Shown: in pieces, positions 1-64,000 of the stretch
Position numbering within the stretch: position 1 is the first letter of the stretch
How the letters are laid out: every line of letters starts with the position of its first letter
Assembly: GCF_030384665.1 (NCBI RefSeq)
Contig: NC_083677.1
Span: 1,423,501-1,487,500, forward strand
Direction of reading: 5' to 3'
From: Lodderomyces elongisporus
Lineage: Eukaryota > Ascomycota > Pichiomycetes > Serinales > Debaryomycetaceae
DNA: 64,000 bases
The notes under the pieces: generated by a model
The model's database searches: none
What the model was told of the DNA's origin: nothing
The model's input: only the letters and a program-made list of their open reading frames with translations
Position numbers and translations under genes: made by a program

Positions 1-157
1 GAAATGTTCTCATCAACGTTTGTAGCAAATGAATACCTTCAAATCCAAAAACCAAATATTGCGGGTTTTGTTCAGTTATTGTTGGGATATAATTATCTTT
101 CACGCCGTGCGGGTTACGAGTCGACGTCGACAATACATTGGGTAAAGTAAAAAGCAT
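1..157 (-). CDS. Possible gene fragment running off the left edge
   Basis: A minus-strand reading frame is open from about position 260 to the window edge, with its first in-frame ATG at 157-155, giving at least 52 residues before the edge. The predicted peptide has mixed, protein-like composition (for example NPHGVKDNYIPTITEQNP), unlike the low-complexity frames common in this genome's spacers. I do not recognise it. It could be the 5' part of a real gene lying to the left, a decayed retroelement reading frame in keeping with the surrounding sequence, or chance. An in-frame TGA lies further upstream, so the gene cannot start much earlier without an intron. Confidence 0.25.
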   Translation of the reverse strand, partial: MLFTLPNVLSTSTRNPHGVKDNYIPTITEQNPQYLVFGFEGIHLLQTLMRTF

Positions 158-297
158 TTCACCATCAACTAGCCGCGCGCCTGGGTCTGTTTGTTCGGAA
201 TTCGTCGACAAAATATCAAGACTTCGGTTAAAAACTCCCCTACTACTAAAAACGGAAAGTCAGCATCTCCAATATTCTAATAATTGAACGTCCTGTA

Positions 298-634
298 GAA
301 ACACTGAGGTTTCATAAAATAAGTTGGTTGTTCCTTTGGGATTCTGTCCCACGGTAGTTACCTTCTCCGTCGAAACACTGAGGTTTCATAAAATTTGTTG
401 GTTGTTCCTTTGGGCTTCTGTCCCACGGTAGTTACCTTCTCCGTCGTTTTTTGAAAGGTGTATCTTCTCACCCGAAACACTGAGGTTTCATAATAATAAT
501 TGGTTGCTTCTTTCGGGATGCAATTTTGTCTTTCTCTCAAGATGCTATAAAGTCTTTCTTGCGAGATGCAATTTAGTCTTTCCCTCGGTAGTTACCATCT
601 CCGCCGTTTTTATCTGGTGTAATTCTACCTCACC
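298..634. repeat. Degenerate tandem repeat with nested sub-repeats
   Basis: Three copies begin with the same 16-bp imperfect palindrome, gaaacactgaggtttc, at 298, 372 and 474. Copies one and two are a near-exact 74-bp tandem pair, each ending in ggtagttaccttctccgtc. The second and third copies extend further, through a gtttttt...ggtgta...ctcacc tail. The third copy also carries an internal triplication of a ~25-bp element (gatgcaattttgtctttc and variants) between about 515 and 590. Two small reading frames here are by-products of the repeats. Function unknown. Confidence 0.8.
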
Positions 635-845
635 GATAACCCGTGTAGTTTGTTTAGTCTGCTACCATCATACTCAGATGAGTCCGTAGACAGTAATGAT
701 GATTTCTTAAACGCTGCTTTAACGGTGCTTATTTACCTTCTAGAATGTAATAAGTCTTTTTTAAAAAAATGATATAAACCCAAATTAGGGATGTGGTCAT
801 TATCCTAAAAATACTTTCCTCGATCTTTGCACCAATTGAGGGTAG

Positions 846-1028
846 CCACTTATACCCGTGCAATCTTCGGTACTCGTTTCAACGCCATGCCTATCACACG
901 TACAGCCTTCAAACTATAGCCAAGTCAGCAGACACGACTCTATTCGGTCTATAGTTGCACTCTGTCTAACGTCTACAACCTTCGCCCTTTGTCAACTGAT
1001 GGGTGAATATTCCATCATAAAGTGTTGA
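846..1028 (+). pseudogene. Possible decayed Ty1/copia reverse-transcriptase fragment
   Basis: A plus-strand frame without stops runs about 60 codons (846-1025) but has no in-frame ATG at its start and ends in TGA at 1026. Its second half reads YSQVSRHDSIRSIVALCL and then a Gln-Leu-type pair. This resembles the segment of copia-type reverse transcriptases just before the first catalytic Asp block (pattern YSPV-R-DSIR ... AL ... QLDV). The Asp itself is absent and the following sequence has several stops, so any element here is dead. The resemblance is short and judged from memory of the family pattern; chance is a real alternative. Confidence 0.3.
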
Positions 1029-1749
1029 CAGTATACGCTATTTGATATTTTCTGGTGTAGTCTCGGATACGTCCCGATGACTACGATGCATTATGTTCCA
1101 TTGGACTAAACTCGCATAGTTCTCCAATGAGGAGTAGCTCCTCCTTTAAACTGTAGTTCACAATAGTGAAGCTATTAATTCGTGGATAGGAGATTTACTC
1201 TTCCACAGGTCCTTCTCATAAATGATATTGACCAAATGTTGAAATGCCAAGGTATTGAAATGTCATGATCATTCAATATCCTGGTCGACAATACTGCTTA
1301 ACAGTAGCCTCAACCAATGTATCAATTACTTGAAATATTAGGTAACCATATCAAATCATTCAAATAACATGATTTGCAAGGATTTGAGGTCCTCACTCTG
1401 GTCGCCATTCTGTCGCATAGCACTGTCACAAGTAACAAGTGTACGACTGCTGAGCATCGGTTTGAGCTGGTAGCTCACCGATACCAGCGGTTTGAGTTCG
1501 TGACTTGATAGGCTATATTCCAACTAAGTGTAATTGTCAATGATCGCACCTATAAAGGTCTCAATGCTCATAAGTTAAGAGAGTAAATTGTCTCATACAA
1601 AGTCACTAGTAAGGAGAATCGTGAGAGTATACACTCTGCACGTTCACCTAGTGATTTGTGTTCAATGTAGTTGACCGTATAAAATCTATATTTTACCGAT
1701 ATTTCTATATAATAGTGATAAGTTAATTTTACCACTTCTCGTTCCTATT

Positions 1750-1757
1750 TATATAAA
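1750..1757 (+). promoter_or_regulatory. TATA-type box upstream of BOR1
   Basis: TATATAAA at 1750-1757 lies about 310 bp before the BOR1 start codon. This distance is at the long end for a yeast TATA element but is acceptable if the 5' leader is long. It is the best match to the consensus in this promoter. Confidence 0.4.
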
Positions 1758-2066
1758 CTCATCTCGTTTGAAGTTTCAAGTTTCCCATGTCGTGCAATAT
1801 TCTCCAAATATTCACTTAGCGGAAACGAGGGCACAGAGCGTCCAGTGTGTGTCGCACTGTGACAATCTTCTTTCCTTCTTTCCTTTGTTTTTTTTTTCTG
1901 TATATATATTTAATTTTGCATTCCCGCTCCTCCCCTCCCACATATCTTATCTACTTGAAAGAAAGTTGAAGTGGACAAGTAGTTTATTCTACACCAGCCC
2001 ATAAGTAAGACATTAGCAAAAAAAAGAAAAAAAATCAAAAATCTGGAGCCACACTGCTTTGTTTTC

Positions 2067-3770
2067 ATGATGAAGAGGCTATCGTTTAAGCATTTCAACT
2101 ATTTTGGGTATGGTATCTATCATGATATCAAAACCAGACTCCCGTACTACAAGTCCGACTTTACTGATGCGTGGAACTATCGAGTCATCCCTTCGTCTAC
2201 ATTCATCTTTTTCGCCAACTTGCTTCCAGCAATCGCATTTGCCCAGGATATGTTCGATAAGACCAATAATGCCTATGGAGTGAATGAGGTTCTCATGTCC
2301 AGTGCATTTGGTGGAGTTGTATTTGGATTGTTCTCGGGCCAGCCTTTGTGCATCGTGGGCGTTACTGGTCCCATCTCAATCTTTAGTTACACCGTGTACG
2401 AGCTAATGACCCCACGAGGGACTCCATATTTTCCATTTATGTGTTGGATATATTTATGGAGTATGGTTTTCCATATTATAATTGCAGTAGGGAACTACAT
2501 CTCCTGGATGAGAATCATTAGTCTTTACTCGTGTGATATATTTGGGTTCTTTATCAACTTGGTCTATATCCAAAAGGGGATCCAGATCTTGCTGAACCAG
2601 TTTGACGATGTTAACTTGGCAAGTGGATACTGCTCGGTCATGATTGCTTTGTGTATGATCATTTGTGGTGTAGGATCAACCACATTTGGAAATTATCTCC
2701 ACTACTTTCGTCCCTGGGTCAGAAAAGTATTTGTCGATTATGGAGTAGTTGCATCGGTGATTTTCTTTACCGGGTTCATCCATTTTGGTGGGAAATTGAA
2801 CGATACAGAGCTTGCTCGATTACCAATAACCAAATCGTTTCAGCCAACTGAACATGGCGATATACGACCACACGGATGGTTTATTCATTTCTGGCCGGGC
2901 GAAAACATTGAGGTTGGAGACGTGTTTCTTGCCATTCCATTTGCCATTCTCCTTACTTTTCTTTTTTACTTTGACCACAATGTATCATCATTGATGTGCC
3001 AGTCCAAGGAGTACCCACTCAAGAAACCAGCATCGTTCCATTGGGATTTCCTCTTACTTGGACTCACAACAGGGTTTGCTGGAATTATGGGTATCCCTCC
3101 ACCAAATGGTCTTATCCCGCAAGCACCACTTCACACTGACTCTTTGGTTGTTTATGACCATAGCGGAAAGAAGCTTTCGGTGGTGGAACAAAGAGTCACC
3201 AATACAGTGCAAGGAATAATGACCTTTGTGATGATGTCGCGGCCGTTTCTAGTAATCTTGGGGCTTGTCCCTCAAGCAGTTCTTTCGGGTCTTTTCTTCA
3301 TCATGGCGATCTCGGGACTTCACGGCAATATCGTCACTAATAGAATTAGATACATTTTCTTGGATAAGCATTATATTGAAAACGATCCCAATTGTCCCCA
3401 GCTTTTCAGAGATATCCATGCTTTACCTACGAAGAAATGGTTTTACATATACGTTGTACTCGAAGTCATAGGTGGTGTTGCAGAGTTTGTAATTACCTTG
3501 ACCATTGCGGCAGTCGGATTCCCTGGTGTTCTATTATTTCTTGCATTTTGCGCCAAATGGATCTGGCCGTTGTTTATACCACGCGAAGAGCTAGATCGAT
3601 TGGATGGAGATGTGGCGGATGAGTTTATATTAAAAAACTTTACTGTGGCATCGGACGAGAAGAAAAGGAGGAAACAAAACGGGGTAGATGAAGAGAAAGC
3701 GCTGGAGAGTGAGATCGACGATGATGCAGAAGAGTATACAAGAGATGCAGCCATCAGTAGCAGCGAGTGA
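2067..3770 (+). CDS. BOR1: Borate/anion exchanger, SLC4 family
   Basis: This 567-residue polytopic membrane protein is close in length to budding-yeast Bor1. The family exports borate at the plasma membrane and has been linked to vacuolar protein sorting in yeast. SLC4-type features are visible: a short cytosolic N-terminus, the segment PLCIVGVTGPISIF around residues 92-105 in the transport core, roughly ten to twelve hydrophobic segments, the conserved GIPPPNGLIPQAPLHT stretch near residue 345, and a charged, acidic C-terminal tail. ATG codons at 2067 and 2070 are both possible starts; I take the first. There is no intron. The gene stands alone, convergent with the small secreted-protein gene to its right. 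Confidence 0.93.
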   Translation: MMKRLSFKHFNYFGYGIYHDIKTRLPYYKSDFTDAWNYRVIPSSTFIFFANLLPAIAFAQDMFDKTNNAYGVNEVLMSSAFGGVVFGLFSGQPLCIVGVTGPISIFSYTVYELMTPRGTPYFPFMCWIYLWSMVFHIIIAVGNYISWMRIISLYSCDIFGFFINLVYIQKGIQILLNQFDDVNLASGYCSVMIALCMIICGVGSTTFGNYLHYFRPWVRKVFVDYGVVASVIFFTGFIHFGGKLNDTELARLPITKSFQPTEHGDIRPHGWFIHFWPGENIEVGDVFLAIPFAILLTFLFYFDHNVSSLMCQSKEYPLKKPASFHWDFLLLGLTTGFAGIMGIPPPNGLIPQAPLHTDSLVVYDHSGKKLSVVEQRVTNTVQGIMTFVMMSRPFLVILGLVPQAVLSGLFFIMAISGLHGNIVTNRIRYIFLDKHYIENDPNCPQLFRDIHALPTKKWFYIYVVLEVIGGVAEFVITLTIAAVGFPGVLLFLAFCAKWIWPLFIPREELDRLDGDVADEFILKNFTVASDEKKRRKQNGVDEEKALESEIDDDAEEYTRDAAISSSE

Positions 3771-4478
3771 GTCTCTATACTTTACGTTTACTAAATTTTT
3801 TTTTTGTTTTCAATTCTTGTGTGCTATTGAGCAATTTTTGCACTTGTGCAATTGTGCCATCACAAGTGGGTGGCTGTGCATGTGGATGTACATCATAGGA
3901 CACACATCCATTTGAAAGTGTGATTTTATCTGTTTGCTTATATATATAATAATAATAATGATAATAATAATAAAAATAGATGTTTCTTTGTTGTGGGGTT
4001 GCGAATAAGTTTCAAAGAGAATACGGTTCTCAATGATTAGAAGTATAGTTTTGAAATTGCTCAATAGTATATACCATCTTACCCTCACGTGATCTAACTT
4101 GATAAACTTTTGAAAACCATTTTGTGTAATTGCAACATCTCGGCAAATTAACCCAGCACCCCTCTTCTTTTGGACTGTAACTAGATTTTTTAAAATCCCT
4201 AGTGAGCTTATTTTTCAAGTTACTTTATACACTTCTCCTTGGTCAAACAAGAAATAGATAAACAGCGAAATTTAGGATATGAAAAATATTTTATCAACAA
4301 AACATGGCATTAAGGTACTAAATCTATAAATTCACCTTGAATGATGGATATAAGAAAAGAAAAAAAGGAAAAAAAGGAAAAAAAGAAAAAAGGAAAAAAA
4401 GAAAAAACATAAAACAGAAAAAAAAGAAAAAACGCCCCCCTTGTAATAGCCCACATCTCTTTAACAAACAAACCTACC
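3771..4478. other. Convergent 3' spacer between BOR1 and a small secreted-protein gene
   Basis: About 700 bp of AT-rich sequence between two 3' ends. It contains an ATA/ATG trinucleotide run near 3940-3975, a palindromic TCACGTGA at 4085-4092, and long A-rich tracts (4355-4430) that would read as T-tracts for the minus-strand gene and may help 3' end formation. The reading frames here are short and low in complexity; none looks real. Confidence 0.6.
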
Positions 4479-4937
4479 CTAGAATGGTTTAGGCGCTGGA
4501 TGGGTTTCCGCGTATTCTCTTTCGATAGCACGAATAATCGCCACTTCGCCGGCCCAGGCTATTGCCGTTTGGTTTGGGAATAAGTAAAGCTCAGAAGCCA
4601 AGGTTGCATTAATGTGCAATATTTCCAAAACCTTATCGAAACCAGCTTTCCCTCTTGGGATGGTGTGGTTGAGGTACGAGTTGACAACACCATCCAAGTA
4701 TTCAAGCGGGATCCATGCTGGTAATGGGTACGTGTCTCTCTTGCCTGTTCCATATCTATACGAGGCAGTTCCTGTTTTGATTTCCCTCTTTGGAAGTGGC
4801 ACTGGTTTTGCCTCTTCTCTTTTGTCATGCAAACCAAAAATTATACTTCCATCAGTTTTGTTGGGGTAACCAAAAAAGATTGCATTCAACGTAGCAAAAA
4901 GAGTCGCAATTGCAAAAAACAATTGTACAAACTTCAT
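4479..4937 (-). CDS. Small secreted dibasic-processed precursor, single-unit member of a local family
   Basis: The 152-residue product begins with a signal peptide (residues 1 to about 19, MKFVQLFFAIATLFATLNA). Lys-Arg pairs follow at 39-40, 50-51 and 66-67, the classic Kex2 cleavage signature; they would cut the N-terminal third into short peptides of about 9-20 residues. The rest (68-152) aligns with the repeat unit of the two larger genes to the right: an IPL..L start, then a Phe-Asp pair, then IN-A-T-A-EL-L and a later QT. It carries an insertion of about seven residues and has no closing Lys-Arg. The N-glycosylation sequon at the NAT position is shared with the 426-residue paralogue. The function is unknown; I infer an extracellular role from the signal peptide. 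Confidence 0.7.
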   Translation of the reverse strand: MKFVQLFFAIATLFATLNAIFFGYPNKTDGSIIFGLHDKREEAKPVPLPKREIKTGTASYRYGTGKRDTYPLPAWIPLEYLDGVVNSYLNHTIPRGKAGFDKVLEILHINATLASELYLFPNQTAIAWAGEVAIIRAIEREYAETHPAPKPF

Positions 4938-6884
4938 GATGAACTATTGATTATTGATGCAAAGTAGATATTTGAGCAAAAAAGACAAAAAAGACAAAAA
5001 AGAAAACAAAAAGAAAACAAAAAGAAAAACCAATTGCCGTATGATTCTGGAATTGGTAAAACTTGTAATCTTAAACCTTGGACTTTTGAAGAAAAAGACT
5101 TATAAAAAAAATATTTTGATTGGAAGCAAAACTGAATTGTTTATATAGTTTTTTTTTTTTTTGGTAATCTGTCAATTCGGACAGAAGCCAAAAAAAAGGC
5201 AGTGTTTTAAGCCATTGTAACATAGTAAAAGATGCCCATTGCCCAAAGATTAGCATTATAACAATAAAGAAAGGGCAAAAAAAAAGCAAGAAAGGGTGGA
5301 GGAATAGAAGAGGAGGGGAGGAAAGAAGAAAGGGAGGTGAGACGAAAGGCGGATAATTTCTTAAGCAAGCAGAGTGCTGCAATGGTTTGTTCTTCACCTA
5401 CGTTAATACCGCAAATTTCCACTTATTTTGATTCTTATTCTTATTCTCAATTTTCTTATACTTGGTTATATGGGCTTTTCATTTTTGCTTTTGAAACAAT
5501 AAGCTCTGTGTTCATAACATGTGCAAACGAAAATGTACTTCTTTCGTTTAGCGACAAAGTTGTTTATCAGGGGGTTGAAAACCTTGCAAAAACAGCTGTG
5601 TGTATATAAAATTTTGAGAAATTCAGACAACAGCTTTTAATTGACACTATCTCATAATGGATCGAAAGAACGGTTAGAATTTTTTTTGTGTAAAAGGATT
5701 AAAACACATCCACAGTGTAATTAGTCTGGCACGTTATTGATCGACATTTTAATTCTTTCTTTCTTTGTTCTTTTTTTTTTTTTCCTTCTTTTTAGTTTTC
5801 GGTTAATTAAAACAGTGATTTGTGATGGTCTTATGGGAAATCAATTAGGTTTATCACTCGCTTTTCAATTCTGTCAACAATTTCAAGAGCTTCTGAATTC
5901 CAAAGTTTCAGAGACCAAGGATATATTTGTTCCCTTTGGTATTGCCGTGGCTTTAAGACAAAAACCAAAACGGGCTGAATTTCCAACGCTCAGAATTTAA
6001 TGATTTAAAAAAATAACTTCCCTTTGATATTCATGCATTGTGCTGATAGGCTCAGCTGAAAATTTTGCTTTCCTAATGAATAATTTTCATAGTTTCCACA
6101 TTTTTTTTCTCTTGGGTGTTGCTGCTAATGTTAATGATTATTGTTGATAGTTATTGTTAGGAACTATTGTTGATAGTTATTGTTAATGATTATCAATGTT
6201 AAGAAGAATATTATACTAGAAACCAGTCGACTATAATATACTATTCATAATAAAACAAAGGCAACCTGGTAAAATAAAGAAAAGAAAATGCAAGCAACGA
6301 ATGGAAAGGTTTCGAGCCATGAGAAAAAAAAAAACATGCAGCTTTTATGAGCGGACTTAGCAGTTAATGTTGGTTGTGATGTTTCACACAATAGTCGAAA
6401 GTCTAGACGTTGCAACTGTATAGACGACATGTATATATCTTTTCTTTCATTTTGCTTTCTTTCTTTCTGAAAAAATAATTGTTAAAGTTGAAAAAAATGA
6501 AGCTTTACTTTCTGCTTGTGATTTGGTTTCACTCAATTTCAGAATTCGTTATAGGAGTGCAGTCTTGATATATACTTGAAACGATCAAAGAAAAATATTG
6601 CGCTCAGAAATCTAGAATTCGCGCTCCTTATTTAAATCTACACTGTAAAGTAAATACGCACTTGACTCTTTATAGAAACAAATTTTGTATAAGGTATAAA
6701 TGGATAAGGATGGTATAAACGGTGTAAATACTAATAAAGACTAAAAGCAATGGACAAACATCGAGTAAACTAAAACATTTTTTTTTTTAATCTATCTTAT
6801 TCTGCTGGGACTTGGATTAAGTCAGATTCAAAAGAAAGAAAAAATAGTAAACAAAGATAGCAAAAAACAAACAAAATCATCTGA
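4938..6884. other. Long spacer between the first two precursor genes
   Basis: About 1.95 kb, probably the promoter of the 4479-4937 gene, with TATATAAA on the minus strand at 5140-5147 about 205 bp before its ATG. A direct repeat (attgttgatagttattgtta) occurs at 6140-6159 and 6166-6185. An island at about 5820-6000 has less skewed composition and is open on both strands (see separate entry). The rest is A/T tracts and short frames that I do not regard as genes. Confidence 0.55.
5833..6000 (+). CDS. Doubtful 55-codon ORF
   Basis: ATG at 5833 opens a 55-residue frame ending at 6000. Its composition is more protein-like than the neighbouring frames (it includes KDIFVPFGIAVALRQKPKR), but it matches nothing I recognise. 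The minus strand across the same bases is also open for about 50 codons, so this may be a decayed coding or mobile-element fragment rather than a gene. Confidence 0.15.
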   Translation: MGNQLGLSLAFQFCQQFQELLNSKVSETKDIFVPFGIAVALRQKPKRAEFPTLRI

Positions 6885-7985
6885 TTAGAGTAAACCATCG
6901 ACAGCATTACCAATTAAGCCAACCAATTGACTTACCAAAGCACCAAGACCGTCAACGGTACTGAGACCCAATGCACCAGCATCCGCAACAGTAATACCGA
7001 GGAAGGATAACAATGAGTCAACATCGCTGATTGTACCAGCAAGAACCAAGTCGACAGCCTTGATAATGGTGCCAAGTGGAACTTTGCTCAAGAGGTCTTC
7101 CAAACCTCTCTTACTCAAAAGACCGTCAGCAGTCTTACCAATTAAACCAACCAATTGACTTACCAAAGCACCAAGACCGTCAACGGTACTGAGACCCAAT
7201 GCACCAGCATCCGCAACAGTAATACCGAGGAAGGATAACAATGAGTCAACATCGCTGATTGTACCAGCAAGAACCAAGTCGACAGCTTTGATAATGGTGC
7301 CAAGTGGAACTTTACTCAAGAGGTCTTCTAAACCTCTCTTACTCAAAAGACCATCAACAGTTTGACCAATCAATCCAACCAACAGGCTCACCAAAGAACC
7401 TGCGCCATCAGCAGTACTGAGACCCAACTCTGCAACATCATCAAGAGTAAGATCCAAAAAGGTCAATAAATCATTAACAGTGCCAATGGTACCAGTAACA
7501 ACCAAACCAACAGCCTCAGATAATGCACCAAGGGGAATTTTCTTCAAGATGCTTTCTACATCTCTCTTACTTAAAAGACCGTCAACAGTTTGACCAATTA
7601 AGCCAACTAATTGACTGACCAAAGCGCCAAGACCGTCAACGGTACTGAGACCCAATGCACCAGCATCCGCAACAGTAATACCGAGGAAGGATAACAATGA
7701 GTCAACGTCACTGATTGTACCAGCAAGAACCAAGTCGACAGCCTTGATAATGGTGCCAAGTGGAACTTTGCTCAAGAGGTCTTCAGTACCCCTTTTGACA
7801 ATAGTATTTACTGAATCATCTGCAGCATCCTGACGTGCAACAAGTTTAGCGTCTACTTCAGTATTCAAATCCAAATTTCTAGCGGCCACGAGGGTTTTGC
7901 TAGTTTCGGGAGCAGCTGGAATAGCAGCAGCATTGGATGCAACAATGTAGGCAGCAGCAGCAATAAGAACGTTTGAGAATTTCAT
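6885..7985 (-). CDS. Secreted precursor with four Lys-Arg-bounded 76-residue repeats
   Basis: The product has 366 residues. It starts with a signal peptide (1 to about 20, MKFSNVLIAAAAYIVASNAA), then a pro-region to the first Lys-Arg at 64-65, then four units: 66-141, 142-217, 218-293 and 294-366. Each of the first three ends in LLSKR and the last stops at GLL, so Lys-Arg pairs at 64-65, 140-141, 216-217 and 292-293 would let Kex2 release four peptides of about 74 residues. Units are rich in Leu, Val, Ala, Gly and Ser, mildly acidic, with hydrophobic heptad-like spacing that suggests two amphipathic helices; they contain no cysteines. Units 1, 3 and 4 are nearly identical, while unit 2 has diverged. 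I do not recognise a characterised family and assign no activity; a surface-active, signalling or host-facing peptide are all possible. Confidence 0.85.
   Translation of the reverse strand: MKFSNVLIAAAAYIVASNAAAIPAAPETSKTLVAARNLDLNTEVDAKLVARQDAADDSVNTIVKRGTEDLLSKVPLGTIIKAVDLVLAGTISDVDSLLSFLGITVADAGALGLSTVDGLGALVSQLVGLIGQTVDGLLSKRDVESILKKIPLGALSEAVGLVVTGTIGTVNDLLTFLDLTLDDVAELGLSTADGAGSLVSLLVGLIGQTVDGLLSKRGLEDLLSKVPLGTIIKAVDLVLAGTISDVDSLLSFLGITVADAGALGLSTVDGLGALVSQLVGLIGKTADGLLSKRGLEDLLSKVPLGTIIKAVDLVLAGTISDVDSLLSFLGITVADAGALGLSTVDGLGALVSQLVGLIGNAVDGLL
6888..7790 (-). repeat. 228-bp in-frame tandem repeat, four copies
   Basis: Units in coding order lie at 7790-7563, 7562-7335, 7334-7107 and 7106-6888 (the last lacks the final three codons). 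Copies three and four share at least 140 identical bases (7147-7286 and 6919-7058), including synonymous positions, and copy one is nearly as close. Copy two differs throughout. This points to recent duplication or gene conversion that bypassed copy two. Confidence 0.9.
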
Positions 7986-9571
7986 TTTGGTTTTAATTTG
8001 TATAAATTACCTTTGATTTGAAACAGATAGGGGTTGATTTGAACTAAATAGATTTGATGTCAAAGTCAAAGTTGAAGTTTAGGGTATAAGCTGGATAAAG
8101 ATTTTGCTTGATTAATGTTTTTCTTCATTTCAAAAGAAGAACCATCAATTCAAAGGAAATATACTCCAGAATTTATACTTTTTTTTTTGTCAGAACTGAA
8201 CTAGGTCTTTTATTTATTTATTTTTATTTTTTTTTTGGAACAGAAGGTGCAAAATAAGCAAAGTAAGTAGGCCCTTTGGAAGCTGACAAATTCCATAGCT
8301 GACCCTTGCGTTACTACATGACTAGTGCAAAAATGGTATAGTTTACAAATAAGTGAATAAATAAAACAAAAGCACCAGCACCAGCAGAAAATATGAGGCG
8401 TCCGCAATGAATATCGAGTAGCGTTCTTTGTTTTTTTCTTCTTGTTCTTGCTTTTCATTGTTTCACTGTTTATATTGCTGAAAGACTGCTAAAGCATTCA
8501 TATCCATATATTAGTTCTTTTTTTTTTTTGTTTGACATCAAAAGATAGAATTGTGGTGGTTGCATTCATTTTGTGTATTCACTTTGTGATGATATTACAA
8601 AATCACTGTCAAGTAAAGACCCGCCCATTATTATACAGCTCGTTTTTTTGTTTTTTTTTTAGTGCTAGCAACCAAATTCAGCTATAAACAAATACAAACA
8701 CGTTTTCCCGAATTGGATTTGATGTCCTAAACCGGAGCAAGGAACAAAGGAATTGTACAAGAAATTGTTTTCCATGTTATCCATAGTTTTTGTCATTGTT
8801 GCCCGTTTCATTGTCCTTTCAAGTGGGAAAATGTCTTATCACCGTCGTTACGATTGAAAGTGGTAGCTGAAGCAAAAGCAGAATTGAGAGTGATTGAATT
8901 TGTACTTGTAGTAGTTGTTGTTTTGTTGTTCTTTCTGTTGTTGTTGTTGCTGATGATAACGAAAGCTATTGTTGAGCTTGCTTTACAAAGCTATTATATT
9001 ATTCACTAGCCAAAATTGCAGATCCCGATAACTGTGTAAAAAAAAAATCGGGAATTGATGAGTCCTTGCATAATTTTGTGCTATTTACTTTTGTGCAACC
9101 TGGAGAAAGCACATTTTAAGTTGGTCTGCACTAGATTTGCGTTCGTGGAAAAAAAACTAACCAAAGACAGGACACGACAAATTAACGAACGACAAAGAAT
9201 ATAATAATGATGGTGAATGTGGAGGTAGTAGTGGTGGTAGTGGTAGTGGTGTTGATGATGATCAGAATGATGGTGGCGTCTTGTTGCATCCTTAAAGCGG
9301 AATTAAGAAAGTAATCCATATAATCCACATTTCCACAACATAATTTCACATTTCCACTTTGTCATAGCCTTTCTCACCCACCTCTAATTTCTCAATCCAA
9401 ATATGCCACAGCGAAGTTGGCGAAAAAATTTCATGAAATTTTTGTGAGGGATTTAAACAAGAAACCAATATTGACTTTGAGATTTGGCATGATACAAATC
9501 TATGATAATGGCTATGAATTTGCGATTGTTAAAGTGTGTGTGATACTCATTGAAAGCAAGAAAAGAAGAAG

Positions 9572-9598
9572 AACAACAACAACAACAACAATAACAAT

Positions 9599-9678
<80 letters not shown>

Positions 9679-9832
9679 GAACAACAACAACAACAAGAAC
9701 AACAAGAACAACAAGAACAACAACCACCACAACCACCACCACCACAACTACTACCACCACCACAACAACAATCAAAGCTATCAAAACAATCACAACTACC
9801 ACCATTATAACCACCATTACCATCACCACCCA
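9572..9832. repeat. CAA/CCA trinucleotide microsatellite
   Basis: An uninterrupted CAA run of about 26 units (around 9599-9678) is flanked by imperfect CAA, AAG and CCA triplets. It opens long low-complexity frames on both strands (poly-Thr, poly-Cys, poly-Val, poly-Leu), none with other coding support. It is likely length-polymorphic between strains. Confidence 0.9.
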
Positions 9833-10445
9833 CAAGTATGGTTTGCCCAAGGTCTAAGTCGAAATTACCAATTCAACGTTTCTCGGTGGAAATAATGCAT
9901 TATTACTCTTTCTATGCTTTTTTATTTCGGACATAGTTATACTTGTTTTTGTAATCATAGATAAGCACTTATTGTTCTCTTTAGATTTACTGGTTTTTGT
10001 TTTTGAAAGATTTTTTTTTCCTTTGTTAGTTTTGCTCGTAAGTAATCTCACCCACCCACTGCTCTTTTTCTGTGGTTCTCTCCAATGTTGCGCCTCCACT
10101 AGCTTCCGATGTTTGTTTGTTTTTTATTTTGAAAAAGCTGGTAAACAATAGGACACCACAAGCTTTATTCAAAGCGCGAGTATAAACACAAAGCTTATAA
10201 GCCCATTTTTTAAGAACTCTAAGCCATACATGAGGATGTTGAGCAATAAGTTGTATTGGGGGATGTGTATCCTTGCCCATACCCTCGTGGTCTTGTTTCT
10301 ATTTACACCTCAGCCTGTGTCTTTGTCATGGTCAAGCGAATCAATATCCCAATTTCCAATATTTTTCTCGAGCCACTTTTCTCTCTCTCTCTCTCTCTCC
10401 GGAATCTCAACTTAACCAGCTTGACCATCTTTCCATATTTTCAAA

Positions 10446-10589
10446 ATGGATGCGAGATTAGATCTTGAACAAGTGCACGATGTGCGCAATTCTCTTATCA
10501 GTGAGATTGGAAAATTATTGGCAGCTACAAATCATTGCGTGATGACGCAAGACAACCTGCGTTGTCCTGTGAGATGGACTAAACAATAG
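10446..10589 (+). CDS. Doubtful 47-codon ORF
   Basis: ATG at 10446 in good context (caaaATGga) opens a 47-residue frame with a mixed, charged composition (it contains DLEQVHDVRNSLISEIGKLL), preceded by a CT-rich tract like those at yeast promoters. Two cysteines are present. I recognise no family and see no splice signals that would extend it. It could be a small gene, a decayed exon or chance. Confidence 0.25.
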   Translation: MDARLDLEQVHDVRNSLISEIGKLLAATNHCVMTQDNLRCPVRWTKQ

Positions 10590-10670
10590 TTGACATTGTT
10601 GACACATTTCTTTCGTCACCACACCAGAACAATAAATCCTAGAATTAGTCGAGGGCTAATAAGATAAGTG

Positions 10671-10790
10671 ATAACAAGTAATAACAAGTAATAACAAGTA
10701 ATAACAAGTAATAATAAATACTAGCAAATGATAACAAGTAATAACAAATGATAACAAGTACTAGCAAATGATAACAAGTAATAACAGACA
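10671..10790. repeat. Twelve-copy 10-bp tandem repeat
   Basis: The unit is ATAACAAGTA with variants (ATAACAAATG, CTAGCAAATG, ATAATAAATA), twelve copies in exact 10-bp register. The period is close to one helical turn, so any bound protein or bend would be repeated on one face of the DNA. It lies in the long spacer before the four-repeat precursor gene. Confidence 0.9.
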
Positions 10791-11581
10791 CTTTAAGTGA
10801 CAATAAGCGATAACGAATATTAATAATCGAAAATCTAATTGGCTGAAAGAACCCATACTTCACATATTCTTTAACCTAGTACTTGAAATTATCTTGATTT
10901 TTTCTCAAAACTCAAATGTACGCCATAGTAATATGAAAAAAAACAATAGATTGTAGTGTCATGTCAGTGAAAACAATACTGTAGTTTTTATTTAATGGTT
11001 GGAGGAAGCAAAGGCGAGGTGGGTAATTTGATGATAACATACCTTCTCTCTATCCTCCCTCTCTCTCTATCCGCCCTCTCTCTCTCTCTCTCCTCCCCCC
11101 CCTCACCACCAAAAAATTACAATAGCTAAGCCATTTTATGTATAATTGTTTTTTTTTTGTCTTTTTCAACTATTCTCAATTCTTCGGAGCCATATACACT
11201 CTGGTTTATTGAAAAGTGACCGGGCCCGGTTGATGAATTGCTAAGTTGTTCATACCGAAAGCTTACTTTTGTGGTGGTCTACTTAGACTTGTTTGCTAGT
11301 ATTTGCGAACTAGTCGTGTTTGGGCTAAACAGCGGAGACGTCACCAAAAGCGGAATTTTCAGTTTGTGTGAGAAAGGAGGCAGAAAATGCAATTACTTTT
11401 ACTTTTCTTTCCTTTTAGCCAGAGTAAAACATCCTTTTCGTATTGCAATGTATTGTATTTGCCATACCCACCAGTTGACTTCCCATAGTGGATTGCCCTG
11501 AGTCAGACAAAAAGGATTTGAAAATTAAAACATAAACTGAAATTCACTAGAAAAAAAGCAGATTCTAACAATAATGATAAT

Positions 11582-11613
<32 letters not shown>

Positions 11614-11770
11614 CAAATGAATATAAACGGGATAGAAGCAAATTTTTGCTTTCAGGGTATTCTAGGAAAGAAGACGAAAAAAACAAACAAAAAACAAAAA
11701 CAAAAAGCAGACTTGTGTTTACGATCAAAACTCAACAAACTTTGAGCTGTTTCAAAATAGCATACCTTTC

Positions 11771-13051
11771 TTAAGCATTCTTGAAACCATTCTCAATTGA
11801 TGTCTCAACAAGTTGAATCAACTGGTTGAGCAATTCCGAAATAGTTTGAGTAGCAAACAATCCCAACTTGTTTGCAACGGTGGGACTAATACCTAACCAG
11901 CTAATCAATTGGTCAAATGTCAAGATACCACCAGTAACAATAGCATTGACTGCAGCGGTCAATAAAGCAAGTGGAATTTGTGACAAGTCATCAGTTAAAG
12001 TGTCTCTCTTTGCTGACAGGAAACCGTTTTCAATTGCATCTTCAACAAGCTTGGCAACTTGATTTACCAAACCAGAAATGGTTTGCGTAGCTAACAAACC
12101 CAACTCGTTGGCTTCGGTGGCGTTGATACCCAAGAACCCCAACAAGTCATCAAAACCAGAAATTGCACCAGTGACTAAAAAGTGGAGTGCTTGGGTCAAC
12201 AACTCAAGTGGAATTTGCGACAAGTCATCGGTTAAAGTGTCTCTCTTTGCTGACAGGAAACCGTCTTCAATTGCATCCTCAACAAGCTTGACAACTTGAT
12301 TTACCAAACCAGAAATGGTTTGCGTAGCTAACAAACCCAACTCGTTGGCTTCAGTAGTATTGACTCCAAGGTATGAGATCAACTCATCAAAAGTGCTGAT
12401 ACCACCAGTAACCAACAAATTAAGAGCACCTGATAACACATCGAGTGGGATCTGTGACAAAGTTCCAATCAAGTCTCTCTTTGAATCAACTTTGGTGTCA
12501 GGTGCTAAGTCTCTCTTGGCTGACAGAAATCCATTTTCTATGGCCTGTTCAATGAGTTTAGCAATCAGATTAATTAATTCAGAAGTTGTTTCGGTAGCCA
12601 ACAAACCCAATTCGTTAGCAACAGTTGCATTGATTCCAAGAACGGATAACAATTCATCGTAGGCAGTGATACCTCCGGTAACCAACAAGTTAAGTGCGTC
12701 TGACAACAATGAGAGTGGAATCTGGGATAAGGTACTAATCAAGTCTCTTTGGACTATGGCATCAGCACCAGCATTGGCAGATTCTTCCCCAATAAATTCA
12801 CGGCGTTTCTTTTGGTCCAAAAGATTGGAAACCTCATTGGCCAACTGACCAGCAGTTTGGCCCTCGACTAAACCCAATTTAGCAGCAGTGGCCTCGGTGA
12901 CTCCCAAAACTTGAAGCAAGTTGGAGTAAGCAGCTCCCGAGATGACAACATCTTGAGCACCTGGCGCAAAACTTGCAGGGTTGATAGCAGCAGCGTTAGC
13001 AGAGACAGTGAATGTAGCAGCGACAACGGCAAAAACTTTGGTTAATCTCAT
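11771..13051 (-). CDS. Secreted precursor with four full and one partial dibasic-bounded repeats
   Basis: I start at the ATG at 13051, which gives 426 residues and a good signal peptide (MRLTKVFAVVAATFTVSANA); the 37 upstream in-frame codons begin at a non-ATG triplet and read as leader. Residues 38-84 look like a truncated repeat ending in KKRR. Full units follow at 103-180, 193-270, 271-349 and 350-426, each starting near LSQIPL and the first three ending in GFLSAKR. Kex2-type sites lie at 83-84, 179-180, 191-192, 269-270 and 348-349; a Gln-Arg at 101-102 is weaker. Units are 77-79 residues and share the scaffold of the 6885-7985 gene: IPL, TG-I, D-L, LG-A-LGL, QT or TVD, then a closing helix. 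Sequons (NAT or NTT) occur in units 1-3. Function unknown. Confidence 0.85.
   Translation of the reverse strand: MRLTKVFAVVAATFTVSANAAAINPASFAPGAQDVVISGAAYSNLLQVLGVTEATAAKLGLVEGQTAGQLANEVSNLLDQKKRREFIGEESANAGADAIVQRDLISTLSQIPLSLLSDALNLLVTGGITAYDELLSVLGINATVANELGLLATETTSELINLIAKLIEQAIENGFLSAKRDLAPDTKVDSKRDLIGTLSQIPLDVLSGALNLLVTGGISTFDELISYLGVNTTEANELGLLATQTISGLVNQVVKLVEDAIEDGFLSAKRDTLTDDLSQIPLELLTQALHFLVTGAISGFDDLLGFLGINATEANELGLLATQTISGLVNQVAKLVEDAIENGFLSAKRDTLTDDLSQIPLALLTAAVNAIVTGGILTFDQLISWLGISPTVANKLGLFATQTISELLNQLIQLVETSIENGFKNA
11774..12745 (-). repeat. In-frame tandem repeats of 231-237 bp
   Basis: Units in coding order are 12745-12512, 12475-12242, 12241-12005 and 12004-11774. A 36-bp linker coding for an extra dibasic site separates units one and two. 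Units two and three share long near-identical tracts at the DNA level, notably in the segment coding for EANELGLLATQTISGLVNQV. The outer units are more diverged, so homogenisation is less complete than in the neighbouring paralogue. Confidence 0.85.
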
Positions 13052-13201
13052 AGTTAAAAAAGTTTTTCGAGTTTGTTTTGGAATTGTTTTTTGGAGTGTT
13101 TGAAATTTAGAGTGTTTGGTTCTTTGTTGTTTTGTTTGTTGTTTTCTAGAAAGAGGATTCAAAACAAATCCAATTCAACTCAACTTGTGGACTTTGACCA
13201 C

Positions 13202-13209
13202 TATTTATA
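13202..13209 (-). promoter_or_regulatory. TATA box of the 426-residue precursor gene
   Basis: The minus strand reads TATAAATA here, a full match to the TATA consensus, about 150 bp before the ATG at 13051. The distance suits a yeast promoter and supports the downstream ATG as the true start. Confidence 0.6.
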
Positions 13210-16144
13210 CCATTCTGGAAACAAATTGAACTTTACAATTCTTTTTGTTTTTTTTTCATTTTCGAAACATGTGGTTCAAATGTTGTCCACCCTGAGTTTT
13301 CCATCAAAAGTTCGGTGTCAATTATGGTGTGATACGCTCAACACAAGAGCATTGTTTTTCTTTTCATTGATTTATAGAAAATTGTGGTTGGTAAACAACC
13401 ACCATTGCCACAATAGTCGTGAAAACGTGTGTCCATGCATTTATGCATGCATGTTCATATGCATGAACTATTGTCAATTTCACTACAAGCAAAAACTCCA
13501 TCAAGCACTTATTTCGTTTCGTTTCGTTTCGTTTCGTTATTCGCTTCTCTCTGTCTGTGCTTTTCATCATCTTTCTTCATTTCTAATGAATTCCCTTGAC
13601 GGTGAAACCGAGGTCGGAATCCGGAATTCGTGTTTCATGGTTGCTACTTCTCATTCTCTTTACAATAGAAGACAATGAAGAGAAATAGCTGTTGCGAATT
13701 ATGGGTCGTAGCATCGATGAGAAGTACAAAATGCAGTCTATTATTTTCTGCAGAGGATAATAATAATAGGTAAAAAAAAAAGGAATCAGAAGAACAATCA
13801 ACTAACCGATGCCAGTGTTACTACTGGGTTGAATTAGAAGCCAATATTTATGTTATTCGTGAATTTTTTTTTCGACCATGGTGAGCCACAAAATGTAGAA
13901 CTAAATGTTTTTTTTATTTTTCAAGTTTGGAGTACTAGTGAAAGGATGTTTGAAGAGGAAAGACATGATAAAAAAGAAAGAAAAAAAAAAGCAGAAGAAG
14001 AAGAAGAAGAAGAAGAACTTTAACCTTGAAACAACATATCATGAGTAGTGGCGAGGAAGCATGTGAATGTTTGTTCTTGGGTTCTATCGTTCATCCATTC
14101 CATTGATTTTTAGGGAAGAAGGGGGAATAAGTTTGAATGCAAAAAGCAGCTGAGTAAAACAAGTATTATATCGTCAATTGTCCTTTAGTGGCTTTAATCC
14201 TTTGGAATTTGCATTGTTTGGTTTCCACTGCATGCCAAATGAATAGAAAAAAGTGAGGGTTATGCGATGTTACATGAAATTGACGGGCCGAATTGAAACA
14301 ATATCACAGACATACAAACAGACACTTTTTCATTCTCTCTTTCTAGCTTTTCCTTCCTTTCCCTCCATTTTTTTTTCCACGCTTTCATTTCTCCTCTCAT
14401 ATATAACCACAGTCCACTATAATACGAAAAGTCACCTTAGAAAAACGGTTTTGAAGATCAGCGGGTCACCGTTTAGGTACGAGGTCGGCAAAATTATTGT
14501 TTGAAGTGGAGAGAAAAAGAAAAAGGAGAGTATAATTCGGCGAGCAGAGTGGAACATATGATACACAGGTTTGTCGACTTGATTGCAAAAGAAAAATATA
14601 TCTGGAAAAGATTATGAATTTTGGACTTTGGACTTTTTTTTTTGAATCTTAATTTTATTTGGAGATAAACGTTGTTGACTTTGAAGGATACAAATGCTTA
14701 CATGTTTGTCAAGTATCTTACACTTCATTATTTTCTTCTCCTCCTTCTTTTCCATTTCCTTTTCCTAACATTCGCTTTAAAGACAATGTTTCTTTTGACG
14801 CAAATTTTGAACTGCTCTTTCCCCTAGTCCTTCTATTGTCCTTCACTTTTCTCTCTTTCACTTTCTTTCTTTTAATTTGTTTAATTTTAATCCGCAAATT
14901 TCATTTCTTATCTCGCAAAAGCCATCACATGGATACATTGAGCAAATTTTGTCCTACTCGTTTTAAGAAAATTATACAATACAAGTGCCGAAAAGAATAA
15001 ATAAAAAAAAAACCAACATAATAGAGCAGAAGAAAAGGAAAAGTTGGAGAAACAGGAGAGGTTTCTAATTATACACAATTGGGTAAATAATCTTCCAAAA
15101 ACGACGTTAGTAAATGTGGCGGGCTTAAGGAATGGGTGTGGGATAGGTACTTATTATCATCATTTCTTTATTGTTTTTGCAAAAAGCCACAAAGTAAATG
15201 AACCTTTTGTCAATGTGAGTAATTGAGTCATTATTCAGCCAATGAGCAAAATAAAATACTTGCAAAGAAGGTGAAGTGGTTCGATCATATGCATAACCAC
15301 CACAACTACCACAACTACTACCACTACCACTACCACTACCACAACAACTACTGCCATTACTACAACTGTGTTTGCTATATTCCAAGCCTGCATTCAAGCC
15401 TGTTCTTTTGCGTGAAATAAACTAAAGGAAAACAAGAGCGACATTGTTTGGTACCCACAATGGTTTTTCTTTTCTCTTTACCTTTGAAGAACAATGCACC
15501 AGCATTAGCTGTGTGTACTTTTCCAAAAGGTAGGTGAAAGCATCGCTAAAATTATCTATTCCTGTCTCTTTTCCTCCTCTCTATTCTTCTTCGATTTTCC
15601 TCATCTCATTTCGTCTCATCTTTTTGCCCCCCCCCCCCCCCTTCCTCCTTGTCAGGTTTACTAAAATTCCTTCCAACTAAGCCCTCAACCATTACTGGGT
15701 TGCTCTTGTTTGTCTTGTTTGTGGTGCTTGTGTTGCTAATGCTTTTGTCGCCATTTCAAAATGCCTTAAAATAAAAGAGTACAGTTGTTCTTGTTTTCAA
15801 TTTATTTACTTATATGTTAATTAATTAATTAATTTATTATATCGCAAGGTCCTATCGTAATCGGCTATTACGGTGACCAACACACCCCACTGTTTTGCAG
15901 TCTACCGTCGTCTAAAGGCCCAGAACTTTTTAAAGATACGTTGTATTCATTAACAAAGCAAAAGCAAAAGATTGACAGATGCAAGGAAATTCTCTTACCA
16001 AAGCATCCATCTCAGCTTTGTTTCTTTATTTGTGAATTCCATTTTACTAGTCCTTTTGGAAACTGAGTAATCTTATCAAATCAAGTAGGATAATTAGCTG
16101 CATAAATTTCATGCACTCCGAGAACAATAACAGAAAAAAAAATA

Positions 16145-16211
16145 CCACAACCACAACCACAACCACAACCAGCACCATACCATACCATACCATACCATAC
16201 CATACCATACC
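16145..16211. repeat. CCACAA and CCATA minisatellites
   Basis: About four CCACAA hexamers (16145-16170) are followed by seven CCATA pentamers (16175-16211). Both are simple-sequence repeats in a non-coding spacer. Confidence 0.9.
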
Positions 16212-17129
16212 ACTTTAAATCAATATTTACGCCAATTCTCATCCTTGTTTGTCAAGTTGCATGATGCACGTTTCGGAATAAACGTCAAGACGAATCAAGA
16301 CACTCGTGTACCTCTTCCGCAACTCTACTGTACCTCTTCTGTACCTGCACATACGTATCTATCCTTTTGCAGGTAAAACATAAAACAGATAAAAACACAC
16401 AATATTGTTTCATCAATTTCAGTTTATAGACATCGAAAAAATAGGAAGAGGGTATTGATGGGATAGGAAAGCAAGGTTTCGAGGTAAAAAAAAAACAAAA
16501 ACTTTAGAATATACAAGTTTTGGGTCATTCACAGTGGAAACAATGGGACTACATTCCTCCAAAACCAATTAAACAAAAATTACAATAAGAGAAAGCTTCA
16601 CTATGAATTGAGCCCTTACGGTTCAAAGCCACCTCCTTCAATTACCCAAAAAAAAAAGCTTTCTCTTCATGTTTTGTTTTATTACTTTTTATTTTTTTGT
16701 CCTTCAATTCATTTCCCTCGTCGAATGCTTCTGTAGCTGCTCTGTTACTCCTGCCTATTGCTTCTACAATTGAGTCTAGTATAAGTGGTATTGTTGCAAG
16801 TGTGTGGAGGTGATTTTATCTTCCAGTTTATTTTTTTATTTCACACCCAAAAGTTTTGCACTTTCCAAATTGGTGCATTTTGCATTTTCTTTTCAACATT
16901 TGACACATTGCGAGTGTTCTTCTTCTTCATGCCGCTCGCCCTTAACCGCCGACTCTTCTTATCGCAGACTGGTTTATTGTTTACTCTGTAATTTGTTTTT
17001 TTCCTTTTTTTTTTTTTTTTTGCTCTTTTTTATTTTTTTATTTTTGTTTGAATTCAAGTAGATAGATACATCTCATCTAGAGCAATTTGAATCAACCATT
17101 CGTGAAAACAGCTTATGACATGATATGAC

Positions 17130-18422
17130 ATGACGACAAAGCTGGAACTTCGTCAAACATTGAAAGCGCTTGATTATGAGTTTGCCACAAACTTACCGCT
17201 TCATTTATACTCTACATTTCTCCTCCATCGCATCAATCCGCGTTTCCCCAAACGGGCATGGTCAACATGGCCTAAGCGATTCGAGGAGGTTCCTATTCCC
17301 GATACCAAGTTTGAAGATGATGTGATTGACCCATACGACTCTGAAATATATGAACATGACATTTCATTCGACGAGGATATGAATAAATATTTGCTTGCCG
17401 AGCACGATCGATTGACGAATAAAGGACTGAAAATACTGAAGAATAAGAGTTTTCTTTCCAAGAGTAATAACATTAGAAAAAGAAGCGAGCAAAATGATAG
17501 TCAAGATGATGATGATAATAATAACGAAACAACAGGCATCAAGCCAGTGGAAAATGAATCTATATATGTTGAGGAAAGTGACGATGACGAAGAAGAATAT
17601 AGAACTGAAGAAAAGCAACCTGGAAATAACGCCAGTGGCGAACCCGTTGCTCACGGACAACACTTGACTGAAGAAGAGATGAAACGGAGAGTGGTTGATA
17701 TAGTCTACCACGAAACAGCGCCGAATGCCAAATCAGTGCTTGTTAATGCCATTCATGGACTCATTGAATCCAAAATTCAGCAAAAGATTCAGAAAATGAA
17801 AGAAAAGGGGAAAATTGATAAATCACTTTACATGACCGACGAATTGCCTCGCCAAACACTTATACCTATATGCAATCAAATTGCAGGACGATTTGATCAG
17901 GTGTTGAACACTTTGTTTCGCACATATACACCACGAGTGCAAAAACAAATGAGATTAACCCTTATTGAATGGCAACATGTGGTGTCAGCAGCCGTGGCTA
18001 ATGCAATTTCGCGACCGAATTTGGAGACAATGAGTTTGGTGCCGTTGGAAAACGTGTTTCAACAATGTAAATTTTTGTTTGACGGCGAAGGCGTAAGTGC
18101 AAATGTGTACCAATTTGAAGACTCCGTTGATCAGAAAGCAGTGAGTAAAGTGTTTGATGAGAATGGAGGGTTTAATGTTGTTGAATATTTGAAGTACTTG
18201 GGGTCACAGAATATACCATTACAGGGCCCACTCACTTACACTGATCTTGCTGAGCAACACATGGATTACACTAATGCAGAGATTGAAAGGAAATCTAAGC
18301 TTGAAACAAACATTTTGAATGCGTTAAAATTGGTCAAGGAGAGCAACCGGGTTGCACATAATGATGATGATGATGATGAAGATGAAGAAATCGAAGATTT
18401 AGAAGACGTGTATACGATATAA
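17130..18422 (+). CDS. RRN9: RNA polymerase I upstream activation factor subunit Rrn9
   Basis: The 430-residue product carries the Rrn9 N-terminal signature at residues 20-58: LPLHLYSTFLLHR, a basic stretch, then a Trp-rich WSTWP and a VPIP element. Rrn9 is part of the UAF complex (with Rrn5, Rrn10, Uaf30 and histones), which binds the rDNA upstream element and recruits Pol I initiation factors in the nucleolus. The middle is acidic and low in complexity (about 120-175). A second conserved block near residues 232-300 (TDELPRQTLIPICNQI and following) also fits the family. The C-terminus is an Asp/Glu tract. I rely on the N-terminal motif; similarity in this family is weak overall, so the call is good but not certain. 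Confidence 0.8.
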   Translation: MTTKLELRQTLKALDYEFATNLPLHLYSTFLLHRINPRFPKRAWSTWPKRFEEVPIPDTKFEDDVIDPYDSEIYEHDISFDEDMNKYLLAEHDRLTNKGLKILKNKSFLSKSNNIRKRSEQNDSQDDDDNNNETTGIKPVENESIYVEESDDDEEEYRTEEKQPGNNASGEPVAHGQHLTEEEMKRRVVDIVYHETAPNAKSVLVNAIHGLIESKIQQKIQKMKEKGKIDKSLYMTDELPRQTLIPICNQIAGRFDQVLNTLFRTYTPRVQKQMRLTLIEWQHVVSAAVANAISRPNLETMSLVPLENVFQQCKFLFDGEGVSANVYQFEDSVDQKAVSKVFDENGGFNVVEYLKYLGSQNIPLQGPLTYTDLAEQHMDYTNAEIERKSKLETNILNALKLVKESNRVAHNDDDDDEDEEIEDLEDVYTI

Positions 18423-18767
18423 TAGATTGCGGTTTCATTTCAGTAATTAATGATATTACTATTGCCATTATTATTATTATTATTATTAAAATTATTATTA
18501 GTATTATTATTATTCAGACTGCTATTACCATTATTACCATTATCAACATTATTATTAAGTAGCAATTATTAAAGCATTAATTTATTCTATGCATGGTGAA
18601 ACTGTTCCCAATCACCTCCTTCCTCTCCAGTTGTCCAAGTATACAATTTTTTTTTTCTTTCCAAATTATATTCTTATAACGACAAAAAGTATTCACGATT
18701 CATTTTTTGTTTCTACATCATGTATGCGTGTATACATAGAAACAGAAAGTTGATCATCCTTAAAATC
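18423..18767. other. Convergent spacer between RRN9 and SCS7
   Basis: About 345 bp joining two 3' ends. It has an ATT/ATTACC trinucleotide microsatellite (about 18465-18560) and T-rich tracts near 18649. No gene is seen. Confidence 0.7.
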
Positions 18768-19898
18768 CTAGTTTCTCTTTTCGTATGTGCTCTCAATCTC
18801 AGTGTTGAAAATCACATCCCAGAACCTTGATGTGACACCAAAACCCATTTCGTAGTTTTTGTAGTGGTGCTCCAAATGGTACGTCTTCAAGTCTTGAAGG
18901 TATTTGGGCAAATGGGTGTGGTGCAAAACATAGTGAGTAACGTCATACATGATATAGCCCAAGGTACCACCGGCAAATCCCGAGCATGCCATGTAGAATG
19001 GAAAGATGGAGAAAACCAATCTGTAGAATGGGTATGCCAAGATGATAAATAATGTAGGTGGCAAAACCAATCTGTATCCATCCATGGGCAAATAATGATG
19101 GACACCATGTAGAAGAAAGTGTAAAGTCAAAAACACAGGATGGTCGGGCAAGTATCCATCCAAGTGGAAAACAAATCTGTGCAAACCATACTCAACAATT
19201 GTCCACACAAACAATCCCATGGCCCATAAACTCAATGCAATTAATGGATGTTGATTGGTCAAACCAATGTAGAATAAATACATATTGGGTGGAAGCCAAA
19301 CAAGTGGCACGACCCACCACGGAGTCAATGAGAGTGGCTCCAAAAAGTTCCCAAACAATGGCGCAGAACCTTTACCGTAATGTCTAGGTCTATGCACCTG
19401 GTCCAAATAAAACTCCTTTGAATAGTTACTTCTAAGTAATTGCATGAGCAATGGTTTGTTCAAGTCCAAAAACTTGTGCTTTTTGGCATCTTCCTCAAAA
19501 TCGGTTTGAATAGATAACTTCTCTGCTGGGGGTAAATGGTCATGGAACTCATACATGTCAAAATCATCCGACTCATTCAACTTCATCTCTACAGGGGTTC
19601 TGTTCCTATTCTCAATCAACTCGCGCTCTTCAATTTCAGTTGCCATGTAGCCGATAAGCATTTCGTCGTCAAGCATTTCATAGGCGCTTTCAGAGTGTTC
19701 GTGGCTAGTGGTGTCTGCCATGATTTCCGTGATATCCTTACCGGCAAAGGGCAAGATGATGTCGGCACCGGCTGGATGCTCATCAAGAAACCCAGTAACA
19801 TTGTAGATTTTTCTCTGGTATAATGTAACCCAACAGTCATTTTTGGTGTTGTGTTTGGCAACTTCCGAACTTGCCAATAATGGTAAACTTCGTGGCAT
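18768..19898 (-). CDS. SCS7: Sphingolipid alpha-hydroxylase (fatty acid 2-hydroxylase)
   Basis: I start at the ATG at 19898 (376 residues, close to budding-yeast Scs7); the upstream in-frame extension has no ATG and is a His-Thr microsatellite. Residues 8-90 form a cytochrome b5 domain with heme ligands at His41 (in HPAG rather than the commoner HPGG) and a His near 66-68. The C-terminal half is a membrane di-iron hydroxylase with His boxes: LHRFVFH, FLLHGVHH, LHHTH and YHLEHH. The enzyme hydroxylates the very-long-chain fatty acid of ceramide in the ER. Candida literature also calls it FAH1. It is convergent with RRN9. Confidence 0.95.
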   Translation of the reverse strand: MPRSLPLLASSEVAKHNTKNDCWVTLYQRKIYNVTGFLDEHPAGADIILPFAGKDITEIMADTTSHEHSESAYEMLDDEMLIGYMATEIEERELIENRNRTPVEMKLNESDDFDMYEFHDHLPPAEKLSIQTDFEEDAKKHKFLDLNKPLLMQLLRSNYSKEFYLDQVHRPRHYGKGSAPLFGNFLEPLSLTPWWVVPLVWLPPNMYLFYIGLTNQHPLIALSLWAMGLFVWTIVEYGLHRFVFHLDGYLPDHPVFLTLHFLLHGVHHYLPMDGYRLVLPPTLFIILAYPFYRLVFSIFPFYMACSGFAGGTLGYIMYDVTHYVLHHTHLPKYLQDLKTYHLEHHYKNYEMGFGVTSRFWDVIFNTEIESTYEKRN

Positions 19899-21865
19899 CT
19901 GGACGTGGGCGACTAGTGTGTAAGCTGATGAGTAAATAAGTGTGTATGTGTGTGTGTGAGTGTGTGTGTGGGAGGGGGGGTTGGAGGTGAAAATTATAAA
20001 GTCGGACAACTAAGTTTAACTAAATATGTTCAGTCCAATCTAGTTTTGTATATGTGTTTAAGCAAATATATAGATATATGTATCTATATTCTATAAATAC
20101 ACCTGTGAGTCTATGTGGATATGGATATATTAGTATATCGTCGGAAATCCAGGTTGTTTTCACTTTGAGTGTGTAATGGAGAAGGGGCGAAGCGAGAGGA
20201 AGAGAAGAGTACTTAATTTTTGCAGTGGTATGATTTCTTAATATGGATTCTTTGTGTTTTATAAAGATGTCACTTTTCTGTTTTTTGTCGTTTCTTTTTT
20301 TTCTTTTTTTTTTTCTGCTTTCCGATTTTGCTCTATGTCGTGTCTCACATCCATGCATACATAGTTTGTTTGTTTGTTTGTTTGTTTGTAAGAAACAAGC
20401 AATAGGGGAAATAGGAGATAATAAACAGAAATAAAAAAAAGAAAAGAAAAGAAAAGGGGGCGGGGGAATGGTACAAAGAATAGGGGCCTGCAGTAGATGC
20501 TCTGGTCATGTGATATTCATCTTTGTTTTTTTTTTTTTTTTTGGCATATTGCTTTTGAACGAAAATGAAATTTCAAGCTGGTGATAAATCCCATTAATAA
20601 CCAGATACCTCACAGTGTAGTTCAAGAATCGCAAGGATACAATGAAAGTGTGAGTATGTGTGTGTGTGTGTATGTTACTTTTCTTTTGTTTTCTTTTTGA
20701 AATATATATATTCTTTTGGATGTTGATACCCAACGCATTATATTCTGCACCACTTAATTTAAACGAGAATAACCGACGGAAAACAGAAAAATATTCAACA
20801 ACCTGTTGTGAGTAAAGCCGATGTGTACAAGACGCGTCAATTATTTAATTATGCTAACAAATCAACTGTTTTCTTTGTGCTTTGATGCGATTTGGTGAGA
20901 TTTCTGATTTTGCTGAATTAATTCATTGGTTTTCCGCATATCACGTTATTTCATAAAACTATCTATAGAATCAAACATGTTGTTTTGTAGGGTTCAGAAG
21001 AACAGTTTATAACTACTTCTCTTTGATGAGTATCGCTTTCATTTGTGCTGCCTCCTAAAGTACTATTGATCTTGGTTATAAAACATACACAATTAACTGT
21101 ACTCATCGGTCCTTCAATATCAACGTTGCAGGCTTTAAAGATTGCATGAAGGGCAAAGAAGTTAACATAAACGGGTCTTTTATCATGTTTCCTCTCTTTT
21201 TTTTTGGCATTTTGAATATCCAGAGCTCTATAATAAATCATTGCTCAAATTATATTCTCTTTATTGTTTGAGACACCCTTATTGGGCAACTCATCATAAT
21301 ATCTTCAAATTCTTGGTTATATAGTGGACACGGTATCTCCATATTTGTTCATAGTTAGTTGTGGTTGAGCTTTGTCAAAAGAAGTTACATGTTGAGGCCC
21401 ATATTTTGGTTGTATACTGTGTTACGGTGAATATGCATCTTGTAGATTCTTTCGGTGTGCTTCAATTATCAATTTTGGTTGCAAATTATTCTTCTACGCA
21501 AAAAAAAAAAAAAATAATAATAAATAATAAATTAATAAATACAACAGAAACAGAAACAGAAACAGAAACCGCACATCATCGCCAGGCTCTTAATTCCTAC
21601 ACTCATCCTCCTCCCCTCCCCGCAATATACACCACCAACTGCCTATTTGCACAATAATAGTGGTTTAAGAAAATGAATTCAAACCCAAATTAAGATACAA
21701 TTGAGCGACCCAAGAAAAATGACGTTGCTCAGGTTCTTGACCAACTACTTGGAAAGCATAGAAACATAAAAGATGAGTGAGTAAAAGAGAAAGAAAAAGA
21801 AAAAGAGCAAAAAAAAAAAGGAGAATAATTAAATCATTATCATAAGTTTCTAAACTTGAATTAAT
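19899..21865. other. Spacer between SCS7 and the 3' end of ZDS1
   Basis: The left part is the SCS7 promoter and leader, with a GT/CA microsatellite (19923-19972) directly upstream of the start. T-tracts, TTTG repeats (20361-20390) and a GT run (20650-20672) follow. A 92-codon minus-strand frame at 20963-21241 has an ATG and mixed composition but no recognisable motif; I leave it unannotated as a gene. A CAGAAA hexamer run lies at 21541-21568, next to A-tracts. Confidence 0.5.
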
Positions 21866-24605
21866 TTATACTGTCACTATGTCGCCACTAACATTGCCCT
21901 TTTCCGTTTCATTTTGTTGTTGTGCTGCTGCAGCTGCTGCTGCTGCTGTTACTGTTTCTTTTCCGCCTCTTTCAATTTCCGTATCATGATCTCCAACATC
22001 ATACACTGCTACTCGGCCATAACTCTTTCCATTCATAGCATCGTCCCTGTACCGATAATTGTCAGCAAACAAGATATCCTCCTCTTCAAGTATAACTTCA
22101 TTTTCGGCAAATTCGTCATCGTTATACTCCATTGTTTCTTCTGCACCGGCTAGCTCATCAATGTCATCAATGTCCCCCACTTCGACTATATTAACATCTC
22201 CATTAACCACACCCATTCTTCTAAATTGTTTGCCTGCTTCTGACAGGTCCTCTCCATCGTTAACGATAACGACATCTTTGTCATCATTACTAAAATCATT
22301 ACCTTTGCCATCGCCAAAACCATCACCATTGTCATCCTCATTGCCATTGCCCTCACCATTGTCATCCTCATCGCCATTGCCATCGTTGCTATGATTGTCG
22401 TCTCCAATTCTGCTGCCTTCTTCACTCATGTGCTCTACGTGCAAAGTATGATCAACCAAATTCAAATATGCATACATAAAATTGGATAACAAGACCTGTT
22501 CACGCAACGACCTTTTGGGGTTAGCAAGTTTCAAGTGAGACAATCGATAAATTGCACGTTCTACATGAACAGGGAACCTGTAATCAAGCATAACAATAGT
22601 AGATTGTGACGGTGGTGGCAAGGGAAATCCAAATGCTGAATCTGTAAATTGGATAGGCTGATTGGCCTTTGATGTACGGCGAATTGCTTTCTGAAGCTTT
22701 TCTTGTATATCCTGCTTTTGCAATTGTTCTTTTGCTGGCGTTGGACTGGAAACGGCTGCATCATCCACACCATTAACGCCCTCTACACCATCCAAAACTT
22801 CCCCTTCTTCATGACCTATCTCTGTCTCTGTCTCTGTCTCTGTCTGTGATTGCAGTTGCAGTTGCAGTTGTGGGTGTGGGTGTGGTTGTGACTCTGTTTT
22901 TCTAAACGACGATACTGAAGTAGCATCTTCATCCTTCTTTTTCTTGTAACGGTTCTGTCGACGCTTCTTCTTAGAATCTGAGTTTTTCGTCTCTTCATTT
23001 GCAAAATTTTCAACATTAGCAGAATCAGTCTCAGCCTCGGGTATAAGACCAGTCGGTGTATCAACCACTACATCACTCATCGGTTTTTCAACTCTATCAT
23101 CAGATTCATCAACCATTCTAATGCTACTAGGATTCTCGTTACTAGGTAAGAGCTGCTTACCATTAAAATGATGGATTACAGTGCGTCCATGATCAAAAGA
23201 ATTCCTTTCTTCGATTGGTTCTCTATTTTCCTTTCCCTGTTGACCACTATTGCTCACATCCAAATGTCCCGCTGTCTCTAATACACCAATGTGCAGAGAA
23301 GGTGAGGTTGCCTTATTTGGATCGCGATTGTGGTCAACCATTTTCATTTTAGATCTCTTTTTGAAAAGACCGCTGGATTTCTTCTTCACACTTTTTTCAG
23401 GACCATGTACTAGATCAAGATCGCGATCGCGATCAGATTCACTATCCAATACAGTTCCCAGTTGACCACTTTCGCGTGATTGGATCGAATGCGCACTACT
23501 GAGGGTCGCTTTAGATTTCTTTTTGAATAATTTTGAAATAACATTCTCTTTCTCCGAATGGTTTGAAACATGCTCAGCACGATCGGCGGCCCGTTCAATC
23601 TGCGATGAAGACGATCTTCGAAGTTGAGAATCTCCTTGCTTGACATTGGTGTCACTTGACTTACCACCCTCTGGGTTGGAGAAAGAGCGTATAGGTACCT
23701 TGTCAGTAGGTACTGGAGGTAGAGTCGACATGTCGAGCGAAGTCATACTTGCTGACCTTTCTCTTAACCAGTTCCAACTTTTCTTTTTCTTAAGTTTACT
23801 CAAATCACTATCGCCAGCACCATTTGGTGCATGGTGCGTAAGTAAACCAAATGATTTCTTCTTTTTCAAACTCTTATTGTCGCCAACACCGCCAACATCG
23901 CCAACATCGCCAACATCCTTTTCAAAGCTTTTCTTCTTCTTACCCATCTTGTTTTCATAATTATCCGAATCAATGATTTCGATGCTCACCTTGTTAAAGA
24001 GCTTGGTATTGACCTTAGTGGCTTTAGATGATGTTTTTACATTTGAGGTAGATGGCGCTTTTTGTGCTTGCTTTGGGGTAGACTGATTGAGCTCAAATTC
24101 GCTGAGCATAGGAGATATATCATAGGACTCATCCACGTCAATTGCCTCATTGTTTTTCCTTGAGTCAGGCTCAGAATCAGGAATATCTTTGTCCAACAGA
24201 TCAAAATTTATAGGCAAGCTTCCATCAGCTCTGTTTTGGTCTTGAAGTTGGTTTTGATATGGGGGTTGATCTTGCTCCACTAGGTCCAAATGGTCATTGT
24301 CAACAGTAGGTATGCTTGCAAAAAAGTCATCCTTCTCATTCTCGGGAGTAGATTCTTTTAGTGGCTCAACAGCAGTCTCTTGGACGCCATTATTTAAAAA
24401 CTCTTGATCATTATCGAGTTCTCCTAAATCAGCCAAAATCTCTTTCTCCATTCCCAATGGGTCATCAGTTGATAAGTCTTGGTAGCTTACGTCAAAGCTT
24501 ATATCTGGAGGATTTGGAGCCTTTTGGTTGTGATTGTCTTGAATATTGTAGTTGACATCATCGCGATGTAAGCCCTGCAGCTGATCAAAAAATCGTTCTT
24601 TCTGA

Positions 24606-24637
<32 letters not shown>

Positions 24638-27250
24638 TTGAATTTGTGCTTGTGGATAGTAAAGTGGTTGTACAGCATGCCTAAGTTTGTTATTTGCATA
24701 TTGTTGTTGTTGTTGATTTCTTTGAACACGATAATACTGGTCGTAATTAGCATGCTCTTTTTTGTTGGATGCTTCTCGTTCTCGTTCTCGTTCGTGTTGA
24801 CGGGGATCTTGTTGATGTGCTTCACTTTTGTTCAAACTTTCCTTGAATTCATTAATTTCGGAACGTAGCAAATCCAAGTTTTGACGCAATTGCTGTGATC
24901 TCGGCGCAGCAGCAACGTTAACAGCGGAAGTAGTGGTTGTACTGGCGGGAGTTGTAGTAGGCTTTACAGAACCGTGTTGCCTTTCTGTATACGATTTCGA
25001 CGGAACATCTTTCACCCTGGGGCCGGTTTGAATTTTGTAGTATTCTCTTTCCTTTTTTGGTAGTGCAGGAGAATGATGTCGTGTTTGTGTAGGAGTTGAA
25101 ATCATGAAATCATTTATATTGGTATTTGATGCTGATCGAATTGGCGCGGAGCCATTATGTCCAGCGCGACGTTGGGAAGGTGATGCATGAATTGAAGGAT
25201 GACTCTGATTCTGATGGTGGTGATAACGGTTTCGAGAATCCAGTGCTACGGTGTTCGAATTTTTACTCGAACGTATGTGAGAGTTATGATCTATATTATG
25301 TGCATAATGTGATTTCTGTTGTTGATGTTGATTATATTGTTGTTGATGCTCTTGTTGTGATGGTGGTGTGGGTAGTGGTGTTGATGTTGGTGTTGGTGTT
25401 AGTTGCAGAGAACCACGAGGTGTTGCTTGCAAACGTGTACCTGAGCCTTGGACTGGGCCATATGGGGAATTCGAGTATTGCGGTCCAGTTTGTGGCGTTC
25501 CAATATGTGGCGAACGTCTGGGGTCATGGCGCCTATCACCTTGACGATACACATTGTTGTCTCCGTGAGCATGATTTTGGCTATAAAATCGGTTCAGATT
25601 AGGATTTTCCTTACGCGATTTAGAATCTCTTGGTGAGTGGTGTCTTTGTTGGCCACCATAGTAAAGATTGGATAGATCATTCAAGCCTTGCTCAAATGCT
25701 GATTGGTTCGAGCTTAGACCGGTACCTGGAATTGAGCCTGGAGTTGGACTTGGACTTAAACTTGGAGTTTTTGGTGAAGCTTGACTCCGAATGTTGTGAG
25801 ATTGTTGCTGTTGTGAGCCTTGATTCCGTGTGCCTATTGGACTTGCATAGTCAGGGCTCTGGTCAGTAGGTTTTTTGTAACTGAATAGATATTGTGAGTT
25901 TCTTGTGTTATACTTGCGTTGTGTTGGTGTTGGTGTTCCGGGGAGAGTTTCCTTAGAACCTGGTATGGGCGAAGCTTCGTTCTCGAAATTCTTTTTTCTA
26001 TAATTTGGTCTTCGACTTCGTTTCAACGCAAAACCGCCATTTCTGGAGTCATTTTCCTTCTCTTGAAGGTATCCTAGCTCATGTTCGTGTTTATTTTCGT
26101 CATAATTGTCATGGTCATGTTCTTGTTTACGTTCATGTTCATATTCTTCCAAATTCTCATTTTCATCTTCACTTCCAAGTCCAAGCTCGGGAGTTATTTG
26201 GAACTGTTGCTGGAGGCGCTGCTGTAAATACAATGTACTTGATGTTGCTGATTCCTCATCTGCCTCACTTAATTCGTCGAAAGCCATCTTTTCCACATCA
26301 GTATACCCCAATGAGTTTGAGGATAACGTTCTTGCGACTGTCACTGCATCCGATTTGTCCAACCCTGCTTTCTTCGATAGTTGTTCTAGTTCACTTGTTA
26401 GCTCTTTTAATGAAGGGTTCAGAAACCTTTTGTGGTTCATGTACCATGATTCACGTTTGCTTGATGTGTCCTTTTGTGGAGATGCAGATCTTGAAGTGGA
26501 TCTCGATGGTGATGACGATGTGCCTGATGTAAGTCCCAAGTTCTCCGTTTCTGGCGATTCTGACCTCCCCTTGATTGAATTTCTATGCACAACTACTTCG
26601 GTAGCATCTGATACGGAAGATGATCGCGATAATGTTGATTTCCGAGAAAGCTGAGATTTTTGCCTTGACAATTTTTTATCTAGTATTTCTTCAACTTGGT
26701 TTTTGACGAGCGTATTATACGAGTCGGGGTTGATTTGCGGGTGCATGTTTGCAGGTACCCATACTGAGTTTCCAGATGCTTCGTAAACATGGTCTTCTTC
26801 TGCATCAAAGTATTCATCACGACTTTCGGAAGTTAGAATGCTGGTGTTGTCGTATATACTATTTCGTTTTGGTGGACTCGAAGTTTGGAGACGATTGCTG
26901 GTGCTAGTTTCATTTTTATTGTCAGGGCTCGAGCGAGCATGCGATTTTGAAGCACCGCCTTGCGATGAAAGGGGTGTTGATTGGTATGGTGATTGTGTAT
27001 TTTGAGGAATCAAATCCTCGTCGTATAAATGATTCTGGGCGGAAGGAGACAGGTGCGAGTTACCGGAAAATGGGTTGAATTCATCGATGGTGCCTGGTGG
27101 TAGATCTGGATCATAGTGCATCAAATGACCAATAGACATTCGTTTCAAGGCAGTGACCATCTGTTTCTCTTTTTCAAGGTCCTGGACTGCAGACTCATAG
27201 TGCAGATTCTGGCTTTGATCATTTTGCAGAGACATATAAGACTGGGACAT
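21866..27250 (-). CDS. ZDS1: Zds-family PP2A-Cdc55 regulator
   Basis: The product has 1,794 residues. Two family landmarks are clear. An N-terminal block (about 30-60, MVTALKRMSIGHLMHYDPDL) is followed by WVPANMHPQINPD near residue 165. The Zds C-terminal domain lies near 1555-1610 (ERAIYRLSHLKLANPKRSLR, then VLLSNFMYAYLNLV). Zds proteins bind Cdc55-PP2A and act in polarity, mitotic entry and exit, and silencing. The span between is Ser, Pro, Gln and Asn-rich with Lys-rich KKKSF-type motifs repeated around 1130-1370 and poly-Gln runs. About 185 residues of acidic, Asn/Asp/Gly-rich sequence, ending in an Ala/Gln run, extend beyond the Zds domain, which in budding yeast lies nearer the end. The gene is much longer than budding-yeast ZDS1 (about 915 residues). 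Confidence 0.88.
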
Positions 27251-29554
27251 TACTTTGAAGTAGTGCTAAGCATGTGGTATTGACAAATTCGATTTGAAGA
27301 AAAAATATATATATATATGTTGTAGTATTTCCTCACTTGGTGAAGAATAAATTGTAAGTGTATGAATAGGGAAAAACGAAAATCAGTGATAAATAGCCTG
27401 CGTTGAGATAGTATAATGAATGTAAACGCTAAGTATTTCTGTTCAGCGTTGAGTGAGATAAATGTAAAAGATAGGGTGTTTGCAAATAGCAGTGGTCGTG
27501 GTGGTGGTGGTGGTGGTCGTGGTGGTAATAGTTGGCACTAAAGCGTTTATAGATGAAAAGATCTGGTGGTGAATGTGCTTGTGGGAAAAAAAGAAGTAGC
27601 AGTATTGGTACTAATAGTAGATGTAGTTGTTTCTAATATTATTATTACTACTATTATTATTCTTATTGTTGTTGTTGTTGTTGTTGTTGCTGCTGCTGCT
27701 GCTGCTTTGGTTGTCGTGTATTTCCAGGTAGATCAGTTCTAAAAGACGAGATTGGACGTGTAAGGTAAAACAATACAAAAAATAAATAAAAAAAAATAAA
27801 AACAAAAAAAAGACAGTACAAAAAGACAGTGCAAATCACATAATGCGTAGTGTAGGAGGAGATCCTATACTAATTACACTACAAAATCAGAAGATGACTT
27901 ACAATTAAACAGTGAACAACAATAAATTGTAGTAGTACGTTGTCATCCAACACTGGTTCTTATACAAGACTTGTGAAAAAAGAAAGAAAATATGAGTGAA
28001 TGGCAAGGAAGCAATTTTTTTTAGAAATACTGGTTATAGACTGGTAACAGATTGGTAATAATGTGAGAAGCAACAATTGCAAAAAGAAAACAATAAAGCT
28101 GAGTAATAGACACTCGAGAAGATAAATTGTTCAAACTCCATAGTTTTCCTACACTGCTATTTGAGATGGATTGAAGTTCAAATTAAAAAATGTGCTTTGA
28201 AACGTATAATGTATTCAAGCATTTTAAATTATCCAAATATATATATATACATATATATAGGAAAACAAAGCAAAGCAATACAAAACCAAAAAATAAATAA
28301 AAAAAGAAACAAAGACCAATGGTTTGTACCTTTTTGACATTTTTGGCAAACTTGAGTAAAGAAACTTCCTCCTCCCAACTTGCGTTCAATTACCAACTCC
28401 CCATCCCCTCCTCCTTTTCCAAGAAAGCATTTTCAAGTACTCACTAGATTTCACGTTTCCGGTGATAGCACTTTGTGTATGTTTGTGGTTTTTTATTTTT
28501 TCTTTTTTTTCTTACTAATAATCAAGACTACTTGGTCCCGCCATTAGTCCAAAAGGCTTTGATTGTTTTTTACAGGGCTCTGTTTATAATTCTATATCCC
28601 TGCATTTACGTTACTGTTTCCACTACCTCCCCCCCCCCTCCCCCTCTCTCATCAGTAGAAAAAGAAGATGTCTCTATACATTGAGAGAGAGAAAGTAAAG
28701 GCCATGTATAGAAACGGGGAAAGGATGGCCCAGACGCGCCAGAATCGTCTAATTCTGTCCAATTTCGGAAATATTGCGCAACGTCACTTATATATTGTAA
28801 AGTCACGCATTTGTCACATGATATTTGCGCTTCTTTTTTTGTAATTTTGTTTTTTATCGTTCTTTTTTTCACTTCCTTAATCATTTATAGAATAAAGAAC
28901 GTAGAAATAATCTTTTTCAAGTCACTGTTTATAATTTTTTTTATTTTGGTCTTTTTTTTTGTACTTTTTGTATTTTTTGTCAGGTTAGAATGAGTAGTAT
29001 ATTGACCTGAGATGAGTAGTAAATTTACATGTTCCAACATTGATCAAAAATTGCTCTTCTTTTTTTTTTCCCATTTTTTTTGCATATATATCGGTGCAAA
29101 AATTTAAATACAAATGAAATTAAGTTCAACATGAACTCCTTCGCAAAAAGTCAAACAGATTTAACTAATTGATTATAGATCAAATTAGGGAGAAAACATA
29201 TATACATATATAAAGAACTTATTTATTCCAAACAAAAAAAAAAAGAGATAGTGTAATCATCCAAGCTTTAAGCAATATTAGTATACCACGAAATAATCTC
29301 ACAATATGCTACACTTTATTACCTAAGCTTCGATGTCCAAAATCTGCTTATAGTGTCTTCCACTTAGTATCTTTCATTTAGCATGTACTCAGTTCCTGCT
29401 GCTACTAATTCTTTCTACTATAACTTTTGTTATTTGATTGTGGCCTGCCCTGTTCCGGCGGTGTCACAAAATTCGAAAAGAAAAAGAGAAACAAATAACT
29501 GATGGTGACACAAAATGTAGGAAAAAGTAACCGGAAGCAGGCGCTAACAAGAAT

Positions 29555-29561
29555 TGACTCA
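29555..29561 (+). promoter_or_regulatory. Gcn4-type site upstream of HOM3
   Basis: TGACTCA is a perfect match to the Gcn4 consensus, 365 bp before the HOM3 ATG. HOM3 is under general amino-acid control by Gcn4 in budding yeast, so the site is plausible here; binding in this species is inferred. Confidence 0.55.
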
Positions 29562-29806
29562 TTATTTTTTCAAAATTTTTCAACCACCCCCCCATTTAAT
29601 AGGTGCAAAACTCCAACTTCCTCTCCTTCCTTAACTATCCAACTAAAATTAGAAAACGACAAAAAAAAACAAGAAAACAAAAAAAAAATAAATAGCCAAA
29701 CATAATCTTCTTTCCACGTCATTTGCAAACTTGTCCCTTTTTCTTTTTCATTTGAAGAAATAACTCATTGGCTGTTTTATTTCACAGGCTAATCTCAACT
29801 AGCGGA

Positions 29807-29872
29807 ACAAGCACCAAACAAGCACCAAACAAGCACCAAACAAGCACCAAACAAGCACCAAACAAGCACTAA
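29807..29872. repeat. Six-copy 11-bp tandem repeat before HOM3
   Basis: The unit ACAAGCACCAA occurs five times exactly and a sixth time as ACAAGCACTAA. The array ends 53 bp before the HOM3 ATG, so it probably lies in the transcribed leader or at the transcription start. Confidence 0.9.
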
Positions 29873-29925
29873 TAAACATTAATAGACACTAATTTCAGCA
29901 CATCAACATACTATTTAAATAAACA

Positions 29926-31638
29926 ATGTCTGAATCACCATCTTTATCGGCACGGTCATACAACTCGGTTCTCGACTTCAAGTCCGGCCACACACCTTCT
30001 TCTCCGTTATCGTCGCCTTTGTCCTCCTCTGCAGCAGGCAGGAATAATCAAGGATGGGTTGTCCAAAAATTCGGCGGAACTTCTGTTGGTAAGTTTGCCG
30101 AGGAAATTGTGGAAAACATTGTACGAGTATTCAACAAGCTGAACAAAGTCGCCGTTGTTTGCTCAGCAAGATCCTCTAACACTAAGCTGGAGGGTACCAC
30201 TTCTCGTTTGATCCGACTGGCAGAGTTGGCTTCGAATAACCAAGATTACGAATCTCTCTTAAGTGTCATTGAGCAAGATCATATCGACAATTGTACCAAC
30301 TTGATCAAGTTACTGGCGATCAAGAACCACTTGATGAATGACATCAAGGCCGAAATCCAACATGGAAGAGAATTGCTCCATGCGTGCCAAATCATTGGCG
30401 AGATCAGCCCTAGGTCTCTAGACTCTATAATGTCAATGGGTGAAAAATTGAGCTGTTTGTTTATGACTGCATTGATGCAGGACCATGATCTCAAGGCCGT
30501 GTACATCAACTTATCGGACTTGATTCCGCTGAATTACAATTTTGTTAATGGATTTGATGATAAGTTTTACCAGTTCATCTCAGAAGAGATTGCATCTAGA
30601 ATTAACGAAGCAGTAAGCGGAAGTGAAGAAGTTGGTGAAAAAGGTGAGAATAACGATGTCGATAATGATGTCATTCCCGTGCTTACCGGCTACTTTGGTG
30701 TCGTACCAGGTGGATTACTCAATGGTGTTGGAAGAGGTTACACCGATCTTTGTGCAGCATTAGCTGCAGTGGGACTTCAAGCTGAAGAACTACAAATTTG
30801 GAAAGAAGTCGATGGAATCTTTACAGCTGACCCCAGAAAAGTGCCCAATGCTCGATTGTTGGAAAGTGTCACACCTGAAGAAGCGGCTGAATTAACGTAT
30901 TACGGGAGTGAGGTTATCCACCCCTTCACCATGGAGCAAGTCATCAAGGCAAGAATTCCCATCAGAATCAAAAATGTTGAAAACCCAAAGGGTAAAGGAA
31001 CCATTATTTACCCTGACAATATCGCTAGACGTGGCGAGCAAACTCCACCACATCCACCTGCAGCATATGAGACTTTATCACAAAGCTACATCTCGCTGCA
31101 CAAGAAGCGGTCTGCAACTGCAATTACTGCAAAACAAGACATTGTGGTTATCAACATTCACTCGAATAAAAAAACTCTCAGTCATGGTTTCCTTGCACAC
31201 ATTTTCACTACACTAGATAAGTACAAACTTGTTGTTGACTTGATCTCCACCTCAGAAGTTCATGTTTCCATGGCGTTATCAATCCAGAATGATCAGGAAC
31301 AACAATTGAAAAATGCTATTCAAGAGTTGAAAAAAATGGGAGAAGTCGACGTTACAAAGAACATGACCATTATCTCGCTTGTTGGTAAGCAAATGGTCAA
31401 TTTTATTGGCATTGCAGGCAATATGTTTAAGATCTTGGCAGATGAGCAAATCAACATTGAGATGATTAGTCAAGGTGCTAATGAAATCAATATTAGCGCT
31501 GTGATTAATGAAAAAGATACTTTGCGGGCTTTGAGATCCGTGCACGCACAGCTTTTGGAAGGAAAGCATCATTTGTATGAGAACCCAGAGAGTGCATCTG
31601 CTGTGGATATCAGATTGGAAGCATTGAAGATGCTGTAA
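29926..31638 (+). CDS. HOM3: Aspartate kinase
   Basis: The 570-residue enzyme catalyses the first step of the Thr/Met pathway, phosphorylating aspartate. The kinase signature KFGGTSVG sits at residues 48-55, after a Ser-rich N-terminal extension of about 40 residues that is longer than in budding yeast. Other landmarks are NGVGRGYTDL, EVDGIFTADPRKVP and YYGSEVIHP, followed by C-terminal ACT domains (about 405-560) with DLISTSEVHVSMAL and MISQGANEINIS, the site of threonine feedback. A CTG codon at 30529 (residue 202) falls where budding-yeast Hom3 has Ser after Pro, as far as I can align from memory. It lies upstream of GVP36 on the same strand. Confidence 0.97.
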   Translation: MSESPSLSARSYNSVLDFKSGHTPSSPLSSPLSSSAAGRNNQGWVVQKFGGTSVGKFAEEIVENIVRVFNKLNKVAVVCSARSSNTKLEGTTSRLIRLAELASNNQDYESLLSVIEQDHIDNCTNLIKLLAIKNHLMNDIKAEIQHGRELLHACQIIGEISPRSLDSIMSMGEKLSCLFMTALMQDHDLKAVYINLSDLIPLNYNFVNGFDDKFYQFISEEIASRINEAVSGSEEVGEKGENNDVDNDVIPVLTGYFGVVPGGLLNGVGRGYTDLCAALAAVGLQAEELQIWKEVDGIFTADPRKVPNARLLESVTPEEAAELTYYGSEVIHPFTMEQVIKARIPIRIKNVENPKGKGTIIYPDNIARRGEQTPPHPPAAYETLSQSYISLHKKRSATAITAKQDIVVINIHSNKKTLSHGFLAHIFTTLDKYKLVVDLISTSEVHVSMALSIQNDQEQQLKNAIQELKKMGEVDVTKNMTIISLVGKQMVNFIGIAGNMFKILADEQINIEMISQGANEINISAVINEKDTLRALRSVHAQLLEGKHHLYENPESASAVDIRLEALKML

Positions 31639-32034
31639 AACTGCTGTAAATCTGTTGCAAAACTGTCGTAAAACTGTTGCAAAAATAGTGTAAAAAATAG
31701 TGTTAAAATGCAAATATATTAGTTTCAGGTCTTTTGTAGCAATAGTAATAGCAGTATTCATCAATTAACTAGTGTTGAAGTAGTAGGTCTTAAAGTTGTA
31801 GGTGGCGCAATTGTCGCATCCAGATGTACCTTGCATTGTCGCGACAAGGAGAACTTTAAAACTGAGTTTGTTGTACAGATAACCCTTAAAATTGTCTCTC
31901 TACTGGTGACTACTGTTGCAATTTTGAACTGTTTATCTGTTCTGAAATTGAATTCACATCAATAGTAGTTACACAACTAATCACACAACCAATCACACAA
32001 CCAAAATTTTACTAAAACCAGGCCTCCTTCAATT
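31639..32034. other. HOM3-GVP36 spacer
   Basis: About 395 bp holding the HOM3 3' end and the GVP36 promoter. Short near-repeats (aaactgctgtaaa, aaactgtcgtaaa) follow the HOM3 stop, and acacaac/caatcacacaacc repeats lie just before GVP36. Nothing else is seen. Confidence 0.6.
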
Positions 32035-33072
32035 ATGTCATTCAATTTTGCAAACTTCACCAAAGATCTCAAGTCGTTTGGCGACAGGCTCACCACTGAC
32101 TTCAACAACGAGGTTCTCCCCTTGGCACAGCGTACTCAGCGTATGGTGCAGGAAAAGATTGGTAAAGTTAACGCAGACGATATCTCCCAATTGCCCACTG
32201 AATACATTGCTCTTGCTGAAAAGTGTAACAGCATTGAGAAATTATATAAGAATGTATTGAAGATCACCACGAATTACGAAAATGAAAGTTATGATTATCC
32301 ACTGAACTTGCAAGAGAGTTTTACTGATTTCAGCCAAAATATTACTAGACGATTCTCCAATTTGTCGAAAGCCACCACCACGGCTGAAGCGCAGGCGGCA
32401 TTGATTAAGCCAGACGAGACCTTTAAACCTCCAAAAACTTTGTACCATGCATTGAGCAGAGCTACTGATGCTAGTGTACTCACCGATGGTTCAGGAACAG
32501 GTGCTGATGAGGACTACTCTCAATTGGCTAGTGTTGCAGCAGGAACAACTAAAAGTGAGAGTTCCGACCCATTGATAAAGGGACTTGACTTGTACTCCTC
32601 AAGTCTCAAAAAGATTGCTGATGCAAGAATTGGACAGGATCAATTGATCAAACAGAAGTTCAACTTGCCATTGCAAACCACTTTACGTTCATTGATTTCA
32701 CAATCAAATAATATCCAACGTAAGGTTGAGCAAAAGAGAATTGATTACGATATGACTAGATACAATTTGACCAATTGCAATAACCCTGCAAAGGAGAGCA
32801 AGTTGCGTGTCGATATGGAGAATGCCGAAGACGAATTTGCCAATACAGTAGAGGATGCCATAAACATTATGCAAAATGTTGTTGAGAATGCAAAACCATT
32901 GCAAGAGTTTTTGAATTTGATTCAAGCGCAATTGGCCTATCACAAATTGGCCAGCGAGTTGCTAGGCTCTATGGTGGGCGATTTTGAAAACTTGATTGAG
33001 GAGCAAAATAAACTTTCTGCCGGCTCTGGTCATAATCAAACAGGTAAAGAGAGTGGCGAGTTTGAATTGTAA
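32035..33072 (+). CDS. GVP36: BAR-domain Golgi/vesicle protein
   Basis: The 345-residue product is helical throughout and similar in length to budding-yeast Gvp36 (326). The start MSFNFANFTKDLKSFGDRL matches the amphipathic N-terminus typical of this N-BAR-like family. The body has charged heptad sequence: residues 95-115 read SFTDFSQNITRRFSNLSKAT, and the C-terminal helices include QKRIDYDMTRYNLT and a LIQAQLAYHKLASELL region. The protein acts at late Golgi and vesicle membranes, linked to endocytosis and vacuole organisation. It ends in a short Gly/Glu-rich tail and is convergent with ARO8. Confidence 0.88.
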   Translation: MSFNFANFTKDLKSFGDRLTTDFNNEVLPLAQRTQRMVQEKIGKVNADDISQLPTEYIALAEKCNSIEKLYKNVLKITTNYENESYDYPLNLQESFTDFSQNITRRFSNLSKATTTAEAQAALIKPDETFKPPKTLYHALSRATDASVLTDGSGTGADEDYSQLASVAAGTTKSESSDPLIKGLDLYSSSLKKIADARIGQDQLIKQKFNLPLQTTLRSLISQSNNIQRKVEQKRIDYDMTRYNLTNCNNPAKESKLRVDMENAEDEFANTVEDAINIMQNVVENAKPLQEFLNLIQAQLAYHKLASELLGSMVGDFENLIEEQNKLSAGSGHNQTGKESGEFEL

Positions 33073-33308
33073 ATTCAAGTTGAAATTCATTACATAACCT
33101 CTAGCGATTCACACTTGATCCAATTACCTCCCCCTTCCCCTTCCCTCTTGCCCAAATTTTTATTTTTTCTTTTTCGGTATTTTTTTATTTCTGTAAATAA
33201 AAAAACAAAAAAAAAAGAGAAGAAACAAACTTTAGTGATGTATTACTTTATAATTTTTATACTCTATACTTTTGCACTTTTGAACTTTTGCACTTTTGTA
33301 GTGTATAT

Positions 33309-34901
33309 TTAAAATTTCTCACCATTTTTGTAAAATTCGAGCACTGCTTCTGTTAATCTCTTGCCACTTTCAACCAAATCTTCGTCGTTATTAGCTGGGG
33401 CATAACACAACCTAAAGAAATTGCTTCTACTGGCACTGAACTTGGCATCAACTGTCATCTTGTTACCAGGCACGACAGAGACTCCGTAGCTAATAATCTT
33501 CCAGAATAATTGTTGGACTTTGTCAACGATTTCGTCCTCTGGTCTACCATCAAGAAACTTTATTTTGAAAGTAACAAACATTCCTGCCTTGGGGTCAATT
33601 ATATCCACCAAACCTTGTTTATACGCCTCAGATTGGAGAATTGTGTGTACAAGCAAGTCTTTTCTAAGCAGATATGTAGCTCTCATCTTCAAGATCCAAT
33701 TGAGCCAACCATCTACTCCGCCTAGTTTTCCCTGGATAACATCATTAACAATCAATTGTGCTACACCTGAAGCGCCTCTATTGATGACTTCAGCATAGTT
33801 TTTGATTACGTTGATTATCTTTTGATGAGCTATAATGAATCCCAATCTCAAACCTGGAGCAAACAATTTGGAAAATGTTTCGACTCTAATAACTCTGCCA
33901 TCTAAATCGAGCTCTAAATACGAGGGTGTGAGGTGATCTTTTAAATACTCATCAATGGTCAATTGCTTTGCAAGTTTTGCCAGTTCACGTCTAAATGGAG
34001 TTTCAAAACCATCTTTTGATGGCGCTTCATATTTGGGCAAGGTCAAATATCCATAAGGATCGTCTTCGATAATTATTAAATCGTGCTTTTGCGCGAGCAG
34101 GTATACTTTTTTTCTAAACTCCACAGATTGGGTGAAACCTGTGGGGTTTTGTCCCGTGGCAATGGTGTACAATGCCTTTGGCTTGGGTAAATCCTTGTGA
34201 TGGACCTGCCAGTTTTCCAATAAACTTTGCAAATGATCCAAGTCAAGTCCATTTGAGTCACTGCTCAAGGCAATTTTGACAGGTATTGGAATGGCACCGG
34301 CATTATCAACAAAGCGAAGGAATGGGGTAAAGGTGAATTCTTCAATCAAGATGACGTCACCGTTATCCAAAACAGCGTCTACTGCCTTGTTTAAGCCATC
34401 ACTGGCACCGGTAGTGATAATCAGTCCCCATTCGTCGTTTGCAGGTTTGTGAGCTCTAGTGATGAAATTTTTGGTAAACTCAAGCAAAGGTGCATGTCCC
34501 TCGACAGCAGCATATTGTAAACCAGTTGACAAATCGGTCAAGTTTGGGTCGTCGAAATGTCTTGTTACTTGAAATGTTGGAAACTCCTCTTTTTCTTTAT
34601 CGATGTTCTTGCTGCTTTGGCCATTGGTGTCATTGCCATTTTTGATGGAAATGGACAATTTTTGCAATGAGTCTTGTGGCAGATTGTATTTGTCAAGATG
34701 TTCAAATGGAAAATTGACCAAATTGATATCGAGTGAATCTATAGGAAAAAACCCATTGTTTGGCGTACCATACGATAACAACAATGGTTTTGGATGTGGC
34801 TTGAACCCAGCTGGCGGTGCCTCTGAAGGACCATTAGTAAAGTGAGAGGAAGTACGCCCCTTAGCTCTTTTGGATATTAATTGCTCGATAGATTTTGCCA
34901 T
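33309..34901 (-). CDS. ARO8: Aromatic aminotransferase I
   Basis: I start at the ATG at 34901 (530 residues); the four upstream in-frame codons begin with GTG. This PLP fold-type I enzyme belongs to the Aro8/2-aminoadipate aminotransferase group. The PLP lysine is Lys345 in ETFSKLFAPGLRLGFI; other signatures are TTGASDGLNKAVD, the TGQNPTGFT loop, and EDDPYGYL with the cofactor-contacting Asp and Tyr. A C-terminal RSNFFRLCYA segment carries the substrate carboxylate-binding Arg. It transaminates aromatic amino acids and contributes to their synthesis and degradation, and to lysine synthesis in yeast. It is convergent with GVP36. Confidence 0.95.
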   Translation of the reverse strand: MAKSIEQLISKRAKGRTSSHFTNGPSEAPPAGFKPHPKPLLLSYGTPNNGFFPIDSLDINLVNFPFEHLDKYNLPQDSLQKLSISIKNGNDTNGQSSKNIDKEKEEFPTFQVTRHFDDPNLTDLSTGLQYAAVEGHAPLLEFTKNFITRAHKPANDEWGLIITTGASDGLNKAVDAVLDNGDVILIEEFTFTPFLRFVDNAGAIPIPVKIALSSDSNGLDLDHLQSLLENWQVHHKDLPKPKALYTIATGQNPTGFTQSVEFRKKVYLLAQKHDLIIIEDDPYGYLTLPKYEAPSKDGFETPFRRELAKLAKQLTIDEYLKDHLTPSYLELDLDGRVIRVETFSKLFAPGLRLGFIIAHQKIINVIKNYAEVINRGASGVAQLIVNDVIQGKLGGVDGWLNWILKMRATYLLRKDLLVHTILQSEAYKQGLVDIIDPKAGMFVTFKIKFLDGRPEDEIVDKVQQLFWKIISYGVSVVPGNKMTVDAKFSASRSNFFRLCYAPANNDEDLVESGKRLTEAVLEFYKNGEKF

Positions 34902-36848
34902 ATTTATAAACACTGTGTGAGTGTGAGTAATTGACTAAACTTTAACTAGTACGACTTTAAACAAAGTTAAACAAACTGGAACTGATTTGTTGCTAATAAA
35001 GACGTTGAAACTTCATTCGAGACAAGACTCCAACTTTCAATGTATTTATATTGTGGTTCAAAAGTTGGAATAACACCTTGGTAAGGAAAATCAAAAAAAT
35101 AATAATAAAAAAAGAATTAGAGCTATATATTGCAATTAGTGCATGGATTAGTAATGCATTTTTTGTTTTCTATATTTGAATAGTTGGAGCCATAGTAGTA
35201 TTTATCTTTGTCCTTAAACACAACCCTACATCTCTTATCTATAATTACACACACACCCACACACACAGACAAAATACATCTCTCTCTCTCTGTCTCTCTC
35301 TGTCTCGCTCTTTTCTTTGGCAAATTAGATGATAAACTCTAATGAATCCGCACCCACACTTTCCTTAATGAGGCAAGTATGCGGCTCAATTCCGTTGGGA
35401 GGGGGGAGGAGGGGGAGCTCGGTGATTTCAATTCTGCAAAGATATTCTCTACATGTGTAAACCCGTGAATATAATCTCAATTTGAGTCTACATATATATA
35501 AAGGTGTTGTGGAACCGAAACACGGAGTTACGAATGTGAATCCCAGCACCACAGTTTTTTTTTTTTTTTGCTTTTTCTTTTCCTTTTTCCTTTCTTCTTT
35601 TTTTGGGAAAAGGACTTAGATTGAATTGTCTAAATTGATCTTGTCACAATTATTCCTTTCTTAACTTTCTTTACTTGTTTTAGTTCTCAACTACCACAAT
35701 CAATCATTCCTACTCTCTTGTCAATCTCATATAGATAGTTATAATAATGAAAAAGAGGGGGAAAAAAGTATATACATATATATATATATATATATATACA
35801 TACATAAAGATAAAGATATTACTACAGAGCTAGTTTAGTCATATATTGTTTTGCAGGCCGTTTGAATTTGCTATTATTAAGTAGTGAGCTCAGATTGAGT
35901 TGTGGCTTTGGCAAAATATAACAACATCACGTATTGTTATTGAACATGTCCTCAACTACAAGATCCTCGTAATCACAAAAAAAAAAGGGAAGATCAAGAA
36001 GACAATATGCCTATCTAGTTTCGATATCATTATAAGATTCCATAAACAAATTCTTGCAAATAAAAATAAAAATAAAATTCGAAAAAAGGAAAGGTAAATT
36101 ATCACCAACTCAAAATTTTATTTGTTTTTTTTTAGTTTTTATTCCAATTTTTTTTTTTCAATTTTCTTTTTTTCAAGTTAAAGGTTGGAATCAACTTCAT
36201 CAGAATACACATGGTAGCAACTATAAGAAAAAGAGTTTCGGAGATTAAATGCCGCTTTTATTTTATATTTTCTCTCCATTTGTTTTCTTTTTGTTCTTGC
36301 TCTTTCCATCTCTTCCCCTCTTTTTGTCTTCTCTTTCTCTCTCTCTCTGTTGGGGATTTGTAATAAATAATTATAAATAAATTAAAAAAAAAGGTCTACG
36401 GATTACTGTCAACCATTAGGAGACAAAATTGTTAGCGCACATGGTAGCACCATCTCTTTATATTATTATTATTATTATTTTTATTATTTTTTTTTCTGAT
36501 GTTTGACAGGTACAGCTTTCTCCCTTTTTTGTTTTTTTGTTTGTTTGTTTAGATTAGGGTAATAAAAAGATGTAGTAAACCAAAGAAGAGAAGCAGACAA
36601 GTGCCGGGAGAGAAGGAGAGAAAGAGAGAGAGAGATGTATACACACAACATACAATATACACGCACACACAGAGAGACTCTCTCATTTCGCAAGAGAAAA
36701 TTACACTACTAACAATCCATACAATTTCCAACCGGAGTTTAATCTGCACTTTTTTTTACACACAGTTATCTCATTTACCCTTACACATCTCTTACGCATC
36801 TTTAACAACATCAACATCAACATCATCAACATCATCATCCCCAACACA
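34902..36848. other. Divergent ARO8-PDA1 promoter region
   Basis: About 1.95 kb. Simple sequence dominates: a CT tract (35278-35308), T-tracts (35555, 36125-36175), a TA run (35771-35801), ATT triplets (36462-36490), a GA run (36611-36634), a CA run (36660-36672) and ATC/AAC triplets just before PDA1 (36805-36840). The short frames here are low in complexity. No gene is seen. Confidence 0.6.
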
Positions 36849-38078
36849 ATGAGTCGTCTCATCAATGCAAGCAGGGTGATTGGAGGTGTTTCCACCAGGT
36901 CTCACCAAGTAACTTCGCAATTAACCAGAACCTTGGCCACCAGCGCAACTCCAGACAGCAGTGACTTGGTCACCGTTGATTTGCCCAAGTCCTCTTTCGA
37001 AGGCTACAACTTGGAAGTCCCAGAGTTGGAATTCGAAACCGAGAAAGAGACTCTTTTGCAAATGTACAAGGACATGATTGTCATTAGAAGAATGGAGATG
37101 GCATCAGACGCATTGTACAAGGCCAAGAAGATTAGAGGTTTCTGTCACTTGTCCATTGGACAAGAAGCCGTTGCCGTTGGTATTGAAAACGCCATTGGCC
37201 CCAAGGACACCGTTATCACATCCTATAGATGTCACGGTTTCGCCCACATGAGAGGTGCCTCTGTCAAGTCTATCTTGGCCGAGTTGATGGGTAGAAGATC
37301 AGGTGTTTCTTATGGTAAAGGTGGTTCCATGCACATGTTTGCCCCAGGTTTCTACGGTGGTAACGGTATTGTTGGTGCCCAAGTCCCATTGGGTGCAGGA
37401 TTGGCCTTCTCCCACAAGTACAAGGGCGAAAAAGCAGTAAACTTTTGTCTCTATGGTGATGGTGCCTCAAACCAAGGTCAAGTGTTTGAATCATACAACA
37501 TGGCCAAATTGTGGAACTTGCCATGTATCTTTGTTTGTGAAAACAACAAGTACGGTATGGGTACCTCAGCTGCTAGAAGTTCAGCCATGACTGAATACTA
37601 CAAGAGAGGTCAATACATTCCAGGTTTGAAAATCAACGGTATGGATGTGTTGGCTTGTTACCAAGGCTCTAAATTCGCCAAGGACTGGGCTACCCAAGGC
37701 AACGGTCCATTGGTTGTCGAGTTTGAGACCTACAGATACGGTGGTCACTCCATGTCCGACCCAGGTACTACTTACAGAACCAGAGAAGAAGTCCAACACA
37801 TGAGATCCAAGAGTGATCCAATTGCTGGATTGAAAGCTGTGTTGTTGGAAAAGAACATTGCTACCGAAGAAGAAATTAAGAAATACGACAAAGCCGCAAG
37901 AAAGTATGTTGACGAACAAGTTGCCGAAGCCGAGGCCGATGCTCCACCTGAAGCTAGAATGGATATCTTGTTTGAAGATGTTTACGTTCCAGGAAGCGAA
38001 GTTCCAGTGTTGAGAGGAAGAATCTCTGACGACTCATGGGATTTCACCAAGAAGGATTTCTTGAACAAGGTCTACTAA
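36849..38078 (+). CDS. PDA1: Pyruvate dehydrogenase E1 alpha subunit
   Basis: The 409-residue product starts with a mitochondrial presequence (first ~30 residues rich in Arg, Ser and Thr, few acidic). The thiamine-diphosphate motif begins with GDG at 203-205 and ends at the ENN around 231-233. The phosphorylation-loop motif YGGHSMSDPGTTYR is intact; Ser301 corresponds to the regulatory serine of yeast and animal E1 alpha. With E1 beta it decarboxylates pyruvate in the mitochondrial matrix complex. Codon use is strongly biased (TTG, AGA and GGT prevail; no CTG noticed), as expected for a highly expressed gene. Confidence 0.98.
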   Translation: MSRLINASRVIGGVSTRSHQVTSQLTRTLATSATPDSSDLVTVDLPKSSFEGYNLEVPELEFETEKETLLQMYKDMIVIRRMEMASDALYKAKKIRGFCHLSIGQEAVAVGIENAIGPKDTVITSYRCHGFAHMRGASVKSILAELMGRRSGVSYGKGGSMHMFAPGFYGGNGIVGAQVPLGAGLAFSHKYKGEKAVNFCLYGDGASNQGQVFESYNMAKLWNLPCIFVCENNKYGMGTSAARSSAMTEYYKRGQYIPGLKINGMDVLACYQGSKFAKDWATQGNGPLVVEFETYRYGGHSMSDPGTTYRTREEVQHMRSKSDPIAGLKAVLLEKNIATEEEIKKYDKAARKYVDEQVAEAEADAPPEARMDILFEDVYVPGSEVPVLRGRISDDSWDFTKKDFLNKVY

Positions 38079-38391
38079 AAAAATGAAAAATAGGTTGATG
38101 TAGATTTTTTAAAGTAATGGTTGACAATATTGATAATCCATCCTGTGGTCAGAACTTAATTACAAGTAGCTTCTCCTCATTTCGTTTTCTCTGCCATTTA
38201 ATTCTTTCCTGTTTTTTAATTTTTATTTTTTTTTCTTCGGAAAACTTGTATGATTTTCGTATTTTTTTTTCATTTTTAATTTTGGTTTTCCTTAATCGTT
38301 AGCTGCCGCTCGATGCCAGAGAACGAAATTTGAAATTTCTCCAAGCCGCAGACTTTGAAAAAACAAAGAAGCAGCAGCAGGAGCAGCAGCA

Positions 38392-38426
<35 letters not shown>

Positions 38427-38637
38427 TTGCAAACCTCCAATATAGAAAGACATTTTTTGAAAATATACGCTTAGAAGCGCTCCCCCTCATCACCACTAAG
38501 AGCACCACTATCGCCATTAAGGAAAAGAGGGATTTTTCCAAAATAAACTGCGCTAGTTTTATTGTACCATTTACTTTTCTGTCACTTTCAAACGGCAATA
38601 AATCATATATATATACATATATATACATCTACATATC
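38079..38637. other. PDA1-BRR2 spacer with CAG microsatellite
   Basis: About 560 bp. T-tracts follow PDA1. A CAG/GAG triplet array at 38371-38426 lies 210-270 bp before the BRR2 ATG. It gives a Gln-rich frame that has no ATG and overlaps the BRR2 start in another frame, so it is not coding. A TA/TATACA run (38606-38633) immediately precedes BRR2. Confidence 0.75.
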
Positions 38638-41600
38638 ATGAGTGAAGTTCATGGGGAACTGCCGAAGGGCGATTCTTTAGTCAATACCAACATTAATACA
38701 ACCACTGCAGCCACTGCAGCTACTGCAACAGCTGCTAGTGCATATAAGTTTGAAGAAGCATACGACACATTTCTTACAAAGATAAGGTCCTATCTACTTG
38801 ATGCATCACCCGAGATTATTACATCTGCGGTGGAAATACTCTTGGAAATACTTGGTTCAGACACCATCAATGTTACAACGAAAAGGAAGGAGATTAATGC
38901 ATTATTGAAGATCCAGGTCAAGGATGAAGAATTGAGTCAGTTGATACAGTTGGCTAATTTGCATAACTCATTCTTGCACAAACATGAGATTGATCAAGCA
39001 GGGGAAAAGCACCACCACCAACAACAACAACAACAACAACAACAACAAATTGTTACAGTGGATATTGAGATGGATGAGGAAGAAGACGGAAATCAACTAG
39101 AGGGAGGTGAAGTTTATTCAAAGGAAGTTGTCGAATTAGAAGATGAAGAAGATGAGCAAGTCAATGATCAGAAAGAAGATTATGACGATTCAATAGAAAG
39201 AGGAGTAGCATCGCAAGTTGCCTTCAACTGGCAAATTTTTAAGTCGCGAATGGCCCGTATTGGAATTGAGATTGAAACTGTGTCTAAAATTTTGAGTGAT
39301 AAAACAATAGATGCCTCGAAAGTATTAAAAGAAAAACTCAAGCATCTCATTGAAGATTCGGCATTAGTAGATAAAATCGTTGAAGATCGATGGAGAATAG
39401 TCTTTACAAAACGACTAGAAGAGAATGAGACAACATTGAGTTTGAAAAAAATCATGAAAGAGATGTTTCTGCTTCGATTGTACAATCTAGCCATGGAATT
39501 GATCTTCACCGAAAAAGATCAACGTCATATTACTCAGGAGTTGACAAGAAGACGTTTTTATGAAGAAAAGGCCACCGAATTAAAAGTTACACTACCCGAG
39601 GGTACGTTTCAAGAAAAACTACCAAGCTATGATATCATTACTGTTCCACCCCCTCTAGCAAAACAAAAAAACGTTGAAAAAGATGAACTTTTGCCAACAT
39701 CATCATTGCCCGCGTGGGCACGCGAAGTTTTTCCCACGAATGAGACCACCACATTTAACCGCATACAATCTAAAATCTACCCCAAGGCATTTGGTAGTGA
39801 TGAAAACTTGTTGATATGTGCACCAACAGGTGCTGGTAAGACCAATGTTGCTATGCTCACGATGCTTCGAGCTATTTCTAACCATCGCTTTAATGATGCC
39901 ATAAACAAAGACCAGTTTAAGATTGTATACATTGCCCCATTGAAAGCTTTAGTACTGGAGCAAGTCAGGGAATTTCAAAGGAGACTTACGCCAGTGTTTG
40001 GATTGGTGGTTAACGAATTAACAGGTGATGCATCACTTTCACAGCAACAAATAAAAGAGACAAATGTGCTCATTACTACCCCTGAAAAATGGGATATTAT
40101 CACTAGAGAGAACCACGAGTATTTGAGTTTGATCAAGTTGGTGATTATCGATGAGATCCACTTGTTGCATGATCAAAGAGGACCAGTGTTGGAGTCTATA
40201 ATAGCTCGTATCAATAGAGACCAGGAGAATGAGGTAAGAATTGTTGGTCTTTCAGCAACTTTGCCAAACTATAATGATGTGGCAAAATTCATTGGGGCTA
40301 ACGAAGAAGGCATCTTCTATTTTGATCTGTCGTATAGACCATGCCCATTGGAACAAAAATTCGTAGTCATCAAGGACCAAAAGGCATTAAAGAAACGGCT
40401 TGCGATTGACGAAGCTTGCTATGACCTAGTACACAAGACTTTAAAGCAAAATCACCAATTAATTGTATTTGTCCACCTGCGAAATGAAACAGTTAGTACT
40501 GCCGAGTATCTTATAAATCGTTTACTGGATCAAGAACTGGATTTGAATCTAGTTGCCGAAGATAGTACTCGAGAAATTTTGTCACAAGAAAGTGCACAAG
40601 TCACTAACGCCAAGTTGCAGAGGATTCTTGGCAGTGGTATTGGAGCTCATCATGCTGGCTTAAGCAAAGAAGAAAGGACATTGGTTGAAGACTTGTTTGC
40701 CCAAGGTCACCTCAAAGTCCTTGTGTCAACTGCAACATTGGCATGGGGTGTCAATTTGCCAGCACATACGGTCATTATCAAGGGTACAGAAGTATACTCG
40801 CCTGAATCCGGTTCATGGATGCAACTTTCTCCTCAGGATGTTTTCCAAATGTTGGGAAGAGCAGGTCGTCCGAGATACGACAAAAACGGTGAAGGTGTTA
40901 TCATTACTACACAGGATGAAATTCAGTATTATCTTGCCATTTTGAATCAGCAATATCCTATTGAATCCCAAATGTTGAACAAACTTATTGACAGTATGAA
41001 CGCTGAAGTAGTGAGAGGGTCCATAAAGACTTTGGAATCAGCAGTAGACTGGCTTGGCCATACTTATTTATATGTGCGAATGCTTCAACTACCATCGCTT
41101 TATATGTTGGGTGGAAATGGAAATGGAATTGGAAAAGGGAAAAGAGATGATCCATCACTTTATGTAAAACGAGCAGAAATGGCACACGTTGCACTCACTG
41201 TATTACAAAGGTGCAGATTAATAGAATATGATAATGGCCTTGTAAAAGCCACGGAGCTCGGAAAAATTGCATCTTACCACTACATAAGCTATCAAACAAT
41301 CAATAGGTACAATTCCTTACTCAAACCATGGCACAAAGAAAGCGATATTATTAGAGTCTTTGCACAATCGGACGAATTCCAGCTTCTTCCGGTGCGAAGA
41401 GAAGAGAGATTGGAAATCAGTAAGTTGATGGAGAAATGTCCATTCCCCATTCGAGAACCTCCAATTGAGCCTGTGGCCAAGATAAGCATTCTTTTTCAAA
41501 CGTATATTTCCCGTTTACATTTAGAAGGCTACGCATTAATTGCAGATATGATATACATTAAGCAGTCTGCAGATCGTTTACTCCATGCTTTATATGAGCT

Positions 41601-44600
41601 TGCGATTTTGAAGAAATGGTCCTCATTGGCAAAGTATACACTCGAATTGGCGAAAATGGCTAAACAGAGGATGTGGCTATGCGATTCGCCATTGCGTCAA
41701 TTTGGTTCTCTTGTGCCACGTGATATCATTAGAGCATCAGAGTCCTCGCATTTGCCATGGCTGCAGTATTTCAATTTGACGACAGAAGAGTTGGCAGAAG
41801 TTCTTTACTTGAAAGGTGGAAATGCTAGATTAGCAATGCAGTATATCTCGTCGTTCCCCAAAATTGAAATTGTAGATTATGCCGTGCAGCCCATATCAGA
41901 CGAGTTTATGCGAATCAAAGTTGAAGTTAGACCAGAATGGGATTGGATCTGGGAAGTACATGGCAGACAAGAGGTATTTGAAGTTATTTTGGAGGATTGC
42001 AATGGGCTCAGGTTGTTATTGCACCGGCAAGTGTTTGTGCGCCAGCTGCAAATCGGAGAAAATCGCATTTTGGAGTTTCATGTTCCTCTTAGCAAGCCAT
42101 TATCACCGAATTTGATATTATCGTTTGTTAGTGCCAAGTGGGTGAATTGTACATGGAAGACGGCTATTGTTACTGATTTGACGATTCCAAAAGATAAGTC
42201 GTATTATACTGCGAGAACCAACCAACTTGACGATGCCCATGTTCATGAATTTGAAAATATACCGCCAGTTTTCAGCCAGGAAGTGTACGATATCATCTGT
42301 GACGAAGACCAGCAGAATTGTTTTATTGGAATTAACCAGGGACAAGAAAAGTTGCATGTACCAGACTTGGCTATCTCGCGTCATTTACAACAATCGAATG
42401 GAAGAGCGGTTTACATCACTTCAAAACAAACATCTATTGATCAATATGTGCAAAGGTTTGCAAAATCGAACGAGGCTAATATTTTCAAATTAACAGGAGA
42501 TTTAAAAATTGATGTTCAAGGTTACAACAAATCTCAGATTATAGTTGGTAAGCCAGAGTACTTTTATTCTTTAGTCAGAAGATGGAAAACATTAAAGTCT
42601 GTTAGATCAATAGGATTGCTTATCCTCGATGACTTGCACTTGATGGAAGCTAACCCAGTTTACGAGTTTTTGTTGACAAGGGTGAGACTATTGCGATCCC
42701 AGTATAGCCACGAGACAAGTCTCAGATTAGTTGCGATATCATATCCACTTATGGACGTGCGTGATGTTTGTACGTGGCTCGATATCAAAAAGGCAAATAT
42801 TGTTAATTTTCCCGCATCTGTTAGAGAACACGATATTCTGCAAATTGATTTGACTATCGATGATAATAGTAATGTTAATGGCAGTGATGATGGTGAACAT
42901 GAATACCTCAATGATGTTCCATCATATATTGAAATGGGAAAGAAAGTGTTGATTTATGCTAATTCGAATGAAATGGCTTTAAAAATTGCCAAACAGAGCG
43001 CTTTCAACTTCAAAGCTGGAATTGATGCTCAAAAGTTTGTGGACAAAGTCAAGAGTGTGCAATTGAAGGCATTTTTGAAAGACGCCGGCGTGGCACTATA
43101 CCTCAATACTTTTAGTGACTTGGATAAGAAAATTGCAAAACACTTGTTTGCAAATGGAACAGTATCAGTTTTGATTGCCACAAGGGAATCTGAAGACTTT
43201 TCGATATTGGCGGATGTTGTTATGATTGACAAGACGCAGTATCTGGATAACTACGAACATCGTGAGATTGATTATAATGTCACCACTATCTTTGATATGA
43301 TTGGAAGTTGTCTGAGTTTGCAGAATGATGGACACATATACATGCAAACTTCATCTGAAATGGTCAACTATTACCTGTCGTTTATCAACACAGGAATAAT
43401 GGTGGAGAGTCAATTGCGTTCACATGTGCACGAATTTTTCATAGCTGGTATTGTTGATAAATTGTTGAGACAAAGAGCTGAGTGTCTCGACTTGTTGACG
43501 CATTCTTTTTTCTACCGTAGACTTTTGAGCAACCCTAGCTATTACAATTGCAAGGATATTTCATCAGATGGCCTTAGTGAGTATTTGTCAATGATTATTG
43601 AATCTGTTGTTGATGACTTGGTCCAGAACGGCTTTATTGAAGAGAAAGGCGACGAGAGTAGTAGTGATGATGATGATGATGATAACGAAGAAGAAGAAGA
43701 TAATTTACAATTTGCTACATTGAACAAAGCATTAATTGCATCGCACTATGGATTAAGTTACGATACATTGAATTTCTTTGGTGGGCTAAGCGAAGCAAGC
43801 AAGTTGAAAGATATTCTTCTTGCATTGGCAAATGCTGTTGAGTTTGAAAACATTCCCATCAGGAATGGCGAGGACAAGTTATTGACGAGTTTGGCGAAGA
43901 AGATGCCTATTAAATTGAATGGTGGTACTCAAGTTAATATTACTCCATTCACGAAAGTGTTTATTCTCATTCAAGCATTTATTTCGCGGGTGAAGTTTCC
44001 CGATACATTGAGGTTCGATGTCGAAAAAATTCTTGAGGTATTGATGTCGAAATTGCTTAATGCATGTATTGATATGTTATCAGGGGAGGGACATCTCAAT
44101 GCGATGTTACTCATGGATTTGTCTCAAATGATTACTCAACGCACATGGTCATTTGAAAACCACCTTCGGCAAATTCCGCATTTTGACAATGAAGCGCTAT
44201 TGAAGCGTTGTAAAGAGCATAACGTGACTAGTGTCTACGACATAATGAGTCTTGAAGATGATGAGCGTGATGAGGTGTTGCAGATCCCAGAGGATGACGA
44301 GAGATTAAACGATGTGGCAGCATTTGTGAATAAATATCCAAATGTTAAGCTCACTTATGATTTGCAGAAAACTAGTGTTGAAGTTGATGAGTCGGTTTTG
44401 TTGTCGGTGAGTTTGGAGCGAGATGAAGAGATGGAATCGCTTGAAGTGGTTAGTAATGGATTACCAATTCTGAAAACGGAAAACTGGTGGATTGTTGTTG
44501 GAGTGCCATCTTCAGGTCAAAGTCAATTATATGCTATCAAGAAATGCCAAATCAGTCAGTTGGAGCAGACTTTTAACATTGAGTTCAATGTTCCGACTGT

Positions 44601-44688
44601 TGGCGAACACAAGTTGACGTGTTGGGTCATTTGTGACTCTTACCTTGATGCCGATAAGGAGGCCAATTTCACAATCTCAATAGTCTGA
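38638..44688 (+). CDS. BRR2: U5 snRNP Ski2-like RNA helicase Brr2
   Basis: The 2,016-residue product has two helicase-Sec63 cassettes. The first is active-looking: Walker A GAGKT at 398-402, DEIH at 505-508, SATLPNYNDV, and the LGRAGRPRYD motif VI. The second is degenerate: the P-loop position reads GINQGQEKL (1231-1239) and the DExH box DDLH (1331-1334). One intact plus one decayed cassette, the LPEGTF...YD element before the first cassette, and the terminal CDSYLDADKE identify Brr2 rather than the related Slh1, whose cassettes are both intact. Brr2 unwinds U4/U6 during spliceosome activation. Oddities are a poly-Gln run near residues 127-139 in the regulatory N-terminal region and an acidic run near 1675-1690. 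A CTG at 40327 (residue 564) sits where Brr2 relatives have Ser or Asn before SFRP. Confidence 0.95.
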   Translation: MSEVHGELPKGDSLVNTNINTTTAATAATATAASAYKFEEAYDTFLTKIRSYLLDASPEIITSAVEILLEILGSDTINVTTKRKEINALLKIQVKDEELSQLIQLANLHNSFLHKHEIDQAGEKHHHQQQQQQQQQQIVTVDIEMDEEEDGNQLEGGEVYSKEVVELEDEEDEQVNDQKEDYDDSIERGVASQVAFNWQIFKSRMARIGIEIETVSKILSDKTIDASKVLKEKLKHLIEDSALVDKIVEDRWRIVFTKRLEENETTLSLKKIMKEMFLLRLYNLAMELIFTEKDQRHITQELTRRRFYEEKATELKVTLPEGTFQEKLPSYDIITVPPPLAKQKNVEKDELLPTSSLPAWAREVFPTNETTTFNRIQSKIYPKAFGSDENLLICAPTGAGKTNVAMLTMLRAISNHRFNDAINKDQFKIVYIAPLKALVLEQVREFQRRLTPVFGLVVNELTGDASLSQQQIKETNVLITTPEKWDIITRENHEYLSLIKLVIIDEIHLLHDQRGPVLESIIARINRDQENEVRIVGLSATLPNYNDVAKFIGANEEGIFYFDLSYRPCPLEQKFVVIKDQKALKKRLAIDEACYDLVHKTLKQNHQLIVFVHLRNETVSTAEYLINRLLDQELDLNLVAEDSTREILSQESAQVTNAKLQRILGSGIGAHHAGLSKEERTLVEDLFAQGHLKVLVSTATLAWGVNLPAHTVIIKGTEVYSPESGSWMQLSPQDVFQMLGRAGRPRYDKNGEGVIITTQDEIQYYLAILNQQYPIESQMLNKLIDSMNAEVVRGSIKTLESAVDWLGHTYLYVRMLQLPSLYMLGGNGNGIGKGKRDDPSLYVKRAEMAHVALTVLQRCRLIEYDNGLVKATELGKIASYHYISYQTINRYNSLLKPWHKESDIIRVFAQSDEFQLLPVRREERLEISKLMEKCPFPIREPPIEPVAKISILFQTYISRLHLEGYALIADMIYIKQSADRLLHALYELAILKKWSSLAKYTLELAKMAKQRMWLCDSPLRQFGSLVPRDIIRASESSHLPWLQYFNLTTEELAEVLYLKGGNARLAMQYISSFPKIEIVDYAVQPISDEFMRIKVEVRPEWDWIWEVHGRQEVFEVILEDCNGLRLLLHRQVFVRQLQIGENRILEFHVPLSKPLSPNLILSFVSAKWVNCTWKTAIVTDLTIPKDKSYYTARTNQLDDAHVHEFENIPPVFSQEVYDIICDEDQQNCFIGINQGQEKLHVPDLAISRHLQQSNGRAVYITSKQTSIDQYVQRFAKSNEANIFKLTGDLKIDVQGYNKSQIIVGKPEYFYSLVRRWKTLKSVRSIGLLILDDLHLMEANPVYEFLLTRVRLLRSQYSHETSLRLVAISYPLMDVRDVCTWLDIKKANIVNFPASVREHDILQIDLTIDDNSNVNGSDDGEHEYLNDVPSYIEMGKKVLIYANSNEMALKIAKQSAFNFKAGIDAQKFVDKVKSVQLKAFLKDAGVALYLNTFSDLDKKIAKHLFANGTVSVLIATRESEDFSILADVVMIDKTQYLDNYEHREIDYNVTTIFDMIGSCLSLQNDGHIYMQTSSEMVNYYLSFINTGIMVESQLRSHVHEFFIAGIVDKLLRQRAECLDLLTHSFFYRRLLSNPSYYNCKDISSDGLSEYLSMIIESVVDDLVQNGFIEEKGDESSSDDDDDDNEEEEDNLQFATLNKALIASHYGLSYDTLNFFGGLSEASKLKDILLALANAVEFENIPIRNGEDKLLTSLAKKMPIKLNGGTQVNITPFTKVFILIQAFISRVKFPDTLRFDVEKILEVLMSKLLNACIDMLSGEGHLNAMLLMDLSQMITQRTWSFENHLRQIPHFDNEALLKRCKEHNVTSVYDIMSLEDDERDEVLQIPEDDERLNDVAAFVNKYPNVKLTYDLQKTSVEVDESVLLSVSLERDEEMESLEVVSNGLPILKTENWWIVVGVPSSGQSQLYAIKKCQISQLEQTFNIEFNVPTVGEHKLTCWVICDSYLDADKEANFTISIV

Positions 44689-44714
44689 GAGAGAGAGAGA
44701 GAGAGAGAGAGAGG
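44687..44714. repeat. GA dinucleotide run at the BRR2 stop codon
   Basis: Fourteen GA units start inside the TGA stop codon of BRR2. Length changes here would alter only the 3' UTR. Confidence 0.9.
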
Positions 44715-45408
44715 TAAAATAGAAACAGAAAGAAATAATGTAAAGACTTGTGATGGAAGTTAGAGTACGAGGGTATAAAGATTAAGAAGAAAATAATAAA
44801 TAGATCAATAAAATTATGGAGTACACCAATGGAATGTTTATTTCTATAAAACGACAACGATTACAACGTTGCACAAAAGAAATTTCTACATACATAAATA
44901 TACATACAACTTGAGAAACTTAAAAGAACTGAAACGAATTGAAAATACACACACACACATTTCCCAATAAGGTCAAATAATTTCCATATTTTCTAAATGG
45001 CACATCTAAGTTCATGATAATCGAGCCAAGACCATCTGTTGTCATGAGCAGATCTCGTGAAACGTAAAAAGATTAAAAGTAAAAAACAGAATACATATTA
45101 AAAAAATAATACAAATTAAATTTTTTCTTTATTTTTTATTTTTTATTTTTTTATTTTTTATTTTTTCTTCTTCTTCTTCTCGGTTACGAAATTCAATAAA
45201 GACTTCCAATACTTGTTGAAAAATTATGAATCATCATTTCATTATATAACGCAGTGGAAGCCCTCGAGGAGACTTGTTCTTATTTTTGATCTTGATTTTT
45301 TTTATTATTTTTTTTTTTTGACTTGTTGCGTTTTCTTCTTCCTTTAGTAGATTATACCATTCAATAATCTATTCACCCAATACTTTGCTATCAGACAATC
45401 GACCAACT
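44689..45408. other. BRR2-TRP4 spacer
   Basis: About 720 bp of A/T-rich sequence with a CA run (44948-44960), alternating T5A runs (45120-45165), a TTC run (45166-45180) and a T-tract (45296-45320) before TRP4. I see no perfect Gcn4 site. No gene is seen. Confidence 0.6.
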
Positions 45409-46518
45409 ATGATGCATTCAAATCCTGCGACCGATAAGGTACTCACAAGTTATATCAAGTCACTTTTACCGTCCCCGCCACAGTTACTGCCGAATGACCT
45501 TGCACAGGTGATTAGACTAATTTTCACTGGTGCAGCATCCGATATCCAAATAGCATCCTTTTTATGTGCATTGAGAATGCGAGGCTTGGACCAGGAGTCC
45601 GACTACATTGCTGCAGCCGTCGACACCGTGTTGGATTTTGCAGAGACCATTGGTGACCACTTGATTGATGAACGTGGATACATTGATATTGTGGGCACTG
45701 GAGGTGACGGACAGGACACATTCAATGTGTCGACATCTTCAGCTATTGTTGCAGCCGGAATGGGATTACCGGTGTGCAAACATGGTGGAAAGGCAAGCAC
45801 CTCAAAGCTGGGGTCAGGAGATTTACTAAAGTCCTTGGGGGTCGACTTATCGAGGATAAATGTTGTCACTTTACCCGAGATTGTGAAAAAATCGAAATTT
45901 TGTTTCTTATTTGCACCATCATTCCACCCAGGTATGGGCATTGTTAGCAATGTGCGAGCGCAATTGGGTGTGCCTACAATCTTTAACATCTTGGGTCCGT
46001 TGATCAATCCAATCCCAATACAATCGAGGATACTCGGAGTCTACAGCGAGAAATTGGGAGAAAACTATGCAAAAGCTGCATCGATATTAGCAAAGAAAAG
46101 CCACATCCATAAGAGAACAATGGTTGTGTTTGGAGAATGTGTTCTTGATGAAATTGCACCAAAAGGATATACGAAAATCTGGATGGTTGAGGAAAATGGA
46201 GAAATAACAATAGACAGGATCTCACCAAAGGATTTCGGCTTACCTGAACATGACATATCATCAGTGAAATCAGGCACACCCGACGAAAACGCGCAGATTT
46301 TGGACCATGTTTTGAAACAAGACAATGATGAGTTCAAGATTGTTGAAGGCCGCCCTAATCATCCAATCGTGGATTATATCTTGTTAAATTCTGCAGCACT
46401 TGCTTACGTTTCCGGAATCTCACACGATTGGAAAGGCGGCGTTGAGCTTGCAAAGAAATCGATTGTGACTGGTGAAGCCTTTAAGGCCTTGCAAGACTTG
46501 AAAAATGCAATTGCCTAA
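45409..46518 (+). CDS. TRP4: Anthranilate phosphoribosyltransferase
   Basis: I start at the ATG at 45409 (369 residues, similar to yeast Trp4 at 380); the eight codons upstream begin with TTG, and a second ATG at 45412 is also possible. The enzyme joins anthranilate to PRPP in tryptophan synthesis. The PRPP-binding glycine-rich motif GTGGDGQDTFNVST starts 32 codons before the KHGGKASTSKLGSGDLL loop, and PSFHPGM and FNILGPLINP are also typical. A short helical N-terminal domain precedes the catalytic core. The gene is convergent with RPO31. Confidence 0.96.
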   Translation: MMHSNPATDKVLTSYIKSLLPSPPQLLPNDLAQVIRLIFTGAASDIQIASFLCALRMRGLDQESDYIAAAVDTVLDFAETIGDHLIDERGYIDIVGTGGDGQDTFNVSTSSAIVAAGMGLPVCKHGGKASTSKLGSGDLLKSLGVDLSRINVVTLPEIVKKSKFCFLFAPSFHPGMGIVSNVRAQLGVPTIFNILGPLINPIPIQSRILGVYSEKLGENYAKAASILAKKSHIHKRTMVVFGECVLDEIAPKGYTKIWMVEENGEITIDRISPKDFGLPEHDISSVKSGTPDENAQILDHVLKQDNDEFKIVEGRPNHPIVDYILLNSAALAYVSGISHDWKGGVELAKKSIVTGEAFKALQDLKNAIA

Positions 46519-46946
46519 GCTGATTAGAAGCACATTTTAGCTGAAAAGTTAATGAGATAAAGAAAAAGAGAGAAAGAGAAAGAGAAAGAGAAAGAGGAAG
46601 AGGAAGAGGAAGAGGAAGAAAAGGAAATTTAAAGATTATTTCTTCTTTTTCTTCTTTTTCCAGTACCAAAAAAAAAAAAACATTTATAGAGTAAAATATT
46701 TCTAGAGCTGATGCACATGTCTTTTGACATTATAAAGTCTGTACTATAAATAAGTCTATATGTCTGTGTCCATGTGTGTAATTATACAAGAATTTTGTTA
46801 TAGAACGTTAGTAACTTGAGTTTTCGTTCCTTTTTCGTTCCCTTTTCGTTCCCTTTTTATTCCCTTTTTTAAATTTGTTTTTCTTTTTAATACTTTTATT
46901 CTTGTTTCTAGTTCTTCAAGATTGGCCAAGCCCCCTTTTTTTTAGC
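46519..46946. other. Convergent TRP4-RPO31 spacer
   Basis: About 430 bp between two 3' ends. It contains a GAAA/GGAA purine run (46560-46625), an A-tract at 46667, and TTCGTTCC/TTTCGTTCCC repeats (46823-46860). No gene is seen. Confidence 0.7.
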
Positions 46947-49900
46947 CTAGGCAGCAACAGGAACTTGACAACATGATTCAAACAAAGTCTGTTTTCTTCT
47001 CAATACCTTATCACTGAAATTTGATGATTTCACCAATTTAAACGCACCAGTTCCAATTGCCATCGTCTGTCCCAAAATAATACATTCTGAAACACCTTCA
47101 ATCTTATCACGCTTCATGTAGAAGGCAGCGTCGAACAAATGATCAGTTGTCTTTTCGAAAGATGCCAATTGTAAAACAGAGTCTCTCATTTTACTCAAAC
47201 CAAAACGTGTGATACCCAAGACTTCACCTTTGTATGTCATGACATCACCTAAAAGCTGAATATGTCTAGGATCAACACTCATACCATAGTTACTCATAGT
47301 ATAATCAATTTCTCTAATAATGGACGAACGTGCAGCTTCGATACCTAAAATCTCATTGACTTCAAGCACGTGATTGGTAGTAGTCTTGGTTCCAACAATA
47401 CCTTCAGTATTCATCACATCTTTCAAACCATACCCTTCAACCAAAAGTTCCTTCTTATTATCATCTTTGATGTTGATCACAGCACGGAAAATATTTGGAA
47501 GACCTTTGATACAAATATCTGGAAGCACACGCTTAAGCAGTTGCATACGGAAAAAAAGATTGTTACGTTGGTCTTCGCCACTCTTTAAACTCTCGGTTTT
47601 TGATTCAGTAACCCGGCACGCAACCAAGATACGATCCTTACCCATGACCGAGACATCACTCTGCGAAATTTTCAATTTTGGCGCCTTGCAAATTGCCTCA
47701 GCAATGTTGCTGATATCCAATTCCAATTGCAATTTTTCAATTGAATCCAAGTCAACTTTGATCGACAAAAAGGCCAAGTTATCCTTGTATACATCCTCAA
47801 TATAGATGGAAACATCCTTGAGTGATGTCTTCTCAATTCTTCCTTTTGCTACACGCGCAGCAATTTCGTCATCTTCATTCACCAATACGGCGTTAATAAT
47901 CGGCGTAGAAATCGTTTTGGAGGCATTAATAATTTCCTTAATACGGGGCACACCTAAGGTAACATTCATAGAAGCAACACCGGCAAAATGGAAAGTCTTT
48001 AAGGTCATTTGTGTACCTGGTTCACCAATAGATTGTGCACCAATTGCACCAACTGCTGTACCGGCTTCAACTTTGGCTCTTGAATACTTATAAAGACATT
48101 GAGTAAGGAAGATTTTAACTGTTTTTTTAGAGATCTTCATAAGCTGGTCGATAGCATTGACTTTGGAAGCATCCTCGTCTAGTACCATTTCGTCTTGATC
48201 GCTTGACTGCTTATCAAAAGTAAAATAAGGCTTGAGTCCACGCTCTTCTCGCAACCTTGCCAATCGTTCTGCTTTTTGTGCCATAAAATCTCGCACTGAG
48301 CGATAGAATTCACGTTGAGCATCTTTTTGATCAACCAATTGATCTTCAGTCTTTCCCTCCTCATCTCCGGTCTTTAAAGCTTCTTCACGTGGTCTCAAGG
48401 TCTGCTCCACCACATCCATAATTTGGTATGGTAACAACGACTTGTCGTTGGCACTGAATGTTAAGTTATATGCATGATCCCATTGTCGAATGAAATTGAC
48501 TGGTTTTGCATCACCTTCCATATCGTACGGGTCTAATCCATCACCACCGTATGTGAATTGAACAATACCATTGGATGAGTTTCTCACAGTGTCATCATAT
48601 TGTGCAGACAAATCCTCCAAAGACTTCATCAATCTTCGTGACATGTAACCTGTTTCTGCAGTTTTAACAGCAGTGTCAACCAAACCTTCTCTACCAGAGA
48701 TGGCATGGAACAAAAACTCTGGTGGTGATAAACCACTAAAGAAAGAATTTCTAACAAAACCCTTCGATTGCGGTGTCTTTGAGTTCTTAGTGAAATGTGG
48801 CAATGAACGATCTTGAAATCCATCAGGAACACGATGTCCTGATATAATCTGTTGACCAACAACTGCCACCATTTGAGAAACGTTCACAATGGAACCTTTA
48901 GAACCACATGTTGCCATAATCAATGGTGCATTAAGCGAATCCAATTCTCTAATACATTCATTACCAACTTCTTCTCTCACCTTGGAAAGCAAACCACCAA
49001 TCTTAGCTTCCAAAGTCTCCTCTTCGTTACAACCCGGTTGTGTTTCCAATTTACCTCTATTAAATAAGTCAATGAGCTGGTCACACTTGAGGTATGCTTG
49101 CTCAACCATCAACTCCTTTTTCTGTCTCAATTCAGTTGCGGGAGTCACATCATTGATACCAATAGAGAAACCTCTATTTCCCAAGTATCTGGCACACAAC
49201 TTGGCCATTCTATTCATTGCTGCTGCAGCCTCGTGCGGACCGTAATCTCGTAGAATCACGTAAAACACTGAATCCTTCTTACCATCACCAAGAGTAGACT
49301 TGTCCATCAATCCGCTTAGGATTTGTGAGCCTCTAATGACAACATAACCATCATTTGTAGACATTTCCGGAGGAAAACCTTTAGGGGCTGGATGACACGT
49401 CTTGTTCTTTGCATTAAGATTGATAATAACTTTACTCTGTTTATTTGGCTTGATCAAGAGCGAAAACACTTGTTTACCTGTCCACAACATAACTGGTTTG
49501 AAAATAGCAGGTGGCGGAATGTCGAAATGAATGTCGGCATCAGACATCATGCTTAGTAACTGCACTAATGAGGCACGATCCAAAAAAGTATCCTTGTGGG
49601 ATATCAAGTATGAACCAGTAATGAAATCTTGCGTAGCGGCAATAATAGGCTCACCCGATTTGGGAGTTAACAAGTTGTTCTTCACTCCCATTAAGTTGAT
49701 AGCCTCTGCTCTTGCCTCCTCCGTTTGTGGAACATGCAAGTTCATTTCATCACCATCGAAATCAGCATTATATGGAGTACAAACACATTCGTTCAAACGG
49801 AAGGTTCTCCATGGACGAATCTTTGCGTAATGTGATAAGATGGATAACCTATGCAATGATGGCTGTCTATTAAACAAAACAACATCACCATCTTCGATAT

Positions 49901-51299
49901 GTCGTTCAACCAAATCTCCCACTTGCAAGCTTCTTGCGAGCTTGTGACGATCACCAAATCGCAAGTTTCTTTTTCCTGGCTCATTTTGCTTTTGCACATA
50001 ATTTGCACCAGGATGGTGATCGGGACCATTTATGATAAGCTGCTGCAATTTTCTCTTGTTGTATCTTGTACATTTCTCAGGGTACGTCAAGACTTTTGCC
50101 ACTCTGTCGGGCACAGCAACTTCATCAATCTTCAAATTCGGATCGGGTGAAATAACCGTTCTTCCTGAAAAGTCCACTCTCTTACCTGACAAGTTTCCTC
50201 TAAAACGACCCTGTTTACCCTTTAATCTTTGACAAAAGCCTCTAATTGGTTTAGAAGATTTAGACCCACCTCCGCCGCCACCTCCCACCGAGGGAATAAG
50301 AGCTGGATTGGCGGAATCTGAATTGATATACATTGCCACCGACAATTGTAAATAGTCCCATTGTTCCATCAAATTGTTCATTGAGATACCTTTTGCAATA
50401 CCAGCCTTGATCATCGACGAGGTCCAGACAATCTCAGTAAGCTTAACAGTTAAATCATCTTCGTTAGATTGTGCATCCATCATGACTGAGGGTCTGATAC
50501 AAACTGGTGGTGCTGGCAAGTATCTCCAAATGTACATCTCTGGTCTTCCTCCTCTCAAGGGGTCCATTCCAAATAACTCACAGTCCGATGGTGTTATTTG
50601 CTTGAACAAATTCAATGTCTTTAATGGATTAAAGTCCTCGGTAATTCTTTTTGCATACTTTTCCAACTCTGGGTTACGCATAAATACCTGCTCGATCTCC
50701 TTGTCCCATTCCTCCTTTTCCGGAGTATCTTTCTTTCCAATCCACCTGAATGTATCGTGAACAATCTTGAGTGCTGCTGGACCTGCACCACTTGCTGCTT
50801 TCTTCACCACTCCATTAACATGATTACATTTCAAGCATCTTCTTTGCTTTTTACATTGATCAGAAACTTTTTTCAAAATCTTCATTCTTTTCAAATTATC
50901 GATATCTGGTTTTCGTAGTTCATTTAGAAATTGACGTTTATTTTTTTCATCCAAAAGTACCGCAGCACAGTTCTTACATATACACTGCAAAACTGTGATG
51001 ATGGCCTTGAAGTATCCAACGTGAAAAACAGGCAATGCTAGCTTAATATGACCGAAATGGCCCTGGCACGAGGCAAGGTTCCCATGACAAGTAGAACATT
51101 CTTGTGCATTTGATGATGTACCCATTCGTGGATCCAAAGCACCCCCGGCTTTGGCTGTTCTACCTTTCTCCAAATCGTAAAGGTCTCTGGTTTGCACCTC
51201 CACTTCCGATTGCGCTACTATATCATCTGCTGAAAGGGCGCTGAATTCTAACCCACTGATGCATTTCGGGGTTCTTGCAATTACCACATCCTTCCCCAT
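46947..51299 (-). CDS. RPO31: RNA polymerase III largest subunit (C160)
   Basis: The 1,450-residue product (yeast 1,460) transcribes tRNA, 5S rRNA and other small RNAs. The N-terminal zinc site is C68-x2-C71-x6-C78 with His81 and His84 nearby; a second Cys cluster lies near residues 107-160. The catalytic Mg-binding motif NADFDGD is at 511-517. The switch and lid area RGFCQRLKGKQGRFRGNLSG is preceded by a run of seven glycines that looks like a local insertion. The bridge-helix and trigger-loop region (EPGTQMTLKTFHFAG) is intact. There is no C-terminal heptad tail, as expected for Pol III. It is transcribed away from GAT1's 3' end. Confidence 0.98.
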   Translation of the reverse strand: MGKDVVIARTPKCISGLEFSALSADDIVAQSEVEVQTRDLYDLEKGRTAKAGGALDPRMGTSSNAQECSTCHGNLASCQGHFGHIKLALPVFHVGYFKAIITVLQCICKNCAAVLLDEKNKRQFLNELRKPDIDNLKRMKILKKVSDQCKKQRRCLKCNHVNGVVKKAASGAGPAALKIVHDTFRWIGKKDTPEKEEWDKEIEQVFMRNPELEKYAKRITEDFNPLKTLNLFKQITPSDCELFGMDPLRGGRPEMYIWRYLPAPPVCIRPSVMMDAQSNEDDLTVKLTEIVWTSSMIKAGIAKGISMNNLMEQWDYLQLSVAMYINSDSANPALIPSVGGGGGGGSKSSKPIRGFCQRLKGKQGRFRGNLSGKRVDFSGRTVISPDPNLKIDEVAVPDRVAKVLTYPEKCTRYNKRKLQQLIINGPDHHPGANYVQKQNEPGKRNLRFGDRHKLARSLQVGDLVERHIEDGDVVLFNRQPSLHRLSILSHYAKIRPWRTFRLNECVCTPYNADFDGDEMNLHVPQTEEARAEAINLMGVKNNLLTPKSGEPIIAATQDFITGSYLISHKDTFLDRASLVQLLSMMSDADIHFDIPPPAIFKPVMLWTGKQVFSLLIKPNKQSKVIINLNAKNKTCHPAPKGFPPEMSTNDGYVVIRGSQILSGLMDKSTLGDGKKDSVFYVILRDYGPHEAAAAMNRMAKLCARYLGNRGFSIGINDVTPATELRQKKELMVEQAYLKCDQLIDLFNRGKLETQPGCNEEETLEAKIGGLLSKVREEVGNECIRELDSLNAPLIMATCGSKGSIVNVSQMVAVVGQQIISGHRVPDGFQDRSLPHFTKNSKTPQSKGFVRNSFFSGLSPPEFLFHAISGREGLVDTAVKTAETGYMSRRLMKSLEDLSAQYDDTVRNSSNGIVQFTYGGDGLDPYDMEGDAKPVNFIRQWDHAYNLTFSANDKSLLPYQIMDVVEQTLRPREEALKTGDEEGKTEDQLVDQKDAQREFYRSVRDFMAQKAERLARLREERGLKPYFTFDKQSSDQDEMVLDEDASKVNAIDQLMKISKKTVKIFLTQCLYKYSRAKVEAGTAVGAIGAQSIGEPGTQMTLKTFHFAGVASMNVTLGVPRIKEIINASKTISTPIINAVLVNEDDEIAARVAKGRIEKTSLKDVSIYIEDVYKDNLAFLSIKVDLDSIEKLQLELDISNIAEAICKAPKLKISQSDVSVMGKDRILVACRVTESKTESLKSGEDQRNNLFFRMQLLKRVLPDICIKGLPNIFRAVINIKDDNKKELLVEGYGLKDVMNTEGIVGTKTTTNHVLEVNEILGIEAARSSIIREIDYTMSNYGMSVDPRHIQLLGDVMTYKGEVLGITRFGLSKMRDSVLQLASFEKTTDHLFDAAFYMKRDKIEGVSECIILGQTMAIGTGAFKLVKSSNFSDKVLRRKQTLFESCCQVPVAA

Positions 51300-51998
51300 G
51301 ATTGGATATATCTATGTGGCTCTGCTTAATCAAGGTATTTGCTTTCGTGAAATGATTAAAAACAACTAAAGGAAAAAGGAAAAAAAAAGCAAAGCAAAGC
51401 AAAACTGGAAAGAAGTTTGACAAGCTATGAATAAAGGTTTGTTATTGGGCGGACTCGGTGAAGCGGTTCTTTACTGTGGAAAGGGATGTGAAGATGATTC
51501 TAGCTGTTATCTGATTTGAATAAGATTTGATCTCAAAATGTATAGCGAAGACCTTTTATATTTTTCTTTCCTTCCCTAGATGTGAGTGCAAACAGAAAAA
51601 AAAAATTAAAAAAAATTAAAAAAGTACAAAAAAAAAAGGGTAAAGAAAAGAAAGAGACAAAAACAAAATGAAGATCAAGAAATTCCCACGCACTAGAGAA
51701 AATATATGCACCTATATGGATATCGGGTGTTCAAATGGTCTATTGCAAAAGAATCAAACTTTTGTGTATAATGAGACCATTGCGAGGAATATGGAGAATA
51801 TTGAAAGTATGAACGTTTCCATATTATATGAGTGTGAAATCAGCCAATATATGTTTAGATTGTTTTTCTTTTGTTTTCTGTTTTCTTCCTTTTTTTTTTT
51901 GAGTTACTTTTACACTAATAGTAATGAAATAAAAAGTATCAACAAGACATATATTAATTTAGATTAAAAAAACTTACAACTTGTCAAAATTAGCAACT
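51300..51998. other. RPO31 promoter and GAT1 3' flank
   Basis: About 700 bp. A minus-strand TATAAAAG (51553-51560) lies 255 bp before RPO31. A-tracts occur at 51380 and 51598-51640. A 99-codon plus-strand frame (51668-51967) ends in a Phe-rich stretch created by a T-tract; it is antisense to the expected GAT1 3' UTR and probably not a gene. Confidence 0.6.
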
Positions 51999-54900
51999 TT
52001 AGTAGTTGGCGCGTAGCCAGTCCCAATCGTTTAAGCTACCATCATCATTAGTAATATCCATGCGCGAATGAGAGTCATCGTCATTAGTGCCATTTTGTTG
52101 AACAAACATTCCTCCAATTCCTCCAACTCCGCCCATTCCGCCCATTCCGCCCATGCCATTCATGCCACCCATACCTTCAACACTTTGCGTTGCCAGTGAA
52201 TAGCTCATTCTATTACCCGACGGAGAATCCAATTCCATTTTTGCTATTGAAGAGTAATTCGAAAATTGTGCGTTTTGACGAGATAAGGAGACCGATGATG
52301 CCGACGAATGAAAGTTAAAGTCTGTAGGTACATCATTAGGATGGGCGTAAGACATTACGTCGTTTTCTCCACGCGCTCTCCAAATGGTGCTGTTGGGTAA
52401 TGACGAAGACACAAACGGTGCTGACTCTGAGCTTATACCTAGACTAGAGTCTATATTCTTTGCAAGCATACTCTCTGCTAATTTTTGACTCAGCTTATTT
52501 CTCCTCATGCTTGGTCGTCTCTTCCTTACTGCACCACCACCAACGGTAGTGGAATTAGTAGAAACGGTACCTGCAGAAGCAGTACTATTTGATGCACTGC
52601 TAACACTTTTTTTATCCTCCCGCTTGATCGAAGTAGGGTTAAGATCATCACCGTCTGCCATATCCTTTTTGTTCTTGATGCTGTTTTTATTGTTATTACC
52701 ATTATTATTATTGTTATTATTGTTGTTGTTGTTGTTGTAATTGTTACTGTTCTTGGTATTGTCTGATCCGTTTTTGGTATCCCCACTGGCACCACCATTG
52801 CCATTATTAGTGCCACCACGTTGTCTCTTTTTAATCACATCTGTTTTCAAACTCAAAGGTCTAACAGTTCCATGGAGTTTAAGGAATAGTCCGCATGCAT
52901 TACATAATGGCTGTCCTTGAGGATTACGTCTCCATAACGGTGTAGTTTTAGTATGGCAATTTGAGCACGAAACACCCGAATTATCTCCAGAATTGTCTTT
53001 GTCATTGTTTTTGTTGGTTTTGTTATTATTGTTGTGGTGTTTTGCTGAGCCAGATCCAGATCCGGTTCCCGTGCTTGTAGATTCTGAAGGACTAACACCC
53101 TTTTTCGAAACCCTACTTGTTGCCGCGCCTCCCAATCCCCCTATTCCTCCTGTCGTCGTCGCGGTTGCTGTTGTTGTTGTTGTAGGTGCTGCTAATGAAG
53201 ATGTTGTTGTTGTTGTTTTACTATTTTTCAGCTTCCGCTTCTTGAGCGAGTCAGCTGGCGACTTGTCTTTCAACAATGGATCTATCAGATCTTCGTTTTG
53301 ACTTGGTAACGTGAAATCCATACTTGTGTTTCGACTTAAAAGTGGGTCATTGTTGAATAGTGTTTTGCTCATTTGACCAATAGGCGTCTGACTTTGCGAT
53401 CGATTGATGAGTGGATTGCTATTTGGTGCAAATTGCTGAATCGGATCGGAAAATTGCTGTGATGAGTTGGAGAATTGGTAAATCAGATTATACTCTGGTA
53501 AAGATACCAACGACTCTTCGCGTATCAAATTTGTCGGTGTTGTAGTACCAGTATTTGTCATGGGAACCGGCACAGAACCTGAAGATTTCAACAGTGGATG
53601 GGCACTGAATTCGTCAAACATATTTGAATGACTTTGTTGGTTGAATAGACCTTGTTCCATTAAAGAAGTTGATGAGCGATGTGTTACTGATGGCACAATT
53701 GTAGGTACAGAAGTTGATGCTGTTGGAATATGACTTGCAGATGAATTCATCATATCATCAAAGAAAGGATTGTCAAACGAGGAAGTAAGACTATCGTGGT
53801 ATGAATGTGGGTTGAGTGTACCCTGGAAATTTGTGTTGGGGCCTTCATATGCAAGTGGGTCTAATGAAAATTCAAATGCAGAAGAGTGTGGATCAAGATC
53901 GAAGCTGGCATGAACAGATGGTATATCACTACCAACTTGATTGTGGTGCCTATTAGACAAATTTTGGTCATGAAACCCGTTTATGGACAGTGCTGAGTCA
54001 AAATGCGAATTTGCAAAGTCCATATGCAGCTGATTTTGTTGTTGTTGTTGTTGATGATGATGTTGTTGGTGATGTTGTTGTTGATTTTGTTGGTGATGAT
54101 GGTTGCGGTTGGCATGTAGTTGTTGAGATAGGTTTGACAGCGGCTTGTTTCCCATCAATCCTGGTGAAAACGGAGCAGTTCTCATTTTGGGATAGCTGGT
54201 TATTGAGGTCATTCCCCCGCTAAAAGATTCGTCCTGGTGGCTGCGGTTTTGGTTATGATTGTTAGAGTTGGACCACCTCTGATTAGACTGTTGATTGTTT
54301 CTTGCTCTACTATTATCTTGTTTTCTGTTAAATCTGACATGTGTATCGGCAGCGCCCATTTTTCTAATGTGAGCCACATAATCGAAATCCTCAGCTCCCG
54401 GGTCAGAGGAAGCGTCATTGCTATGAAAATTAACCCTATTCAGTGGCAGTTGCAGTTGCAAATTAAATTGCAGCTGCAATTGCGTATTTGCGACGGGGGT
54501 ATGCCTATTACCGCGCTGTGGCTTAAAATTGTCGAGGTGTGGCTCGGTGTCGTTATCGTCACCACGTTTTAAGCCAAAGCTACCACGGCTTCCACAGCTT
54601 TCACGGCTTTCAGTTGCATGCCCTCCCGAGCCCAAACTCGAATGAACACTATTACCACCACTTGGACCCAAACTCCAACTTTGCATATGGCCCAGGCTAT
54701 GACCTTGTCTCTCTCTTATATCTGAATCTGAATCTAGAGTGCTACTCGTTTCACCTCCACTTGTATTTAAAAACATCATTCTCCAAGTCAAGTTCTCCAT
54801 CCGTGTCTTGTATGGCAAAGAGTCCTTTGCTTTGTTATATAATTTCCATAGCCCTTCAATACTTTCTTCCTCGTTTAATAGTAAATGTGAGAGATGAACA

Positions 54901-55280
54901 GACGAGCTGTGGTCCTTTGTATTATTATAATTGTCATTGTTGTTATTATTATTGTTGTTGTTATTGTTATTGATGTTGATGTTATTGCTATAGTTGTTGT
55001 TGCCATTACCAGAGAAACTGAATCTAAACTTCTCGTGAGTATGGGTTGGCACCGAGGTGGAAAATTGAGTGTTTTTTATGGCAGCCAGTTCAGACTTTGC
55101 AGGCGAAGCTCTGCCTAGACCTTGTCTGTGCTTGTCAAGCCCTCGATATGATGATTTTCCAATATTGGTCAGAAAGCTTCCGTTGCGGAAACTTGTGGCA
55201 GGCGATCCAGGATAAGATGTGGTGGTGTAGCTTGGAGTGCTGACTTTACTTGCCAGCTCATGACGTAGGAGTTGGTCCAT
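51999..55280 (-). CDS. GAT1: GATA-type nitrogen-regulatory transcription factor
   Basis: The 1,093-residue product has one GATA zinc finger with Cys at 772, 775, 793 and 796 (C-x2-C-x17-C-x2-C) and the usual [19 protein letters not shown] core, followed by a basic region for binding GATA sites. An AreA/Gat1-type conserved block at about 143-171 ([14 protein letters not shown], then [10 protein letters not shown]) favours GAT1 over GLN3. The extreme C-terminus [10 protein letters not shown] resembles the tail that binds the repressor in AreA-type factors. Long Asn, Gln/His and Ser runs make the protein larger than most orthologues. A Met-Gly repeat lies near 1045-1065. Nitrogen-catabolite control of transport and catabolic genes is the expected role. 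GAT1 is a tentative name within this family. Confidence 0.85.
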
Positions 55281-56618
55281 AATTTACAAATGATCGACGG
55301 TTGTGCTTGCTAATTGTATTGAATCAAAAAATACTCTATATAGTGTCAAGAGGCTCCAGAAGAATAACAACAAGAAGAAGAAGAAGAAGAAGAAGAAAAA
55401 AAAAGAAAGAATTGACAGATTCTTTTAACGCTTCTGATAGACAACGATAAGAGAAATTCGTTTCGATGCTGGATATAATATATTTTACTGGGTGCAACTT
55501 CGATTCTAGCTATGCGGCTTTAGGGGGATGATGTATAGTGGTTCAAAGTAGTCTTTGGGTGCGAGTTTGTATGAGTTTGTGTGAGTGTGTGTCTGTGTTT
55601 GTATATGGAGGGGAAGACGGGAAATCACGGACAATGATAATTTGAAAATAACTAGATTGTTTCTATGGCTTATGGAACGGACCTATTTAGTTGACATTGG
55701 CGGGTGTCGATAGTTAGATATTAGGGAAGAGGGGTACGTCCTTATTTGCAATCAGTTTATCGAGCCAATGATGTTGCGTTCTGAAGGAAGATTACCTATT
55801 GTGTTTAAGGTACAAAGTATTATCTTGAATATGATAGTCTCGGATAAATAACACTGGAAAAAAGAAGTGTGCACTTGCCATCACCCACCGCTACAGTTAC
55901 AGTTACATTTGTATTTTGCTACTGCCACTGCTGCTAAATGTTTGTCAACAAAACGTTAAGCAAGTGAAATATAATAGAGACATAAAAATAATAAATTAAT
56001 AATGAACCAGAACGCTCTGGCTTTGCATTTTACTAGCCGGATGGATGGGAGAGGGGGGGGGGGAGGAAGAAGAAGTTTGACAAAATTTAAAGAATAGTCT
56101 TTATAGTTTTCTATTTTTTCCTTTTTCATTTTTTTTTTTCTTTATAAATTTGAACAACGATTTCAAACATTTTGTCGTTCTTTACGTCAAGCAAAAAATA
56201 TAAGATGAATACTTGAATTTGCTGAAGGCAAAAAATTTTACAATAATGAGTGGCCTTTTCCTTTGCCATACTTCAAACCACCCGTAAGTGATGAAACAAC
56301 TACGGTAAAAAAAAGAAAATGAAAAGTAAAAAGAAAAAAGAGAAAAAGTAAAAGATTGGTCTCATGCTGGAGAGAAGAGCCAATCAACTTTACTTATTAC
56401 TTCAAGCTTTCATCATTTGGGAAATCTTTCACAGCCATTGGAAAATCCCGGGTGAAATTGATGCGATTAATGTTTGCCAAAATATGCATGGGGCATCAAA
56501 ATCAGCTGTTGTTTTGTGTCATATCATTGAGCAATTCCATTGGACGATAAGGATTCGACTTTACATGCATGCTTATGTAAGATGATAAGAGATCTGTGAT
56601 GAGACTGAATGTGTATTT

Positions 56619-56671
56619 CACGTGACATGTCAAAAACTATAAACATTTGACGGTATTCAATTTGTCACGTG
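56619..56671. promoter_or_regulatory. Paired CACGTG boxes upstream of the adhesin
   Basis: CACGTGA at 56619 and TCACGTG at 56665 are E-box palindromes about 46 bp apart, in opposite flank orientation. In yeasts such sites are used by Cbf1 and other bHLH factors such as Tye7 or Cph2-type proteins. They lie 1.8 kb before the adhesin ATG and 1.3 kb before GAT1, so the target is open. Confidence 0.35.
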
Positions 56672-58298
56672 TAAATATTCAGGTGACTGATATGCAAAGT
56701 AGTCTTTGCAATTTGACACGATACAAAACACATGGTTGGCAATCGCCTATGCTTCCGTACGTTTAGCCTTAGATCACACACACACACAGATATACATAGA
56801 CATTGTACCCATGCGCGCAGAAACAAAACACATTCACATTATATTTCCTTGCACTAGATGAAAGGAAACCATAGTGTTTAAGCAAAAATGGAACTCAACT
56901 TTAATTCAAATAGCGGATTGGAATTTAAACGTTAAATGCCACGGAAATAATGGAACATACTTCTTGTTATTCTTTTTTTTTATTTTCATTTTTGGTTTTA
57001 AATTTTATTGATTTATGAAAAACATCAAGTGTTCGATACACGAGTTGTGCTTTACAGATAGTGCCATGAGTGGATTCTAGACAGGTTGAAGCTCGAATTA
57101 TATTTCTTTATTATTTCGTCTGTTTCCTTCCACCTCCCTTCCCCATGACCATTTGTCTAGTCAGTTATTGAACAATAGAGAGGAATTCAATGCTTTTGAA
57201 GTTTTTAAAGTTTTGAAACTAGAAAACTTTACTGCTGCCCGTTTAGCTTTTGTTTAATTGCTGCTCACTCAAGATTGACAAACACAAGTCGTGAAATGTA
57301 ACATCAGCTTCACTACTCAATATATAAAGTTTATTGAAACTTCTTCACCCTCCTTTTCATCCACATAGTTTACCTCCTTCTCCGCCTCCCCACGGTATAT
57401 GCATCTACGATTCTTTCCTTTTTTTATTCTTTTCTCAAGAAAAAAAAATAAACAAAAATTAAAAAAAAAACTCTGACAGAAGCTTGGTATGCTTTTAATT
57501 GAGTTAAGAAGCATGATAAAAATTTGTTACTATATTATTCAATAAGGAAGGTCATGTTAATTCAGCTTCACCAGCTTATTCAAAAACCAAAATCAAAAAT
57601 CTTGGTTTTTTTTTTTACATGGGTCATATCTTAGTGGTCTACAAGGTTGTCTACATAGTGGTCTATATGGTGGCATACACAGAGAAAGAAGAGCTTAAAA
57701 TTTCAGACTTCAATAAAGAGATGTATATGATTGAATTCTTGAAGATTGATGTTGCTGCTTTCCTCTCTCTTTCCATTCTCCCGCTCCACACACACACACA
57801 CACACAATGCACATATACATCCCTAGCAGCATAGTTGCACTTTTAGCGTAAATTACTGTTTCCACAAAAGAAATTGGTAAAATATGTCAAGAGGAAGGAA
57901 AATAGGCGGGTAGAGGAGGAGAAAATATTTTGACGTAACGTTTGCGGTAATTTTGGTTTCTTACGTGTACATGGTATTGACAATAAATGCAATGTTTGCA
58001 GCAACTGCACCAATTAAAGCATTTGCAACATGCAAGTAGGTAAATTTTTTGCCCTCCACTTCAAAAGTTTATCATTGTTGCCTTCAATTCATTGTTTTCC
58101 ACTTTTCGTTACATTAAATGTAACGATATACCAAATGGATGGCGATGAAACCTGAACTGTTAAAACGATAGAACTACTCTTCATGTCTTGAATCTTCCTT
58201 ACATAATGTCTTTGAAATTCCATTTCCGCCAAAATGTTCAGTTCTGTTTGGCATTGTTCATTCAAGTGTAGTTCATTTCAGTTTTGATTAATTGAAAT

Positions 58299-58372
58299 TA
58301 ACCCATATTTAACCATATTAAACCAAATTAAACCAAGTCAATTCAAGTGAATTCAAGTGAATTCAAGTCAAC
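58299..58372. repeat. Short tandem repeats before the adhesin
   Basis: Degenerate AACCATATTA/AACCAAATTA units are followed by three to four TTCAAGTGAA/TTCAAGTCAA units. The array ends about 75 bp before the ATG, so it probably lies at the transcription start or in the leader. Confidence 0.75.
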
Positions 58373-58446
58373 TTTAGTGTTCATTAGCTTTTGAAACTGA
58401 GCCGATATCAACGATTAGATCATTAACATTTCATCAATAAAAGCTT

Positions 58447-61400
58447 ATGATGCTTTGCCTTAAATTCTGGATATTGCTCTTGCTTGTTCCTTGGGCATGG
58501 GCAGTTGACATCACGAAAAATACGGTGCATAGGGGCCAGGTGGTTGTTGAACTAACCGGGGTCAGGATTGCATCTGGCGTATACTGGTCAATTGTTGACA
58601 ATTATCTATTGGAATTCTTGGGAAGCGTTCATGTCAACCCAGGTGGTGCACTTTATATCTCCAGTACTTCACGAATTTTTTCAATGAGAGTTCGTATGCT
58701 TGGAGCTGTATTCAGCATTCATAACGATGGAATTATCTCTTTGAATGCAATGTGGTCAATAGTGGCACCAGAGTACAAATTGTTAGGCAGCTCTTTTATC
58801 AATAATGGCGAATTCTATATGTCTGGGGATTCCACCTTGGGATCACCCGAATACGAAATTACATCATTGACCTGGACCAATAATGGGTTGATATACCTTT
58901 ATCAAAATCAATTCCTGAGCTCACTGGTATCCTTGGGTGCAACAGGCACAACAATCAATAATGCGGGCACCATATGCATCCGAAACGTACTTTACAGAAT
59001 AACAACTGGAGTAAAAGGTGTTGGTTGTATAGTGTTACAAAAGGCTGCTTCTTTCCAATTGCCCAATGCTCTCTTGGTGTTTGGAGCATTACAAAGCATT
59101 GTTATGGAGGACCCCGAGACATCTATAGTTGTTGAAGCTCTATCCACACCACAAACCTTTCGGGTTTACAATTATGGAAATGGAAATAGAATAGCATTAA
59201 CTGTTAGACTATTACCGAGTTTGCTTCATAGTGCATGGGAATACGATTCCAAAGCTGGTGTTGTAACATTAAGGACTTTGGCTTTACTGCAGAGATTCCA
59301 TATTGGTCTGGGCTATAACAATAATTTATTTGCAGTGGACAGTACTGGTCATGGTCTTGTGTACTCTGGCAGACCACCTAATGCTGGACGTCCGCCAAAT
59401 TGCCGTCCTTGCACTCACCCTCCAATGGGACCTGGATCGGAACCAACGGATTACGAAACTGCAATTGAGAGGACGGTGACTAGAACTCGCACCTCTGACT
59501 CTGTGACTACTACGGAAACGCGCGTAATTACCAGGTCGGCACATGTTTGGATTTCGACAAATAGTGATCAAAAATGGTTTACGTCTTCATCCATCCATCC
59601 TCGAGGTGATAGACCTGAAAAATCAACCACGTTTACTACAAGTTATCAAACTCTGGATGCTGACGGTGTGACATACGTTGAAAGTGCATTGGTAGCAGTG
59701 GGCACACACGAAAGAGGTGGCGGGCAAGAAGGAGGAGGAGGAGGAGGAGAAGAAGAGGAAGAAGAAGAATGGTTTACATCAAGTTCGCTTTATCCTCGGC
59801 ACTATATGACACGATACACCACAACCAATGCAATCGAAGGTCTGGACGATATTGTTGTAGTTGTCACTACTGATGAAAATCGTAAATGGACAACATCGTT
59901 GTCTACGATTGAGAGACATGTTACCCAGTATACGACGACTTTGGTTCACGTGAGCGAAGGAATTACAACTAGTAATGAAGTTGAAATTATAATCACTACT
60001 AACGAGGATGGAAGTTGGACGACTATAGAAAGTGATATTCAGGAAAGCTTTACTCAATACACCACCACTTTCCGCACTCTCATATCAGGAGACCCAACTG
60101 TGTTGGAGATGGAAGTATTGGTAACTACAAATCTGGAAGGTGGATGGTTTACAACTTCTCAGTCGATTGCTCCAACATTTAGAGAGGCAACTTTTACTTT
60201 GACTTCGGTAGAAAATGGATTAATTGATGTTCAGACTGTTGTGCATATGATTACAACCAATGCGGAAGGGTCGTGGACAACAATAGTGAAAGAGATTGAG
60301 CCAAGCACATCCGAATATCGAACAACGTATTTAACTACAAATGAAGAAGGCGAATTCGAAACTGTTGCTGCTGAGGTTAGAGTGTCAACCGATGAAAAAG
60401 GAGTGTGGGTAACTTCTACATATAAAGAGCAGTTTACCACTTTCACCACGGAGTTTGCATCCTTGAATACTAATGGCGTTTCAGAAACTGCTACCGCAGT
60501 TGTGATTGTGACAACAGATGAGGATGCGAAATGGTATACTACTACCTCAACCATTCCTCCTGTTCCACCAACTTACACTACGTTAATTCGTGAGTACAGC
60601 GGTGCTGAAACTACAACAGGTGTTTATGAAGCAGTCGTGAAGTCTAATGAGAATGGTATTTGGACAACGGAGTACAAACATATCGAAGAGCTCACCACCT
60701 TTAAAACGTTCCCAATTGTTGATGGGGAACGTCAAAGATTGCAAATTATTGTTAATACGGATGATAATGGGTCCAAATATACGTCTATTCAAGTGTTGGC
60801 TCCATATTTTACATCGTATACCACAGTTTTGACCGGAAGTAATGAAACTGCAACTGCCGTTATAATAAGGTCGATAGACTCTAATAGAAAGTTGTACAAC
60901 TCAACCTTAATCCAAACCACACCCACTTTTGCACATTACACCACGTTGTACGAGTCTTTGGATGAAAATGGACATATGGATAAATTTGTTGGGGAAATTT
61001 TTGTCACCACTGATGAGAACAGCAGCTGGACCACTATCACAAAACAGTTGCAAGAGTCTCACACCGGTTTTACTTTAGCAATACAAACCACTGATTTTGA
61101 TGGGAATACTGTTACTGAACAATACTCCATTTTAGTGACACAAAATCTTATTGGTGGCAACTGGTTTACAGGAATCTATGAAATGTGGAATGTGGAGCAA
61201 ACAAGGACTGCTATCGAGACAACGGCTGATGCGATATATACTGCTACTGAATCCGTGCTGAATGCACCATCAGAGTCTACAGAGTCTACAGAGCCAACAG
61301 AGTTTACTGAATCTATCGAATCTACTGAATACGTTGAGTCTACTGAGTCTACTGAATCTATTGAGCCTATTCAATCTACACAGCCTACTGAGTCTACTGA

Positions 61401-64000
61401 ATCCATTCAATTTACAGAGCCTACAGAGCCTACAGAGCCTATTGAATCCATTGAGTCTACTGAACTTACTGAGTCTACTGAATCTACTGAGTCCACTGAG
61501 TCTAATGAATCTACTGAGTCCATTGAGTCTACTGAGTCTACTGAACTTACTGAGTCTACTGAATCCATTGAGTCTACTGAACTTACTGAGTCTACTGAGT
61601 CTATTGAATCTACTGAGTCTAATGAATCTACTGAGTCCATTGAGTCTACTGAATCCATTGAGTCTATTGAACTTACTGACTTTACTGAATCCATTGAGTC
61701 TACCAAATCTTCTGCAGTCGCTGAACCTACCAAATCTTCTGCACTCGCTGAACCTACTGAATCTACTGAATCCATTGAATCTATTGAATCTACTGAATCC
61801 ATTGAATCTATTGAATCTACTGAATCCATTGAGTCTACTGAACCCATTGAATCCATTGAATCTATCGAATCTACTGAGTCTACTGAGTCTACTGAGTCTA
61901 CTGAACTTACTGACTTTACTGAATCCATTCAATCTACTAAGTCTATTGAATCTACTGAGTCTACTGAATCCATTGGGTCCACAGATTCCGCGCAGTTGTT
62001 TGAACTTACAACCGCTGAATCTAACGTATCCTCGGGTGTAGAACTTAGTGATCCCAGTACATTAGTAAAAACGACCATTGCTGCAGACTTGTTCACTGAA
62101 TATACCTCTTTGTACGTTACAAAAGCCACCAACGGTCAAGTCTCCCCAAATCTGGCATTGGTGATCAAAGTAACAACAAACTCCGACGGAGCCCTTACTA
62201 CTTTGACGAATGAGATGACTTACCAAACTTCTTTCACTACAAGATACGAACTTACCGATGATGGTGGAAATATTGAAACAAAGACAGTTAAGGTGTATGT
62301 GGTAAAAGTAGTCAACAATGAATTTTTCACAATTTTTTCCCCAGTGAGCCTGAGATCGTCTACAACCCTAAAAACCTCTGGAATGAGTAGTAGGCAGGTT
62401 TTATCAACGGAAGTGACACCCACTGAAGCGGGGGTAACAAATCCCATTCCGAATATTGATGAAAGCTCCATACAATCTACGGATTTGGATTCAATCAGCT
62501 CTAGTAACACAGATATTGCTACACAATTGGAGACTAAACTCATTGGTCAATCTGTTGATTTTTCAACTGACACTATTGATTTGGAATTCACTGAATCCTC
62601 GATATTAGAGTCTGAAACTCCCACGATGGTGGAGCTATCACAACCCAATATGTCAAATAATGAGTCTGCAGGACTTTTGAATGGGGGATTAACCGAATCT
62701 TTGAGTAGTGAGTTTATTGAACCTCCACAGTCCAGTTCAGGCCCTCCAACAGAGCTGAGTTATGCACAGTACACACCAACTGAGTCAAAGGATTTTGCTC
62801 TTTTAAACATTAGTTCCGATACAGAAACGGAAACAGAGTTTAGCGAACTGTTGATAAAAGAAACCGAGGAGGCTTTTTCAGCAGAGTCTTACGACTTCAT
62901 CGATACTCAGCTCAAAGTGGACACAGTAGATACGGATTCTACTAATCCTGCACATTCTAATCTTCAAGAAACAAGTCAAGTGGAGTCAAATGAGGTTGTT
63001 AACACCATTTCATTCAACTCCGATATTGAGCCCACAATTGAGCCTATGGGTACAGATTCAGTCGATACCATGACTGGTGCAGAGTCTTTTGAACCTCTAG
63101 ATTCAGAGTCGACAGTACCTTTATCTTTAGTAGCATCTATCAACGGTAGCATGTTGACTGAATTTACCTCATTGTATCATACAAAAGGTATCGACGGAAT
63201 AAATTACCCAACCCTGGTATTGGTGATAAATGTTATAAAGGGCTCTGAGGGTGACGTCTTAACTTTGACAAAGGATATTAGTTTGCAAACTTTGTTCACG
63301 ACATGGTATGAGTATACGGATGATAGTGGTAAAATTGACAGAAAAGTCGTGGAAATATTGGTGACAGATGATATCAACAATAGATTAGTTACAGTATTTG
63401 ACCCGCAAGCACGAAGCGTGATATCAAGCTCTACCAAATCTTCTGCACTCGCTGAACCTACTGAATCTACTGAATCCATTGAATCTATCGAATCTACTGA
63501 GTCTACTGAATCCATTCAATCTACTGAATCTACCGAGTCTACTGAATCTACGGAGTCTACTGAATCTACCGAGTCTACTGAATCTACTGAATCCATCGAA
63601 TCTACTGAATCCATTGAATCTATTGAATCCGTTGAATCTAACGAATCTACTGAGTCTACTGAGTCTACTGAGTCTACTGAATCTACTGAGTCTATTGAAC
63701 TTACTGACTTTACTGAATCCATTCAATCTACTGAATCTACTGAATCTACTGAATCTACTGAATCTACTGAATCTACTGAGTCCACTGAGTCTACTGAATC
63801 CATTAAGTCTACTGAATCCATTCAATCTACAGAGCCTATTGAATCTACTAAGTCTATTGAATCTACTGAATCCATCGAATCTACTGAATCTATCGAATCT
63901 ACTGAGTCTTTGGAAACAGATACAATAAAACTCACAGAACCAAGTGACACTGAACCAACTACAAATATTATATCTCCAACAGAGTATACTTCAATTTATT
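58447..64000 (+). CDS. Large Hyr/Iff-type cell-wall adhesin, 3' end beyond window
   Basis: The frame opens at ATG 58447 (a second ATG follows at once) and appears open to the window edge, at least 1,851 codons. A signal peptide (1 to about 18, ending AWA) leads into a Hyphal_reg_CWP-type domain (about 20-320) with the hallmark start DITKNTVHRG, GVYWSIVDN and LYISSTSR. A Cys-Pro-rich hinge and Thr-rich stalk follow. The stalk holds many ~60-residue degenerate repeats with a TTDE-G-WTT core (59450-61250), then Thr-Glu-Ser repeats (61261-61980), a mixed Ser/Thr/Glu-rich segment with two further stalk-like repeats, and a second Thr-Glu-Ser block (63432-63910). The GPI signal expected of the family must lie beyond 64000. 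The role would be adhesion or surface masking at the cell wall; Iff/Hyr family assignment is firm, the orthologue is not. Confidence 0.92.
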   Translation, partial: MMLCLKFWILLLLVPWAWAVDITKNTVHRGQVVVELTGVRIASGVYWSIVDNYLLEFLGSVHVNPGGALYISSTSRIFSMRVRMLGAVFSIHNDGIISLNAMWSIVAPEYKLLGSSFINNGEFYMSGDSTLGSPEYEITSLTWTNNGLIYLYQNQFLSSLVSLGATGTTINNAGTICIRNVLYRITTGVKGVGCIVLQKAASFQLPNALLVFGALQSIVMEDPETSIVVEALSTPQTFRVYNYGNGNRIALTVRLLPSLLHSAWEYDSKAGVVTLRTLALLQRFHIGLGYNNNLFAVDSTGHGLVYSGRPPNAGRPPNCRPCTHPPMGPGSEPTDYETAIERTVTRTRTSDSVTTTETRVITRSAHVWISTNSDQKWFTSSSIHPRGDRPEKSTTFTTSYQTLDADGVTYVESALVAVGTHERGGGQEGGGGGGEEEEEEEWFTSSSLYPRHYMTRYTTTNAIEGLDDIVVVVTTDENRKWTTSLSTIERHVTQYTTTLVHVSEGITTSNEVEIIITTNEDGSWTTIESDIQESFTQYTTTFRTLISGDPTVLEMEVLVTTNLEGGWFTTSQSIAPTFREATFTLTSVENGLIDVQTVVHMITTNAEGSWTTIVKEIEPSTSEYRTTYLTTNEEGEFETVAAEVRVSTDEKGVWVTSTYKEQFTTFTTEFASLNTNGVSETATAVVIVTTDEDAKWYTTTSTIPPVPPTYTTLIREYSGAETTTGVYEAVVKSNENGIWTTEYKHIEELTTFKTFPIVDGERQRLQIIVNTDDNGSKYTSIQVLAPYFTSYTTVLTGSNETATAVIIRSIDSNRKLYNSTLIQTTPTFAHYTTLYESLDENGHMDKFVGEIFVTTDENSSWTTITKQLQESHTGFTLAIQTTDFDGNTVTEQYSILVTQNLIGGNWFTGIYEMWNVEQTRTAIETTADAIYTATESVLNAPSESTESTEPTEFTESIESTEYVESTESTESIEPIQSTQPTESTESIQFTEPTEPTEPIESIESTELTESTESTESTESNESTESIESTESTELTESTESIESTELTESTESIESTESNESTESIESTESIESIELTDFTESIESTKSSAVAEPTKSSALAEPTESTESIESIESTESIESIESTESIESTEPIESIESIESTESTESTESTELTDFTESIQSTKSIESTESTESIGSTDSAQLFELTTAESNVSSGVELSDPSTLVKTTIAADLFTEYTSLYVTKATNGQVSPNLALVIKVTTNSDGALTTLTNEMTYQTSFTTRYELTDDGGNIETKTVKVYVVKVVNNEFFTIFSPVSLRSSTTLKTSGMSSRQVLSTEVTPTEAGVTNPIPNIDESSIQSTDLDSISSSNTDIATQLETKLIGQSVDFSTDTIDLEFTESSILESETPTMVELSQPNMSNNESAGLLNGGLTESLSSEFIEPPQSSSGPPTELSYAQYTPTESKDFALLNISSDTETETEFSELLIKETEEAFSAESYDFIDTQLKVDTVDTDSTNPAHSNLQETSQVESNEVVNTISFNSDIEPTIEPMGTDSVDTMTGAESFEPLDSESTVPLSLVASINGSMLTEFTSLYHTKGIDGINYPTLVLVINVIKGSEGDVLTLTKDISLQTLFTTWYEYTDDSGKIDRKVVEILVTDDINNRLVTVFDPQARSVISSSTKSSALAEPTESTESIESIESTESTESIQSTESTESTESTESTESTESTESTESIESTESIESIESVESNESTESTESTESTESTESIELTDFTESIQSTESTESTESTESTESTESTESTESIKSTESIQSTEPIESTKSIESTESIESTESIESTESLETDTIKLTEPSDTEPTTNIISPTEYTSIY
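61261..61980 (+). repeat. First Thr-Glu-Ser repeat block of the adhesin
   Basis: About 240 codons made of ACT-GAA/GAG-TCT triplets (Thr-Glu-Ser, with Ile-Glu-Ser variants from ATT/ATC). The 9-bp periodicity opens other frames on both strands, which are artefacts. It contains a pair of Lys-Ser-Ser-Ala-(Val/Leu)-Ala-Glu-Pro inserts at about 61706-61760. Confidence 0.95.
63432..63910 (+). repeat. Second Thr-Glu-Ser repeat block of the adhesin
   Basis: About 160 codons of the same 9-bp motif. It begins with the same Lys-Ser-Ser-Ala-Leu-Ala-Glu-Pro insert found in the first block; 58 bases are identical between 61727-61784 and 63431-63488. Confidence 0.95.

Follow-up and report, generated by a model that had tools for sequence, protein, structure and literature searches.

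Putative Kex2-cleaved repeat precursors of Lodderomyces elongisporus with units predicted to fold as small helical bundles

Introduction

In the yeast Lodderomyces elongisporus, three neighboring genes for repeat-bearing proteins raise the question of whether such precursors are cut into separate products at their Lys-Arg (KR) pairs and, if so, what those products would do. Kex2-processed repeat proteins (KEPs) have been described as a class in fungi (Le Marquer 2019, PMC6339444; Umemura 2020, PMC7329392). In Candida albicans, Kex2 mutants are impaired in surface properties, morphology, and virulence, and for several substrates of Kex2 a function is still to be assigned (PMC2515848; PMC6258133). 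L. elongisporus itself has been recovered as an agent of human disease (PMC10586162). If the units were freed as folded mini-proteins and not as short peptides, yeast repeat precursors could be regarded as polyprotein factories for small domains.

Gene organization and unit relationships

An earlier note had placed three minus-strand genes in the window, i.e., the whole 64,000-nucleotide stretch that was analyzed, and all three (A, B, and C) were found there, open under code 12 (Table 1); its assumption of a CTG-clade yeast as host is likewise supported. Its description of three paralogs holds insofar as A, B, and C are related, but the family in L. elongisporus comprises at least five genes, with two further members (D and E) on other contigs of the genome, and A itself is present in six copies. 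In A, B, and C, a hydrophobic leader precedes related, KR-set-off units, and the copy numbers of 1, 4, and 4 plus a partial given earlier agree with KR splitting. The paralogy of the units is borne out by z scores as well. The leaders are likely of the secreted type, with a signal peptide predicted from hydropathy: a hydrophobic stretch lies near the N-terminus in all five genes (best 10-residue hydropathy 1.89-2.71). By the same measure, a clear hydrophobic GPI-type C-terminal tail is seen in none of the five proteins. Proteins A-D contain no cysteine and E contains one.

KR splitting divides A into pieces of 11 and 16 aa plus one 85-aa unit and B into four units (76, 76, 76, and 73 aa). Gene C yields the partial unit with its KKR end, a 97-aa piece, a 12-aa spacer, and units of 78, 79, and 77 aa. 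The 97-aa piece holds the 78-aa unit C1, which starts after a single Arg (VQR-D) and not after KR; because this N-terminal border lacks KR, the KR-to-KR piece extends to 97 aa. By inspection, the short pieces (11 and 16 aa in A, 12 aa in C) are not hydrophobic. The common scaffold of 76-79 residues proposed earlier describes most B and C units but neither A1 (85 aa) nor B4 (73 aa), and its LGL step recurs in the other units, whereas A reads ELYLF.

Table 1. Positions of the precursor genes, their units, and the adjoining tandem array in the window
Feature	Position	Strand	Description
Gene A	4479..4937	minus	152 aa: leader, a pair of short pieces bounded by KR, and a single unit
Unit A1	4482..4736	minus	85 aa, after third KR
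Gene B	6885..7985	minus	366 aa; four units
Unit B1	7563..7790	minus	76 aa, KR at end
Unit B2	7335..7562	minus	76 aa, KR at end; internal KK; most divergent of B
Unit B3	7107..7334	minus	76 aa, KR at end
Unit B4	6888..7106	minus	73 aa, C-terminal, without KR
Gene C	11771..13051	minus	426 aa; N-terminal partial unit and four units
Partial unit Cn	12803..12955	minus	KKR at end
Unit C1	12512..12745	minus	78 aa, KR at end; single Arg at N-terminal border
Spacer in C	12476..12511	minus	12 aa, KR on either side
Unit C2	12242..12475	minus	78 aa, KR at end
Unit C3	12005..12241	minus	79 aa, KR at end; unit used for structure prediction
Unit C4	11774..12004	minus	77 aa, C-terminal, without KR
Tandem-array end	1..6322		last part of 6 x ~6,983-bp array

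The segment that holds gene A, 6,983 bp long, occurs as six near-identical tandem copies (contig 5, about 1387981-1429822), each carrying an HCO3_cotransp-type transporter gene together with gene A; the copy in the window is the last. Amplification is also seen at the level of units, with five near-identical units at a 94-residue period in D and three near-identical units plus one in B. The family can do without repetition, as the single units of A and E show.

Common descent of the units is established by sequence comparison. Among the 45 pairs of 10 units, z reaches 13.6 for A against C1, 12.3 for A against C3, and 14.6 for B1 against C3. Some pairs are no better than chance (A against B1, z 1.0; A against B2, z 0.1), and A therefore joins B only through other members. 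When a profile built from the eight B and C units was run on 1,095 stop-to-stop frames, the top ranks were taken by C, B, the two paralogs on other contigs, and A, the last scoring 14.9 bits (E 0.0014) against 5.0 bits for the best unrelated frame. The closest relative of the partial unit Cn is the N-terminal partial of D (z 18.7). In the tree, the B units form one clade (98% UFBoot) and the two of five D units that were included group at 98%; the expansion in tandem suggested earlier is thus supported within B and within D but not for C, whose units are not resolved from those of B.

Relatives outside this set were sought in several ways. For A, B, C, and E, no Pfam model scored above its cut-off. 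Three models, unrelated to one another, pass for D when scores are summed across the whole protein with its five near-identical repeats, and no single stretch of D is significant in any of the three. Comparison with PDB sequences and folds gave no convincing match. Prokaryotic and viral contigs scanned with precursor P0003 gave 265 and 42 pattern matches, respectively, and no confirmed relative, which is a weak negative for a yeast family. Among the titles and abstract openings of the open-licence literature that was searched, no paper on these precursors was found.

Purifying selection acts on the units inside genes. For B1-B3, dN is 0.026 and dS 0.237; units 1-4 of D show zero amino-acid differences in six pairs over 76 codons; and for the C units, dN ranges from 0.17 to 0.32 and dS from 0.6 to saturated. 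Between B and C (eight pairs tested), dN is 0.66-0.75 and dS 1.0-2.5, and sequence constraint between genes is therefore weak or unmeasurable. A Wor1-like motif is not enriched upstream of the genes, with none in the five upstream regions and one each in two of six other intergenic stretches.

Candidate processing sites

Gene B contains four KR pairs against 0.26 expected and gene C five against 0.23, counts that were reached in none of 20,000 composition shuffles in either case. The spacing is regular (76/76/76 in B; 94, four times, in D), and all ten between-unit borders of B, C, and D carry KR. None of the 18 KR sites falls inside a unit, and two lie in the pro-region of A. Against a background of 11%, the residue following the pair (P1') is Asp or Glu at 14 of the 18 sites, or at 10 of 13 when duplicate contexts are dropped; Asp, Glu, or Gly occupies 17 of the 18. 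Acidic residues are not conspicuous at P2' (2/18) or P4' (3/18). The genome encodes a Kex2-type protease, judging from a single Kex2-type P-domain match (E 5.6e-22) and, in the same open frame, a GTSAA serine motif. For Kex2 sites that are cut, acidic or small residues have been described at P1', P2', and P4' (Bader et al. 2008, PMC2515848), and the P1' residues read from these sequences fit that preference. According to the same study, one third of the selected proteins stayed uncut by Kex2 in vitro (PMC2515848).

Predicted structure and composition

Structure prediction for a single unit, which the earlier note had asked for, gives a helical bundle for C3 with a mean pLDDT of 82.4 and a pTM of 0.72, using 10 alignment rows from the window. 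Helices are modeled at residues 3-7, 12-24, 30-37, 41-46, and 55-78. Residues 1-7 and 77-79, the ends adjoining the KR junctions, have pLDDT <50, a stretch that includes the helix at 3-7. C3 is accordingly best described as a predicted helical bundle that has no cysteine and is disordered at its KR ends; these ends would therefore be accessible. The gene C precursor folded alone reached a pLDDT of 43.9. In the two units tested, the long last helix is amphipathic relative to shuffles (C3, P 0.0002; B1, P 0.0006). After KR removal, the units have net charges of -2 to -10, and Ala, Gly, Ile, Leu, and Val together make up 49-67% of the B and C units.

Comparison with known precursors

As read from sequence, the layout of the precursors is that of a known kind, the KEPs. 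These are defined by an ER signal peptide, at least three related segments split by KR, RR, or KK, and repeats covering at least 15% of the protein. The likeness lies in the leader and the related KR-split segments, of which B, C, and D have at least three, whereas A and E, with one unit each, do not pass the three-segment rule. Repeat coverage is above 15% in B and C, where units account for 301 of 366 aa and 312 of 426 aa, respectively. Motif sizes of 3-352 aa are reported for KEPs, and for Saccharomycetes Umemura gives 1.35 KEPs per strain on average, mostly annotated as alpha-factor (PMC7329392). The present family differs in that structure prediction points to a folded domain for a unit.

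For what the precursors do, the reading preferred here, at a probability of roughly 0.4, is that they are cut by Kex2 and release small helical-bundle proteins, probably as a coat for the cell surface or matrix. Precursors with one to five related units of ~73-94 residues would be secreted; Kex2, acting in the Golgi, would cleave at the KR linkers and free the bundles; a Kex1-type enzyme would later trim off the KR; and the released mini-proteins would probably form the coat.

It is also possible, if doubtful, that the units belong with the Op4-like Kex2 substrates of C. albicans, acting in switching, mating, or vesicles, so that no new family would be involved; a surface role would be compatible with this. 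The B and C units are rich in Ala, Gly, Ile, Leu, and Val, and composition alone is weak support. Pga17, whose name denotes a putative GPI-anchored protein, is part of the Op4-like set, whereas the five proteins here lack a clear GPI-type tail by hydropathy. As far as the published descriptions allow comparison, the Op4-like proteins (CaOps4, CA2974, CA6162, CA1873, and CaPga17) are CTG-clade secreted proteins with no assigned function, as the present precursors would be; they are cut by Kex2 in vitro and regulated in white-opaque switching and mating, and a potential GPI site is named in a figure legend (PMC2515848). In C. parapsilosis, Op4 is described as Ala-, Leu-, and Ser-rich, and it is listed among the vesicle proteins of that species and C. 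tropicalis (PMC7408413).

A different outcome of the same cleavage would be antagonistic or membrane-active peptides that harm microbes or host cells, by analogy with the C. albicans Ece1 product; this is unlikely. Ece1 shares the layout of a leader and several KR-bounded pieces, and the hydrophobic composition of B and C and the amphipathic last helix would suit such a role. However, the units are acidic and ~73-94 residues long, one is predicted to be a compact bundle, and the cytolysin candidalysin is described as a 31-residue peptide (PMC5784256). An amphipathic peptide of ~31 residues was accordingly dropped as a candidate, given the unit lengths and the non-hydrophobic short pieces. C. 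parapsilosis has been reported to have no Ece1 ortholog, in a statement of PMC8787473.

Quite unlikely is the proposal that no cleavage occurs and that the precursors serve as secreted or wall proteins of several domains, with KR as mere linker residues. Some proteins with good Kex2 sites do remain uncut in the published assay (PMC2515848), and a domain fold is predicted for one unit; on the other side stand the retention of KR at every unit border of B, C, and D though several C pairs are synonymously saturated, the acidic or Gly P1' at all but one site, and the predicted disorder of the KR-adjoining ends of the folded unit. That the units are signaling peptides sensed by a same-species receptor is highly improbable: the KR repeat layout is common to alpha-factor precursors, but ascomycete alpha pheromones are given as 9-24 residues (PMC6339444), the units here are too long, and no alpha-factor Pfam model is found among the matches of any of the five proteins up to E = 1.

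Two further systems were compared. Rep1 of Ustilago maydis is described as ten conserved repeats split by Kex2 sites and as a structural component of aerial hyphae (PMC2515848), a likeness of layout; it also has a longer terminal fragment that does not resemble the repeats, whereas the last segment of B, C, and D is a family unit. The Ywp1 propeptide of C. albicans is described as a Kex2-dependent, N-glycosylated piece of ~11 kDa from a secreted protein with two cysteines in a disulfide and a GPI-anchored core (PMC6258133). A propeptide of this type was dropped, as A-D are cysteine-free, E has one cysteine, and there is no clear hydrophobic C-terminal tail.

On the preferred reading of released helical-bundle proteins, dosage would have been raised twice, through units per precursor (D and B) and through gene copies (six for A). 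An increase at two levels is easier to reconcile with a product made in quantity, for example a structural or surface-active coat, than with a signal required in traces. Nothing specific favors a coat over a toxin, signal, or partner protein. Rather tentatively, and judged within the L. elongisporus genome, the precursors may represent a new family and possibly a new small fold, in which Kex2-severed, acidic, cysteine-free helical bundles with two-level dosage would serve an extracellular coat or matrix and fill the niche that Op4-like proteins, Ece1, or Rep1 occupy elsewhere. With a set of five genes whose candidate cut sites are clear and a fair predicted unit fold, the family is compact and testable, and the six-copy amplification of A beside a transporter gene makes dosage effects testable as well.

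A family of repeat precursors

Genes A, B and C, the three minus-strand open reading frames that an earlier note had called paralogous, are present in the window as claimed. Their units are related, and the family is larger than three. Six-frame searches of the genome (16,086,460 bases, 8 contigs; contig 3, 2,328,861 bases) added the paralogues D and E; since such searches give lower bounds, the count is at least five genes. The family is real and multi-locus, with units under selection. The window covers positions 1423501-1487500 of contig 5. The assembly, GCA_030384665.1, is of Lodderomyces elongisporus strain NRRL YB-4239, according to its description (PMC10586162). Genes were translated with code 12 and contain few CTG codons (A, 0; B, 1; C, 4; D, 1; E, 1).

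Most of the 45 unit pairs are strongly related by z score. The unit of gene A shows no significant direct match to B units (z 1.0 and 0.1) and is significant against C1 (z 13.6), C3 (z 12.3), C4 (z 9.0) and the unit of E (z 16.5). A profile built from eight B and C units was run against the window plus three fetched stretches, 1,095 frames in all; only C, B, D, E and A rose above the inclusion line, gene A with a modest score (E-value 0.0014). The N-terminal partial units of C and D are each other's best match (z 18.7).

Units bounded by Lys-Arg pairs (KR, putative Kex2 cut sites) occur in A, B and C as proposed. C1 is an exception: one Arg alone (VQR-D) marks its N-terminal border, which makes C less regular in layout than B and D. 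Counts of KR dipeptides greatly exceed what composition predicts: 4 in B, 5 in C and 5 in D, versus 0.26, 0.23 and 0.78 expected. None of the 18 KR lies inside a unit, two fall in the pro-region of A, and B2 has an internal KK. Between leader and unit, E carries two hydrophobic segments rich in Trp, Phe and Gly, with a Thr/Ala/Ser-rich linker between them; GKR closes the second segment. The segments are possibly separate peptides.

Coordinates of the precursor genes and neighbouring features (L019 and L020, fetched stretches around D and E)
Feature	Location	Content	Basis
Gene A	window 4479-4937, minus	two short pieces, then one 85-aa unit	KR splitting
Gene B	window 6885-7985, minus	four units: 76, 76, 76, 73 aa	KR splitting
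Gene C	window 11771-13051, minus	partial unit, 97-aa piece with C1, 12-aa spacer, units of 78, 79, 77 aa	KR splitting
Paralogue D	contig 3, 1590418-1592058	precursor of 546 aa with five units at a 94-aa period	genome search
Paralogue E	contig 4, 492874-493491 (L020 4874-5491)	205 aa, one unit after sole KR	genome search
Gene A repeated segment	contig 5, ~1387981-1429822 (window part 1-6322)	six copies of gene A	
Upstream of B	window 7986-11770	no clear gene	
Upstream of C	window 13052-17129	no clear gene	
Upstream of D	L019 1-5417	no clear gene	
Upstream of E	L020 1327-4696	no clear gene	
AAC repeat	window 9417-9857	trinucleotide repeat, 66.7 copies at 9572-9771	
CTG-rich repeat ORF (putative)	window 61262-62041	42 CTG codons	

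Unit expansion and selection

Expansion is supported inside genes B and D: in a tree of 14 rows, including two of the five D units, the B units and the two D units each form a clade (support 98). The separation of C units from B is unsupported (34-74). By the Nei-Gojobori method, dN is well below dS within genes wherever dS is estimable. D1-D4 are identical in protein across 76 codons, with at most four synonymous codon differences, and D5 differs from them by three amino acids (dN 0.022, dS 0.14-0.20). Among B units, dN/dS values are 0.026/0.237 (B1-B3), 0.046/0.207 (B1-B4) and 0.037/0.148 (B3-B4), while B2 stands further from the others (dN 0.29-0.33, dS 0.93-1.23). The pair C2-C3 gives dN 0.169 and dS 0.635; the remaining five C pairs have dS of at least 1.5 or are saturated. 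Eight B-C pairs (dN 0.66-0.75, dS 1.0-2.5) say little about constraint.

Gene A lies in an array of six near-identical tandem copies that looks recent. Its copies encode identical proteins (100%) and are spaced 6,983 bp apart, except for a single interval of 7,021 bp. Each repeated segment also encodes a 567-aa HCO3_cotransp protein, which we take to be a Bor1-type boron transporter. Three of the five neighbour pairs are free of indels and show 8, 2 and 0 differences per 6.9 kb; in the other two an indel shifts the register, so they were left out of this count, and their 1-kb bins reach 0.999-1.0 identity away from it. The description of the assembly reports a mean read length of 13 kb and the use of reads above 20 kb (PMC10586162); such reads are likely shorter than the 42-kb array, and the exact count of six depends on the assembler.

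Predicted fold and placement

Structure prediction of a single unit, a check the earlier note had proposed, was run for C3 with nine other window rows (mean pLDDT 82.4, pTM 0.72). The predicted model is all helix, with pLDDT below 50 in the first seven and last three residues, and its best structural matches are weak; the whole precursor folded alone gave no confident model (pLDDT 43.9). Units lack cysteine, the single cysteine of E being upstream of E1. After KR removal, 11 units are acidic (net charge -2 to -10) and range from hydrophilic E1 (GRAVY -0.43) to hydrophobic B4 (1.15). An N-glycosylation sequon shares one alignment position in A1, C1, C2, C3 and D1 and is absent there from B1-B4, C4 and E1. 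A, B, C and E pass no Pfam cut-off; D passes three, for unrelated families and with no single significant stretch, a result that summing over five near-identical repeats can yield.

By layout and repeat rules, B, C and D would belong to the Kex2-processed repeat proteins, a class described by Le Marquer et al. (PMC6339444) and by Umemura et al. (PMC7329392). The precursor layout is already known; the unit is unusually long and predicted to be folded. Bader et al. (2008; PMC2515848) describe two Candida albicans groups. One comprises polypeptide precursors (Ece1, CA0365), which share the layout of Rep1 but are not homologous to it; the other comprises Op4-like proteins, there without assigned function and with reported in vitro Kex2 cleavage. 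Op4 is also named among C. parapsilosis and C. tropicalis vesicle proteins (PMC7408413), and a table of such proteins from C. albicans includes it too (PMC9241596). Of the known groups, the Op4-like proteins are the likeliest candidate home of the A-E family, and an Op4-like, cell-type role for the units is possible. A role as antagonists is also a possible reading; one as signalling peptides is less likely.

Putative cut sites and probable processing

Of the 18 KR sites, 14 have Asp or Glu as the next residue (background 11%, P 1e-10), as do 10 of the 13 non-duplicate contexts (P 6e-8). With Gly included, 17 of 18 sites are covered; the sole exception is KKRR-E in C, where a cut after RR would again leave Glu. 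According to Bader et al. (PMC2515848), P1', P2' and P4' of cut sites are enriched in acidic or small residues; P1' here agrees, but acidic residues occupy P2' at only 2/18 and P4' at only 3/18 sites. The genome holds one P-domain protease frame, with GTSAA and DDG motifs. That the precursors remain uncut is less likely. Kex2 would probably release folded mini-proteins from them (about 0.8). That these would also serve in bulk at the surface or matrix makes a joint reading that we hold only tentatively, at somewhat under even odds; units per precursor and gene copies may both raise the product toward such a role.

Upstream regions and other features

Stretches of about 3.4 to 5.4 kb without a clear gene precede B, C, D and E, and their length suggests complex regulation. 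No ATG-started ORF of at least 120 aa occurs in those of D and E; those of B and C hold only a low-complexity pair (122 and 103 aa) and one 132-aa ORF. Introns and short genes may still be present in these stretches. TGCAT/ATGCA, a motif linked to Efg1, occurs 23 times upstream of C versus 8.9 expected (maximum 20 in 300 order-1 resamples) and is not enriched upstream of B (6 versus 10.8 expected). More than one reading frame stays open across the AAC repeat, giving poly-Thr, poly-Cys and poly-Val, yet the stretch appears to be low-complexity sequence and not a gene. Antisense to the putative CTG-rich ORF, the minus strand carries a DSVDS-type repeat ORF, and either strand may code.
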